Of a DNA stretch of 64,000 nucleotides, positions 1 through 64,000 are shown in pieces (position 1 is the stretch's first letter; the number at the start of each line of letters is the position of its first letter). The notes below the pieces were generated by a model. It did not search any database. It was not told where the DNA came from and saw only the letters and a program-made list of their open reading frames with translations. The position numbers were made by a program, and so were the translations under genes. The stretch lies in the NCBI GenBank assembly GCA_030998015.1, contig JARWMV010000250.1:62001-126000 (forward strand). Direction: 5' to 3'. The DNA is from Ceratorhiza oryzae-sativae (lineage: Eukaryota > Basidiomycota > Agaricomycetes > Cantharellales > Ceratobasidiaceae).

Positions 1-1053
1 GAGGGGTTTGACACCATATTTACAGTTGTCGACTGCCTGACAAAAATGGTCCACTTTATCCCATGTCAATCAGAAGCCAGTGCTATGGATTGCGCCAACT
101 TGTTCCTAACATATGTATGGAAACTTCATGGGCTACCACGGAAAACAATCTCAGACTGCGGCCCCAACTTTGCATCCAAATTCTTAAGGCACTTATACAA
201 ACAACTGGATATAAAACCCTCCTACTCCACAGCATACCACCCTCAGACAGACGGCCAGTCTGAACGGGCCAACCAAGTAGTGGAAGGGTACATCAGACAC
301 TATGTATCAGACAGACAAGACGACTGGGTCCCGCTCCTACCATTGGCTGAATTTGCCTACAATAATGGTGTCAACGCCTCAACTGGCAAATCACCATTCT
401 TTGCAAACTACAGTTTCCACCCAAGGCTAGCAGTTGGGGACAGGGAGGAACCAGAACTCCCTTTAGCAGACAACCATGCAGAATGGCTCCAAAAGGGCCA
501 TGACGAACTTAAGGCAGCCCTGGAAATAGCAAACCAGAGGATCAAGGAATACTACAACCAGAAGCATCGGACTCCCGAAGTTATTAAGGTTGGAGACAAA
601 GTCTGGCTTGATACCAAAAACATACGGACACAGCAGGCCTCCAGGAAACTGGCCCACAAAAGAGTTGGACCATTCAGGGTGGTAGCACAACATGGCTCAC
701 ATGCCTACAAACTGGACCTACCAATAACCATGAAAATACACCCAGTGTTTCATGTCTCACTCCTGACCAAATATAAAGACGACCCCTATGGCCGTCAGGT
801 TCCCCCACCACCACCTGTGGTAACCCCTGAAGGGGAAGAAGAATTCAAAGTGGAACAGATCATAAAGTCACGATACAACAAAAGATCTAACATCTTTGAA
901 TACTATGTCAAGTGGCTTGGCTACGACAAGCAACAATGGTTAACCTATGATGACCTGGTGAATGCACCAGAACTCATTGCCGACTATGTCAAGTCACACC
1001 CAAAGGCACCCCAGGACCCCCGTGCCTTGAAGGGGGGAAGTGTCATGAACTGA
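1..1053 (+). CDS. Family C chromovirus pol, 3' part: integrase core and chromodomain (partial)
   Basis: The frame is open from the first base, so the 5' part of pol lies outside the window. The product is the end of a Ty3/gypsy polyprotein. The integrase DDE residues are visible: Asp in FTVVDC (about nt 31), Asp in ISDCGPNF (about nt 154) and Glu in QSERANQ (about nt 262). A chromodomain follows near nt 845-1000 (KVEQIIKSRY, then YYVKWLGYD), which in this family tethers integration to modified chromatin. The reading frame ends 13 bases inside the LTR, after a polypurine stretch at 1029-1040. One CpG-type change (the Arg usual in the S-D-R-G motif is Cys) is seen near nt 157. The visible portion has no stop or frameshift. 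Confidence 0.9.
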   Translation, partial: EGFDTIFTVVDCLTKMVHFIPCQSEASAMDCANLFLTYVWKLHGLPRKTISDCGPNFASKFLRHLYKQLDIKPSYSTAYHPQTDGQSERANQVVEGYIRHYVSDRQDDWVPLLPLAEFAYNNGVNASTGKSPFFANYSFHPRLAVGDREEPELPLADNHAEWLQKGHDELKAALEIANQRIKEYYNQKHRTPEVIKVGDKVWLDTKNIRTQQASRKLAHKRVGPFRVVAQHGSHAYKLDLPITMKIHPVFHVSLLTKYKDDPYGRQVPPPPPVVTPEGEEEFKVEQIIKSRYNKRSNIFEYYVKWLGYDKQQWLTYDDLVNAPELIADYVKSHPKAPQDPRALKGGSVMN

Positions 1054-1416
1054 CACGCATATATCCACTCTATAATATTTTCTCGATTTACTACATTTTA
1101 TGAGATCATCTTCAAAACATACTTGCCTTTTATGGTATATCTGTGTCATGTGACTCAGGGAATGTTCCAGACCGGTAACCAAGATGTATTTCAACTCCAA
1201 TGTGAAATTCCGCAGTTCCGCAGTCGCTTCTACTGCTTCTATCTCTTATCTGTCGTGACTCACTGTACAGACTTGTTTGTTATGATGTGGCTCATACTAT
1301 GTATATAAACCAGGTCAAGTTCGCAGAGGACTCCTCAAGAACTTGACCTCTTGTCGAATACAAGTTCTTTTATTTTCTTACTATTTTCCTCGTTGCCTGA
1401 CTTGTCGTTGTTGACA
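1041..1416 (+). mobile_element. 3' LTR of the family C chromovirus
   Basis: The stretch begins TGTCATGAAC right after the purine run GAAGGGGGGAAG and ends GTTGTTGACA, giving the inverted ends TGTCA/TGACA expected of an LTR of about 376 bp. A TATA-like TATATAA is present near 1301-1307, about 115 bp from the end. The partner LTR is outside the window, so the right end is inferred from the terminal motif and from the start of unrelated LTR sequence at 1417. Confidence 0.7.
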
Positions 1417-1890
1417 TGAGTCAGAGAAGCTTCTGGATCAACTTGGGAAGCTCTCCTGACTCACTGGAGTCATTAGATCTTGATTGATGGCCCAGTAAGA
1501 TTCTAATGATCTTCAGGCCATTCCGGCACGAGGATCTGGTGGATCGCGACCATCTTCGGGCAGCAGATACCGCCGAAGATTAGCTATCAATAGAGCACAA
1601 GATCGCTTTGATAGCGTAAGCGGTTGCCAGGATATGAGCGGTGCAATGTTGTAATCAATATCTCCTGATAGGAGGAAATATCGCAACCTCTGTATCTCTC
1701 TGAGATCTTATCGTAAAAACTTAATAAAATATGCGTTGGAGAGCGGGAAATTTGTACTATTTAATGGAACGGAAAATAGTACGATTCAGAGCGCATACAA
1801 ATTCGAGTATTTCACAATTTAATTACAGAGGCATCGCTTGAGGTTGGCAGAGCAGACTAAAATAATAGAAAATGTTAGTGATCCATAACA
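1417..1890 (-). mobile_element. Family B LTR fragment (first ~475 bp of the LTR, inverted)
   Basis: This is the reverse complement of the first part of the LTRs at 38451 and 46267, ending at 1890 with the LTR terminus (CCATAACA, the complement of TGTTATGG). It was inserted into the gag region of the A1 element, whose sequence resumes at 1891. The other ~830 bp of the LTR and the left flank are missing, so the join to the family C LTR at 1416/1417 is a later rearrangement. Confidence 0.85.
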
Positions 1891-4800
1891 AGCCCTCAAC
1901 CGCCAATTCACCTGATAAATCCAGACCCAGAAGATATCACAAATCCAGAGAGGGATGAGGTAGAAGACATGACCTGAACCATATACAAACAAGGCACAGC
2001 CTTGGCAGAAGAGGCAAAGACACAACCCCAGCCAGGTCCCAGAATCATAACCACTGCCAACCCTATTCACACCATTGCCACTGCCATCAGGGCAGGGCTC
2101 AAGGGACTTAGAGACAATAGCTATAGGGAACTAGAAAAGGCAATCATGGGTATAAATCAGTGTCAAATATTGCTAACCCAGCAAGAAGGAAATGTGGACT
2201 GGATGGTAAGGTCAATGGAAACAGCCAACAAAAATGTCCTCTATGTGGCAAAGAACTAGGACAACCTAAAAGCAGAAATGGGGAACCTGATAAAAGAATT
2301 AAAGGACATCTCCATGGAAATAAACTGGGTACTGGGAATGCAAGAGTGAAAGCTCAAAAGCTTAGAGAAGAAAACTGAAAATACAGGGGAGATCCTGACT
2401 GCACTAGAACAACAGGTAACTGATCTGGGAAATGAGCTCCAGAAAACAACTGAAGCAGGAAGGCCAAGGGAAAGGACACAAGAGACCAGGGGAAGAACTA
2501 GGGTGGTCATAGGAAGCCCCTCATGATCCCCCTCAGCCTCCCCAGTACGAACACCCTTTCTGGGAAGAACCTTCCAGGCTGAGTCCTCAATAAGACCCCA
2601 AACAGAACCTCCATCCCAAGCAAACCAACCTACCCTTGCTGCAAACCTAGAGAAGCTGTGCCAGAATTTTGCAGGACTCCGGCACCTGCAGCAGGACTCC
2701 TGCGCTTTTTGGCCATTCTGGCACTGGCACTGGCACTGGCTCGCCAATTGCCGGAGTCCGTGCCAGAATTCTGGCAGGTGCAGGAGCATGCCAGAATCCC
2801 GGGACTCCTGCAACTGGCTATGGTCAGAACTCACCACATCAAGTTGTGTAATAGCTCATTAGATGCGCAGAAGAGAGAGCATTCCAATGATATAGAGCAC
2901 GTTTCATACGAAATTCATTCTGGCAAATTTTACGCAGTTCTTTTGTTCGGGTCTTTGTGGCCAACATTTCCAGGGCCATAAACCTCACCACAATCTCTCG
3001 CAAAGTAGCTCATTAAATGCGCAAAAATCAGGAGATCACAGATATGTCATTTGCTCCGCGCAAAAAATTCGATAACGCATAGTTCGCTCCAAATTGATGC
3101 TCAGGAAATATTCTGGGAAATGTGCACATGCTATTTCACCACAAAGAAAGCTGTTTGAAGCTTATCCGACCAGCTAGCCTTTCTCCTGAGCTTGAAAAAC
3201 CCCTACTGACATTATATGTAGTAAATACATTGACTGGATAACTATGAACCGGGGTGTGTGCAGGCAACCTCACTGTCAACCCAGCAGAATCACTGCACAT
3301 GGTCGGAAATTTATGTTATAAGCTTGTTCCAGATGTTTCAGGTACCTGAGATAGGGCAATAAGCATCCCTGAATCTGTCTGTGATACTAAGAAAGCCAGA
3401 ATAGCACTGTGTGGGTGTCCATGGCGCATTTCAGGGGTTTTCATCATCAGGGGCGCTGTTCCCCCAGTTTCACCAGCTAAAACACCTTCAATCAGGCTGG
3501 TTTTTGGTATATGGAGTCCTTATGATAATGCGCATCGACTCCGCGCAAGGGAGCGAGGTTTGCACGGCTGGTTTCACTAGCGCTTGTGGCGCTGTTCAGG
3601 GGTTTCCCCCTTTATATCGCTGATAACTTTCGATAAAAGCGTTCGTTTATTATGAAAATATGTGCATTCAATTCCTCTCAGTGAGACGAGTCGATTGGTA
3701 TGTATATCGCCCCAATTAGAGCTCAGGATAGCGAGCTTGAACATCTGCGCATCTCCCTGAATATTTTTCTTAGACGATTCTGCGCCGATACTGCTCATTT
3801 CTTAACCGTTTGTAATCGAGTAAAGTACAATTTGATCCGCTGAATTTTGCGCATTTTATGAGTGCTTAATATATGCAATCCGTGGTGGTTGTGTACAGGT
3901 GACAATGTGCCAGTATTCAGGTATGCAGGTATGCAGGTATGCCAGTACTGCAGGACTCCGCCTAGGACTCTGGCACCCTTGAGGCTATTCTGGCACCTGC
4001 ACTGGCAACTGGCATGCCGGAATTTGCTGGAATTTTAGCCAGAATTCTGGCAAGTTCTGGCTGCAGGAGCCTGGCACAGCACCTCTATGCAAACCACACT
4101 CCTAAGGAGGCGCAACTGGGGAGACCCAGCAAATTTAATGGGAAAAAAGGGAAGGAAGCAGAGAACTTCATGATTGGCATGGAACTTTTCTTTGCTGACT
4201 ATGACAAATCAGCCTTTGACAACCAAAAAAAGATATCTGCTGTGTTAATGAACATGGAGGATGGGGAAGCAGCAAACTGGGCACAACCTTACTGCCAGAA
4301 ACTACTAGCAGGCAAACACACAGGTATCCTTGCATCCTGGAAGGATTTCAGGAAGGGATTCCTGGATGCTTTTAACAACCCAGTCATAAAGGAAAAGACC
4401 ATCCAGAAACTAAGGAAATTAATGCAAACCAAGAGTGCATTGGATTATGCAACCCAATTCTGGATCCTGATCCAAGAGGTAGACTGGAACCAGGAAGCCC
4501 TCAAGGACCAATTCAGGGAAGGGTTAAAACCCGAAGTACGACAAGAGATCTTAAGGATTGAAGTACTGGCAAATGAGGCTGAAGGTCCATCATATACCTG
4601 ATATCAATTAATCGACTTTGCCTGCAAAATGGACAACATGCAGTTTGCAAACCAGAAAATGAATGCAAGGACCAGCAACTCATCAAATTCAACCTGGGCA
4701 CCAGCAAAATACAAACAAGGGGGGAACAAGCCTTCAGGGACCAGCAGCAAACAGGGGAATACCCAAACTAACAATGTGGTAAGGATACCAAACAGTGAAA

Positions 4801-4957
4801 AAGACAGGCGAAGGAAAGAAGGACTCTGTATCAAATGTGGTAAATCAGGGCATGTCCTGAAGGACTGCTGAGGCCAGTGGACCTACAACAAAGCTAAGAT
4901 ACAAGGGAAGGCCAGCAGACAAGTTGAAGAAGAAAGCAGCTCTGAGTCAGAAAACTA
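1891..4957 (+). pseudogene. Family A copy 1 (A1) gag pseudogene, split by a hAT-type insertion
   Basis: It aligns base for base with gag of copy A2 (9631-11247). The capsid-like segment (from RPSKFNGKKGKEAENF) and the zinc knuckle (CIKCGKSGHVLKDC, about 4828-4869) are still readable. The coding sequence is interrupted at 2648-4087 by another transposon. Premature stops relative to A2 include TAG at 2257-2259 and TGA at 2347-2349, 2524-2526 and 4869-4871; the three TGA codons replace CGA arginine codons. The 5' part and 5' LTR are missing because a family B LTR abuts at 1890. The product would be the structural Gag that packages retroelement RNA; this copy cannot make it. Confidence 0.85.
2648..4087. 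mobile_element. Non-autonomous hAT-type DNA transposon (1,440 bp)
   Basis: The insert is absent from the otherwise identical A2 gag and is flanked by the 8-bp direct repeat TGCAAACC (2640-2647 and 4088-4095). Its ends are inverted repeats: TAGAGAAGCTGTGCCAG on the left and, read on the other strand, TAGAGGTGCTGTGCCAG on the right. An 8-bp duplication and TAGAG-type ends are characteristic of hAT elements. Subterminal regions are rich in short motifs around CCAGAATTCTGGC, which may be transposase-binding repeats. I see no transposase: the small open frames inside have no recognisable motif, so mobilisation would need an autonomous relative elsewhere. Confidence 0.85.
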
Positions 4958-4975
4958 ATTGGTCCTACCACTTCC

Positions 4976-7900
4976 ATGTTGGAGGACCCTGATATAACCC
5001 CTACCACAGATGTATGTTACCTTGAGAAGTCTAGTAATCAATCAATAATATACACTATGGTAGAGGGAATCATGGAACCAGCAAAGATGCTGATTGACTC
5101 AGGATCTTCAACCAACTTCATTGATAAGGCCTATTCAAGGGAAAAGGGGATTCCAACCACTCCCCTCAAACACAAGAAATCAATTGTGGCCATTGATGGA
5201 AATGAAATCAAGGATGCCATAGAAGAAAGGGCAGAACTAAATATTGAAGTGGAAGGAAAGACACTGAAATGCTCCCTTTATGTGATGACCCTAGGCAACA
5301 CAGACATAGTCCTAGGGAAAGAATGGCTTGAGGAAGCAGAACCTATCATAGATTGGAAAGACCTTACCATCTCATACCCAGACAAAATGGCAGCAAGTGA
5401 AAGCCTACAAATCCCAGAAGAATTTAGGGATTTTGAAGACCTGTTTGGGGAAGAAGGTTTCTGAGAACTTCCACCCCACCAAGGAAACCTGGACTTCAAA
5501 ATGGACCTGATCAAGGGAGCAGAGCTGCCAAAGCCCACAAAGAGGTACAGTATGTTGCCAGCAGAAACAAAGGCACTCAGGGAGTACCTAGAGGAGGAAC
5601 TAAGAAATGGAAAATGCACCCTGTTTCTATGTGAACAAAGCAGATGGAGGTCTTAGGTTGGTAGTTGACTACTGTAAGATGAATGACATCACCAAGCCAG
5701 ACAGGTTTCCACTTCCAATTCAAACAGAATTGATTGAGAGGCTGAAGGATGCAACCATCTATTCAAAAATGGACATTTGATGGGGGTTCAACAATATCAG
5801 GGTAAAAGAGGGAGACGAATGGAAAACAGCTTTCAGGACAGGAGAAGGCCAGTTTGAATGCTTGGTCATGCCATTTGGAGTAAAAAAAGGACCAAGAACC
5901 TTTACAAGGTTCATGATGGAAAAGTTCTGTGACATAATAGATGATTATGTGGTAATCTACATGGACGATGTACTAGTGTTTTCCAGAAACAGGGAAGAAC
6001 ATGTACAACATGTCAGGGAAGTGTTAAGAAGAATGAGGGAAACCACCTCTTCCTCAAACCACACAAGTGTCAGTTCTTTGTGAAGGAGGTAAGCTTCATC
6101 AGAATTGTCATATCCCCAGAAGGGATATTGATGGAAAAGGAAAAAGTAAAGGCAGTACTAGAATGGCCAGAACCTAACACAGTAAAAGAAGTCCAAGCAT
6201 TCCTAGGCTTCGTGGGGTTCTATAGGAGGTGGATAGAGAAGTTTAGCACCTTAGCCAAACCCCTCACAGATCTCACTCAAAAGGATGTCAAATTCCTGTG
6301 GGAGAGAAAACAACAAGAAGCATTTGAAGCTATTAAAGAAGCAGTAGCAAGAGAACTGGTCTTAATCCACCCAAACACAAACAAGCCATACATACTGGAA
6401 ACAGACACCTCAGGAGTGGCCATGGGGGCAGTACTAAGCCAAAAGGGTGATGACAACCAATTGCATCCAATTGCCTTCCTATCAAAGAGCTTCACCCCAC
6501 CAGAGAAAAATTATGATACCTACAACAAGGAGTTGCTTGCAATTGTTAGGTCCTTAGAGCACTGGAGGTTATACCTAGAAGGGATAGAAGAACCTATTGT
6601 GATATACACTGACCATAGGAACCTCCAGTACTGGCAAAATGCCCAGATGTGGAATAGAAGGCATGCCAGATGGTATCTCACTCTGGCACCCTTCAATTTT
6701 CAGATTGTGTATAGACCAGGGAAACTCTCACAGAAGCCAGATGCCCTTTCCAGGAGGAGTGACCATGGGGACACCCCTATGGAACCACAGATCATGATTC
6801 CAGAAGAAAGGTTCATAGGTTTCAAGGCAGAGGTACAGGGGAATTTATGGGAGGTGTCAGAGCTACGACCTGAACAGTAATGTCAAACACCTAAGTGGTG
6901 ATGACAAGCCTATGGGCAGCGATGCCGGAGGCTTTTCTGACAACGTCTAAGGTAGGACGTGCAGTGAGGGTGCGATAAGACGCAAGGAGGTGGGGTAGTA
7001 AGTGCACTTGTCCTTAAGAGGACTGGGCAGGGACTATGGACTGGTAAGTCACACAGGTAGTAGAGGGATACGACAGGAGGTCGAGTTCTGAGGCTTAAGG
7101 CTCTCAGACTCTCCCTTATATATTCATGGCCGAGGCAGTACAAATCAAATACCAGGACCAATAAGAAGCTAACAGTGCCACGTCACTATAGAACATTCTG
7201 GTAACACCAAACATTGAGTCAACAACAACAAGGTCACGTGACATGAAGGTAAATAAACCGCATATATCTGAATAAACGGGACTTGTCCAAAACATCGTAA
7301 AAAGGAAGTTATAAAATATAGAAAATTCATAATAAAATCGTGCTCATGGTCTAGGCCATGACAGGAGGAGCTTAAAGAAGCTCAGGAAGAAGATGAATCT
7401 ATCAGATCCTTAAGGCTGAACATGGCAAATAAAGAACAACTACCACCCTCATTACAGAAGGAATTTAGACAGTATGAAATGAAGGAGGGTCTATTAAGGT
7501 ATGACAATAGGCTCTACATCCCAGATGACAAGGACTTGAGGTTGAGCCTCCTTGAGGAGTGTGATCATGCCCCTGTGGCAGGTCATCAGGGACAAGCCTG
7601 AACACTAGAATTACTATCAAGGGATTACTATTGGCCAGGAATGAAGGCCCAAGTAAACCAATATGTGGAATCTTGTGAAACATGTCAAAGAAGCAAAGGA
7701 CACAAACAAGGTGCTCCCCTGAAGCCCTTACCAATCCCATGGAAACCATGGGCAGATGTCGCATATGATTTCATCGTCAAATTACCTGTCTCAAAGGGGT
7801 ACGACAGCATCTTGACAGTTGTAGATTGCTTCTCCTGGCAGGCCCATTTTGTACCATGTCTGGAGAGCACCAATGCAGAAGAACTGGCAGAAATATTCAT

Positions 7901-8401
7901 AAGGCAGGTATGGAGACGTCACGGGACCCCAGAAACCACTGTCTCAGACCAAGGGCCAACCTTTAACAGCCAATTCCTAAAGGCTCTAGTCAAGGGAATT
8001 GGGACAAAGCCCAGATTCTCCACTGCCTTCCATCCAGAAACAGATGGACTGTTGGAAAGAACAAATCAATGGGTAGAAGGGTTCTTAAGAACCTTCTGCA
8101 ATTATAGACAAGATGATTGGGTAAAATGGTTACCCATTGCTGAATTCTGCCATAACAACCACATAAATGCTACAACAGGACAAACCCCATTTGAAATGGT
8201 ATATGGGAAAAACCCAAGATGGGTTGTCTGAGGGGGAGAAGAACTGTCTGAGGCACCTGCTGCAGACAACATGCGTAATCAAATGGAAAAGGTATGGGAT
8301 GAGGCAAGAGCCTCAATGGAATTACACCAACAAATGGAAAAGAAAGGGAAGGAATTCAAGGTAGGGGACAAGGTTTGGCTGCTCCTAACAAACTTCTTGT
8401 C
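4976..8401 (+). pseudogene. A1 pol pseudogene: protease, reverse transcriptase, RNase H, integrase
   Basis: The aspartic protease motif (IDSGSSTNF, about 5092-5118), the reverse transcriptase YMDD box (about 5960), the RNase H region (ILETDTSG, about 6390) and the integrase core (ISxH-type zinc region to QTDGLLERTNQ, about 8060) are in the usual Ty3/gypsy order. Stops at 5462-5464, 5778-5780, 7599-7601 and 8229-8231 are all TGA at places where A2 has CGA or a second derivative of it. About 50 bp of RT sequence near 5610 is missing compared with A2. A solo LTR splits the frame at 6855-7363, and the 5' LTR of A2 cuts it off at 8401 before the chromodomain. Confidence 0.88.
6855..7363 (+). mobile_element. 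Solo LTR (509 bp) inserted in A1 pol
   Basis: The insert is absent from A2 pol. It begins TGTCAGAGC, ends GGCCATGACA (TGTCA/TGACA termini) and is bracketed by the 5-bp direct repeat GGAGG at 6850-6854 and 7364-7368. These are the hallmarks of an LTR left by recombination between the two LTRs of a full element. A TATA-like stretch (TTATATATTC) lies near 7115. The LTR is not recognisably the same family as A, B or C in this window. Orientation is arbitrary, assumed from the TATA position. Confidence 0.85.
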
Positions 8402-9296
8402 TGTTATGACCTGTCAAACGGACATAACAAAACAACCAAATATTTCTACAGATTTATGGCATTTTTCCTAAGCGGAACAAGCCATAAACAAGGTCACATG
8501 ACCTCGGCGCTTAGCCAGCGCTTACGGTGGTTACCCTGAACTCGCTCCAGCATTTCTCTCCATTGTTACTTGGAGCGAGGAGCGAGTTGTCACATGATCT
8601 TGGCGCTTACGGCAGGATCACATGACCTCAGTGCCTACGGTGGTTACCCTGAACTCGCTCCAGCATTTCTCTCCCTTGTTACTTGGAGCGAGGAGCGAGT
8701 TATCACGTGATCTTGGCGCTTACAGCATGATCACATGACCTCAGCGCCTATGGTGGTTACCCTGAACTCGCTCCAGCATTTCTCTCCCTTGTTACTTGGA
8801 GCGAGGAGCGAGTTGTCACGTGATCTTGGCGCTTACAGAAGGGTCACATGACCTCAGCGCTTACAGTTGTTACCCTGAACTCGCTCCAGCATTTCTCTCC
8901 CATGTTACTTGGAGCGAGGAGCGAGTTGTCAAGTGATCTCGGCGCTTACGGCAGGATCACGTGACCTCAGCACCTACCCCTCGGACCTTGCGCGGCTCTA
9001 TAAGATTCAGAGCCGCACAAACTTAAGACAAACAATTACCTAACCCATAGTACTGTACATAACCTACACCTACTGCGGAGTGTGCTTAGATAATACGTCC
9101 GCAGCCACTGCAGCCACAGGTATATATAAGGAGGATAAAGCAAGACTGGACGCCTGAGCTTGCTTTATCTGGTCAACCACCATAGACCATAGCAAACACT
9201 GTAACTAGAACACTCAATATACACAGCATCGCACCAAACTGTCAATGCAGCCACTACTTAAGTGCTCCACAAGGGAGCCTCCAGAGGGTCACGACA
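8402..9296 (+). mobile_element. 5' LTR of family A element A2 (895 bp, four tandem units)
   Basis: It begins TGTTATGACC and ends GGTCACGACA. The middle holds four units of about 115 bp (starting near 8528, 8645, 8757 and 8870), each containing GTTACCCTGAACTCGCTCC, TTACTTGGAGCGAGGAGCG and paired CACGTGA or CACATGA boxes. TATA-like sequences occur at about 8997 (CTATAAG) and 9121 (TATATATAAGG). It is inserted into A1 pol after ...AACTTCTTGTC (8401). It matches the LTRs at 18279-18947 and 53916-54697 except for the number of units. Confidence 0.9.
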
Positions 9297-9416
9297 TTAT
9301 AAAGCAAGCTCTTAACTTAACTAGTGCGAACATAAGTATACTACACAGATACTAAGGGCTGAGTACACGAGAAAACCAGCTAACTCCTGTGATACATAAG
9401 AGAACACAAAGAAACT

Positions 9417-11247
9417 ATGTCACAGAGACCACAAACTCGATCTCAAAGCAGAGTGGCAAATAGTAGGCCACAATCACCCAAACCCATTGCTTCCCCAGAG
9501 GCTGAAGGTAACCCAGATGAGACCCTCCAAGGAATGCCAGGGGGGTTGCCACAAAACCCACAACCAGTGGCTCAACCCAACCCCACTCAGGCCCCCATCC
9601 TGGGAGGGGAAATAGGGGGAATACCACTCCGCAGCCCTCAACCCAATTCACCTGATAAATCCAGACCCAGAAGATATCTCAAATCCAAGAGGGATGAGGT
9701 AGAAGATATGACCGAACCATATACGAACAAGGCACAGCCTTGGTGGAAGAGGCAAGGACACAACCCCAGCCAGGTCCCGGAACCATAGCCACTGCCAACC
9801 CTATTCACACCATTGCCATGGCCATCAGGGCAGGGCTCAAGGAACTTAGAGACAATAATCATAGGGAACTAGAAAAGGCAATCATGGGTATAAATCAGTG
9901 TCAAATATCACTAACCCAACAAGAAGGAAACGTGGACTGGATGGTAAGGTCAATGGAAACATCCAACAAAAATGTCCTCTATGTGGCAAAGAACCAGGAC
10001 GACCTAAAAGCAGAAATGGGGAACCTGATAAAAGAATTAAGGGACATCTCCATGGAAATAAACCGGGTACTGGGAATGCAAGAGCGAAAGCTCGAAAGCT
10101 TAGAGAAGAAAACCGAAAACACAGGGGAGATCCTAATCGCACTAGAACAACAGGTAACCGATCTAGGAAATGAGCTCCGGAAAACAACTGAAGCAGGAAG
10201 GCCAAGGGAAAGGACAGAAGAAACCAGGGGAAGAACTAGGGTGGTCATAGGAAGCCCCTCACGATCCCCCTCAGCCTCCCCAGTACGAACACCCTTTCTG
10301 GGAAGAACCTTCCAGGCTGAGTCCACAATAAGACCCCGAACAGAACCTCCATCCCAAGCAAACCAACCTACCCTTGCTGCAAACCACACTCCTAAGGAGG
10401 CGAGACTAGGGAGACCCAGCAAATTTAATGGGAAAAAGGGGAAGGAAGCAGAGAACTTCATAATCAGCATGGAACTTTTCTTTGCTGACTATGACGAATC
10501 AGCCTTTGATGACCAAAAAAAGATATCTGCTGTGCTAATGAACATGGAGGAGGGGGAAGCAGCAAACTGGGCACAACCTTACCGCCGGAAACTACTAGCA
10601 GGCGAACACACAGGTATTCTTGCATCCTGGAAGGATTTCAGGAAGGGATTCCTGGATGCTTTTAATGACCCAGTCATAAAGGAAAAGACCATCCGGAAAC
10701 TAAGGAAATTAACACAGACCAAGAGTGCATTGGATTATGCTACCCAATTCGGATCCTGATCCAAGAGGTAGACTGGAACCAGGAAGCCCTCAAGGACCAA
10801 TTCAGGGAAGGGTTAAAACCCGAAGTACAACAAGAGATCTTAAGGATTGAAGTACTGGCAAATGAGGCTGAAGGTCCATCATATACCTTAGATCAATTAA
10901 TCGACTTTGCCTGCAAAATGGATGACATGCAGTTTGCAAACCAGAAAATGAATACAAGGACCAGCAACTCATCAAATTCAACCTGGGCACCAGCAAAATA
11001 CAAACAAGGGGGGAACAAGCCTTTAGGGACCAGTGGCAAACAGGGGAATACCCAAACCAACAACATGGTAAGGATACCAAACAGTGAAAAGGACAGGCGA
11101 AGGAAAGAAGGACTCTGTATCAAATGCGGTAAATCAGGGCATGTCCTGAAGGAGTGCCGAGGCCAGTGGACCTACGACAAAGCTAAGATACAAGGGAAGG
11201 CCAGCAGACAAGTTGAGGAAGAAAGCAGCTCTGAGTCGGAAAACTAA
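9417..11247 (+). pseudogene. A2 gag (frameshifted)
   Basis: The start is the ATG at 9417 (MSQRPQTRSQSRV), 120 bp after the LTR. The frame changes near 9740-9788 and again near 10750, where A2 lacks one base present in A1 (CAATTCGGATCC against CAATTCTGGATCC). Apart from these shifts the protein runs from a proline-rich, basic N-terminus through a coiled-coil-like stretch (about 9990-10170) and capsid-like region to a CCHC zinc knuckle (CIKCGKSGHVLKEC, about 11116-11157) and a serine/glutamate-rich end at 11247. I see few base-substitution stops, in contrast to A1. Product: Gag structural protein of the retroelement particle. Confidence 0.85.
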
Positions 11248-11264
11248 TTGGTCCTACCACTTCC

Positions 11265-14200
11265 ATGTTGGAGGACCCCAATATAACCCCTACCGCAGAT
11301 GTATGTTACCTCAAGAAGTCTAGTAATCAATCAATAATATACACTGGTAGAGGGAATCATGGAACCAGCTAAGACGCTGATTGACTCAGGATCTTCAACC
11401 AACTTCATCGATAAGGCCTATTCAAGGGAAAAAGGGATTCCAACCACTCCCCTCAAACACAAGAAATCAATTGTGGCCATTGATGGAAATGAAATCAAGG
11501 ATGCCATAGAAGAAAGGGCAGAACTAAACATCGAAGTGGAAGGGAAGACACTAAAATGCTCCCTTTATGTAATGACCCTAGGTGACACAGACATAGTCCT
11601 AGGGAAAGAATGGCTTGAAGAAGCAGAACCTATCATAGATTGGAAAGACCTTACCATCTCATACCCAACGAAATCAAGGCAAGGGCAGCAAGTGAAAGCC
11701 TACAAATCCCAGAAGAATTTAGGGATTTTGAAGACCTATTTGGGGAAGAAGGTTTCCGAGAACTTCCACCCCACCGAGGTAACCTAGACTTCAAAATGGA
11801 CCTGATCGAGGGAGCAGAGCTGCCAAAGCCTGCAAAGAGGTACAGTATGTCGCCAGCAGAAACAAAGGCGCTCAGGGAGTACCTAGAGGAGGAACTAAGA
11901 AACGGGAAAATAAGGCCCAGCCAGTCAGTTGTAGCTGCACCCTGTTTCTATGTGAACAAAGCAGATGGAGGGCTTAGGTTGGTAGTCGACTACCGTAAGA
12001 TGAATGACATCACCAAGCCAGACAGGTTTCCACTTCCAATCCAAATAGAATTGATTGAGAGACTGAAGGATGCAACCATCTATTCAAAAATGGATGTTCG
12101 ATGGGGGTTCAACAACATCAGGGTAAAAGAGGGAGATGAATGGAAAACAGCTTTCAGGACAGGAGAAGGCCAGTTTGAATGCTTGGTCATGCCATTCGGA
12201 GTAAAAGAAGGACCAAGAACCTTTACCAGGTTCATGATGGAAAAGTTCCATGATATAATAGACGATTATGTGGTAATCTACATGGACGATGTACTAGTGT
12301 TTTCCAGAAACAGGGAAGAACACGTACAACATGTCAGGGAAGTGTTAAGAAGAATGAGGGAAAACCACCTCTTCCTCAAACCACACAAGTGTCAGTTCTT
12401 TGTGAAGGAGGTAAGCTTCATTGGAATTGTCATATCCCCAGAAGGGATATCGATGGAAAAGGAAAAGGTAAAGGCAGTTCTAGAATGGCCAGAACCTAAC
12501 ACAGTAAAAGAAGTCCAAGCCTTCCTAGGCTTCGTGGGGTTCTATAGAAGGTGGATAGAGAAGTTTAGTACCTTAGCCAAACCCCTCACAGATCTCACCC
12601 AAAAAGATGTCAAATTCCTGTGGGAAAGAAAACAACAGGAAGCATTTGAAGCTATCAAAGAAGCAGTAGCAAGAGAACTGGTCCTAATCCACCCAAACCC
12701 AAACAGGCCATACATACTGGAAACAGACACCTCAGGAGTGGCCATGGTGGCAGTACTAAGCCAAAAGGGTGATGACAACCGATTGCATCCAATTGCCTTC
12801 CTATCAAAGAGCTTCACCCCACCAGAGAAAAATTATGACACCTACGACACAGAGTTGCTTGCAATTGTTAGGTCCTTAGAGCACTGGAGGTTATACTTAG
12901 AAGGGACAGAGGAACCTATTGTGATATACACTGACCATAGGAACCTCCAGTACTGGCAAAATGCCCAGATGTGGAATAGAAGGCATGCCAGATGGTATCT
13001 CACTCTGGCACCCTTCAATTTTCAGATTGTGTACAGGCCAGGGAAACTCTCACAGAAGCCAGATGCCCTTTCCAGAAGGATCGACCATGGGGATACCCCT
13101 ATGGAACCACAGATCATGATTCCAGAAGAAAGGTTCATAGGTTTCATGGCAGAAGTACAGGGGAATTTCTGGGAAGAGCTTAAAGAAGCTCAGGAAGAAG
13201 ACGAATCTATCAGATCCTTAAGGCTGAGTGTGGCAAATAAAGAACAACTACCGCCCTCAGTACAGAAGGAATTTAGAGTATGAAATGAAGGAGGGCCTAT
13301 TAAGGTATGACAATAGGCTCTACATCCCAGATGACAAGGACTTGAGGTTGAGTCTCCTTGAGGAGTGCCATGACGCCCCAGTGGCAGGTCATCAGGGACA
13401 AGCCCGAACACTAGAATTACTATCAAGGGATTACTATTGGCCAGGAATGAAGGCCCAAGTAAACCGATACATGGAATCTTGTGAAACGTGTCAAAGAAGC
13501 AAAGGACACAAACAAGGCACTCCCTGAAGTCCTTACCAATCCCATGGAAACCATGGGCAGATGTCGCATATGATTTCATCGTCAAATTACCTGTCTCAAA
13601 GGGGTACGACAGTATTTGACAGTTGTAGATCGCTTCTCCCGGCAGGCCCATTTTGTACCATGTCTGGAGAGCACCAATGCAGAAGAACTAGCAGAAATAT
13701 TCATAAGGGAGGTATGGAGACATCACGGGACCCCAGAAACCACTGTCTCAGACCGAGGGCCAACCTTTAACAGCCAATTCCTAAAGCCCTATACAAAGGA
13801 ATTGGGACAAAGCCCAGATTCTCCACTGCTTTCCATCCAGAAACAGATGGTCTGTGGAAAGGACAAATCAATGGGTAGAAGGGTTCTTAAGAACCTTCTG
13901 CAATTATAGACAAGATGATTGGGTAAAATGGTTACCCATTGCCGAATTCTGCCATAACAACCACGTAAATGCTACAACAGGACAAACCCCATTTGAAACA
14001 GTATATGGAAAAAACCCAAGATGGGTTGTCCAAGAGGGAGAAGAACCATCTGAGGCACCCGCTGCAGACAACATGCGTAATCAAATGGAAAAGGTATGGG
14101 ATGAGGCAAGAGCCTCAATGGAATTACACCAACAAATGGAAAAGAAAGGGAGGGAATTCAAGGTAGGAGACAAGGTTTGGCTGCTCCTAACAAACCTCTC

Positions 14201-14669
14201 GTCCAAGAGACCCTCCAAGAAACTGGACAACCAAAAAGGGGGGCCCTTTGAAATCACAGAAAAGATCTCATCCCATGCATATCGCCTGGACCTACCTAAA
14301 ACCATACGTGTACACAATGTATTCCATGTAAATCTCCTCTCGCCATTCACAGAAGATAAAGACTTCCAAAGAAGGCAGGCCAAACCACCACCAATCATAA
14401 TGGAAAAAGGAGAGGAGGAATACAAGGTGGACCACATTGCAAATTATGAATGGCGGAATGGCGAGCTGTTTTACCAAATCAGATGGAAGGGCTACGACCC
14501 AATAGAAGACACAATGGAACGTGCCAGCAAGTTTGCTGACATGAAAGAGGTTCTAAATGACTTGCAAAGGCACTTACCAGACGCACCAATGCCAGTCAAG
14601 ACAAGTCAGCACTCAGGTGACTCAAAAGGCAGGCCAAAGAGAACCAAACGAGGATCTGGAAAGCTTTAA
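11265..14669 (+). pseudogene. A2 pol: protease, RT, RNase H, integrase, chromodomain (small deletions)
   Basis: Protease (LIDSGSSTNF, about 11377), reverse transcriptase (YMDD at about 12281), RNase H (ETDTSGVAMV, about 12722) and integrase follow in Ty3/gypsy order. The product ends with a C-terminal chromodomain (KVDHIANYEWRNG...QIRWKGYD, about 14425-14500), so this is a chromovirus. The 11640-13283 stretch is open for 547 codons. Compared with A1 there are small deletions near 11355 (2 bp), 13277 (2 bp), 13524, 13613, about 13790 and 13853, each shifting the frame in the integrase region. These could be decay or sequencing errors in short homopolymers. Unlike A1, catalytic and arginine codons are largely intact. 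Confidence 0.88.
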
Positions 14670-14722
14670 AAAGAGCCATCCAGGATACCCAAGAAAGGCC
14701 AGAGCCTGCTCTACCACCTCAC

Positions 14723-15577
14723 TTGCACCACAACACACCTGCGAAACCCCAAAACATGCCTTTCGTCACTCACCCAGTCGCACATCCCAACCATTACACC
14801 CCACTTGCTGAAAATCAGGTGGCCCCACTTCGGCAGCCACCCACCACCAGGTGGCCAGCACCCTACCCTGGCAGGGAAAATCGTCCTAAACCAGGGATGT
14901 ACTGCTCCAGTGTGGAAGACGCCCAGAGGTACACTGAACGACTGTTGCCAGGGGCTAACCTAGTATACATCCCAAAGAAGTTAAGGGATGAAAGGAACTG
15001 GATTGACGATGACAAGTACCTGGATCCCAGGTTAGGGGTCCTGACATGGCATGGAAGCCGGAAGCCAACAACAAGAAACGCCTTGTTAAGAACACCAATG
15101 TATGTCGTCGACAATATCGTGGGACCAACAGTTGACGTGGTGACCAAGGCAGCAAGACAACAGAGGAGGGCCACAGGCCAAATGGCAGACGGAGGGGACT
15201 GGGAGGTGGAGCGCCAAGCAAAGGCATTGCTGGAAGAATGGAAGTTGACACCAGCTGCACCGTATGTGGGACTGCTCGAAGCAACTACCACTGATGAGAT
15301 GTTTACTGCTATCAGGACAAAGCAGGCAAACATGAATGACTTCCAAAATTGGGTGAAGGTGCACCCAAACAAAAACACCAATTACGACACTGATATGACA
15401 AGCCTTACATCAAGCCTAGAATCACTGGTCGTGGCTGAGGAAGAAGCCAAGCCAGAAATAAAGGAACCCACCCTGGACCCAGCTGCGGAGGAACCCAAAC
15501 AGGACTGGGACTGGTGGGAAAACGAGCTTGTCGAAGCTCTGGAGGAGGTGCCACTGTTGGAACCAACCCCCATATGA
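14723..15577 (+). CDS. Uncharacterised 284-aa ORF in the A2 cargo region
   Basis: The frame opens 53 bp after the pol stop, in the retroelement sense direction. I do not recognise the protein. Residues 1-50 are rich in Pro, His and Asn, residues 55-190 look globular (for example LVYIPKKLRDERNW and MYVVDNIVGPTVDVV), and the last 60 residues are strongly acidic with Trp pairs. There are no membrane segments. It is convergent with the minus-strand gene ending at 15659, with an 81-bp AT-rich gap. It could be an extra retroelement protein made by reinitiation, or part of the same acquired cassette as Rep. The first in-frame ATG is used; the true start is uncertain. Confidence 0.5.
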   Translation: MHHNTPAKPQNMPFVTHPVAHPNHYTPLAENQVAPLRQPPTTRWPAPYPGRENRPKPGMYCSSVEDAQRYTERLLPGANLVYIPKKLRDERNWIDDDKYLDPRLGVLTWHGSRKPTTRNALLRTPMYVVDNIVGPTVDVVTKAARQQRRATGQMADGGDWEVERQAKALLEEWKLTPAAPYVGLLEATTTDEMFTAIRTKQANMNDFQNWVKVHPNKNTNYDTDMTSLTSSLESLVVAEEEAKPEIKEPTLDPAAEEPKQDWDWWENELVEALEEVPLLEPTPI

Positions 15578-15658
15578 CCACTTTGCCTCCCACAAATTGT
15601 CTCCTGAATGTATAAGAGTTTTTATTTTCCTTTACACACCAAACTTAATACATTTCTT

Positions 15659-16200
15659 TTACTCTCTATTTTTACATTTGCCCTTGAGGGGCCGGGTATA
15701 GGGCTTCTTGCCCCTGTTATCCTTCTTATTGGTCCGAACAACTGACCGGGTAGTGGGCTGCAGCCAAGGAGCCTCCCCCCCTGGGAGGTCAGCCATGTAG
15801 TTCTGGAAACACCCAGAACCAGACGCTGCAAAGGGCGAAGCCTCATCAAACAAGGGAGCAGAGCCCTCCTTGAAGAATTCAGCAAGAGCAGCCTGGTGAG
15901 ACCGCTCCTCAAAGGACTTGTACTCCTGATCAACAAGCACCCAGACACACTCAAGGGTGGCCTCATGGGCCCGACCATCAAGGAGGATGTGCTCTTCTAC
16001 AGAATGAGTTAGCTACGTGAGAATGACGAAGAACGAACACACATACCTGGCACCCCACAGAAGAACCAATCCCCAACACCTTGATAGAAGTCTTCAAGGG
16101 AGGCGTCACACACAGCATCACAGTAGGCGCAGTACTCCCCCTCAGGGAGAGACCAGCAGGTGCAGTCAAGGGGATTGTAGTTAAGGGAAATAACACGCAT
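15659..16200 (-). CDS. Two-exon gene for a 163-aa protein with a Cys-rich N-terminus, function unknown
   Basis: Exon 1 is 16200-16047 and exon 2 is 15996-15659. The 50-nt intron (16046-15997) has a GTATGT donor, a CTAAC branch site and a TAG acceptor, and removing it joins two frames exactly. Residues 12-31 contain five cysteines (C13, C15, C24, C27, C31) with another at 48, suggestive of metal binding. The rest is acidic in the middle and ends in a Lys/Arg-rich tail (residues 138-163). It is divergent from the Rep gene across a 424-bp intergenic region. CRESS replicons often carry a Rep gene and a second gene in divergent orientation, but I see no evidence that this is a capsid protein. The perfect frame and splice sites argue that it was functional recently. 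Confidence 0.6.
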
Positions 16201-16624
16201 AGTAAAAGAACGGGATGAGGAAGGAAAACAACACAACCACGAACATTAAAAAATCACGGTGCAACACAATAACTTGCACAAACATCAAAACAAGGACTGG
16301 TCAGGTGACACCAACAGACACGTGACCATCTGCCAGAAAACAAACAACAAAGCATGGGAATCACATGACCTAGCCTAGTCACGTGAATATACACTATGCC
16401 CTAACTACCGGAGGGGTCAGAGAGGGGGCACTGACTGAAGTGGGGGAGCGGAGGCCCCGAGCGTAGCAAGGATCAAGGCCAACACGGAGGAACAGGTGGG
16501 AGGGCACCCCTCGGAGATGCGTCATCACTGAAATAAGGTCATGTGATCACAACAAATGCAAGACAGAGTCATGTGACAATCAAAACGGACCTTGCAGCTT
16601 ATATAGACAAGCACAAGGCCCAAG
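16201..16624. promoter_or_regulatory. Divergent promoter region with repeated CACGTG/CATGTG boxes
   Basis: This 424-bp region separates the starts of the minus-strand two-exon gene (16200) and the Rep gene (16625). It contains at least five E-box-like sites: ACACGTGAC near 16319, TCACATGAC near 16362, TCACGTGAA near 16379, TCATGTGATC near 16540 and TCATGTGAC near 16569. A TATA-like TTATATAGA lies about 25-30 bp before the Rep ATG. The same CACGTGA words recur in the family A LTR units, so both may respond to the same bHLH-type regulators (inference). A G-rich patch (GGAGGGG, GAGGGGG, GTGGGGGAG) lies at 16410-16455. I found no obvious CRESS-type nonanucleotide stem-loop. Confidence 0.5.
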
Positions 16625-17969
16625 ATGACCCGCACTCTCATGCTCTCTTCCCAGTCCTCAAATACCTCTAAAACTGTAAACGATGCTAAGCGGAAATGGA
16701 TCGAACGCGGCAACACCCCAGCCAAGCAGATCAAGCGAAGGGCAGAGGTCGGCGTCGCCATTGCCAGTGCCCTCGGTATCAAGCTGAGCCCCCTTGCCTG
16801 CTTCTATGCGGCCTACGCCGACAGATCGAGGGTCCGAAGAGCTGACTGAAACCGCGCCGGCCCCTTGGTTCCGCGTCCAGACCAGGGCGGTGCTGCTGAC
16901 CTGGTCGAAGCTACGCGATCAGCCCTCAAGTGGGCTCGTCGCCCGATACGAGGTGTTCTGCTGCCAATGGCCAAATCATTGGGCGACTTTGGTGGTGGTG
17001 GAACGCCACAACCCCAAGGAACTGAACTACGACCTGGCCTGGCCCCTCCATGTCCACGCCCTCTCCATCAGTCAGGAGCGGAAGGGCGGCTGGAACACCC
17101 AGAACACCCGGTTCTGGGACTTCAAGGGGCAACACCCCAACATCCTGCCAAAGGACCTCAAGGACAGACCAGGAGGCAACCCAGCAAGGGATGCCTTCAA
17201 CTATCTTTGGAAGGACGTTGGAGCTAATGGCAAGGAGATAGAGGACCTGATGGCGGGGGACCTGACCTTGGACAGGTTGGAGGAGATTTTGGTAAAGGGA
17301 AAGGGCGGAAAAAGGTCAAGGATGGAGGCAGACTTGGAGGATGGGACAGAGATTGTTGCCTCAGCAACAAAACAGGAGTACTACCAGGCGTTCAAGCGCC
17401 TCCGCCCCCTCCAGATGGTGACGACGTGGAACTCGGTACGAGCATATGCCGAGTACACATACAAGGAAGACCGGGGTTGCATGCCTGCAATCCCTGTGGA
17501 GTTAGAGGTCCCGGAAGACCGGGAGCACATCGACCGAGCAGACAGATGGTTTGCCAAGGAAGTCGAGAAGAAGGGAAGAGGGGTGCGCCATCGCATCCTG
17601 GTGATAGAAGGAGAAACTGGAACGGGGAAAACGGCATATGCACGATCCAAGGGCTGCCACAGCCAGATGTGCAATGTGTGGAATATGGGCAACTTGTTGG
17701 AAGATGCCAACATTTGGATCCTGGATGACATGGTCCAGTCGAATGGAAAGTACTTGCTCAAGGCCCTGAGCCAGTACAAGGCGGACTTCACAGGCAGGTA
17801 CGCACATGTGAAATCAATGAAGGTACGGCCAACAGTCATTCTGGGAAATAGCCGGTCGGCAATCATGAAATGTTGGTTGGACATAGAGGGGGAAGAAGGG
17901 GACTTATGGGTATCAAGAAATGTGGAATGGGTGTATGCAGGAGGAAAGCCATTCTTTGTATTTCCTTAG
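16625..17969 (+). CDS. CRESS-DNA-like rolling-circle replication protein (Rep), two exons
   Basis: Exon 1 is 16625-16775, exon 2 16825-17969, with a 49-nt GT-AG intron that restores one frame of 431 codons. HUH endonuclease motifs are present: motif I VLLTWSK (residues 73-79), metal-binding motif II HVHAL (126-130), and motif III YLWKD (177-181) with the candidate catalytic Tyr177. A GRS-like block (RFWDFKGQHPNI, 146-157) lies between motifs II and III as in geminivirus-type Reps. The helicase half has Walker A GETGTGKT (313-320), Walker B IWILDD (347-352) and motif C PTVILGN (386-392). Such proteins nick and re-join a replication origin and unwind DNA. All key residues seem intact and there is no internal stop. 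It lies inside an LTR retrotransposon, before its polypurine tract. The intron lacks a clear branch site, so the N-terminal exon is less sure than the rest. Confidence 0.82.
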
Positions 17970-18086
17970 AATAATTTATGGTACTGTACAACTTCTGCTA
18001 TGCCCATCCAAACAGTTGGGGCTTTCTGAGAAGAAGCAGACAAATCCTCACCCCTAAATAACCTCCACAACAAAGAAAAGAAAAAC

Positions 18087-18213
18087 AATCTCATGTAACG
18101 GAGAGGTTAAGGGGTCTAGCCTGACTCAGCCTGACCTCATCAAACGATACTGAATCAGCCGAAAGGTTGTTGGTTCGAGTCCAGCGCCCTTAACCTCCTT
18201 GGTGCATGAGATT
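18087..18213 (+). other. tRNA-like hairpin with a box B sequence, near the 3' end of A2
   Basis: A canonical Pol III box B / T-arm is present (GTTGG TTCGAGT CCAGC, box B at 18172-18182). It is preceded by a small hairpin AGCC-GAAA-GGTT (18157-18168) like the variable arm of a type II tRNA. Upstream is a box A-like GGAGAGGTTAAGG (18100-18112). Longer-range pairing joins GAGGTTAAGGG (18103-18113) to CCCTTAACCTC (18187-18197), and AATCTCATG (18087-18095) to CATGAGATT (18205-18213). A conventional cloverleaf cannot be folded cleanly by eye, so this may be an intron-containing or decayed Leu/Ser-type tRNA, a SINE-like head, or a structured element end. Confidence 0.4.
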
Positions 18214-18264
18214 CCTTTTGCATAACGAACTAAACCATGTCTCAAGGTCCCCCAAGACATGTCC

Positions 18265-18278
18265 AAAGGGGGGGATAA
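18265..18278 (+). other. Polypurine tract of A2
   Basis: The run AAAGGGGGGGATAA directly precedes the 3' LTR, the position where plus-strand DNA synthesis is primed. Its location shows that the Rep cargo lies within the unit copied by the retrotransposon, not outside it. Confidence 0.75.
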
Positions 18279-18947
18279 TGTTATGACCCGTCAAACGGAC
18301 ATAACAAAATAACCAAATATTTCTACAGATTTATGGCACTTTTCCTAAGCGGAACAAGCCATAAACAAGGTCACGTGACCTTGGCGCTTAGCCGGCGCTT
18401 ATGGTGGTTACCCTGAACTCACTCCAGCATTTCTCTCCATTGTTACTTGGAGCGAGGAGCGAGTTGTCACGTGATCTTGGCGCTTACAGAAGGGTCACGT
18501 GACCTCAGCGCTTACAGTTGTTACCCTGAACTCGCTCCAGCATTTCTCTCCCATGTTACTTGGAGCGAGGAGCGAGTTGTCACGTGATCTCGGCGCTTAC
18601 GGCAGGATCACGTGACCTCAGCACCTACCCCTCAGACCTCGTGCGGCTCTATAAGATTCGGAGCCGCACAAACTTAAGACAAACAATTACCTAACCCATC
18701 GTACTGTACATAACCTACACCTACTGCAGAGTGTGCTTAGATAATACGTCTGCAGCCACTGCAGCCACAGGTATATATAAGGAGGATAAAGCAAGACTGG
18801 ACGCCTCAGCTTGCTTTATCTTGTCAACCACCATAGACCATAGCAAACACTGTAACTAGAACACTCAATATACACAGCATAGCACCAAACCGTCAACGCA
18901 GCCACTACTTAAGTGCTCCACAAGGGAGCCTCCAGAGGGTCACGACA
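18279..18947 (+). mobile_element. 3' LTR of family A element A2 (669 bp, two tandem units)
   Basis: Termini TGTTATGACC and GGTCACGACA match the 5' LTR at 8402. Only two of the CACGTG-bearing units are present (near 18408 and 18521) against four in the 5' LTR. The flanking base pairs do not form a target duplication with the 5' side: TTGTC before 8402, GATCA after 18947. Confidence 0.9.
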
Positions 18948-18952
18948 GATCA
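18948..18952 (+). repeat. GATCA outside the A2 3' LTR (candidate half of a split target duplication)
   Basis: These five bases match, in inverted form (TGATC, 54698-54702), the bases just outside the outer end of the lone family A LTR at 53916-54697. The pair is what one 5-bp target duplication would look like after its two halves were separated and one was inverted. Confidence 0.45.
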
Positions 18953-19006
18953 TGTACACTCACATGTCACATGTTTGGTCCCATACAAATACACCCCTGC
19001 TCGACA

Positions 19007-19190
19007 TTTTTTTTTTTTTGGTAAAGTGCTCCATTTCTACTTCTTGTCTGCTTGGACGACCTTTTTTGTCGTATTTTTCCCCCCCCCCACTTGCTATGGT
19101 TTTTATTCCTAGACTGGGCCTCAAAAGGCTAAACATGTACAATATCTAAACTAAAAAAGGAGCAGAAACAGAAACAGAAACAGAAACAAA
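19007..19190. repeat. Low-complexity patch: poly-T, poly-C and an AGAAAC microsatellite
   Basis: A run of 13 or so T near 19008-19020, a run of C near 19080-19089, and four copies of AGAAAC at 19163-19190. The rest of 18953-19305 shows no gene that I can support. Confidence 0.7.
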
Positions 19191-19305
19191 AATAGAGAAA
19201 TGCTAAAGAACAAGTCATATGAGATTCGACAACAATATGGAAAGGCTAAAGAGTCTAAAATGATCGTTTTAACTCCAACAAGATACTATACCTTCCGTCA
19301 ACGTA

Positions 19306-19773
19306 TCAAATCTTGCCTTCAAGATTGTTACAAGGCAAGACCCATATGCAGCCACACCCTGGACATGCAGCTGTGAGATTTAAATCATGAACATGCATGC
19401 CGTCCTGAGCGTCATGTTTGATCAACCAATCCTGGGTGAAAGACTCTGCTGCTGAGTGCATACACACGCAGAAGGTTCCAATATCAGGCAGTGCTTTGCC
19501 TAGTGGTTGTTTGTTGAGTGACGTCGCATATAGTATATGAGGTTCCAATTGTGTTCCAAGTACTACTAGGTTTGAGTCTTGGAATAGGTGTTCGTTACTC
19601 AACCAGGCATGTGTTACCACCTCCACTATATTTGCCTTGCTAGTGGGGTCGGTGGACACCTTATCGCTTGAAGCATCTAAGAGAAACGACGCCCAACTAT
19701 GCAATCTAAAGCGCTTCATATTGAGAGTGCAAATAACCACGTCAAATATGCGCAAACGGTAGATACTGTTCAT
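19306..19773 (-). CDS. Hypothetical 155-aa ORF
   Basis: I do not recognise this protein. It has a CPGCGC cluster close to the C-terminus and no membrane segment or known motif. Further open stretches on the same strand (19742-20029, 20366-20557) lie between it and the sirtuin, so it may be the last exon of a multi-exon or decayed gene. Short related words (TGGCGCTATGTC, TGGCGCTATCTC) at about 19819 and 20525 hint at a local duplication. Coding status is uncertain. Confidence 0.25.
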   Translation of the reverse strand: MNSIYRLRIFDVVICTLNMKRFRLHSWASFLLDASSDKVSTDPTSKANIVEVVTHAWLSNEHLFQDSNLVVLGTQLEPHILYATSLNKQPLGKALPDIGTFCVCMHSAAESFTQDWLIKHDAQDGMHVHDLNLTAACPGCGCIWVLPCNNLEGKI

Positions 19774-20671
19774 ATGAGTGTCTCTCTACAGTGTTGGCAT
19801 ATTCAAACCTTTTGACTTTGTGAGATAGCGCCAGAATACTTCGTTTAGATGACAGTTCGGCCTCATTGCACATCATCACAGCGATGGAATGTGAGGCCTT
19901 CTTGGCAACCCCACAAACCAGCTGAGAAGAAAGAACGAGCAGCTGCAACAGGCATAAGAGTCTGATATATGCACCATGAGATGCGAACCTGGGATATTTC
20001 CTGTGTGCAGACAGGTTGACGCTTCGCATGCAAGAATTGGGTGTACCATGACATATTCACCACAATTAAATTGTATGTTTCCCTGCACCAGACGTTGCTA
20101 AAGTTAGGGAATCCATTGAATAACCATCAAACCACGAACCATTCATCTGGCTGTTGAACACGATGTATCTTGTTTGTGGCGCTAAAAATACAGCAGTGGA
20201 ACTATAGCCCTGATTAGGATATTTTGAAGTTGAAGTAGAGCATGTTATTTACCTGCCTCCCACGCCTCATGCATTCTTCCCCTATAACGCTTGCAAGCAC
20301 TCGTGCATCGTGTACTGCCCACATGCTATGGTATACCACGAATAACACTGGCACCCACCTGGCTATTATTGAGATTTCGTTAGCACATCACGACAAGCGA
20401 TGAGAAATATTATCTTACACCTAGAGCTAATAATGGACTTCCCGGATTCTCTACCCAAACGCTTCGGTAGACTTATGCTGGTTGATCCCCAACCACGTTT
20501 GGTTGGCTGCTGTTGAGCTTTGCGACATAGCGCCAATATCTTTTTCAGGTAAGACAATCAGAGTCCAGGTGCTTAAGTGTTTTCTTACCTCGGTAGCTAT
20601 CCGGACTTTTGTTTTTCGATCTTCGATCTTAGCCTGGTAGCATCAGTGAAAATAGCTCCAATATCGCCAGA
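19774..20671. other. Region between the 155-aa ORF and the sirtuin, no supportable gene
   Basis: Several short minus-strand open stretches occur (up to 95 codons at 19742-20029) but none shows a motif or a convincing splice pattern. It may hold degraded exons of a neighbour. Confidence 0.4.
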
Positions 20672-21755
20672 TTACTGCAGACATACTGTGTTCATCGCGC
20701 CCAAACATCCCTTAGCCCACTGCTCGATGTCCATTTGTACGTGCAAATCGACGTATTTGACCCATGAGCTGATTGCCAACGGCGTCCAGTCGACGTAAAC
20801 TACTACACCACCAGTCCCATGCACCTGATCTGCCATTGCTTGGACAAGTTGGCGGACTCCTTTAGGTTTGAGGCGAGTTCCAATCACAAGCAGGATATGG
20901 CACTTAGCATCACGAATGGCAAAGTAGTCTATAGCCTTCCCATTCTTGCTCGGCTCTGTGATTTCGTCATTGAGCACTATGTCGGGTAGAAGCTCTCCTG
21001 GATCCGATGTTCGTAGGTTTTTGCTGTTTCCGCTTTTTCCTGCCAGTATATATTGTATTAGCGTGATCTACTTAGACCGAAAACCGAGAACTCACGCGCG
21101 GGGTTGGCCAAGCACCTAGGGCAATACGCGTAACCTTGCGATAGTAGCTGTTGATCGAAATAATCAGCTGGTTCAGAAGGCCGGCGACGGCAGACGTGGC
21201 ATTTCAGATGAACGTTAGTTCCATGCAGCTCGAACACCACATCGTCCATGTCTCGTCGATCCCTGGTCTGTAATCCGTCGATGTTCTGCGTATAACACTG
21301 AAGCAATTGTCCGCTATCAAATAGCTGGCCAATGAGGTTATGGCAATTCGTCACATCAGCGACTCGGCACTGTTGTCTCATTCCTGCGAGAACTTTGCTG
21401 AACGCTAGGCGGGTCTCTAGACATCGTATCGTTCGAGATTCAAAGAATTCTGACCCCTTGAGTTCCTGCTGATCACCGAAAGTCTGACGCAATAGGCCAT
21501 TTGGCGATCGAAAATCCTAACTTAACACAGTCAGCCGGCATGCGCCTTGCCTCAGTTATACTGAGCATGTACCGGAATTCCCGCATGCGTTGATATTCCG
21601 GCTCCACATACCACTGTGACTTTTTGAGTCAAGGCTAAAATACCATAGAATCGGTGTATAAGGTTTTGGTGATCGATGTTCGAGTAGGTCAGAGTAGGAA
21701 TACATGGCTTTGTTGCCGTGTGCTTGCCGAGTTGCGACTGCTGATGCATAGCCAT
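20672..21755 (-). CDS. Sirtuin, Hst3/Hst4-like NAD-dependent protein deacetylase, three exons
   Basis: Exons 21755-21573, 21516-21096 and 21039-20672 join to 323 codons. The introns (21572-21517 and 21095-21040, 56 nt each) have GTACAT/TAG and GTGAGT/CAG ends with CTGAC and CTAAT branch sites. The NAD-binding GAGISTHAGIPDFRS spans residues 51-65, with the first intron just before DFRS. TQNID lies at 137-141, the catalytic His in ELHG at 159, and a zinc-binding Cys set at 167, 170, 193 and 196. PGELLPDIVLNDE follows, then a second NAD segment with GTR where GTS is usual. CYTQNID resembles Hst3/Hst4 sirtuins, which act on histone H3 acetyl-lysine. ATG 21755 is the first in this frame; an upstream exon is possible. 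Confidence 0.85.
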
Positions 21756-22319
21756 AGAAATAACGATTGAGCATAAGATGGTTGGTTTCGAATGTGAGAT
21801 GGGACAGTATTGTTGGACGTGGTGTCGCCTGTTGCTGCTTAGCCATGGCCCAAACTCAATATAGGCTTACAAGAACCAACAGACAAGCATTTGAAAACAA
21901 AAACAAAATGCAAGTCACACACAGGCACATAGTGGAGGGTGGATGAAAGCTGCATGTGAGCTCGATCCAATACCTCGGTCGTGATCAGGGCGCTCGTCTG
22001 ACTGCCGTGATACTGCACATCTGACAGGGGGTGGCGTGAACTGGACCTAACCTAACTCGGCGCTCAATTCGGTGAGCAGCTTCTTGGCCGCTACTCCATC
22101 CGTTCCAGAGAAGCAGGACTAGGTTATGCTATAGATACAGTTATTGTCGCCGTCGCTACGGTTTGAGTTTCACCGGTTGATGCAGTGCAGCCAGTGTGGC
22201 AACTTGAGCGATCAATGGGCAAGCATTGGGGTCTGGGGACTTGTTATATTTGGGTGTATTAACCGGGTTCCATTTGATTATCTCCAATCCCGCATACAAC
22301 CTTACACCTCTCATGCAAC
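21756..22319. other. Divergent intergenic region between the sirtuin and the next gene
   Basis: This 0.56 kb gap lies between two gene starts pointing away from each other, so it probably holds both promoters. An open frame at 21846-21556 on the minus strand may be an upstream start or leader of the sirtuin. I see no repeat or clear TATA box. Confidence 0.4.
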
Positions 22320-25191
22320 ATGTCAGTCACTGCTTTGTCTACGTCTGAGGATGACTATGGTCCTCAACTTAAAGCTATAGACAAGAATCTTCCCGGTATT
22401 GTCATGGGCGGGTTTCATGACTGGAATGATAGATTCGATGATATCGAAGATGAGAACGCGAGGGAAATATTTGGGCTAACAGGTCACTATGAAGATCGCC
22501 AAGGACAACCCAGGCGAGCTGCAATTGACGTTGGCCGATATAAGCTGGAAAACAACCCCCGCGTAGCAATCAATGTGATATGCGATATTGATTCGGTCCT
22601 AGGTCTTGTCAAGGGTCGATTTCCTATACAAGAAGATGCGACATTCAGATACCTAATGATGCCAGATGTGAAGAAGACTTTTACGTCGAATGCCCACCTG
22701 CCTTTGATCGAAATTATTCACGATGAGGAGCCGGTTGTATGTTCAATTTTATCGTTCTTTTTCGAATATTTCATTATTAGCATGGAATAGATGGTGCCTT
22801 TACACAAGATCCCAAACTGCATTTTCGGCAAGATAGGACGCCTAACTATTCGGCTAGTTCTTCCAGGTTTATACGATCCTCAGCAGCAAAGCCTCAAAGA
22901 GTCCCCTAACTATGTAGGAAAGCGGCTGCTGTGGCTATTATTCGATCGCGCCATGCAGCCTGCAGCTGAGACGATCCTTTCGCTTGATATACAACGACAG
23001 TGGCCTCCTAACTTCGAGGCCAAAGCCTACAGGGGAACTCCACATTGACGTCACACATCCCAACAAGACGCATTCAGATTCCAGCACACAGGACGAGAGG
23101 TTCATGGACAAGACATGAACCCTTGGCTTGAAGAGATTAGGCGGCTTGTGGCAGACGATGAAGAGCTTGCCTTTGCTTGTGGATTTGTTCTCTACGTCGA
23201 AGGGAAGGGGTTGAAACACATCAAATTCTTGCCGCACAGCCCACCGACAGAACCGATAGCAGACGAAGGTTTGCGATATATTCCACCCAGTTTTGTCTCT
23301 CCTCTCACTATGTCTTGGGTATTCTAGAAACATTTCTACGAACTGGTGAAGTTTTCGACCCACAAAATCCTACAACTAAGGCCATTGAAGAGGCGATGAA
23401 GGGATTGGATATCACACAGTTGGCGCCCGGCGAATGGGTCGTAGATATTGCAACGACCTTCGACAGGTGCACTGTGCTCGATGATGGCAGCTCTTCACCA
23501 TTGTCATTGCTCCTTGATTCAGAACTCCACCCCAAGATTATTCATCACTTATCAGGCGCCTTGCTTGAGGAGTGTACAAGATGGGTCAGGCGAAACTCTG
23601 GAGGTTATGTGAAGGATGAGGTTGCCCATGTGGAACAGCTCGCTGGATTTCGGATGACTTTCGACCTGGCCGATGGTTGGGAGGTATATTATATTAATGC
23701 CTATCACAGTGAAAAGAGCATAGCGTATCATCCGGATGGCAAAAGGAAGGCCAAGCGAACATCACCCCATTTCGTCTTGTCCAACTGGCCACAGGAGTCC
23801 GAAGGCCAATTTAGGGTGCTATCCGATGCTTTTTTGAGTGTGAGTGGGACACATCCAGTCACTGTTTGCCTGGAATCTCAAGTCCCATTCCATATGTACC
23901 CTTTTGTTCATCATTTGCCCAGCTTGGATGTGTGTAAGCCTTGGTTCTTGGCCATAAGAAACTCTGGGTTCTGGTCAGTATATGTTCCATTCAGCATTGT
24001 TCATATCTAACGTTATACTTTAGGGGCTTCAAATGGCGGTGCATTCAGGCTTGCTGGGACGTTTTGGAGAAAGCTTGTGCCCCTGTGGACATCAGGAAGA
24101 ATTTCACCCTGGATATGCTGCCTGAATATGGCTCTTTAATTGTTCTAGTCGTTTACATGGCGAACGCCCTAGTCAATCGCCTGGACGATGGTGGGCATGC
24201 CAACAAGGTGCATGACTCTGGGTGTGTGCATACCAGGCGTCGACGGAATATTGTTCCCCATAGTCCCCTCAGCTATTATGCTCTACATTCCGTTTACCTG
24301 CCAGGCCAGAACAAACAATTCCTGCCTCGCATCTCCAGCCTTCAAACTATTTCGCGCACAACTATTGTATATCTATGTGCGACAGAGGAGAAGGAGCGAA
24401 ACAAGATGTTTCTACTCAACCTCATTTGGGGGACGAAAAAGCGAGCCCGGAACACAGACGATGGAGATCCATGGGGCGTGGTCGAACGGGGCGCTTGGCA
24501 AGACGCTCAACCGAGTCGTTCCAACAAGCAGCAGCGCGTCACTGCCTGTGTCTACGAGCCTGTTCCCGATATTTTTTCTGGGATATTACCTGAAGAACCT
24601 CGAAGGGCTCGCTATCCATCGGAGGAGCTGGATGACAAGGCTCGGGATGAGGGAGAGACTGTTACCCAACGGATATCTAGGATTGTGCATACTTATCCTG
24701 TCCAGATCTTCCGGAAGGTGCCAAACAGGAGGGGCCTTGGTGTCTTGTGGCTAGCAGATGAAGTCTTCGATGATGACAAAGTTAGCGTCCACACTTTTGC
24801 AGATGTCTCTGCTCCACGCCGGCTCTTCACGTCATATACAGATCATGGTCGAAACAGAGACAAATGGGACTCTACCGTCCAAGCACTCCTTCCTACTGTC
24901 GAGGAAAAAGAAAGACTCGGACGTCCTCAAGGTCTAGCTCAGTTGCAGGTCTGGGAGGACTGGGAGACGCTTCTTGCATGTCTGAAGCCAGCAGAAGCGC
25001 GCAAGTTCGTTCGGCATGCCAGGAAGTACATCTCAGAGCACTGGGCTTGGCTTCCTTATAACACAAAGAAGAAGCTTTGGGTGACTGGCTCCCCCGCATC
25101 GGAGCGAACGGTATCACGATTTGGGCCTGAAATAGGTGGGCCGTGGATAGTGTTTAACCCAAATACCCACTTGAAGCCTTTGCCTGAATAA
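22320..25191 (+). CDS. Uncharacterised fungal protein, four exons, with one in-frame TGA
   Basis: Proposed exons are 22320-22736, 22791-23268, 23328-23973 and 24024-25191, with introns of 54, 59 and 50 nt that have GT-AG ends and preserve frame. The second exon contains one TGA (23046-23048), which would be CGA by a single C-to-T change, so the gene may be decaying; a local frameshift is the alternative. The product (about 900 aa) looks like an expanded family of uncharacterised mushroom proteins (from memory: HKIPN...FG, RLDDGGHANKVHD and SRTTIVYLCA-type blocks). I can assign no domain or function. The SNF2-like gene follows on the same strand. Confidence 0.55.
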
Positions 25192-25515
25192 GATTGTCTT
25201 TATATCAAGACGATCGTCTGCGTTGTACTTGTTTCAATATGTTACGAAATCTTGTCCTGCTTGTATGTACAATTTCTGTATGCAAGGTGATTCGATGTCC
25301 TCTTCCCATTCTGTATTGCCTGCAAAATAAATGTGCAAAAAAAAACCGTCCCAAGACAAGGCGGCATTTTGTGCCTTAACCCCCACCCCCTCTGCTGCGG
25401 GGAGCTAAATTTTTTAACCTAATCGGCTTGGTTCTACAGTTTGAGAGTACTGTATGACCGAGTTTCAATCAAACATTTCCTGTACAACAGGGTTCTTATC
25501 TATTTCACATGCTTA
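25192..25515. other. Intergenic region with AT-rich and homopolymer stretches
   Basis: It contains an A run near 25337, CCCCCACCCCC near 25380 and the 3' flank of the upstream gene; I see no gene. Confidence 0.4.
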
Positions 25516-26320
25516 TTGCTATTTGCAAAAATGTTTGGGGCCAGCGCTTCTGCTGCTTCCCGACAAAGAAAGAAAAAGCATAGGCCAGCTGTATCTTGCT
25601 CATTTGCTGAGCTTAGGATAAGTAAAATACACTGATGGAATCACAGCAAAAGCGTGCATAAAACTGTATGCAGTGTGAACTCAATAAGCCATATGCCAAG
25701 CGTTTTGGAGAGTTTACACCGAAATATGGACCATTTATTAATGAATATGGTCATATGGACGCAAAAAGTAGCATGTGTGCCTCAGCCAGCGGCGAAGGAG
25801 CAAATAACTTGGATGAGCAGGTATTAGAACTCCCTGTAGCTCAAAATGTGCCACTGAATGAAAACAGGTTCGCACCACGATATAACGAACAACTGGTGTA
25901 AATTTTGAGCTACAGAGCGTTCTAATACGTGCTCATTCAAGTAAGTTATTTGTTCCTTCGCTGCCAGCTGAGGCACACGTGCTACTTTTTGCATCCATAT
26001 GACCATATTCATCAATAAATGATCCATATTTCAGTGTAAACTCATCCAAAATGCTTGGCATATGGCTTGTTGAGTTCACAGTCCTGACACGCATACAATG
26101 GTGTCCTCCATTAACAGATCGGCGTGAGGCCAACTTCTTGTACTTCACTCATTTCTCATGCACTGCATACAGTTTTATGGACGCTTTTGCTGTGATTCCA
26201 TCAGTGTATTTTACTTATACTAAGCTCAGCAAATGAGCGAGATACAGCTGGCCTATGCTTTTTCTTTCTTTGTCGGGAAGCAGCAGAAGCGCTGGCTGTA
26301 AACATTTTTGCAAATAGCAA
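25516..26320. repeat. Foldback element: long imperfect inverted repeat (about 0.8 kb)
   Basis: The left arm (25516 to about 25850, starting TTGCTATTTGCAAAAATG) is repeated in inverted form on the right (about 25895 to 26320, ending CATTTTTGCAAATAGCAA). Identity is well above 90 percent over about 330 bp. The right arm carries an extra ~85 bp (about 26082-26160) that the left arm lacks. Several differences between the arms are CpG to TpG changes. No clear target duplication is visible at the ends. A stretch in both arms can be translated as related peptides (KPYAKRFGEF and related), so the arms may derive from coding DNA. Confidence 0.8.
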
Positions 26321-27251
26321 CAACCCCTACTAGCCCAGGTCCCTGGATGTTACTGCTTTGCATGGCTCAGGGCTCAATGCTCCGCTTATTCGTTCTGAAC
26401 ACGGCAGGAATATATTTTGCGTGCATCCGGCGCCAGTGGGCCATGTTTGGCTTAGTCGTGTACCCTGAGCCTAGTTGCATTTTAGTCATTGCGCCAAGAT
26501 TGAACAACACACAAGGTCAGATTCGGGACCCCAAGCTGGGGAATTGGGCGTGTGGCAGGAGACTAAAGCTTCTCGTGCAGGTGACTTCGTGCTTGTCTGT
26601 ACCTCTGCTCCCCCCTGCGGTTGAGCACACCTTGTTTGAAAGGTTCGAAAGAACCCAAGTGGTCGTATGATAACAGGATTTAATCACTTCTCAAAACAGA
26701 CGCACACTCCAATGCCACTTGTACCTCTGGCAAAGGTTGCGCTGAGATTTTTGTCGGATCCAAACGTGGAGCTAGGAGATTGCCCTTATGACGTAGCCCC
26801 GTGGACAAACCCGGTCTTCCGAGCACGTTGTGGACTTAAGCCACTCTTGGAAGAAGAGAGCGAGAGGGGATGGGGAGATGGAGAAGACAAGGGTGAACAG
26901 ATAGATTCCACTGATTGATTTGCTGATATTTCCCATGGCTTTGCACTCTCGAGCGACGCGAGACGGTCACTTACACTGAAGGACTCGAAACATTTTGAAC
27001 CTGACTCCCTACGAAAGATATCAAGCTTCCTGGAGGCGGTTCAAACGCATGCGCGGCAGTCTCGAGATGGCAAGCCCGAAACGACAAAGGGAAGAAATAA
27101 GAAAGTCAAAGAGAATCGCTTTGGTGATGAGGACGAGGACGACGGTTTTATTGGTCAAGTTGAGCACATCCATGGTTTCGTGGAGTTCAAAGGCGCCATG
27201 CTTGCGATGCTGAACATGAAGGATGGCGTAATACAGCAGGTGGCTTGATGT
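26321..27251 (+). other. Leader region of the SNF2-like gene, with open stretches of unknown status
   Basis: Plus-strand open stretches at 26308-26670 and 26667-26918 show no known motif. From about 27001 to 27245 a frame encoding an acidic, Lys-rich stretch (GDEDEDDGFIG) runs in the same frame as the SNF2-like gene and meets it through a single TGA at 27246-27248. It may be the original N-terminus of that protein. Confidence 0.35.
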
Positions 27252-30200
27252 ATGGAAGATAACAATTGGACGCCAATAGCGGCTTGGCGAAATACAGTTT
27301 ACAATCCACCCACCGTACGTGCCCGGAAGAACAAGACGGTATCCGACGAAGAGGTGAGAGCTCTAGCTTTTGCTGGTTGAGCTGAGACGCGATCTGCTGA
27401 TTCAACTTTAGCATCAAAAAGACATTGAAACCAGGAAGAAGGAACTCAATTTCAAGCCACCTCCTATCGGCAATTTTCTCGATGACTGCTTTAGGGCCTA
27501 TGTGGCACGCCATATCTTCGGTGGTGACGCGTTCATGGAGGGCACAGAGATCTTGCTCCCTTGTTATCAGGGCGCAACGACAGTATTGATCCACCGAACT
27601 TGGGAGCGTGTGAGACGTGCAGCAATCAAGACTCTTAATAGATGCAGCCGAGCTCGTGACGACTATTATGAGGCCTTGAAAGGTATGCTGATACCCTCTG
27701 TGAGATTTGTACTACAGGCTTACGATTGATTCTCCCAGTGGCTGAAGAAAAGCCATGCCCTTGTCTTATGCGAGGAGCATCAAATGTGCTGAAGGATTGG
27801 AAGGACATGGCTGAAATAACCGGCGAAATCAATGAGTCACGCTTTCGCGAAGCCCAAGAATCATTCGACGCGTTATGGGAGTCTTTGGGTCATGGTCCAG
27901 CAGCTGATGATGAGGATGATGAGGGCAACCTCAGAGCCAAGAACGGTAAGCTCAAAGCTGATCACATACCCGCAATCTCACAGCCTTATTACAGGATCCA
28001 AAAGGCGAAAGGCCAAGTGTCAGGCATACACTACTCCAGAACAAATGGCAACCGCATATAGAGAGTACCAAGAGCTGCATTCTTCTAAGCTTTACTCTGC
28101 AATTCTCGAACTGAATGAGGTTTTACATGCCACAACTCCCGAAGTGAACCGGGAAGACATGTTAGAAGTCAATCTTGTGGCAGGCTATTCAGACCTTGGG
28201 GTACAAGAATTTCAACATACGACCAAGATCGAACTCCTACGCCTACTTGGCATCAGTCCAGAAATAGGGAAACTGCCATTCTCATCCGACAAACTGTCAA
28301 CCAAATGGCATCAGCTCGTCGGCATTGTGAAAATTCTCAAAGGCATGTTTACTACTAGGCTTGGTGACTCCCCTCTCCCCACCCTTCTTTGTGACAACGT
28401 TGGACTCGGCAAGACTGCTCAGATAATCGGCACACTCTGCATGCTAGCTCATTTTGTTAGAGTGCAGGATGAGGGCAAGCTACTACCACCACTTCTCACA
28501 GGTATGGATTGTTAATATTGCGTCACAATGTTTGGCTTAATAGTTTATATGCGCTCTAGAATCCTCTACTCCGTACTTTGCTGGTTTAGAGAGGATTCCA
28601 CGTCACCCATCTGTATTACTTGTCCCCCTTACACTTGTCGACCAATGGAAGGACGAGATCAATCGCTTTACGACTAAAGGGGCCTTCCGTACCCTTATTT
28701 ATTCGAAAGAAAACTACGAGCCTGCCAAGTTTTTCGAGCCTGGGGGACTTTGGGAGAAAGTTTCCACCAGCCCTGAGGCCCATCGTACAATAATAATTGT
28801 TCCTATTCCAGTACAAGTTCATCTATGTTGACACTTATGTATGCTGATTCATATTGTAGACCGTGTTAGCAGAGGCTCGCACTACTATGACAGCCCCGCC
28901 CAAGGGGGCTAAGGGAAGGCGGCAAGAACTCCAAGGCGATGTGGTAGAAACACCATTTACAAAGCCCACAATTCTTGACAAGTCATTCTTATTTTTTGGT
29001 GCCGACAAGATTCATAACCACCGAAATACCAACTGGCAGCAAATGGGATGCCAACAGCTCGCAGCACACGCTGTCGTTCGACTCGGAGCCACGGCAACCC
29101 CCATTTTTACAGGATCTAAGGTAGTACTAATACTATTATTGATCCGATATATCCCATTAACGAGCACTCGCTTCAAGGACCTTACGGCTGTGGGGCGTCT
29201 GTTAAGGCATTCCCCGATGATCGGTGACGCTGGATATGAGCTCGGGATGGCAATGCTAAAATCTGAGCGGGCTAAACGGAAAGAACAGAAGCAGACCCGG
29301 GAGGAATCTCTCGACCCTACGATCAACGAAGGCGGCCTGTTCAAAGCGCCCAACAACATTTTGGCTGAGCGGTTAGCCAGTGAGAACGTGCAGAAACGCT
29401 CCACCTTCGAGATTCATAAACAGGCAATAGATATGGCAAAAGAGCATCTGATACCTATCATGATCCAGCGTACGGGACGTTCCTTAGACTACGAGGGAAA
29501 GCTAGTACTCGATATCGACCCGTACGTCGAGTCAACAGTCTGGTCTCTACAACGTGAACACGAATTGGAAGCCTTGGAGAAACTGAAGCAGACGCTGTTG
29601 CAAGGGGATCATGATGGGTGAGTTATATGAAACCTGGAACCGTAGTTTGTTCGTTTTTTGTCTAACTCAAATTGTCGCTAGCTCCTCAAAAGAGCAGACA
29701 GTGATCTGGGAGGTAAGTGATTATTTGAGATCGAGCGTAAAACCATTTACCCATTTGAGCAGAACTTTTTCCACGACCAGAAGCTGATTTCACTTCATTC
29801 GCGCTTTCTGGGGTGGAAAAAGGGTGGTGAAGCGTTCTGGGAGGAGTGGACCCGTGACTCACTCAAAGACGATGCGTCCTCCAAAATCCTCACAACAATC
29901 TCTCTCGTGAAACACTATCAAGATCCTGCTTCCAAGCCACTTTTCTTCAACAAAGATGGAACTCAAAACAACAACATTGAATGCCCGGATTTTCGACCAG
30001 CACAGAAACCTCGAAAGGTTATGGTCTTAGTGGTTCTTTCAGCCCATCGTGCTGCCCTCAAGAAGGTCAGTGGACAAGACCAATAAGTGTTCTAATCACA
30101 TTTGTATCTGACGGGTGAATTTCAGGCATTAGACCTTGAAGGTATCAAATCTCTCGAGTACAATGGTACCATGTCCCATAAGAAGCGGGCCAAAACCTTG

Positions 30201-31786
30201 GAGCAATTCGAGGCAGACGACGAGATCTGTGTCTTGCTAATAAGCTCGGTAGGCACTACAGGACTGAATTTAACAGCTGCTTCAGTCGTCATTTTCCTGG
30301 TAAGTGTATATGTACCAGTAGCAAGTGGGCGTCGTGGAGATAGATATTGACTAAGTGCATCAATGAACAGAGCGGTCTCTGGTCGGGTATGGAGATCAAG
30401 CAAGCTATTGGTCGATTATGGCGGCAAGGTCAAATCGAGATTGTAATCGTTCACCATGTCCTTGCACCAGGCTCAGTTGATGTTGTACTTGATGGTTTGG
30501 CAGGCGGGAAGGTCCTAATGCTCGACTACCTCTATGAGATCAAGGAGATCGCTCACGCAGTATTCTACTCGACAAAATGCCATGATGAGGGCGGAGGAGA
30601 GGACAAAGCAGAGGATGAAGATAGGAGCTCATATCCCTCGATAAAGTCCAAAGTTCGCCCACGCCTGCTCAAACGTCCCGTGGAAATCGAGGATAAGCCC
30701 CCTACATCAAAAGGGTTGTCTAAGCAGTCAAAAACTCAGGATGAAGGGCTTTCTGAGTTCGTCCTCCCTTGTGCGTCATCACAGCCTTATGCACAATCGA
30801 CGCCACCCGGGAAGCTAGCCTCTAATGGACCAGCATCTTTTCTGTCCGCGTCCTCAGAGCCGAATGCGCTAGGCCAAGAGTTCGTCGTGCCTCCCGCTCA
30901 ACTCCCTATAGAGGACCTCACTTTCACCTCAACCGACCATCAAACTCTACTTTCCTCTCCGATAGACACTCGCTCGGATGTATCGTCGAATGCCCCACCA
31001 TCTCCTGAGCCTCAATATTTTTCCAGCCTATATCATCTTATATGCCTCTTGATTCCCAGATGTCTTTTGAGGAAAGTCCTGGCCTAGACCAGCGGCAAAT
31101 CACGTCGTTGATAGCCACTCAAGCTTCACCCGTACCATCTGGTTTGCTATCGCATTTATCTACTGAGTCTGACTCAGGTGCTCCTGCTCAACAGGACAAC
31201 TCTGAACTCAATTTGGTCAAGCCGGCCGTTGAGGAGAGGGGCAAGACATCAAGGCTACTCTCTCTTCCAGTCCCGGTCCATACCTTATCGTTAGGTTAGT
31301 TTCTTCCCGGCAGCCTTGCAGTATCCTAGCAGCTAAGTTTGCTTGATAATTATATCTGTAGATGATGGGCTTGAAGATACTACTCTCAATGGCTTAGATA
31401 TTTCTTGTTCTGGAGCATCAAAAGTCACCAATGCGACCAATACGCAAGATACGGCCGAGTTGTTTCCGAGGCTAAAAGGTCAGATGGATTTGTTGGGCTC
31501 AAGATATGCTGTCTCTGCCAAGAATAAAGATTCAGCATCATTGTCACAGCCATCCATTGTTTTGGGAGGCTCCTCTTTACCTCGTTCCACTAGTGTAGGA
31601 GGTTACTCACAGTCACCACCCATCCCAATTCGAGCTGCGGGGGCATTTCAACGTGGGCATCGGAAGATAACTACTTTGTCTATAACTAAGTCTGTGAAAA
31701 ATCGGCAGCCAAGAAGCCCGCCACCAAACAAGGCCACCTCTTTGAGTGTAACATTGCGTTCTTCCTCACCACCACCTGATATGTAA
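27252..31786 (+). CDS. SNF2-family (helicase-like) ATPase with 13 exons, probably catalytically impaired
   Basis: Exons: 27252-27353, 27412-27682, 27739-27945, 27995-28501, 28560-28810, 28860-29120, 29178-29617, 29682-29712, 29763-30065, 30126-30299, 30371-30979, 31027-31294, 31362-31786. All introns (47-71 nt) are GT-AG and keep one frame. Visible motifs are Walker A (DNVGLGKT), motif Ia (HPSVLLVPLTLVDQW), motif III-like GATATP, motif V (SVGTTGLNLTAA) and motif VI (QAIGRLWRQGQ). Such proteins use ATP to move along DNA and remodel nucleosomes. Motif II reads ADKIH where DExH is expected, so the catalytic Glu is Lys, explained by one CpG to CpA change (GACGAG to GACAAG). A Ser/Pro-rich tail fills the last four exons. 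The start used is the first ATG after an in-frame TGA at 27246; the ancestral start probably lay upstream. Confidence 0.75.
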
Positions 31787-32917
31787 GAGCTCTTGATTCA
31801 TCCTTTGTATATATGTCGATAAAAACTCAGAAAATCCTGCATATGCTTTCCATTAGTGGAAATGAGTATCAGAGACGTTTTTTCTTTCTTTCTTTCTTTT
31901 TTCTTTTTTTTTTTTTTGAATCTTGTGTATACATGTGAAGCCCGTGGCTTACGTAGACTGTACGAAGGGGTAAAGGGAATGAGAAATGGAACCTCGGTAT
32001 CTACTGTGCCTCGCGCCTGCTATCTGTTAAGGCCTACCAGGTCCTCGCTGCCCGCCAGATGATCCTACGCCCGCCTGAGGTCCAGATCCTCAATGTGTTT
32101 TGAGCTCACGACCTGCCTCCTTCCATACAACATGTATCCTATTCTCGGGTCTCTATGGTGCATCTACAGGTGCTCTTTGCTCTTTCGAGCAGCGAGTTTG
32201 TGCACTGGTATAGGAGAAGTTGCTTGTACTCGATTTGAGAATTATAGATGGGTGGGGTGCGCGTGCGTGCTCCAGTTCAGCCGATTTTTTCCTGGCGCTG
32301 TCCAGGCGGGATGGGGCGGGACAGAGCGGGACGGCCCAGGGATGTGTCTGGGATAATGCTTGAAGGACAGGGCGGGGCAGGTTCGGGAAATTCGGCATCC
32401 TGCGCTGTCCTTCCCTGCCCATTGATGTTCTTTTTCCATCCCGGGCCTGCCCCGCAATATCGTTCCTTGTCCAGCCATATCATGCAATCTAAAATAACTA
32501 CTACTATTCGTTTATAGTGAGTGCATTCCCAGAACGATACGTCTCCGTCCAAGCCACTTGTAGCAGTGGCCAATCCCTATCAATAGGATGGAAACTCAAT
32601 ACCCCCCTGAGAAATAATACTATTTTTTTGAAAAATTTCTGGCTCCAATATGGTCTCATGGATGTAAGGTGTGATATAGAGTGGATACAACATCATCCTG
32701 TGAGGGGCCACTCATCCAGTGGGCAGGTGAATTGAATGTTTTTTTATTGATGGTCAAATAATTACGTTGTTGTAAATTCAAACCAATCATAGTACAGCAA
32801 GAATATCAGGTGAGAAAGGAAACAAAAAAAATCAGACAAATATAGGGAGACAACTACCAAGTCTTGCATTCAGGACAATGCACCACAATACAGCTAACTA
32901 CCATTCCAATAGATCTA
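31787..32917. other. Intergenic region with poly-pyrimidine and GC-rich patches
   Basis: A T/C-rich run (TTTCTTTCTTTC then poly-T) lies at about 31877-31917. A GC-rich patch at about 32293-32460 includes four G-runs at 32308-32330 with short spacers, compatible with a G-quadruplex. I see no gene that I can support. Confidence 0.5.
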
Positions 32918-33110
32918 ACCTAACCAACAGCCTAAGACCTAACCTAACCAAGCTTGAATTCATCCAGCAGCCTAAACCTAACCTAACCAAGCTTGAATTT
33001 ATTCTACAGCCTAACCTAACCTTGCACAAATCTATTCAGGAGCCTAACATAGCCTAACACCTAACCTTGAATTAATGTGTTCAGCAACCCACACCTAACC
33101 AGCTCCTGTT
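32918..33110. repeat. Minisatellite of CCTAACCTAACC-bearing units
   Basis: About five degenerate units of 45-50 bp share CCTAACCTAACC followed by AAGCTTGAATTYATYC and CAG. On the minus strand, the sense of the neighbouring Penelope-like gene, these read as GGTTAGG repeats. More degenerate GGTTAGG words occur at about 33503-33558. Confidence 0.65.
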
Positions 33111-33590
33111 CATCTACATGTCAGGCAAAAATTTTGCCAGATTCTTGTACTGGGAGCAGGAACCCAGTGCATTTTGGCCATTCCTTTTGGAGGTTACAAG
33201 TGCAACATGTGATCATGTAACCTCACCAATGGACAGTCAGTCACCCATTGGGATGGTGCTTATGAATGTGACTACATGATCCGAGGATCAACCGGCTGAG
33301 GGCTCAACTCAGCTCCACCCAGACCCTGCCCGGGGGACCCTGAAGGTTCTCAAAGCGCCAGAACAGGCGCTCAGACCCTGAGGACCGAGAAGTGCCTGAC
33401 TAAGTGACCAGGGATTTGTAATATACCCTGAGTCACATGACACTTAGTCAGCTAGAGAGTAAAGGACAAGTCATCCAAGATGACTAATCCTCCCTTAACC
33501 ATTACCTAATCTGGTTAGGATTAAGGTTAGGTTAAGTTCAGTTAGGTTGTGTTAGGGGTTGGGTTTGAACCAACTCTATCACAAACTTGT

Positions 33591-35990
33591 CTAATGCAAT
33601 GAAGGATCCGTGTCAAGATCCTCCCATACACGATTGAAGATGTATTCTGGCAAGCCAAAACGTTCATCTTCATTGTACGCTAGTACTATTTTTCGCCAAG
33701 TTGATGTTAAATCTCCAATTGCCAAAGGGTGTTTGTGAGATAATATCAAGTGTTGATTGACTAGTTGGGCAAGGGCGTCATGCTTTGTCCTAAGGTTTTT
33801 GCGTGCTGTCCTGTCCTGTATTCCAAGCCACACGGACCTGGGTAGGTGATCTTCTTCCTCCTGATCGGAGTCAGACTCACTAACCACCTCCGACACAGAA
33901 GCGAGGTTAGCTGTAACACGTGCCACCTTGCAACGCCGGGTTCTGCATTGGGGCTGTGCCACCCCAACCTTGAACAGTGTGAGCTGTCGAACTGTTTGCC
34001 TTGGAACAACATCTTTGTTCCATTCACTAAGTATCGCCTTGTGTACTTCGTGTATGTCAACGTAATCCCATACTGGATTAAACACTGTCTTAATGATGTG
34101 CAACCTGCCTGTCTGTTCTGATGTGACATCTTTTGGAGCCAAGTGGTTCCTCCAGCGTTCAGTTGCATGCTTATTCAGCCATGTTTTAATACAGTGAGGT
34201 GGGTACCCCCTGGCCAAGTACAGATCCCGCAGATCCTTCAAGGCCAGTTCATAGTACTCCTTGGTACTTGATAGGGTAGCCACCCTGGTAATCTCACCAA
34301 TGAAGGTACCTCTTTTGACATCAAGAGGATGGTGGGACGCCCATGGGATACGTTCTTGATTGTTCTGCGCTTTCTTGTACATTCTATAATGGACGTGGTC
34401 ATCCTTTATAAATATAAACATATCCAGAAATACAGAGAAATCTCTGTTCGCAGACCATATGATTTTGCAACCATTGAATTTGATACCGCTACATATTTTC
34501 AAGGCTTCTTCATAGTCATCTGCCTCTACTATAGCTAGTACATCATCAATGTACCTTTGGTAGAATAAAATTCTTGGCTCCGTCAGTACAAATTGTTCTT
34601 CAAAATATGCCCCATAAAGGTTGGCTATGTCTGGGGATGACGCTACCCCCATAGCCAAGCCTTTAAGTTGCCTGTAGAACTGGTCTTGAAATCTGAAGAT
34701 GAAGTTGTTGTTAGCTATGTCAAACAGATCATAGAACACCTTCATCTTGTGGATCTGGCTTTCTGATAATTCTCCCAATTCGTCATTATCATTAAACCAT
34801 TCAGGATAGTAGTGGTCTATACAATATGTGGCCACAATCTTCCTACTCTCGAAAAGTGGAACATTTGGATAATAGGCCATGATATTGCCTGAAACTATCC
34901 ATACTTTCCGATCCTTGGGGAGTTTCACCCCTTCAAGCGCAATAGCTAGAGCTTTACTTCCTTCTAAAACGTAAGGCCGCGCCTTGACTATAGGCTTGAG
35001 CAGATGGCTGAAAATCTTAGCAGCTGGATTTACCATTGCTGAGTGACATGGAATGATTGGTCTCATTTTCCATGGGTTCTTATGTATCTTGGGGATACCA
35101 TAAAACCTGGGCATCCCTTTCCAGGGATCCCATTCAGGGATAGTGTGTACACACCACTTACGTTGCTGTTTAGAGACACTGGGCCATTCCCCTTCTTTAG
35201 CCAGTTTCCTAATAGCCTCACGTTTTCTAACCATATGTCCTAATGCTATAAAAGGGACTATTTTTTGGTAGTCACTTGATTCAAGCATTTTTAGGCACTG
35301 CTGAAGGTACCATTCATGTGTTACAACTGCACATCCAAGGTTTTTGTCCATAGGAAGGACTAGATATCTACCATTGTCGATGAAGTCCTTAACAGGCTTT
35401 AACTGCACAAGACTGTGATCTCTTGGCAATCCATGAGGGGGAATAGCATTGAGCATTTGCTCAATAGACGCTTGCCCTTTCTCAAGACCTGCTTCCATGT
35501 TTCAACTCATATTGGGTGCACCTTCTGAGGTTTTTCCTTTAAAGTCAAATTGTGGTAGGTACTCTGCTTCAGCATCATCGTTGGCATCCTTACTCAGGAA
35601 GAAGTACTTCCATCTTAACCGGTTGCAAAAATCTTGCCACGCATTGCTGACGATCGACCGATTCACAGGTGAAAACAACATATATTTCAGACCGGCAGAC
35701 AGATGAATCGATACATTATTGGGGAGAACTACCCCCGGCCCAACGTGAACCCCTTTCCTAAACAATGCCAACCTCCTTATTTCATACGGGACACATTCGA
35801 GTAGGACCTTGATGGCTATGTTAATTGGTAAGTATAGAATATTGTCTGGATAGCTAGACGGATGTTCATACCTCCATTCAGAGCTTCTGATGACTTGGAT
35901 CTTCTGCTCGGCCCAGTGTTGGAGTTGCCGCCTTTGTTCTTGTTCGCGCCTTGGCCCTTGAACTTGCGTTTCTGGGCAGGGCCATAGTGG
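33591..35990 (-). pseudogene. Penelope-like element reverse transcriptase, endonuclease-lacking type, with lesions
   Basis: One frame runs from about 35990 to 33591, broken once by TGA at 35504-35506. The Penelope-like signatures are an N-terminal LSAGLKY block (about 35690), FYGIPKIHK before the RT core, KGLAMGVASSPDIANLYGAYFE (motif B) and YQRYIDDVL (motif C, about 34545). Motif A reads SGNIMAYYPNVP where an Asp is needed in place of Asn; this is a GGCGAT to GGCAAT (CpG) change, so the enzyme is probably dead. No GIY-YIG endonuclease follows the RT, and telomere-like repeats flank the element. Both points fit the telomere-associated Coprina/Athena-type Penelope elements known in basidiomycetes. 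The start is not determined. Confidence 0.75.
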
Positions 35991-36188
35991 AGGTTAGGTT
36001 GAGAGGGAAAGCTAGGTTGGGGATTAGGTATCAGAATTTTTGGGTATCACACAGCTAACATTCAAACCTGGCATGCACACATGGGTGCAGGAAAAAAGAA
36101 AGAAATTACAAATACAGCTTGAGACAAGTGCAACTATACTGTGTGTAATTGGAGCCACATGAAGTCACACAGAGGTCTTGTGAAAAAC

Positions 36189-37200
36189 CATTGAAAATTT
36201 AATATCCTGTTTACAAATATCTTGAATGAAGCAAAGCATGCATACCAGGTATGCATACAGAACTGTCAAGGAAAATCAATGTAAATGCAATATTTGATTT
36301 GATAATACCATGCATGAGGAGAAGCATATGTACCAGGTATGCACTTGGAGATCACACAGAAAATGAATGAAAATGCAATATTTGATTTGCAAATACCTCA
36401 CATGAGGATATGTGTGCGTACCAGGTACACACTCAGAGATCACACAGAAAATGAATGAAAATGCAATATTTGATTTGCAAATACCACACATGATAACAGG
36501 CATGCATACCAGGTACGCACTCAGAGGTCACACAGAAAATGAATGAAAATGCAATATTTGATTTGCAAATACCACAGATGAGGATAAGTGTGTGTACCAG
36601 GTATGCACTCAGAGGTCACACAGAAAATGAATGAAAATACAATATTTGATTTGCCAATACCACACATGAGGATGAGCATGCATACCAGGTATGCACTCAG
36701 AGGTCACACAGAAAATGAATGAAAATGCAATATTTGATTTGCAAATACCACACATGAGGATATGTGTGCATACCAGGTACACACACAAAGGTCACACAAA
36801 AAATGAATGAAAATGCAATATTTGATTTGCAAATACCACACATGAGGATATGTGTGCATACCAGGTATGCACTCAGAGATCACACAGAAAATGAATGAAA
36901 ATGCAATATTTGATTTGCAAATACCACACATGATAACAGGCATGCATACCAGGTACGCACTCAGAGGTCACACAGAAAATGAATGAAAATGCAATATTTG
37001 ATTTGCAAATACCTCACATGAGGATATGTGTGCGTACCAGGTACGCACTCAGAGATCACACAGAAAATGAATGAAAATGCAATATTTGATTTGCAAATAC
37101 CACACATGAGGATAAGTGTGTGTACCAGGTACGCACTCAGAGGACACACAGAAAATGAATGAAAATGCAATATTTGATTTGCAAATACCATGCATGAGGA
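36189..37200. repeat. 88-bp satellite array, about 11-12 units
   Basis: The word GAATGAAAATGC recurs at 36365, 36453, 36541, 36629 (variant), 36717, 36805, 36893, 36981, 37069 and 37157, exactly 88 bp apart each time. Degenerate units lie at about 36277 and 36189. Each unit holds a palindrome of the form GCATACC-A-GGTATGC (variants GTACC..GGTAC). The array lies upstream of the Penelope-like gene and ends beside a telomere-like repeat. 88 is not a multiple of three, so the open frames across it are incidental. Confidence 0.95.
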
Positions 37201-37213
37201 GAAGCATACGTAC

Positions 37214-37235
37214 TAGGTTAGGTTAGGTTAGGTTA
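37214..37235 (+). repeat. Telomere-like (TAGGT)n stretch
   Basis: Four tandem copies of TTAGG directly follow the 88-bp satellite. The unit is one G short of the usual fungal telomere repeat TTAGGG, so this is telomere-like, not proven telomeric. Confidence 0.7.
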
Positions 37236-37249
37236 TTAAGGCAGAGTAG

Positions 37250-37640
37250 GGCCAGGTAGGGAACAGGAAACCAGGTAGGGAACAGCAAAACCAGGTAGGG
37301 AACACCCCAGTATGTGGGAACTCCCACCTGGGGAACAAGGTAGGGAGAACCCAGGATGAGAAACCAAGGCAAAGAACACATAAGCAAGTTCATCATGACT
37401 CAGGACCAAGGACAATACAACAAAACCTCTGTACTGGTACATACAGGAAGAAAGCAGGGAGCAATTTGCAATATGACTTCCCTAACCTGATGATAGTGGC
37501 TGTGCCCAAGTCCCACTGGTGCTGCCTTCACAAGTGCGTACCCAGTACACACACCAGACATGCAAAGCACAATTTTCAATATAATTTCCGTAACCTGATG
37601 ATAGTGGCTGTGCCCAAGTCCCACCAGTGCTACTGGGAGT
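37250..37640. repeat. Short tandem repeats: CCAGGTAGGGAACA units and a 106-bp direct duplication
   Basis: Three copies of CCAGGTAGGGAACA-like units lie at about 37251-37305. A segment containing TAACCTGATGATAGTGGCTG starts at 37485 and again at 37591, giving a 106-bp period over two copies. I see no gene in 37236-37872. Confidence 0.75.
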
Positions 37641-37872
37641 TGGCACACTTCACATGCTGTCTCCCACGGTTTACATAAGCAGATCCATACGAAAGGTGGC
37701 ACACATCCTGTGTGCTACATTGACCATGTTATCAAACAATGTATAAGTGCTAGAATGAATGAAAAAGTGTACCACATGACATAATAGAGATCAGTGAACC
37801 AGTATTTTAACATACAGACTGAGCAACAAGTTCAAGAATTGGACATGTGATACATGCGCAGCGAGCCTTGCA

Positions 37873-38450
37873 TTAAGCAGAAATTGGAGCGACAGATTGA
37901 GTTTGAATATATTTCAAGGCCATCTCTGAGACCAAAACCCTCTTTTCGGCAACTTTGAGCTTACTGGTACTTGGGAAACCTTTCTCATTGGTGAGCACCT
38001 GTCGATATACTTTGATTGGATCATTGAGTTTGACTCCCTTTAGCTTCATTATGTTGTCCTGATTAAGCTCAAGTCGAATCCCAGCGACATGCTCTTGCCT
38101 CTGGATTCGCCAATCTAGCCTTTTCTCTTGTGCAACTTTGTTTTTTTCTGCTTCCCGCACTGCAGTGATAACCAACCCTGTTTTTCACACTTCTTCAAGC
38201 TTTGAGGAGTCAATGTGTCATGCCTCCACTCGAACCCACACATACTGCTCATCTGTAAATGTTGTCTCCATGTAGTCTTCAGTGTTGTTTGTACAATTCA
38301 TCAACGCATTATACTTGTGTAATGTCAGATATGGAAATTGTCTTGTCCAGACACACCAGGTTCCTAGTGCACCTTTGCTGACATCATTTGTTGGCCGCAT
38401 AAGTGCTAGTTCATGCTCCTCAGGGCTCAGTGAAGCTAGTGACCCATCTG
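37873..38450 (-). pseudogene. Truncated unknown gene with two TGA stops, cut by a family B LTR
   Basis: A single frame runs from 38450 to the stop at 37873, broken by TGA at 38218-38220 and about 38186-38188. Both would be CGA arginine codons by one C-to-T change. About 190 codons remain. I recognise no domain; the C-terminal half is Lys/Glu-rich and probably helical. The 5' part was removed or displaced when the LTR inserted at 38451, and the apparent ATG near 38469 lies in LTR sequence. Confidence 0.5.
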
Positions 38451-39762
38451 TGTTATGGATCACTAACATTTTCTATTATTTTAGTCTGCTCTGCCAACCT
38501 CAAGCGATGCCTCTGTAATTAATTTGTGAAATACTTGAATTTGTATGCGCTCTGAATCGTACTATTTTCCGTTCCATTAAATAGTACAAATCTCCCGCTC
38601 TCCAACGCATATTTTATTAAGATTTTACGATAAGATCTCAGAGAGATACAGAGGTTGCGATATTTCCTCCTATCAGGAGATATTGATTACAACATCGCAC
38701 CGCTCATATCTCGGCAACCGCTTACGCTATCAAAGCGATCTTGTGCTCTATCGATAGCTAATCTTCGGCGGTATCTGCTGCCCGAAGATGGTCGCGATCG
38801 ACCGGATCCTCGCGCCGGAATGGCCCGAAGATCATTAGAATCTTACTGGACCATCAATCAAGATCTAATGACTCCAGTGAGTCAGGAGAGCTTCCCAAGT
38901 TGATCCAGAAGCTTCTCTGACTCACTTTATGACTCACTGAGATGTAGCCTCCATTCATTACATGTATATACTATGATAATATGATCTACAAGCCAATAGC
39001 AGGTCTCAGATGCATCAATGCCTTCGATCCACACCCTGTGTTTACTCTTTTATCCTATACTGGGCTAGGGTGTACCCCAAGTATAGCAGTACCCTCTTTT
39101 GATGATCGCACTGGCATGCATGTATCTATTTGGCTCTGGAATGCCCTCCTCAGGGTATAAAAGGACCTCCTCTGAGGCCCTTCCAGACCACCTCCTTCAC
39201 TCCTCTACTCAACCCAGACTGGTTATTGGTTTTTTTTTTCTCTTTCTATTTCTCTTGTCTGTGAGTGATTTCTTATATAACTAGTACTGAGGAATAAAGT
39301 ACCATATTAGTTATATACTGTCTGAGTCATTGTATCTTATATACAGAGATATATAAGGATACAATATTGCCTGATTGAGCATGACATTAAGTACCAGCTA
39401 TTAGAGGAAATCTAAGTACCTGTAGCTGAGGAAGTACACACATTAGGCAGGCCACCATCTATCCTATAAGCTATCGCTTAAGCCTAGTATTAAGATTAGT
39501 ATCAGTTAGTCCAAGCAACTAGGGCTGAACTACATTTAAGATATCTAAGGGAACCTGACCATAGTAGTCTTGCTCTTTATACCTATAAATTAGTCAGTTT
39601 ACACTGTGAAAGATTAAGACTACCTTGAGTGTTACTTGATTGCATTGCAACTACTTTGAGCCTTCCTACTCTAGTCTAAGAAGTATTGAGTACGATTAGT
39701 GTATACTAACATATCTACATTTGCTTAAGCTCTAGATATTCAAGTTACCCTGACCTGTAACA
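38451..39762 (+). mobile_element. Family B LTR (1,312 bp), plus orientation
   Basis: It begins TGTTATGGATCAC and ends CCTGACCTGTAACA, so its ends form the inverted repeat TGTTA/TAACA. A TATA box (TATAAAAGG, 39156-39164) and an AATAAA signal (about 39292) are as expected for an LTR. It is nearly identical to 46267-47571. It points the opposite way to the family B coding region that follows, so it cannot be that copy's own 3' LTR in the usual arrangement. Confidence 0.9.
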
Positions 39763-42700
39763 TGTAGCAAGAGAGACATTAGCTTTATATACTTTGTTTC
39801 TTACCTTAAACCTTGTCCTAAAACCCTTGGAAGGCTTTTCCTCATTAGCTAAAGCATGCATAGTCGACTGGACTAGCAAGTCTTTCTCAAATTCTACACC
39901 TATTTCTTGGTACAGATTCTTCAGGGCATCTTCAGTGTCATTGTTAAAGGTAAGAGGGGTTGATAAGTCTGCTAAAGGTCCATCTTGTCTAGGGATCCTT
40001 CTTCTTAATCTAGAGATTGGGTCAACATTAGTATGGACTTTGCCTGCTCTATGAACTATTACTTGGTCTGGGAAGGCAGCTATTACTATGCCATAACCAG
40101 ATAGTCTTTTGTTCACAGTTTGGTAAGTCTTACTCCATTTAAGGGCAGCATGATCTGACACTACTACAACTATAGCACCTTCAAGATACATGTGGAATTT
40201 TACTAGACCATCTCTTACACCTAGAGCTTCTCTCTCAGTAGCTGAGTACCTTGTCTTGGCTGATTTGAGAAGTCTTGACCAGTAGGCAATGACTTGCTCT
40301 ATGTGTACTTCAGTTTCTTCAAAGTCTTCATTCCAAGTATCTTCATAGTAGAAAGTTTCAGTACCATCAGCCCCCCCAGTCAGGATGACCTTTCCTTTGG
40401 AGTCAGGTGTAATAAACCTGGGGACAGATAATCCTTCTTGGTGAGCTTTCTTACATTGATCATAAACTCTAGTTCCTTTCAGGTCCTTAAGTTTCATGGT
40501 TTGAATATGCTGTAAGATAGCAGCTATTCCAAAGTCACATGCATCAGTATAAAGCCTATAGGGCATCCCTGGTATTGGGTAAGAGAGAACTGGTGCATTG
40601 GCTAGGACTAGCTTAGCTAGTTTGAAAGCATGGGATTCCAATTTATCCCATTTCCACTTGACATTCTTCTTCAAGAGATTAAATAATGGAGCTACTATCC
40701 AAGTATAATATGGAATATAACTTGAAAAGTAGGTCATCATTCCTAAGAATGTTTGTAGTGTAGGTATATCCTTAGGTTCCTCTAATTGTAGAATGCCTTC
40801 CACTTTCTCCTTATGGGTAGACATGCCAAGTCTGGACACCTTTTGTCCTAAAAGGAGCAGAGATTGATATCCAAGGTGGCATTTACCAGGAGAAAGAGTC
40901 AATCCAGAGTCTGCAATGGTCTTTAATACTTTGTCTAGATGCTCACAGTGGTCTTCAAATGACTTGCTGTATATCACAATGTTGCCTATATATACTAGAG
41001 CAAATATCCATCAGAATGGGGCCAAAACATCAGTCACAACCCTTTGAAATACTGGAGGTCCATTTCTCCATCCAAAAGGCATTCTTCTGAATTGAAAGTG
41101 TCCTCTGTGGCATCTAAATGCTGTCTTAGGCGTATCCTCATCCTTTATTTGGAGTTGGGTAAAGCCTGCTAGAGCATCTAGAGTACTGAGATATTGGGCT
41201 CCTTCAAGTGAATGAAGGATGTCTTGTTGCCTGGGTAGAGGGTATTCATCTGGTATAGCTACTGCATTAAGCTTCCTGTAATCAATACACAAGCAAGGCT
41301 TATTATTCCGCCATACTGCAAGCACTGGGAAGCCCCAAGGGCTCTTAGATTCCTCAATTACACCTAAGCACAACCAATCATCTATTTGCTTGTCTATAGC
41401 AGCCTTAGCTTCTTCACTTGGCCTATAAGGAGTTAAAGCAATTTCCTTTGTACCTGGTCTGAGATTAATCTCTACCCTGGCTGGGTAATTGCCAAGTCTG
41501 CCATCTAATCCAAAAGCTTCAAAGTTCTTCTTCACAACTTTTTGCAAGCTTTTTTTCTGATCTGGAGTCAAATTGTCTCCCCAATGTACTTCTGCATAGA
41601 GTCTTTCCCTAGGGACTGGCTCTGGGTCAGGCAGTTCAGCAGTTTTAGGGCCTCCCTCTGGCTGCTTTGAGAGTTCAATCTCTTCAGCAGTAGGAGAAGG
41701 TACTTTGACTTCCTTCATAAGAGTATTCATTAGATGTGCCTTGGCTTCTCCTGCTTTCCTAAGTTCTTCAGGCAAGTCTTTTTCTTTCTCCAATGCAATC
41801 TTGGGGTCATGCATATATCCTATGACATGTCCTTTGGGTAAATGCACTGGCCTCTGAGAAAAGTTGGTTATCTGAATAGTCTTAGTATCAGGAGTGATGA
41901 TGCTGTCTGTAGCTCCATGGACATCTGGAGTTCCATTGTTACTTTCTAGACTACCTTCAATAAAACCTTCTTGCTGTCCTTCCTGGAATTCAACTAGAAT
42001 AGGCACTTGTGTAATGAATTCAGCCTTTAAAAATACATCCCTAGCTAATTTAACTGGGGTAGCACCTTCAGGCCCTTTCCTTAAGGCTTTCTTCTTAGAA
42101 GATTTTTTCCTGTGAAAGGCTCTTCTTTCTAGGTTTGTCTTGAAGTCTGGTCTAGTGTAAACTTGAAATACATTTCCAGCTTCATCCAATCTTAGTTCAG
42201 TTTCTAATTCCATTACTTCAGCAGATCTACCAGAGTTGCCAAAGAGTATTCTGCTAGGAGAGGAAAGACAATCTAAAGACATTCTATATTGGTTAGAAAA
42301 GTCATTACCCAGAATGAAAGGTACTTTCATTCCTTTCACTACATAGGCTTCTACCTGCATCTTTACAGGTCCATCCTTAGTAGGGAAGGTTAAGTCTAAT
42401 ACTACATATCCTGTAATACTAGTTTTACCAGTCACTTGAATAGGATTTATCTTTTGGCCAGATTTCTCTTTAGGAGGTTGTTTCAAGCTAGTCAGAAAAT
42501 TATAGCTAATCAGGGTAATATCAGAGCCTCAGTCAACTGTAATTTCTGTTAAGCCTTCTTCATTCCCTATCCTAGCCATAGCTACTGTAGGTCTAGTTCC
42601 CAAGAAATGAGTTCCTGAAGGATGTTCCATCACCTTTTTAAGAGTAATAGTTTTATCCTCAGGAATTGATTTAAAGTCAAGAGGCTCATTCCTGGTAGAC

Positions 42701-42798
42701 AATTGAATAGAAAAAGATTTGGTAGCCATTGTTTGATTTGCTAATGCATTATAATTGTGTACAGCCTGTGTATCCTGGTCATCTGCATTTACTCCCAA
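39763..42798 (-). pseudogene. Family B copy 1 (B1) pol: protease, RT and RNase H, no integrase
   Basis: On the minus strand the order is protease (about 42525), RT (RLCIDYRK-type block, LDALAGFTQLQI, FRRMPFGWRNGP) and RNase H (YRLYTDACDFG, about 40560). The protease triad D-S-G reads D-stop-G (TGA at about 42526). A second TGA lies at 41011-41013. The RT catalytic box is YIGN in place of YIDD (copy 2 has YIDD), so it is inactive. The frame ends at the LTR junction at 39763 in the RNase H/connection region, and integrase is missing. Confidence 0.88.
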
Positions 42799-42836
42799 GT
42801 CCTCTGTTTCATTAGATTCAGAAGGCTGGGAATTAA

Positions 42837-45800
42837 TTAAAAATCCAAGTCAGAAGAAGAACTAGAAGAATCAGATTCTTCCTCTTGGTCTTCAGATAGC
42901 TCAGTTTCAGATGATTCAGGATCAGGATCATTGCAGGCAGCTTCATATTCAGCATAAGCAGTTTGTTCAGCTTCAATAGTTTCAGCAAAATAAACTTGGA
43001 CATTGTTAGCATTAGATTTATTATGCTTGCACTCCTTGTCATAGTGCATAAGACTTCCACAATGAATACAGCCTCTCATTCCTCTAGCTTTAGGAGTCCC
43101 TTTCTTATTTTTGGAAACATTGGAATTGTCTGGAGGGAAGGGCCTCTTATATAGCCTTTGAATTTATCAGGCTGCTTTGACTTGAACTTATAGTTAGAAG
43201 AATTTACTACGTGAGCACTAGCCTTGTGACCATGCTTTTTCTGATGCTTTTCAGCCTTCAAAGCTTTGATCACCTGCTTGACTGCATCATAGGTGGCTTG
43301 GTTGTTCATGTGGCAGGGCCAATCTTGCAATAAATCTTCTTGTTCCTTAATTCTAGCCACATAGGTGGACCAGTCTGCAATATCCTCATGGTTGACTATA
43401 GTTCTCCATTGTGTAGGAGCTGACCTAGCCACTTCAGCAATGATAGTAAGGTCATCCCAATCTTCAACCATGTCAAGCAGTCTCTTTTTGCAAAGTGCAT
43501 ACTGAACTGGAGTTTCTTTATTGTTGCCTGAATACTTGAACCTGGCTGCCAAAGCTTTGTTCCTAGCTTTGGTAATCCAAGTAGGAGTCCAAAAGAAACT
43601 AATTAAGCGAGCTCTCATCTGATTGCAATCTGTAGACATTCTAAGCCTTTGTTCCTCATTGAACTGATACCACCATTGTTTAGCATCTCCAGTAAACCTG
43701 AATGGGATAGTCAGGGTGAGTCTGTTGTTCTCATTTAAACCCATGGCTATATAATGACTAATTTGGTCTATCCACTCATATAGTTCATCTGGATCACCAT
43801 CATACTCTGGTATCACTTCAGGCTTCAATTTCATGTCTAGATGAGGTTGATTATTTTGGTTGTTATTGTTACCATTTCCTCCAGCTCCTCTAGGGCCTTC
43901 TGGGCCTGGTGGACCTGGTGGACCTGGTGGACCATCTCTTCCATCCCTGCCATCCCTTCCAGGGGGACCTTGGTCTCCTGGACGTCCTGGAGGGCCTTGA
44001 ATCCATGGATAAGGACCATTAGGAGGATTTCCAGGGGGTCCTGGAGGTCCTGGTAGTCCTTGTGGCCTAGGAGTATTGGGTGGAATAGGTGGAATGGGAG
44101 GAATATGAGGAACATGTCCTCCTCCTTGCTGAGGGTAATTTTGACCTACTGGAGGGTTAGATGGCCCCTGTCCTCCTCCTGGAGGATTAGGTGGACCTGC
44201 ACCTCCTACTGAGAAATTCCTACCACTAGAGGCAGGAGGTCCAGTGGGAGGAGGTCCTGGTGGCCTCCTAGGTGGAGTAGAAGCTAGACCAGAGAACCCT
44301 GGTCCTAGATTTATCACAAAGGGTTGATAAGGATCAAACCTCTGAGTTCTAAATGTTTCAGCTTCAGTAGGTCTAGAGACTTGTGGCATATGTATGCTAG
44401 CATCAGCAGGTAATTGTGACTGAGGTACTAATGGCTGGAAACCTAATAAGGTATTCCCTTCAGGACTATAAACTGGCATCTTTGAAGGATCTCCAGTCAT
44501 AGTTACAGAAGGTCCAGTAGGCTCTCTAAAACCTTCAGCCCTATGATCTTCTGTAGGCCTGCCAGCTTCAGCATCTGAAGTTCTATTAGAACTCCTATGC
44601 CTAGGTCTCCTAGCTTCTTCCTCAGAAGAGTCTTCTTCACTAGTAGTAACAATAAGGGGAACAGCTCCTTGAGGAACAGTCCCAGAGTCATCCCTTACTG
44701 GCCTAGAAGGGGTTATTGGCTCCCTAGGTGGGTAAGGAGATGCTGGTCTTCCAGTATACTGTTCATGAGGTGGAAACTCTTCCTCAATAGTGACTGCATG
44801 ACTTTTGCTTAATCAACCCCTAAAAGGTTGCTTCCTTATTGCATTGTCAAAGGATTGACAAGGTCCAGCAGGTTTATTTACCAAGGGAGAGTCCTGGTCC
44901 TGATCAGTATCATCCTCATTTACTTCTCCGATAGTGGGTAAAGCTGAAGGACCAGCTTCAGTCACTTGAGCAGGAGGTAATAGAGGTTCTAGCACTCTTC
45001 CTGATTGCCTAGGATCTACTCCCATGTGTCTAGGATAATCTTTATCTACAGGAGTAAATGAAGTTCCTAAGTAGCTCTCTAGGTAAGTAGAAGGACCCAG
45101 AATGCAAGTAGCTTCTATTTGAGAAACTGATTCTGGGGTAAATAGAGCTTGTAGCCTCTTCTCACTTGGAGTTCTTATAGGAGTAATTGCACCTAAAGCT
45201 TCTGGTCTAGCTGGAGAACTAGTTACAGGGCCAATGAAGCTTCTTCCTGGAGCTGTAGCTGAAGTAGATGCAAAATCAGAAGGTTGAATTGCAGTCATGG
45301 TTGTATCCTCAGCAGAATCATCTGCTATCCTTGTGATATCTTCCACTTCCTGCTCTTCTAATTGAACTAGCTCCTCTCCACCACTTACTGGCTCATCTGG
45401 ATCCTCCTGAACTTCTAGCGGTTTGAATTCTAGACAACCAGTAGGAGATCTAATTGAGTCAATAGTGTGCTTAGGATGAGGGGCTGGAGCATATTCTGGA
45501 GTCTTGGATCTGCTCTCAGAAATTTCCCACATTATTTCATTGAGCTCCCTTTGCTTCCCTTTACCAAGGTCTTGCATAGCTTGGTGTTCAATAAAGAGGT
45601 AAGCCAAAAAGCACTCAACTTCATCCCTGAATAATACACAAGCAACTTCATGCTGTTTCTTACTTAAAGCAAAATGCTTCCTAGTTTCAGGGAATGCAGG
45701 AACATCTGGGTGAGGTATAGGATGCCTGCTCCTAACAGGGAGCAGTTGGGACTTAAAAGCAGAGAGCTTAGTCCTAAAACTCCTATGCCTGTTCAAGTCA

Positions 45801-46006
45801 ATGAACATGACAGGTTCTCCAGATGCAGACCAAGTCCATTCTGGCCTGAATGTACATAAATAATCCAATTCTTGTAAGAGATCCTTAAAGAATTCTCTAC
45901 ACCCAATGGATGGATATTTAATGTGCATTACATGGGGATGAGGACGTTCATATATCTTCCTACCCACAGCTCCAACTAACCTTCTCCTTTCTGCTATCTC
46001 TGGGTG
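42837..46006 (-). pseudogene. B1 gag, with a collagen-like segment and zinc knuckle
   Basis: The Gag reading runs in pieces from 45967 to 44813, 44500 to 43076 and 43079 to 42837, separated by a stop near 44813 and a short overlap near 43076. A Gly-X-Y collagen-like stretch with [10 protein letters not shown] and [10 protein letters not shown] words lies near 43890-44060. A capsid-like region (YDGDPDELYEWIDQI) follows, then a CCHC knuckle (CIHCGSLMHYDKEC, about 43030-43070) and a Ser/Asp/Glu tail. At 46006 the sequence joins an LTR end directly, and about 0.8 kb of leader present in copy 2 is absent. Confidence 0.85.
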
Positions 46007-46266
46007 TGTTATGGGTCAGGGTACACTTGAATATCTAGAGCTTAAGCAAATGTAGATATGTTGGTATACACTAATCATACTCAATACTTCTTAGACTAGA
46101 GTAAGAAGGCTCAAAGTAGTTGCAATGCAATCAAGTAACACTCAAAGTATTTTTAATCTTTCACAGTGTAAACTGACTAATTTATAGGTATAAACAGCAA
46201 GACTACTATGGTCAGGTTCCCTTAGATATCTTAAATGTAGTTCAGCCCTAGTCACTTGGACTAACT
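46007..46266 (-). mobile_element. Family B LTR, 3'-terminal 260 bp, inverted
   Basis: It starts TGTTATGGGTCAGGGTAC, the complement of the LTR terminus, and continues as reversed LTR sequence until 46266, where a complete LTR in the other orientation begins. It is joined to mid-gag sequence of B1 at 46006/46007. Confidence 0.88.
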
Positions 46267-47571
46267 TGTTATGGATCACTAACATTTTCTATTATTTTAG
46301 TCTGCTCTGCCAACCTCAAGCGATGCCTCTGTAATTAATTTGTGAAATACTTGAATTTGTATGCGCTCTGAATCGTACTATTTTCCGTTCCATTAAATAG
46401 TACAAATTTCCCGCTTTCCAACGCATATTTTATTAAGTTTTTACGATAAGATCTCAGAGAGATACAGAGGTTGCGATATTTCCTCTTATCAGGAGATTTT
46501 GATTACAACATTGCACCGCTCATATCTCGGCAACCGCTTACGCTATCAAAGCGATCTTGTGCTCTATCGATAGCTAATCTTCGGCGGTATCTGCTGCCCG
46601 AAGATCGTCGCGATCCACCGGATCCTCGCGCCGGAATGGCCCGAAGATCATTAGAATCTTACTGGACCATCAATCAAGATCTAATGACTCCAGTGAGTCA
46701 GGAGAGCTTCCCAAATTGATCCAGAAGCTTCTCTGACTCACTTTATGACTCACTGAGATGTAGCCTCCATTCATTACATGTATATACTATGATAATATGA
46801 TCTACAAGCCAATAGCAGGTCTCAGATGCATCAATGCCTTCGATCCACACCCTGTCTTTACTCTTTTATCCTATACTGGGCTAGGGTGTACCCCAAGTAT
46901 AGCAGTACCCTCTTTTGATGATCGCACTGGCATGCATGTATCTATTTGGCTCTGGAATGCCCTCCTCAGGGTATAAAAGGACCTCCTCTGAGGCCCTTCC
47001 AGACCACCTCCTCTCTACTCAACCCAGACCGGTTATTGGTTTCTTTTCTCTTTCTATTTCTCTTGTCTGTGTGTGATTTCTTATATAACTAGTACTGAGG
47101 AATAAAGTACCATATTAGTTATATACTGTCTGAGTCATTGTATCTTATATACAGAGATATATAAGGATACAATATTGCCTGATTGAGCGTGACATTAAGT
47201 ACCAGCTATTAGAGGAAATCTAAGTACCTGTAGCTGAGGAAGTACACGCATTAGGCAGCCCACCATCTATCCTATAAGCTATCGCTTAAGCCTAGTATTA
47301 AGATTAGTATCAGTTAGTCCAAGCGACTAGGGCTGAACTACATTTAAGATATCTAAGGGAACCTGACCATAGTAGTCTTGCTCTTTATACCTATAAATTA
47401 GTCAGTTTACACTGTGAAAGATTAAGACTACCTTGAGTGTTACTTGATCGCATTGCAACTACTTTGAGCCTTCTTACTCTAGTCTAAGAAGTATTGAGTA
47501 CGATTAGTGTATACTAACATATCTACATTTGCTTAAGCTCTAGATATTCAAGTGTACCCTGACCCGTAACA
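46267..47571 (+). mobile_element. 5' LTR of family B copy 2 (B2), 1,305 bp
   Basis: Starts TGTTATGGATC and ends GACCCGTAACA. A TATA box (TATAAAAGG) lies at 46972-46980 and AATAAAG near 47100. It is followed by a primer-binding-site-like sequence and plus-strand gag-pol, so it is a true 5' LTR. Confidence 0.92.
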
Positions 47572-47572
47572 T

Positions 47573-47589
47573 TGGTGAAGCGACCCAGG
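47573..47589 (+). other. Candidate primer-binding site of B2
   Basis: TGGTGAAGCGACCCAGG begins one base after the LTR end. TGG is the complement of a tRNA 3' CCA, so this is where a tRNA would prime minus-strand synthesis. I cannot name the tRNA from sequence alone. Confidence 0.6.
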
Positions 47590-47618
47590 TCCTTACATCA
47601 AGTAACTATCAACTAACA

Positions 47619-48059
47619 TTGCCATTTTTGGTCAATCTATTGCCCAAAACGGAATTTCTCAATTTTGACCACTCTGTGTATAGAAATACCTTTCTTACCA
47701 CAGAATACAACAACATATCTTGGGCTCTTGAGATAGATCCTGTCTGGATTCAAGCCCCAAACCCTACAATTACTGTTTTAGGTTATAGTAGTACTGGTGG
47801 TCCACCCCCACATATTACTCTGACATTTACCTTTAGGAATTATAGGCCATATATTCCAATAAATTCAGTATCAAGTGCTCTAAGTGCTGGACTTGAATTT
47901 GAAGTCTATATTCAACATCTTCCTGATCAACCACAACCAATAAAAGTTCAACACACATTTATTAGGTCTTTCTGGTCACCCCATACCAGCTACTGGGATA
48001 CAGTTTATCAAGCCATTTATCAATTTGTAACTGAAACATATTTTGAAAATTATTCCTAA
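47619..48059 (+). CDS. Uncharacterised 146-aa ORF at the 5' end of B2
   Basis: It is the first ORF after the primer-binding site, upstream of gag in the same direction. I recognise no domain. It is rich in aromatic residues and beta-type patterns (ITLTFTFRNYRPYIP). It overlaps the frame leading to the gag start at 48094. It is missing in B1, where the LTR joins gag directly. It may be a leader ORF or the N-terminal part of a longer polyprotein. Confidence 0.4.
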   Translation: MPFLVNLLPKTEFLNFDHSVYRNTFLTTEYNNISWALEIDPVWIQAPNPTITVLGYSSTGGPPPHITLTFTFRNYRPYIPINSVSSALSAGLEFEVYIQHLPDQPQPIKVQHTFIRSFWSPHTSYWDTVYQAIYQFVTETYFENYS

Positions 48060-48093
48060 GTACAAATTCATCTTGAATTGGAGAAGAACTGTT

Positions 48094-51000
48094 ATGGCCA
48101 GTACTTCAAATATGTCTGTGCATGTCCCTGGAAGTTTTTGGGACAGTACTCACCACCCATTACCACCTGAAGATCCTTATGCATCAGATTCCATGGTAGG
48201 AAGTGATGCAGGAGGTAGGCATGTACAATCAGACTATAGTTATCATCACCAAGATACTGTAGATTATGAACAATATTTGCCCATCCCTCCTAATGGATCT
48301 AGTTCATATATTGCTCTTACTCCTAGAGAGCAAAGGCATCTGACTTACCAACCTGCTGCTACTAGGATGACAAACCTAACAAGGATGCATCCAGAGATAG
48401 CAGAGGAGAAGGTTAGTTAGAGCAGTAGGTAGGAAGATATATGAACGTCCTCATCCCCATGTAATGCACATTAAATATCCATATTGGGTGTAGAGAATTC
48501 TTCAAGGATCTCTTACAAGAATTGGATTATTTATGTACATTTAGGCCAGAATGGTCTTGGTCTGCATCTGGAGAACCTGTCATGTTCATTGACTTGAACA
48601 GGCATAGGAGTTTTAGGACTAAGCTCTCTGCTTTCAAGTCCCAACTACTCCCTGTTAGGAGCAGGCATCCTATACCTCACCCAGATGTTCCTGCATTCCC
48701 TGAAACTAGGAAGCATTTTGCTTTCAGTAAGAAACAGCATGAAGTTGCTTGTGTATTATTCAGGGATGAAGTTGAGCGCTTTTTGGCTTACCTCTTTATT
48801 GAACACCAAGCTATGCAAGACCTTGGTAAAGGGAAGCAAAGGGAGCTCAATGAAATAATGTGGGAAAATTCTGAGGTAGATCCAAGACTCCAGAATATGC
48901 TCCAGCCCCTCATCCTAAGCATACTATTGACTCAATTAGATCTCCTACTGGTCGTCTAGAATTCAAACCTCTAGAAGTTCAGGAGGATCCAGATGAGCCA
49001 GTGAGTGGTGGAGAGGAGCTAGTTCAAATAGAAGAGCAGGAAGTGGAAGATATCACAAGGATAGCAGATGATTCTGCTGAGGATACTACCATGACTGCAA
49101 TTCAACCTTCTGGATTTGCATCTACTTCAGCTATGGCTCAGGGAAGGAGCTTCCTTGGCCCTGTAACTAGTTCTCCAGCTAGACCAGAAGCTTTAGGTGC
49201 AATTACGCCTATAAGGACTCCAAGTGAGAAGAGACTACAAGCTCTATTTACTCCAGAATCAGTTTCTCAAATAGAAGCTACTCGCATTCTGGGAGTTAGA
49301 GGTCCTTCTACTTACTTGGAGAGTTATCTAGGAACTTCATTTACTCCTGTAGAGAAAGACTATCCTAGACGCATAGGAGTAGGTCCTAGGCAATCAGGAA
49401 GAGTGCTAGAACCTCTATTACCTCCTGCTCAAGTGACTGAAGCTGGTCCTTCAGCTTTACCCACTATTGGAGAAGTAAATGAGGATGATACTGATCAGGA
49501 CCAGGACTCTCCCTTGGTAAATAAACCTGCTAGACCTCATCAATCTTTTGACAATGCTATTAGAAAGGAACCTTTCAGGGGTCAACTTAGCAAAGGTCAT
49601 GCAGTCACTATTGAGGAAGAGTTTCCATCTCATGAACAGTATACTGGAAGACCAGCATCTCCTTACACACCTAGGGTGCCAATAACCCCTTCTAGGCCAG
49701 TAAGGGATGACTCTGGGACTGTTCCTCAAGGAGCTGTTCCCCTTATTGTTACTACTAGTGAAGAAGACTCTTCTGAGGAAGAAGCTAGGAGACCTAGGCA
49801 TAGGAGTTCTAATAGAACTTCAGATGCTGAAGCAGGTAGGCCTACAGAAGATCATAGGACTGAAGGTTTTAGAGAGCCTACTGGACCTTCTGTAACTATG
49901 ACTGGAGATCCTTCAAAGATGCCAGTTTATAGTCCTGAAGGGAATACCTTATTAGGTTTCCAGCCATTAGTACCTCAGTCACAATTACCTGCTGATGCTA
50001 GCATACATATGCCACAAGCCTCTAGACCTACTGAAGCTGAAACATTTAGAACTCAGAGGTTTGATCCTTATCAACCCTTTGTGATAAATCTAGGACCAGG
50101 GTTCTCTGGTCTGGCTTCTACTCCACCTAGGAGGCCACCAGGACCTCCTCCCACTGGACCTCCTGCCTCTAGTGGTAGGAATTTCTCAGGAGGGAGTGCA
50201 GGTCCACCCAATCCTCCAGGAGGAGGACAGGGGCCACCTAACCCTCCAGTAGGTCAAAGCTACCCTCAGCAAGGAAGAGGACATGTTCCTCATATTCCTC
50301 CCATTCCACCTATTCCACCCAATACTCCTAGGCCACAAGGACTACCAGGACCACCAGGACCACCTGGACCTCCAGGGCCCCCTGGAAATCCTCCTAATGG
50401 TCCTTATCCTTGGATTCAAGGCCCTCCAGGACGTCCAGGAGACCAAGGTCCCCCTGGAAGGGATGGCAGGGATGGAAGAGATGGTCCACAAGGTCCACCA
50501 GGTCCACCAGGCCCAGAAGGCCCTAGAGGAGCTGGAGGAAATGGTAACAATAACAACCAAAATAATCGACCTCATCTAGACATGAAATTAAAGCCTGAAG
50601 TGATACCAGAGTATGATGGTGATCCAGATGAACTATATGAATGGATAGATCAAATCAATCGTTATATAGCCATGGGTTTAAATGAGAACAACAGACTCAC
50701 CCTGACTATCCCATTCAGGTTTACTGGAGATGCTAAACAATGGGGTATCAGTTCAATGAGGAACAAAGGCTTAGAATGTCTACAGATTGGAATCAGATGA
50801 GAGCTCGCTTAATTAGTTTCTTTTGGACTCCTACTTGGATTACCAAGGCTAGGAACAAAGCTTTGGCAGCCAGGTTCAAGGATTCAGGCAACAATAAAGA
50901 AACTCCAGTTCAGTATGCACTTCGCAAAAAGAAACTGCTTGACATGGTTGAAGATTGGGATGACCTCACTATCATTGCTGAAGTGGCTAGGTCAGCTCCT

Positions 51001-51575
51001 ACACAATGGAGAACTATAGTCAACCATGAGGATATTGCAGACTAGTCCACCTATGTGACTAGAATTAAGGAACAAGAAGATTTATTGCAAGATTGGCCTG
51101 CCATATGAACAACCAAGCTACCTATGACACAGTCAAGGAAGTGATCAAAGCTTTGAAGGCTGAAAAGCATCAGAAAAAGCATGGTCACAAAGCTAGTGCT
51201 CATGCAGTAAATTCTTCTAACTCTAAGTTCAAGTCAAAGCAGCCTGATAAATTCAAAGGCTATAAGAGGCCCTTCCCTCCAGACAATTCTAATGTTTCCA
51301 AACATAAGAAAGGGACTCCTAAAGCTAGAGGAATGAGAGGCTGTATTCATTGTGGAAGTCTTATGCACTATGACAAGGAGTGCAAGCATAATAAATCTAA
51401 TGCTAACAATGTCCAAGTTTATTTTGCTGAAACTACTGAAGCTGAACAAACTGCTTATGCTGAATATGAAGCTGCCTGCAGTGATTCTGATCCTGAACCA
51501 TCTGAAACTGAGCCATCTGAAGACCAAGAGGAAGAATCTGATTCTTCTAGTTCTTCTTCTGACTCGGATTTTTAA
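48094..51575 (+). pseudogene. B2 gag with collagen-like repeats, frameshifted
   Basis: The likely start is the ATG at 48094 (MASTSNMSVHV). The reading continues in pieces (to 48420, 48522-48959, 49001-50800, 50740-51045, 51093-51575). One break is a 2-bp deletion near 50745 (AATGGGGTATC against AATGGTGGTATC in B1), another a TAG at 51043-51045. The long central frame holds an acidic linker, a Pro-rich part and a Gly-X-Y segment (about 50340-50530), with one more GPP stretch than B1. A CCHC zinc knuckle lies at about 51344-51385. Compared with B1 the protein is collinear, so both come from one active ancestor. Confidence 0.85.
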
Positions 51576-51587
51576 TTAATTCCCAGC

Positions 51588-53915
51588 CTTCTGAATCTAA
51601 TGAGACAGAGGACTTGGGAGTAAATGCAGATGACCAGGATATACAGGCAGTACACAATTATAATGCATTAGCAAATCAAACAATGGCTACCAAATCATTT
51701 TCTATTCAATTATCTACAGGAATGAGCCTCTTGACCTTAAATCAATCCCTGAGGATAAAACTATTACTCTTAAAAAGGTGATGGAACGTCCTTCAGGAAC
51801 TCATTTCTTGGGAACTAGACCTACAGTAGCTATGGCTAGGGTAGGGAATGAAGAAGGCTTAACAGAAATTAGTTGACTCAGGCTCTGATATTACCCTGAT
51901 TAGCTATAATTTTCTGACTAGCTTGAAACAACCTCCTAAAGAGAAATCTGGCCAAAAGATAAATCTTATTCAAGTGACTGGTAAAACTAGTATTACAGGA
52001 TATGTAGTATTAGACTTAACCTTCCCTACTAAGGATGGACCTGTAAAGATGCAGGTAGAAGCCTATGTAGTGAAAGGAATGAAAGTACCTTTCATTCTGG
52101 GTAATGACTTTTCTAACCAATATAGAATCTCTTTAGATCGTCTTTCCTCTCCTAGCAGAATACTCTTTGGCAACTCTGGTAGGTCTGCTGAAGTAATTGA
52201 ATTAGAAACTGAACCAAGATTGGATGAAGCTGGAAATGTATTTCAAGTTTACACTAGACCAGACTTCAAGACAAACCTAGAAAGAAGAGCCTTTCACAGG
52301 AAAAAATCTTCTAAGAAGAAAGCCTTAAAGAAAGGGCCTGAAGGTGCTACCCCAGTTAAATTAGCTAGGGATGTATTTTTAAAGGCTGAATTCATTACAC
52401 AAGTGCCTATTCTAGTTGAATTCCAGGAAGGACAGCAAGAAGGTTTTATTGAAGGTAGTCTAGAAAGTAATAATGGAACTCTGGATGTCCATGGAACTAC
52501 AGACAGCATCATCACTCCTGATACTAAGACTATTCAGATGACCAACTTTTCTCAGAGGCCAGTGCATTTACCCAAAGGACATGTCATAGGATATATGCAT
52601 GACCCCAAGATTGCATTGGATAAAGAAAAAGATTTGCCTGAAGAACTTAGGAAGCAGGAGAAGCCAAGGCACATCTAATAAATACTCTTATGAAGGAAGT
52701 CAAAGTACCTTCTCCTACTGCTGAAGAGATTGAACTCTCAAAGCAGCCAGAAGGAGGCCCTAAAACTGCTGAACTGCCTGACCCAGAGCCAGTCCCTAGG
52801 GAAAGACTCTTGGCAGAAGTACATTGGGGAGACAATTTGACTCCAGATCAGAAGAAAAGCTTGCAAAAGGTGGTGAAGAAGAACTTTGAAGCTTTTGGAT
52901 TAGATGGCAGACTTGGTAATTACCCAGCCAGGGTAGAGATTAATCTCAGACCAGGTACAAAGGAAATTGCTTTAACTCCTTATAGGCCAAGTGAAGAAGC
53001 TAAGGCTGCTATAGACAAGCAAATAGATGATTGGTTGCGCTTAGGTGTAATTGAGGAATCTAAGAGCCCTTGGGGCTTCCCAGTGCTTGTAGTATGGCGG
53101 AATAATAAGCCTCGCTTGTGCATTGATTACAGGAAGCTTAATGCAGTAGCTATACCAGATGAATACCCCCTACCTAGGCAACAAGACATCCTTCATTCAC
53201 TTGAAGGAGCCCAATATCTCAGTACTCTAGATGCTCTAGCAGGCTTTACTCAACTCCAGATAAAGGATGAGGATAGGCCTAAGACAGCATTTAGATGTCA
53301 CAGAGGACACTTTCAATTCAGAAGAATGCCTTTTGGATGGAGAAATGGACCTCTAGTATTCCAAAGGGTTATGACTGATGTTTTGGCCCCATTCTTATGG
53401 ATATTTGCTCTAGTATATATAGATGACATTGTGATATACAGCAAGTCATTTAAAGAACACTGTGAGCATTTAGACAAAGTATTAAAGACCATTGCAGACT
53501 CTGGATTGACTCTTTCTCCTGGTAAATGCCACCTTGGATATCAATCTCTGCTCCTCTTAGGACAAAAGGTGTCCAGACTTGGCATGTCTACCCATAAGGA
53601 GAAAGTGGAAGGCATTCTACAATTAGAGGAACCTAAGGATATACCTACATTACAAACATTCTTGGGAATGATGACCTACTTTTCAAGTTATATTCCATAT
53701 TATACTTGGATAGTAGCTCCATTATTTAATCTCTTAAAGAAGAGTGTCAAGTGGAAATGGGATAAATTGGAATCCCATGCTTTCAAACTAGCTAAGCTAG
53801 TCCTAGCCAATGCACCAGTTCTCTCTTACCCAATACCAGGGATGCCCTATAGGCTTTATACTGATGCATGTGACTTTGGAATAGCTGCTATTTTACAGCA
53901 AATTCAAACCATGAA
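51588..53915 (+). pseudogene. B2 pol: protease, RT, part of RNase H, truncated by a family A LTR
   Basis: The protease motif (GACTCAGGCTCTGAT, D-S-G-S-D, about 51877) is intact but a small deletion just before it shifts the frame. The RT is in 52690-53958 with FRRMPFGWRNGP and an intact YIDD (about 53421-53432). RNase H begins at YRLYTDACDFG (about 53854) and stops at 53915, where the inverted LTR of family A starts. A frame break near 52660-52690 separates protease and RT. No integrase remains. Confidence 0.88.
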
Positions 53916-54697
53916 TGTTGTGACCCTCTGGAGGCTCCCTTGTGGAGCACTTAAGTAGTGGCTGCGTTGACGGTTTGGTGCTATGCTGTGTATATTGAGT
54001 GTTCTAGTTACAGTGTTTGCTATGGTCTATGGTGGTTGACGAGATAAAGCAAGCTGAGGTGTCCAGTCTTGCTTTATCCTCCTTATATATACCTCTGGCT
54101 GCGGTGGCTGCAGACGTATTATCTAAGCACACTCTGCAGTAGGTGTAGGTTATGTACAGTACTATGGGTTAGGTAATTGTTTGTCTTAAGTTTGTGCGGC
54201 TCCGAATCTTATAGAGCCACACAAGGTCCGAGGGGTAGGCGCTGAGGTCACGTGATCCTGCCGTAAGCGCCGAGATCACGTGACAACTCGCTCCTCGCTC
54301 CAAGTAACATGGGAGAGAAATGCTGGAGCGAGTTCAGGGTAACAACCGTAAGCGCTGAGGTCACGTGACCATTCTGTAAGCGCCAAGATCACGTGACAAC
54401 TCGCTCCTCGCTCCAAGTAACAAGGGAGAGAAATGCTGGAGCGAGTTCAGGGTAACCACCGTAGGCGCTGAGGTCACGTGATCATGCTGTAAGCGCCAAG
54501 ATCACATGATAACTCGCTCCTCGCTCCAAGTAACAAGGGAGAGAAATGCTGGAGCGAGTTCAGGGTAACCACCGTAAGCGCCGGCTAAGCGCCGAGGTCA
54601 CGTGACCTTGTTTATGGCTTGTTCCGCTTGGGAAAAATGCCATAAATCTGTAGAAATATTTGGTTGTTTTGTTATGTCCATTTGACAGGTCATAACA
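53916..54697 (-). mobile_element. Lone family A LTR (782 bp, three tandem units), minus orientation
   Basis: Read on the minus strand it starts TGTTATGACC (54697) and ends GGTCACAACA (53916). It has three CACGTG-bearing units, against four and two in the A2 LTRs. The flanks do not match each other: ATGAA on one side (inside B2 pol) and TGATC on the other. It is therefore not a simple solo LTR at an undisturbed site. Confidence 0.9.
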
Positions 54698-54702
54698 TGA
54701 TC
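54698..54702 (+). repeat. TGATC outside the lone family A LTR (partner of GATCA at 18948)
   Basis: The reverse complement is GATCA, identical to the five bases after the A2 3' LTR. In each case the bases touch the outer end of a family A LTR, as one target duplication would. Confidence 0.45.
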
Positions 54703-56499
54703 AGAAGCGCATTGATTTAGACATCAAGCATACCTTGATCCATACACAAAATGATTTATAGTAAAGAGTGAAAGTGGAAGAAAATATTCATAGGTATGAG
54801 GGGCTTGCAGATCCTGTATTTATAACCCATAAATCGCTCTGAGTGGTAAATGATTGGTGCTGCGGACATCCTCCACATTCTCACACAGTTTGATTACTAA
54901 ATCCACTCTCTTGCGCACTCCACTTGCAAAAGGATATTCCAAGGCGAGCTATCAATGATAAAGTTACCTCGAACAATGAACACAGAGAGCCTATCTATTG
55001 AGTTTAGCTACTTAAAATAGAAAATAGCAATGAGGTGGCAGGAAAGAAATGTAGTAAGAGTTAGATATATATAACTTAGCTCAGACTACCATGTTAGAGA
55101 ACCAAGGGCATTGAAATTGCTTTATGGGGATGTGAGATAAGCACGGGCACTACAGAAAGAACTGAACTAAAGATTGGGGTACCAACACTTAATACAAATG
55201 CCCCTATAGGACATAGTACACCTAATCCATAATGCCTAAGTCCTAGGGATGATTTTGGGCTTAGGCACGTTTGTCAAAATAGGTGAGTCTTACGTCTAGA
55301 CTGTCCAAGGCAAAAGTCATTAATAGCTATCAACTTATCACAGGGCACGCAGGGAGGTGAAGGACCGTCTAATATGGTGACGGTGAATGATGTACCACAG
55401 TGCCTTATAGATAATTAGCATGATACTAGCGAAAGAGATGCGTATATGCGCGGTGAGTGAACTGAGAAATCGGATCATCACGAGACCCGAGTCTGTAAGT
55501 TCAACGTAAACTGTTGGGATAATAAATGCAAAATGAACTGGGTTTTGTATACAACTAAACTTGCCTTGGCCCACGCTTGGGCTGTTCCTGATGAAACTTT
55601 GTCTGAATGAGCAAGGCGCTCCGATCGACGATCGCCACTCCGCTCAAGCCACATTTTGTTAAAGACAATGGGTCTTTAATTAGCTACTCTTAGCTTATAT
55701 GCAGTGGAAGAGCGAGGATAAGATAAAAATGAGTTAACAAGGCTTATATTTCTGTGATGTATAGAGTTCCTTATATGCAAAGAGCACAGTGAAATATATA
55801 ACAAGTATCGGAACGCGTACTATATGTGCTGGAATACCAACAGTGCATGACTTCGTTCAGCACCTTTCTTGGCGTCTTCACCTGACCAACCGCATGTTTT
55901 ACTGATGTTATATTGAGAATGAAGGTTCGGCAGAGCTTAGTATAGAGTCCAATTCGCTTGTAGCGTCACTGTTCGCATCCCTTGCTTCTGTCATATGAGC
56001 GAGATCGTGCGAAGTACAGCTGCATTTTATATGCAATTCTCCTGCACAAGCGACGGAGACTCCTATATGCGCGCCAAGTGAACTGATCCATCAGACCATC
56101 ACGAGATCTGAGCGCATGATCTTCAGAAACGTTCAGTCAGATATCCACCAAAACAGAAAAGAGGTTTAGAACCACCTAAACTGTGGTCTGACAAACTTTG
56201 ATTATGACATTCTGAAAAGGTGTGCGTACCGCTAATTTTAAGTGTTTGACCTGACTAGGATTTATGTTGGTGCTTATTTTCATAATCGGGCAGCTGATTA
56301 CAAACATAAAGTCGAGACTCTGCTCTGCGATAATGATGGGAAACGTCGCAACGTCAGTTTATCGCTGAGTAGAGGATTTGGAAAACAAGTGCAATTAGAT
56401 TGGTCAGCGCAGCTTTTAGGGTGGTGTTGACATAGGATGGGGGACAATTGCTGCATTTGAACAGGAATAATAGAGCCATGAACGACAGTGTATTAAAGT
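54703..56499. other. AT-rich region without a supportable gene; one diverged direct repeat
   Basis: Small open stretches only. A diverged repeat of about 50 bp sharing TATATGCGCG, GTGAACTGA and CATCACGAGA occurs at about 55443-55496 and 56067-56113. This DNA is the flank beyond the GATCA site and may be host sequence. Confidence 0.4.
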
Positions 56500-59418
56500 A
56501 GGCTGTTGTAATCAGATAAACACATATATCTATATCGTCCAAAATCCAAATCGCCTGCCTAAAACTCCATTTCACCAACCCGTGCTGCGATTTCTGCTGC
56601 AGACTCTTTGCCCTCGGTTGAAGGCAACCCACCCAGAATCTCCAGCACCCTCTGGAACATTGCGTTGGATGCAAAATTTCAGATGCTGGCTGAGAATGTT
56701 TGCCGAAGTGGTCATCTAGAGCCGGATTGACAACTTTGGGAAGATCAGTTGTAGGCCCCTCTGCCGCAAGACCAGTGTGGCACCAGCAGTTTGCAATTGC
56801 AGACTCCTCGACTTTGTTCCAAGCCGTCAAGACCAGCTGCATAGCCTCGAGTTGGTTAATAGAATAGATATTCTGGGCGCCATCAGTGTCGTGCTGAATA
56901 GATAGACAAACAAACCCATTACGATAGTGGGACTTGAAGCAGCGAATGATCCTGGCATCCATTGGTTGGATCCAAGAGGTCAGGTTTGGTGCCAAATGTT
57001 CGGCACAAACATTGGGGTTAGAGCGATGGTTCATGGCGATGTGAGGGTGCATTGTCAACCAGTAAAAGAACATGGCGCCCCTGCCCTTTCATGTCCTTGT
57101 TAAAATCCGATGGGAATCTTAGGTAGAAGACTGTGTTATTAATGCTGTCAAAAAATGATCAAATTCGCCCCTTGTCCATATCGACTGTACCATCCAAGCA
57201 GTAGTGTTCCAGAAGTAATAATAGCCAAGATCAGCTGCCTGAGATCGCCTGAAGCAGCGTGGACGACGAGGGTGGCTGATGATAAGTGGTTCACGCTTCT
57301 CTGAGCCATCCATATTTGCACACAATAGATAGGTGAGACGTGAATGGTCGCCTTTGACTCCAGACATCTGCTGAGTAGCAATTCCGCAGTCAGGAGGGAG
57401 ACGAAAGAACAGGCCAGTCTTGTTGGCATTGAAGATGTTGTGAGGGTGGAACTGCCAAATAATACAGATGACACGAGGGATTTCGACCTCAAGCTGATCA
57501 GTGGGAGCTGGTGCTGCCTTGCCATGGAAAATGTAGACCCACAGACCAAAGCGAGCTTTCAGATGGCCAAGCCACCCATTAGAGAATGAGAGCCTGCTCG
57601 ATTCAGGCACAGCAAGTAGGTGACAAAAGCCGCAAGGCTTCTCGCAAATAATAGCCCCATTCAAGCAATATTGTTAGCTTGTTTCTGTAGGACCCACTCC
57701 ATCAAAAAAGCTTCAATCTCAGGTAACCGCATTCAGGGAGTTCGCTTGTAGTGCACATGAGTGGGGTGGGCAGCAACGTATGCACGGATGAGCTCCTCAT
57801 CCCTAAGATAGGCAGAATGGGTGGACTGGGAAAGTGTTGGAAAGCCCACAGTACGTAGCTGCTGCGCAGTCTCTTGCTGGTCAATTCTGACTTTTTTTTT
57901 TTTTAAATCATGTATATTATAGTCGTTTCAAGGCCAGGCCTTATGGTGCGACTTTCTAGCTACAGTAAAAGTACGGTACAAGAAAAGAGAGAGATGACGG
58001 GGACTCCTGCCACTAGACGACAAACTATACTACGCTGGTGCATGCTAGACTAGAGTACTGTGTGCTATAACTACGGTGCGTGCGGGAGAGGGAACTACAA
58101 ATTAACGTAAGTAAGTGGAGAGACGACGTGTGCGCCGGACATATTCCAGGAGTGCATTAAGACCAGAACGAGAAGAAAAAAGATACGAAAGCGAGAGGTA
58201 CTGCCCCCCTTTAGTGGTCATGACGTGCTGCCGAATAGCCATATATTTTGGACAATGCAGGACGAAGTGCGAGACCAATTCCTTAGCTTCGCCGCAGGCC
58301 TCCCAAGCAGGCGAATCGACGAGGTGGAGGACGTGGAGGTGTTTCTGAAGTTGAACGTGTCCGGTTAGTAGACGGAAGAGGAGTGTGGATTGCCCCCTGT
58401 TTAGATGTGCGGTGTTCTTTATGAAGAGGCTTGGATCGACTGCGGGGTACCTCCCTAGCAGCTTGACTCCTGCCGGCGACCATGTCCAGTTTTTGAGGGC
58501 ATATGCTCGGTTCTCTTCCTTGGTTCGAGCTTTAACTAGGTGTCTTGTGATGATTCTACAGTATCGAGCTAGGCCAGGAGGGATGAGATTGTGGGCATAT
58601 TGCTCGCCATTCGCTGCTAGTTTTGCTTCCTTATCTGCCAGAACACTGCCTACGTTGCCTCGGTGCGACGGGCACCATTTGAGACTGAGCCTGGTACAGT
58701 CTGAACGGTCCATGATGGTTGCCAGAAGTTTTCGTATTGGCTTCAAGAGGTTTTTAGGTCCGCCAGTAGCAAGGCCTTCTATACAAGAGATCGCGAGTTG
58801 GGAGTCCGAGTAGACAGTTGCTTCCTCGATATACCTGAGTCTGTGTATCGCATAGAGTGCTAGCCAGATGCCTGCCAGTTCGGCTTCTAGTACTGTAGCC
58901 TGATCCTGATCGCCTAGTCTGACTCCCGACCACGCCCTGCTACGTTCATCTATTCGCACAATCGCTCCCGCGCCCACACCCAACTTCCCTCTCAAGCCAT
59001 CCGCGTACGCTTTAGTCCTGGCGTGATCGGCCCTGGCCTCCCAGAGCGCATCTGCGGCACTGGGGAAGAGGTGTCTAAGTACGGTGAGTGGTGTAGTTGC
59101 TTCGTCCTTAAATGTCCATTGCTCTAGTTCGCAAGGGTAATTGCTGACGTATCTAAGGAGGTGGTGTAACAGGGACAGGTGGTGCTTCTGGCCAATTCTG
59201 AGAATGTGTGTGATATCTTTCTGTAGTGGGTGACTGTCTGGTGTTGTGGCAAGGCGAATGGATTCTGACTTGTGCTCGTGGTAGTAGTCAATGATCTGGA
59301 TCTTGTCACCAAACGAGAGCTGAATCCGCTTGGGAACAAGGATGTGTTTGCTGGCCAGAAAGGAGACTTGGTTGAGCTTCCTGAGCTGCGAAGCATGCGA
59401 AGTGCCTCCCTGGTGCAC
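56500..59418 (-). pseudogene. pogo/Tigger-like (DDE-1, CENP-B HTH) transposase, disrupted
   Basis: The N-terminal DNA-binding part (KRIQLSFGDKIQIIDYYHEH) lies at about 59330-59200 and continues, after a LINE insertion, at 57878 (QETAQQLRTVGFPTLSQST, then RLPEIEAFLMEWVLQKQ). The catalytic part has FNANKTGLFFRLPPDCG where related transposases have FNADETGLFYRLPPDRG, so the first catalytic Asp and its neighbouring Glu are Asn and Lys. LTYLLCANMDGSEK and a PNLTSWIQPMDARII block follow. TGA stops lie at 57733-57735 and 57661-57663. All these changes fit CpG to TpG/CpA. I could not find the terminal inverted repeats. Boundaries are approximate. Confidence 0.8.
57891..59189 (-). mobile_element. 5'-truncated LINE fragment (RNase H and Cys-His end of ORF2) inserted in the pogo transposase
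   Basis: The insert ends, on the minus strand, in a 13-base poly(A) (57892-57904). It is flanked by a 12-bp near-identical duplication: GGTCAATTCTGA at 57879-57890 and GGCCAATTCTGA at 59190-59201, as target-primed reverse transcription produces. The coding part (to 58102) has RNase H motifs AYADGLRG, ATVLEAELAGIW, VYSDSQLAIS and CPSHRGN...ADKEAK. A Cys/His-type end (CGEAKELVSHFVLHCPKY) resembles fungal Tad-like or I-like LINE ORF2. The RT and endonuclease are missing. The RNase H frame is in phase with the transposase frame at the junction, giving a 438-codon chimeric ORF. Confidence 0.85.
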
Positions 59419-59419
59419 T

Positions 59420-62196
59420 TGGTGCTTGTAGGTCTGTGCGAAAAAGTGAGTTACATGTACGGATATTTAACTCCAATGCTATTTACCTGAAAGGGACCGC
59501 CGTTGAACAATGTGGGAGACGTTATGTCCATAGTGAACGCGATTAAGGAGATGAACGAGTGTGCAAGGTGGGATGTTGTAAGAAGGGAGAGCTTGATGTC
59601 GAAACAGACATTTCTCACTGCGCATATATACTAAAATCTGACTTTTCACCTTCGGTTCACAGCAAGTATTATAGAAATGAACAAAATGGCCATGAAATCC
59701 ACTATTACGTGTGCATTTATTGTGGCACACGCATTTATTGCGCATACAGATTAGGAGGTAACTTGTGGTTGACACAGGGCAGATAACGAATACAGGCGCC
59801 AACACGAGACGGGAGTGACATTATTTGAAATTTGAACGGTGGCCGAACCAGCAGTTTCTGTCAACTTATCGTGGGGTGAGAGATCGGCTTTGCGAGTTTC
59901 GACTATATCGCTTGTATCTACTGGAGAACAGCATTATGCGCAGCCGATGTCCCTGCGCCTGTGGTTCACATACACCCTTTGCTGTGGTGAGCTCTTACTT
60001 ATATTTTTGTACTCAGTTTATGAACCGATATACATCTTCGGAGGACGAGGACCTCGAAGATTGGAGCGCATTGTCGGTTTGTGTCAAATTCCATTATACA
60101 AATTAGAAAATGGGCGACTGATGCTTTGGATTCGTCACAGCCCGTCTGAACAGACGCGGTCGCAGGGAGGGTATGGAGATGTCACTTTCCCAGTCCTGTC
60201 ACATAGCCGGTACTGAGCCACACCTGTGCTTACCTGGATATTCTGCAATGTCCTAAGACGTCTCCTAACACATGCGTAATGAGCGCTTTGCCGCTCCATA
60301 GCCAGATGCGCCAGGCTCGAGTGATTGTTTTATCATATTGTATACACCGTTTTCGCCGACTGAGACCAAGGAGAGGAAAGCTGGAGTATAAGCGACGGAG
60401 CCCCTAGCCGAAGAGACATCGATTGACAAAAGACTTGACAACCCTTGGCGATAATACGCACAAGAACATACGTTGCGTTTGCCAAGTCTTTCGCTCAAAT
60501 CAATGTCCCAAAGGCCAGGGGCCCGGTCCAGGAAAACGGCTGGTAACCAACGCGATCATACGCAATGAGCACCTATAGCCGGTAACGCCAACGGAGCGTG
60601 CGTTGTTAGCCTCGCCTCTCAACCTCTGGCCAGGCTTCGGAAAAGAGGGTCGTTGGCATAACAAGCTTGGCATCGTTCACATTGGGGGGGAGAACGGAAA
60701 TGGAGAAAAAATGGGAGATCGCGGAACGTGGCGCCCGAGGATTGCCACTGAAAAGATGTTTTTGTCAAATATTCGAGACGGTGTCGTCGCGTTAGGAGTT
60801 GCTGCTGGTGTCAAGGGTGTTGTTGAGTGGCGAACACGAAAAAAGGCGGTGGTGGTGGTAGGAGACCGATGTTGATCGCTAACCTGGGCTAGCACTCATA
60901 TAAGGGATCAAAGCCCTGAGTGTCACATGACACCGGCCTCCGGATCACCGCGGAACCGAGCCAAAGCTTCAGGGATTTAACTCAACTCAAATTCCGCCGT
61001 CTCGCCCCTTCGCGCTCACTAACACGACCTCCAATCGTTAGGTGATCTGAATGGAACGTGCGTTTATGGTGATACCAAGTAGAGAAAACGTGTGTGGCGT
61101 ACGAGTGGGAACTTGACTCGAATGATATGGCGAATGTTCAGCGCGCAACATGTAGCTTTGATTCGGTGCTTGATGAGGAACCGCGCTTGTCATTTGATCT
61201 GACTCGCATCATGCCATCAACTATAGCTACGATCTTCACGACCAACAAATTCATGTATTATATATGCGCATGCGCTCCTTGCCGTTAGACTATCGTGACA
61301 CAGCCCCCCCTCACCTATGATAAGGTAGATCGACTTATTCTCCATTCGCCCTTGAGCTTATATTTTTGACACACGTGGCAGCGCATATTTCTTGCCAAAT
61401 GACCGAACCACAACATGACCCGTCTGTCGGGACAAAAGTTAGATGACTACACAAAAAATCCGAGCATTCATGCCAAGACTGTGACATTCATGTTGAAGCG
61501 AGATGAACTGGATGGACTTCAGTATAAAATAGCACGGCTTATGCTACCAATTGATCTGTTAAACTATGTAATGTGAGTGAGAGATTTAACGTGTCGCAGA
61601 GGATTGAGCGACAGTATATTCATTTATATATGCGGTACAACAGATAAAGCGGAACAGAGAGAGGGAGATACATCGCTGTGAAAGCAACGATACATAGGGT
61701 ACGATTCACATATAAGATAAAACGGAACTTACGATAGAAAATGGTGAGAATAACATTCGTTCAACAGTTGATCTGGCACCCAGGATTCGACCGCCGAGTT
61801 GAAATGGCTAAGCATCAACTTGGCGAATGAGGCAATAAGTCAGACTTGAGTGCACCCGTAGCAGAAGAAGATTTACGAGTAGGATTTATTACACTGGGAT
61901 GAACGAGTGGGTATACATTTTACAGTGACAGAGTGAGAAGGGGGAAGGAGCAAGTCATGTATGATACACCCAATGGGACACCTAACCACATATGGCAACC
62001 TCTCAATTCCTCAAGTGGGCCGCAAGCGAGATATATTTCTCACAAGCAAACCTGAACGAACCGCGTAAATCTTATGGGAGTCAATACAACCTGCACCAAT
62101 TTCCAACAAGAGAGTTATGTTATTCGATGGGACGAGATTGAGCATAAACTCCATCGCTACATGAACGATAAAATCGGTTGGTTCAAAAATTAGAAA
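59420..62196. other. Region without a supportable gene
   Basis: Many short open stretches on both strands (longest 125 codons at 59839-60216) have no motif, no convincing introns and no repeat structure that I can see. The CpG content is not obviously depleted. Confidence 0.35.
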
Positions 62197-62490
62197 CTAA
62201 CCTGCCACGATTAATTGAACCCGCATTCCTGACCTTTCGTCTTCCTGACGCTCGTATTCCTGTTCGGTTTCCTCCAATAAGCTACGCTTTTTGAACGACG
62301 GGAATGACTTCTCCCGTTCTCCCATAGAAGTATTGAACACAGATTTGAGCACGATTGCCAGGGCTTGGCCTGAGAACCAGAACATGTCAAAAGATGGAAT
62401 CGAATCTAAAAGTGGCGTTACCTGAGCCTCATAATGATCATAAAATACGTACTCTTGGCTGAGATCATAAAGTTCTGTAGCTGTACATAG
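62197..62490 (-). CDS. Exon-like open stretch, unknown product
   Basis: About 97 codons are open on the minus strand and end at a stop at 62197. The translated part (ELYDLSQEYVFYDHYEAQ near the start, then FWFSGQALAIVLK, then a charged tail) has normal-looking composition for a protein. I recognise no family. A neighbouring frame is also open upstream (GERLFTDPKTIYVQLQNF), so a splice site or a frameshift lies near 62430. It may be a fragment of a host gene. Confidence 0.3.
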   Translation of the reverse strand, partial: LCTATELYDLSQEYVFYDHYEAQVTPLLDSIPSFDMFWFSGQALAIVLKSVFNTSMGEREKSFPSFKKRSLLEETEQEYERQEDERSGMRVQLIVAG

Positions 62491-62788
62491 ATGGTCTTAG
62501 GATCTGTGAACAATCGTTCACCTGCCTTGCGCACCTGAGGTACTGCTGGTCTTACGCAACATTCTATACCGCCTTGGTACAAGGAGCCGAACGGCAAAAT
62601 AAGAAGTAAAATGATCGATCAAATCTACGAATGATGTCTGTTAAGACTTATGCGATTAGGTAACGGCAGACCGTATCGCCACTGAATAATATGACGCTTC
62701 AAAGCGCTTAGTAAGAGTAAGATTTACGAGTGAATGCGGAGGAATTAGAGCGATGGTGTACAAGCGACAGAGTACAGGCGGATTCATG

Positions 62789-63401
62789 CTAATTGTACAT
62801 GTAATTAGAAAACGTACAAGGTGGGAGATGAACGTATAAGTGTAATAGAGAGCAGATGGATACAGGAGGAACGGGAGAGACAGAGAAAGAAACACGCACT
62901 GATTGCATGCAACAACGAAGCGCCGATCCCATCAGCAACGCCATATCAACGAACATCAGATCGAAGCGATCGGTGCTTCGTGGCGATTCGGGTGCCCTCA
63001 ATCAATGTCTCAACAATGCCAATGTGAGACAACCCTGGGCGTAATCATTAAGCTCACCTTCGAGATCGTCTGAGGGTCGTATGACAGCGTCAGGACGCCC
63101 AATGGTACCGATGATCACGACCAGCCGTCCATTCCACCCACCAGGGCCTACGGTGTCGAGGCAATGCTAGCATGAGCGTGGTCTTGTTTCGAAGCACGAA
63201 CAAGACAGGGTCGCTGATCTCGTTGAAGTTGATAGGCCACATCTTCGTCGAGGAGTAAACGAAGCCGCCTTTCCACTTCTCAGGCCTAATTTGATAGGCA
63301 ACAAGCACTACTGTGTGTGAAACATGAGAGAACAGCGTGGGGAGAGCATAACTACGACAAGACACAGCACAGAAGACACGACATACGGGGATTTTTGTCA
63401 T
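62789..63401 (-). CDS. Possible multi-exon or decayed gene, unknown product
   Basis: Minus-strand open stretches at 63401-63090 (VAYQIRPEKWKGGFVYSS, then WPINFNEISDPVLFVLRNK) and 63001-62789 have a protein-like composition. A possible GTGAGC donor lies near 63058. I can assign no domain and the gene model is not settled. Confidence 0.22.
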
Positions 63402-63643
63402 TTAATTCGGCTATCGCGGCGGCGACGGCGGCAATACTCAGAATGCTCGGTCGCAATACTGGGAGGCTACTAATAATCCTCGATGAGCCGCATTCACGTT
63501 TCACTAGCTATGTACTACTCTATCATATACCCTTGGACGCGTCTACTGCCCACTAGTATCGGTCCATCCACTGAATGTAGAAGCCCGCTTGGCTACCTGC
63601 GCAAGGCTAAAGAGAGATAGGACATTCAATGGGACAAGCGACA

Positions 63644-63673
63644 TTTATTTTTATTTTTATTTTTATTTTTATT
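63644..63673. repeat. (TTTTTA)n microsatellite
   Basis: About five tandem copies of a TTTTTA-like unit. The rest of 63402-64000 shows only short open stretches. Confidence 0.85.
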
Positions 63674-64000
63674 ACAAAACTTGTGCGAGCACGGTCCGTC
63701 GTCTGAGAAGGTATACTATTGTGTGAAGGCTGGGGTGGTATCGCGGATGGTGGAGGTTCTCACACAGGGAGCTCAACTACGAAGGTTGAAAACTAAGGAA
63801 AGAAATTTTCACAGGGGGGACGCATAATATCGGATGTGAGTACACATATACAAACACACCGCATACATACACTGATATGATTGTAAATTCAACAGAGGTA
63901 ACTTGTGGACGCTGGACGCCGAGCTCACGTGACTCCCTATCAGAGGCAAATGATCACCCGATTCTTCAAGTGATGTCATATGTAGAATATATATATATCC

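Follow-up and report, generated by a model that had tools for sequence, protein, structure and literature searches.

The nearest precedent for a rolling-circle replication protein (Rep) in a retroelement is provided by the Terminons, whose reverse transcriptase (RT) is Penelope-like. These giant retroelements of bdelloid rotifers are described, in the part of a review that deals with them (PMC6431247), as telomeric, up to 40 kb long, and able to carry accessory rolling-circle Rep proteins, and circular intermediates are suggested there. A different kind of system is the geminivirus-like transposon of the fungus Tuber melanosporum, in whose genome 42 intact or remnant Rep genes were counted. 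According to the relevant sections of its account (PMC3198968), this DNA transposon is bounded by terminal inverted repeats (TIRs) of 37 bp and encodes transposase open reading frames (ORFs), the Rep frame of the reconstructed copy is interrupted, and neither an RT nor a long terminal repeat (LTR) is named. Additionally, Ty3/gypsy elements with captured extra domains have been described, for example in Phalaenopsis, where, in the corresponding passages of the report (PMC9289625), a fixed extra ORF kept in the element family encodes an AlkB-type, cellular-type RNA demethylase. The main text of a survey of plant endogenous geminiviruses (PMC7758297) never mentions retrotransposon, LTR, or Gypsy, and none of the papers listed among the matches in the open-licence PMC literature describes an LTR retrotransposon that carries Rep.

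The element studied here, A2, lies in a 64,000-nucleotide stretch of a Ceratorhiza oryzae-sativae contig (hereafter the window). Like the Terminons, it is a retroelement with an accessory Rep; like the Tuber transposon, it is mobile in a fungal genome and encodes a Rep of geminivirus-like type; and like the Phalaenopsis elements, it belongs to a family that keeps a fixed extra ORF. In contrast to the Terminons, A2 belongs to the Ty3/gypsy chromoviruses: it has LTRs, an integrase, and a chromodomain, and its Rep is a gemini-type HUH-helicase protein. The Ty3/gypsy-type pol with integrase and the LTRs rule out its assignment to the Terminons. It has both the RT and the LTRs that the account of the Tuber element does not name, and its extra ORF is a DNA-virus-type replication initiator, whereas that of Phalaenopsis is of cellular type. 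Pfam matches in the window comprise RVT_1 (117 bits), RT_RNaseH, and SH3_Tf2-1, with Chromo at 24.9 bits, just below its cut-off of 25.1, and at 27.4 bits in a sister family.

On the forward strand, A2 begins with a 5' LTR of 897 nt (8402 to 9298) that contains 113-nt tandem repeats and TCACGTGA-type palindromes, with eight TCAYRTGA sites. After the LTR, where a primer binding site would be expected, the sequence begins TTATAAAGCAAG. Next come the gag region (9417 to 11247; Retrotrans_gag and Ty3_capsid matches), the protease-RT-RNase H region of pol (11359 to 13283; RVT_1 and RT_RNaseH), and the integrase with its chromodomain (13300 to 14669; SH3_Tf2-1 and Chromo); the gag and integrase frames are broken in A2. 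ORF3 (14723 to 15577) has no Pfam match. On the reverse strand, a gene for a Cys-rich protein of 163 amino acids with a basic tail (15659 to 16200) has two exons (16200 to 16047 and 15996 to 15659) and a GT-AG intron (16046 to 15997), and a Pfam scan of exon 2 returned no family. The intergenic region (IGR; 16201 to 16679) between this antisense gene and the divergent Rep gene contains four TCAYRTGA palindromes. Downstream of Rep, also on the forward strand, lie a long tRNA-like hairpin (18081 to 18219), with the T-arm/B-box-like sequence GGTTCGAGTCC, and a polypurine tract (18264 to 18278) adjoining the 3' LTR of 669 nt (18279 to 18947). Within 1891 to 9298, a further element, A1, has its integrase broken off exactly where the 5' LTR of A2 starts, and the far side of A2 is unrelated; this boundary is a rearranged junction rather than a clean nested insertion. 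Elsewhere in the window there are an 88-nt tandem repeat array (36078 to 37257) and a separate repeat family (38451 to 53958) of inverted copies with RT/RNase H ORFs, into which none of the listed Rep match rows falls.

An earlier, sequence-only reading of the window had described an intact-looking Rep gene inside A2 that starts at an ATG at 16625, is spliced at 16775/16825, and ends at 17969. The present analysis bears out a Rep frame with its end at 17969, inside the LTR-bounded chromovirus, downstream of the integrase/chromodomain ORF and upstream of the polypurine tract. A comparison of 21 copies led to rejection of the spliced model: its start codon occurs in one of them, that of the window, and the other 20 also lack the acceptor AG. 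The conserved gene is a single unspliced frame, open from 16680, with its ATG at 16683 (16683 to 17969, forward strand). To call it intact was too generous for the window copy, in which a TGA (16785 to 16787) lies in frame upstream of the HUH domain, as it does in 3 of the 20 others; the HUH and helicase part does lie wholly downstream of the next in-frame ATG, at 16806. A probable TATA box of Rep, TATATAGA (16600 to 16607, forward strand), does not vary among the 21 copies. Annotated proteins of this kind with 427 to 429 amino acids exist in several Ceratobasidium records, and in others the N-terminus is longer or different. Because Rep gave at least 111 match rows in the genome (at least 150 for its last 133 residues), the frame does not owe its existence to chance. 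Judged by eye, 39 of 111 rows are stop-free, one being a fragment, and 72 contain at least one internal stop; the predominance of TGA among these stops is in line with CpG-site decay. A small ORF of about 69 amino acids (16640 to 16843), read in a different frame across the N-terminal part of Rep, is 41 to 45% identical in the sister family and resembles the C4-type ORFs nested in geminivirus Rep.

Motifs I to III, Walker A, and Walker B of the encoded protein were found where they had first been read. According to the motif scheme that we assume for this family, the motifs are motif I (LLTWS, 16893 to 16907, Ser changed in 2 of 21 copies), the HUH motif II (LHVHAL, 17046 to 17063, both His in all copies), motif III with the catalytic Tyr (YLWKD, 17202 to 17216, Tyr and Lys in all copies), Walker A (GETGTGKT, 17610 to 17633, Lys in all copies, final Thr in 20, Thr259 in 18), Walker B (WILDD, 17715 to 17729, both Asp in all copies), and a motif C-like ILGN (17838 to 17849, Asn in all copies), all on the forward strand. 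Eight of nine key residues are invariant across the 21 copies and the ninth, the last Thr of Walker A, is present in 20, with 101 of 373 positions varying. This order of motifs is that of gemini/CRESS-type Reps. Between motifs II and III, the stretch NTRFWDFKGQHPNI (17103 to 17144, forward strand) resembles the geminivirus Rep sequence, and we take it to be the segment named GRS.

Homology to gemini-type Reps was obtained by hhalign (98.3%, E 1.5e-14 as a single comparison, 312 collinear columns) and by BLASTP against P0111 (E 2e-12, also a single comparison), and the window Rep is 16 to 25% identical to the Reps of geminiviruses/genomoviruses and phytoplasma plasmids. A structure model shows the HUH endonuclease fold, with low confidence in its helicase part. 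Pfam scores remained below the cut-offs: PF08283 gave 14.1 bits for the window Rep and at most 19.5 bits, for P0008, against a cut-off of 24, with E values up to 1 in 11 of 33 members, and PF00799 matched 1 of 33 members (E 0.23). By comparison, a phytoplasma plasmid Rep scored 14.8 bits for PF08283 and 72 for PF00799. Consequently, the protein is filed as a distant homologue and not as a member of either family. A whole-genome search with both profiles gave no match, and the controls gave none either. In a tree, the family forms one clade (100/100) far from the five outgroup rows, and its place among CRESS Reps is unreadable because of the long branches. A pattern search of IMG/VR, an uninformative collection for this purpose, matched 90 stretches, of which none was confirmed, and its P-loop pattern matched none; the five rows from a plasmid search were no better than chance (best E 0.7). 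From its sequence features, we classify the protein as a predicted CRESS-type, gemini-like HUH endonuclease/helicase that is distantly homologous to known Reps. It shares with the Reps of geminiviruses, genomoviruses, and phytoplasma plasmids the motif order, the GRS-like stretch, the collinear profile, and the endonuclease fold. Unlike those systems, A2 is not an autonomous small circular replicon, and the canonical rolling-circle origin nonanucleotide (NANTATTAC, TAATATTAC, or TAATWTTA) is absent from both strands of 8402 to 18947.

Looking for other copies with Rep at the same place between pol and the polypurine tract, as the first reading had suggested, revealed many. We compared the 20 loci that, after the window, scored best among the at least 111 Rep match rows. 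In 20 of 20, the post-Rep stretch and then the LTR come after Rep (in more divergent form in L023 and L027), and ORF3 lies upstream in 19; in the remaining one, L012, the upstream genes are beyond the fetched stretch. From the RT side, 88 of 90 match rows were used, after two second pieces of split matches had been dropped, with Rep places taken from the at least 150 rows and 13 more chosen by eye; the genome counts are lower bounds. A same-strand Rep lies within 7 kb downstream of RT in 68 of the 88 rows, mostly at 3.7 to 6 kb, and at 7 to 16 kb in 10; the other 10 have none, and at least two of these (C187 and C190) sit at a contig end, where Rep would be. By comparison, an opposite-strand Rep within 7 kb downstream was found in 0 of 88 rows and a same-strand Rep within 7 kb upstream in 2. 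With fewer Rep rows (110 of 111), 53 of the 88 RT rows have a Rep within 14 kb.

Furthermore, perfect 5-bp target site duplications (TSDs) surround the whole Rep-bearing unit in four of seven copies tested, namely CATAA (C249), ATCAG (C240), CTCGA (C8), and TGATT (C68), whose LTR pairs are 96.6 to 98.4% identical; C233, L027, and A2 itself have no TSD. Thus, the Rep-bearing unit moves whole, by LTR integration. The earlier reading had named two outcomes as counting against it: a single Rep-bearing copy with an assembly break at the edges of Rep, and Rep as an unrelated insertion with its own target duplication that is decayed elsewhere. The many copies sharing one place and the TSDs around entire units point the other way on both and reject a one-off insertion or an assembly break. 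A limited repeat search of the IGR, post-Rep, and LTR stretches, each by itself, showed no ends that a separate Rep insertion would have left.

Several structural variants were noted among these copies. In five of five pairs (C249, C240, C8, C68, and C233) the 3' LTR exceeds the 5' LTR by 113 to 114 nt, one repeat unit (for example, 669 versus 556), perhaps through slippage in strand transfer; the C233 LTRs may not be one pair, since this copy has no TSD. In A2 the lengths are reversed (669 nt at the 3' end and 897 at the 5' end). ORF3 and antisense exon 2 (window 14723 to 15996, compared in L009 to L028) occur in about three types, with ORF3 about 97, 87, and 69% identical to the window in DNA sequence, and copies with different types have pol about 97 to 99% and Rep about 95% like the window. 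The copies are therefore mosaics with exchangeable ORF3/exon 2 cassettes. L027 (C164) is a deletion derivative that has both LTRs and retains the gag start, ORF3, the antisense gene, and Rep, having lost protease-RT and part of the integrase. L023 and L027 join the common pol to a divergent Rep-LTR end (Rep 88.6 to 88.8%, LTR about 85%) and are a recombinant subfamily.

The same arrangement extends to the sister family, in which we compared the 3' sides of two loci, L029 and L030, with RTs 64 to 65% identical to that of A2. Both have integrase-chromodomain, ORF3, antisense gene, IGR block, Rep, hairpin, and LTR in the order of A2. Identity to the window is 67 to 69% for Rep, 39 to 44% for ORF3, 60 to 62% for antisense exon 1, and, at the DNA level, 76 to 77% for the IGR block (16341 to 16528); the integrase is 66.5% identical in L030 and is represented in L029 by two pieces of 46 to 55%. 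As a gene order shared at this RT distance makes the capture of Rep old, the recent capture considered at first can be set aside. Both sister Reps have a sense GT-AG intron after the codons for GLVA, and exactly that stretch is missing in the window Rep, as expected if spliced RNA was reverse transcribed. In the antisense gene, the GT and AG at the intron ends are conserved in all 20 rows (L012 has no row), which fits a gene that is transcribed opposite to the element RNA; splicing in both genes is deduced from the genomic sequence. In one Ceratobasidium gene model (P0028, RhiLY_12191), Rep is fused to a C-terminus that by eye resembles the basic tail of the antisense protein (GKKPY.RP); the antisense gene may thus be present in AG-Ba too.

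Comparison between copies, another check proposed at the outset, places Rep under purifying selection, with a mean dN/dS of 0.21; within the 373-codon part, 1 of 21 copies is gapped, by three bases in all. At non-CpG transitions, 65 of 292 silent and 19 of 590 changing sites vary in the 21 copies (ratio 0.14, p 2e-18), against 22 of 460 and 6 of 919 in RT (ratio 0.14). Since Rep is selected much as RT is, it is unlikely to be a parasite of the retroelement, one of the roles initially suggested. Without the divergent L023 and L027, the Rep counts are 25 of 311 silent and 10 of 616 changing (ratio 0.20, p 4e-6), and non-CpG transversions in this set give no selection signal (silent 2/289, changing 11/1539). 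The transition ratio at CpG sites is 0.84, which we read as decay after insertion. Higher silent diversity in Rep than in RT was considered as a separate feature and discarded, being largely due to CpG content and to L023 and L027 (25/311 versus 21/460 without both). For the other genes, the main type of ORF3 (11 rows) showed no selection at non-CpG transitions (silent 4/263, changing 7/497), the C-terminal part of the integrase no clear selection (silent 6/248, changing 5/485, p 0.2), and the antisense gene only a weak signal at non-CpG sites (exon 1, 20 rows, changing 3/315 and silent 3/89; exon 2, 13 of 20 rows used, changing 8/654 and silent 6/207). Together with its fixed position, these observations make it very probable that Rep is a fixed, selected accessory gene of this chromovirus family.

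How such a gene might serve the element can be outlined as follows. A chromovirus lineage would long ago have captured Rep from a geminivirus- or genomovirus-like single-stranded DNA (ssDNA) replicon, perhaps along with its divergent promoter region, and would have kept it as an accessory gene at the position where retroviruses have env. The retained nuclease and ATPase residues suggest that the substrate of the protein is DNA of the element itself, in the simplest case extrachromosomal circles of its cDNA with one or two LTRs. Rep would bind this DNA, with the shared TCACGTGA-type palindromes and the 3' hairpin as candidate sites, nick the circles, and initiate their rolling-circle replication; circles that are otherwise dead ends could then supply more template to be transcribed or integrated. 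Both families have the hairpin downstream of Rep and before the polypurine tract (z of -4.6 in the window and -4.5 in L030), and 4 of its 42 pairs have double changes among eight sequences; ARAGORN found no tRNA in it and Rfam no match. A rolling-circle step on the element's own DNA circles seems to us the most likely role of Rep, at a probability somewhat short of even. We hold it at this level because A2 has no nonanucleotide origin and because a tandem array with shared LTRs, as a trace that rolling-circle copying might leave, was not found at the one place examined (L037, where an LTR abuts mid-gag), one of the two RT rows with a same-strand Rep within 7 kb upstream. Still more tentative is the wider picture of a hybrid replicon, in which reverse-transcribed circles of an LTR retrotransposon would be multiplied by its own Rep, RNA- and DNA-templated cycles alternating, maybe as ssDNA or double-stranded DNA circles; two replication modes would then work in one unit.

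The main rival to the rolling-circle role, possible though doubtful, is that Rep is a DNA-binding regulator or anti-silencing factor. It would bind its own divergent promoter and the LTRs, repressing or activating transcription of the element or countering host methylation, and its rolling-circle activity would be secondary or lost. Geminivirus Reps, which regulate their own promoter and weaken silencing, offer the model. The TCAYRTGA palindromes are distributed accordingly: eight and five occur in the two LTRs and four in the IGR, where the Rep promoter would lie, and none in the gag-pol-ORF3, antisense gene, Rep, and post-Rep stretches of A2, with a background density of 0.33 per kb in 19000 to 64000. 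The sister locus L030 has four in its LTR part and two in the IGR. These palindromes may be Rep-binding iterons or host E-boxes; as the motif is, we presume, also a typical E-box of host bHLH proteins, they may say nothing about Rep. The TATA-like box of its own, the lack of an origin motif in A2, and the heavy CpG decay of the copies, which suggests methylation, would also fit a regulator. However, a protein that did nothing but regulate could dispense with the catalytic Tyr, both His of motif II, the Walker A Lys, and the Walker B Asp, all of which are retained in every copy in a protein where more than a quarter of the positions vary.

Those same residues bear on a rather improbable alternative, in which Rep is mainly a helicase or DNA-end factor for the reverse transcription or integration of linear cDNA and does not act on circles. 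The conserved Walker motifs and the location of Rep inside a unit that integrates with TSDs agree with such a function, but the nuclease motifs are as conserved as those of the ATPase, and Ty3/gypsy elements are not known to need a helicase of their own. Very improbable is a functionless hitchhiker, in which case an endogenous virus or a DNA element of CRESS origin would have entered a single ancestral retroelement and been passively amplified. Fungi are known to harbour endogenous Reps and, in one case, a TIR transposon with Rep (in the relevant sections of PMC3198968), and decay after insertion is evident from the stops in most match rows; nevertheless, purifying selection, conservation over two families, and the lack of own terminal repeats in the limited search speak against it. 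An assembly chimera, which the missing TSD of A2 might have suggested, is refuted by identical junctions in 20 further copies and the perfect TSDs, and its probability is negligible.

These results emphasize that two major kinds of selfish replicator, the LTR retroelement and the CRESS ssDNA replicon, are linked here in one selected transposing unit. Retroelement DNA circles are usually regarded as dead ends, and the A2 family lets one test whether they can be used productively. Furthermore, carriage of Rep by a chromovirus would be a further route for ssDNA-virus genes to spread through eukaryotic genomes, and it may account for some of the matches recorded as endogenous Reps in fungi.
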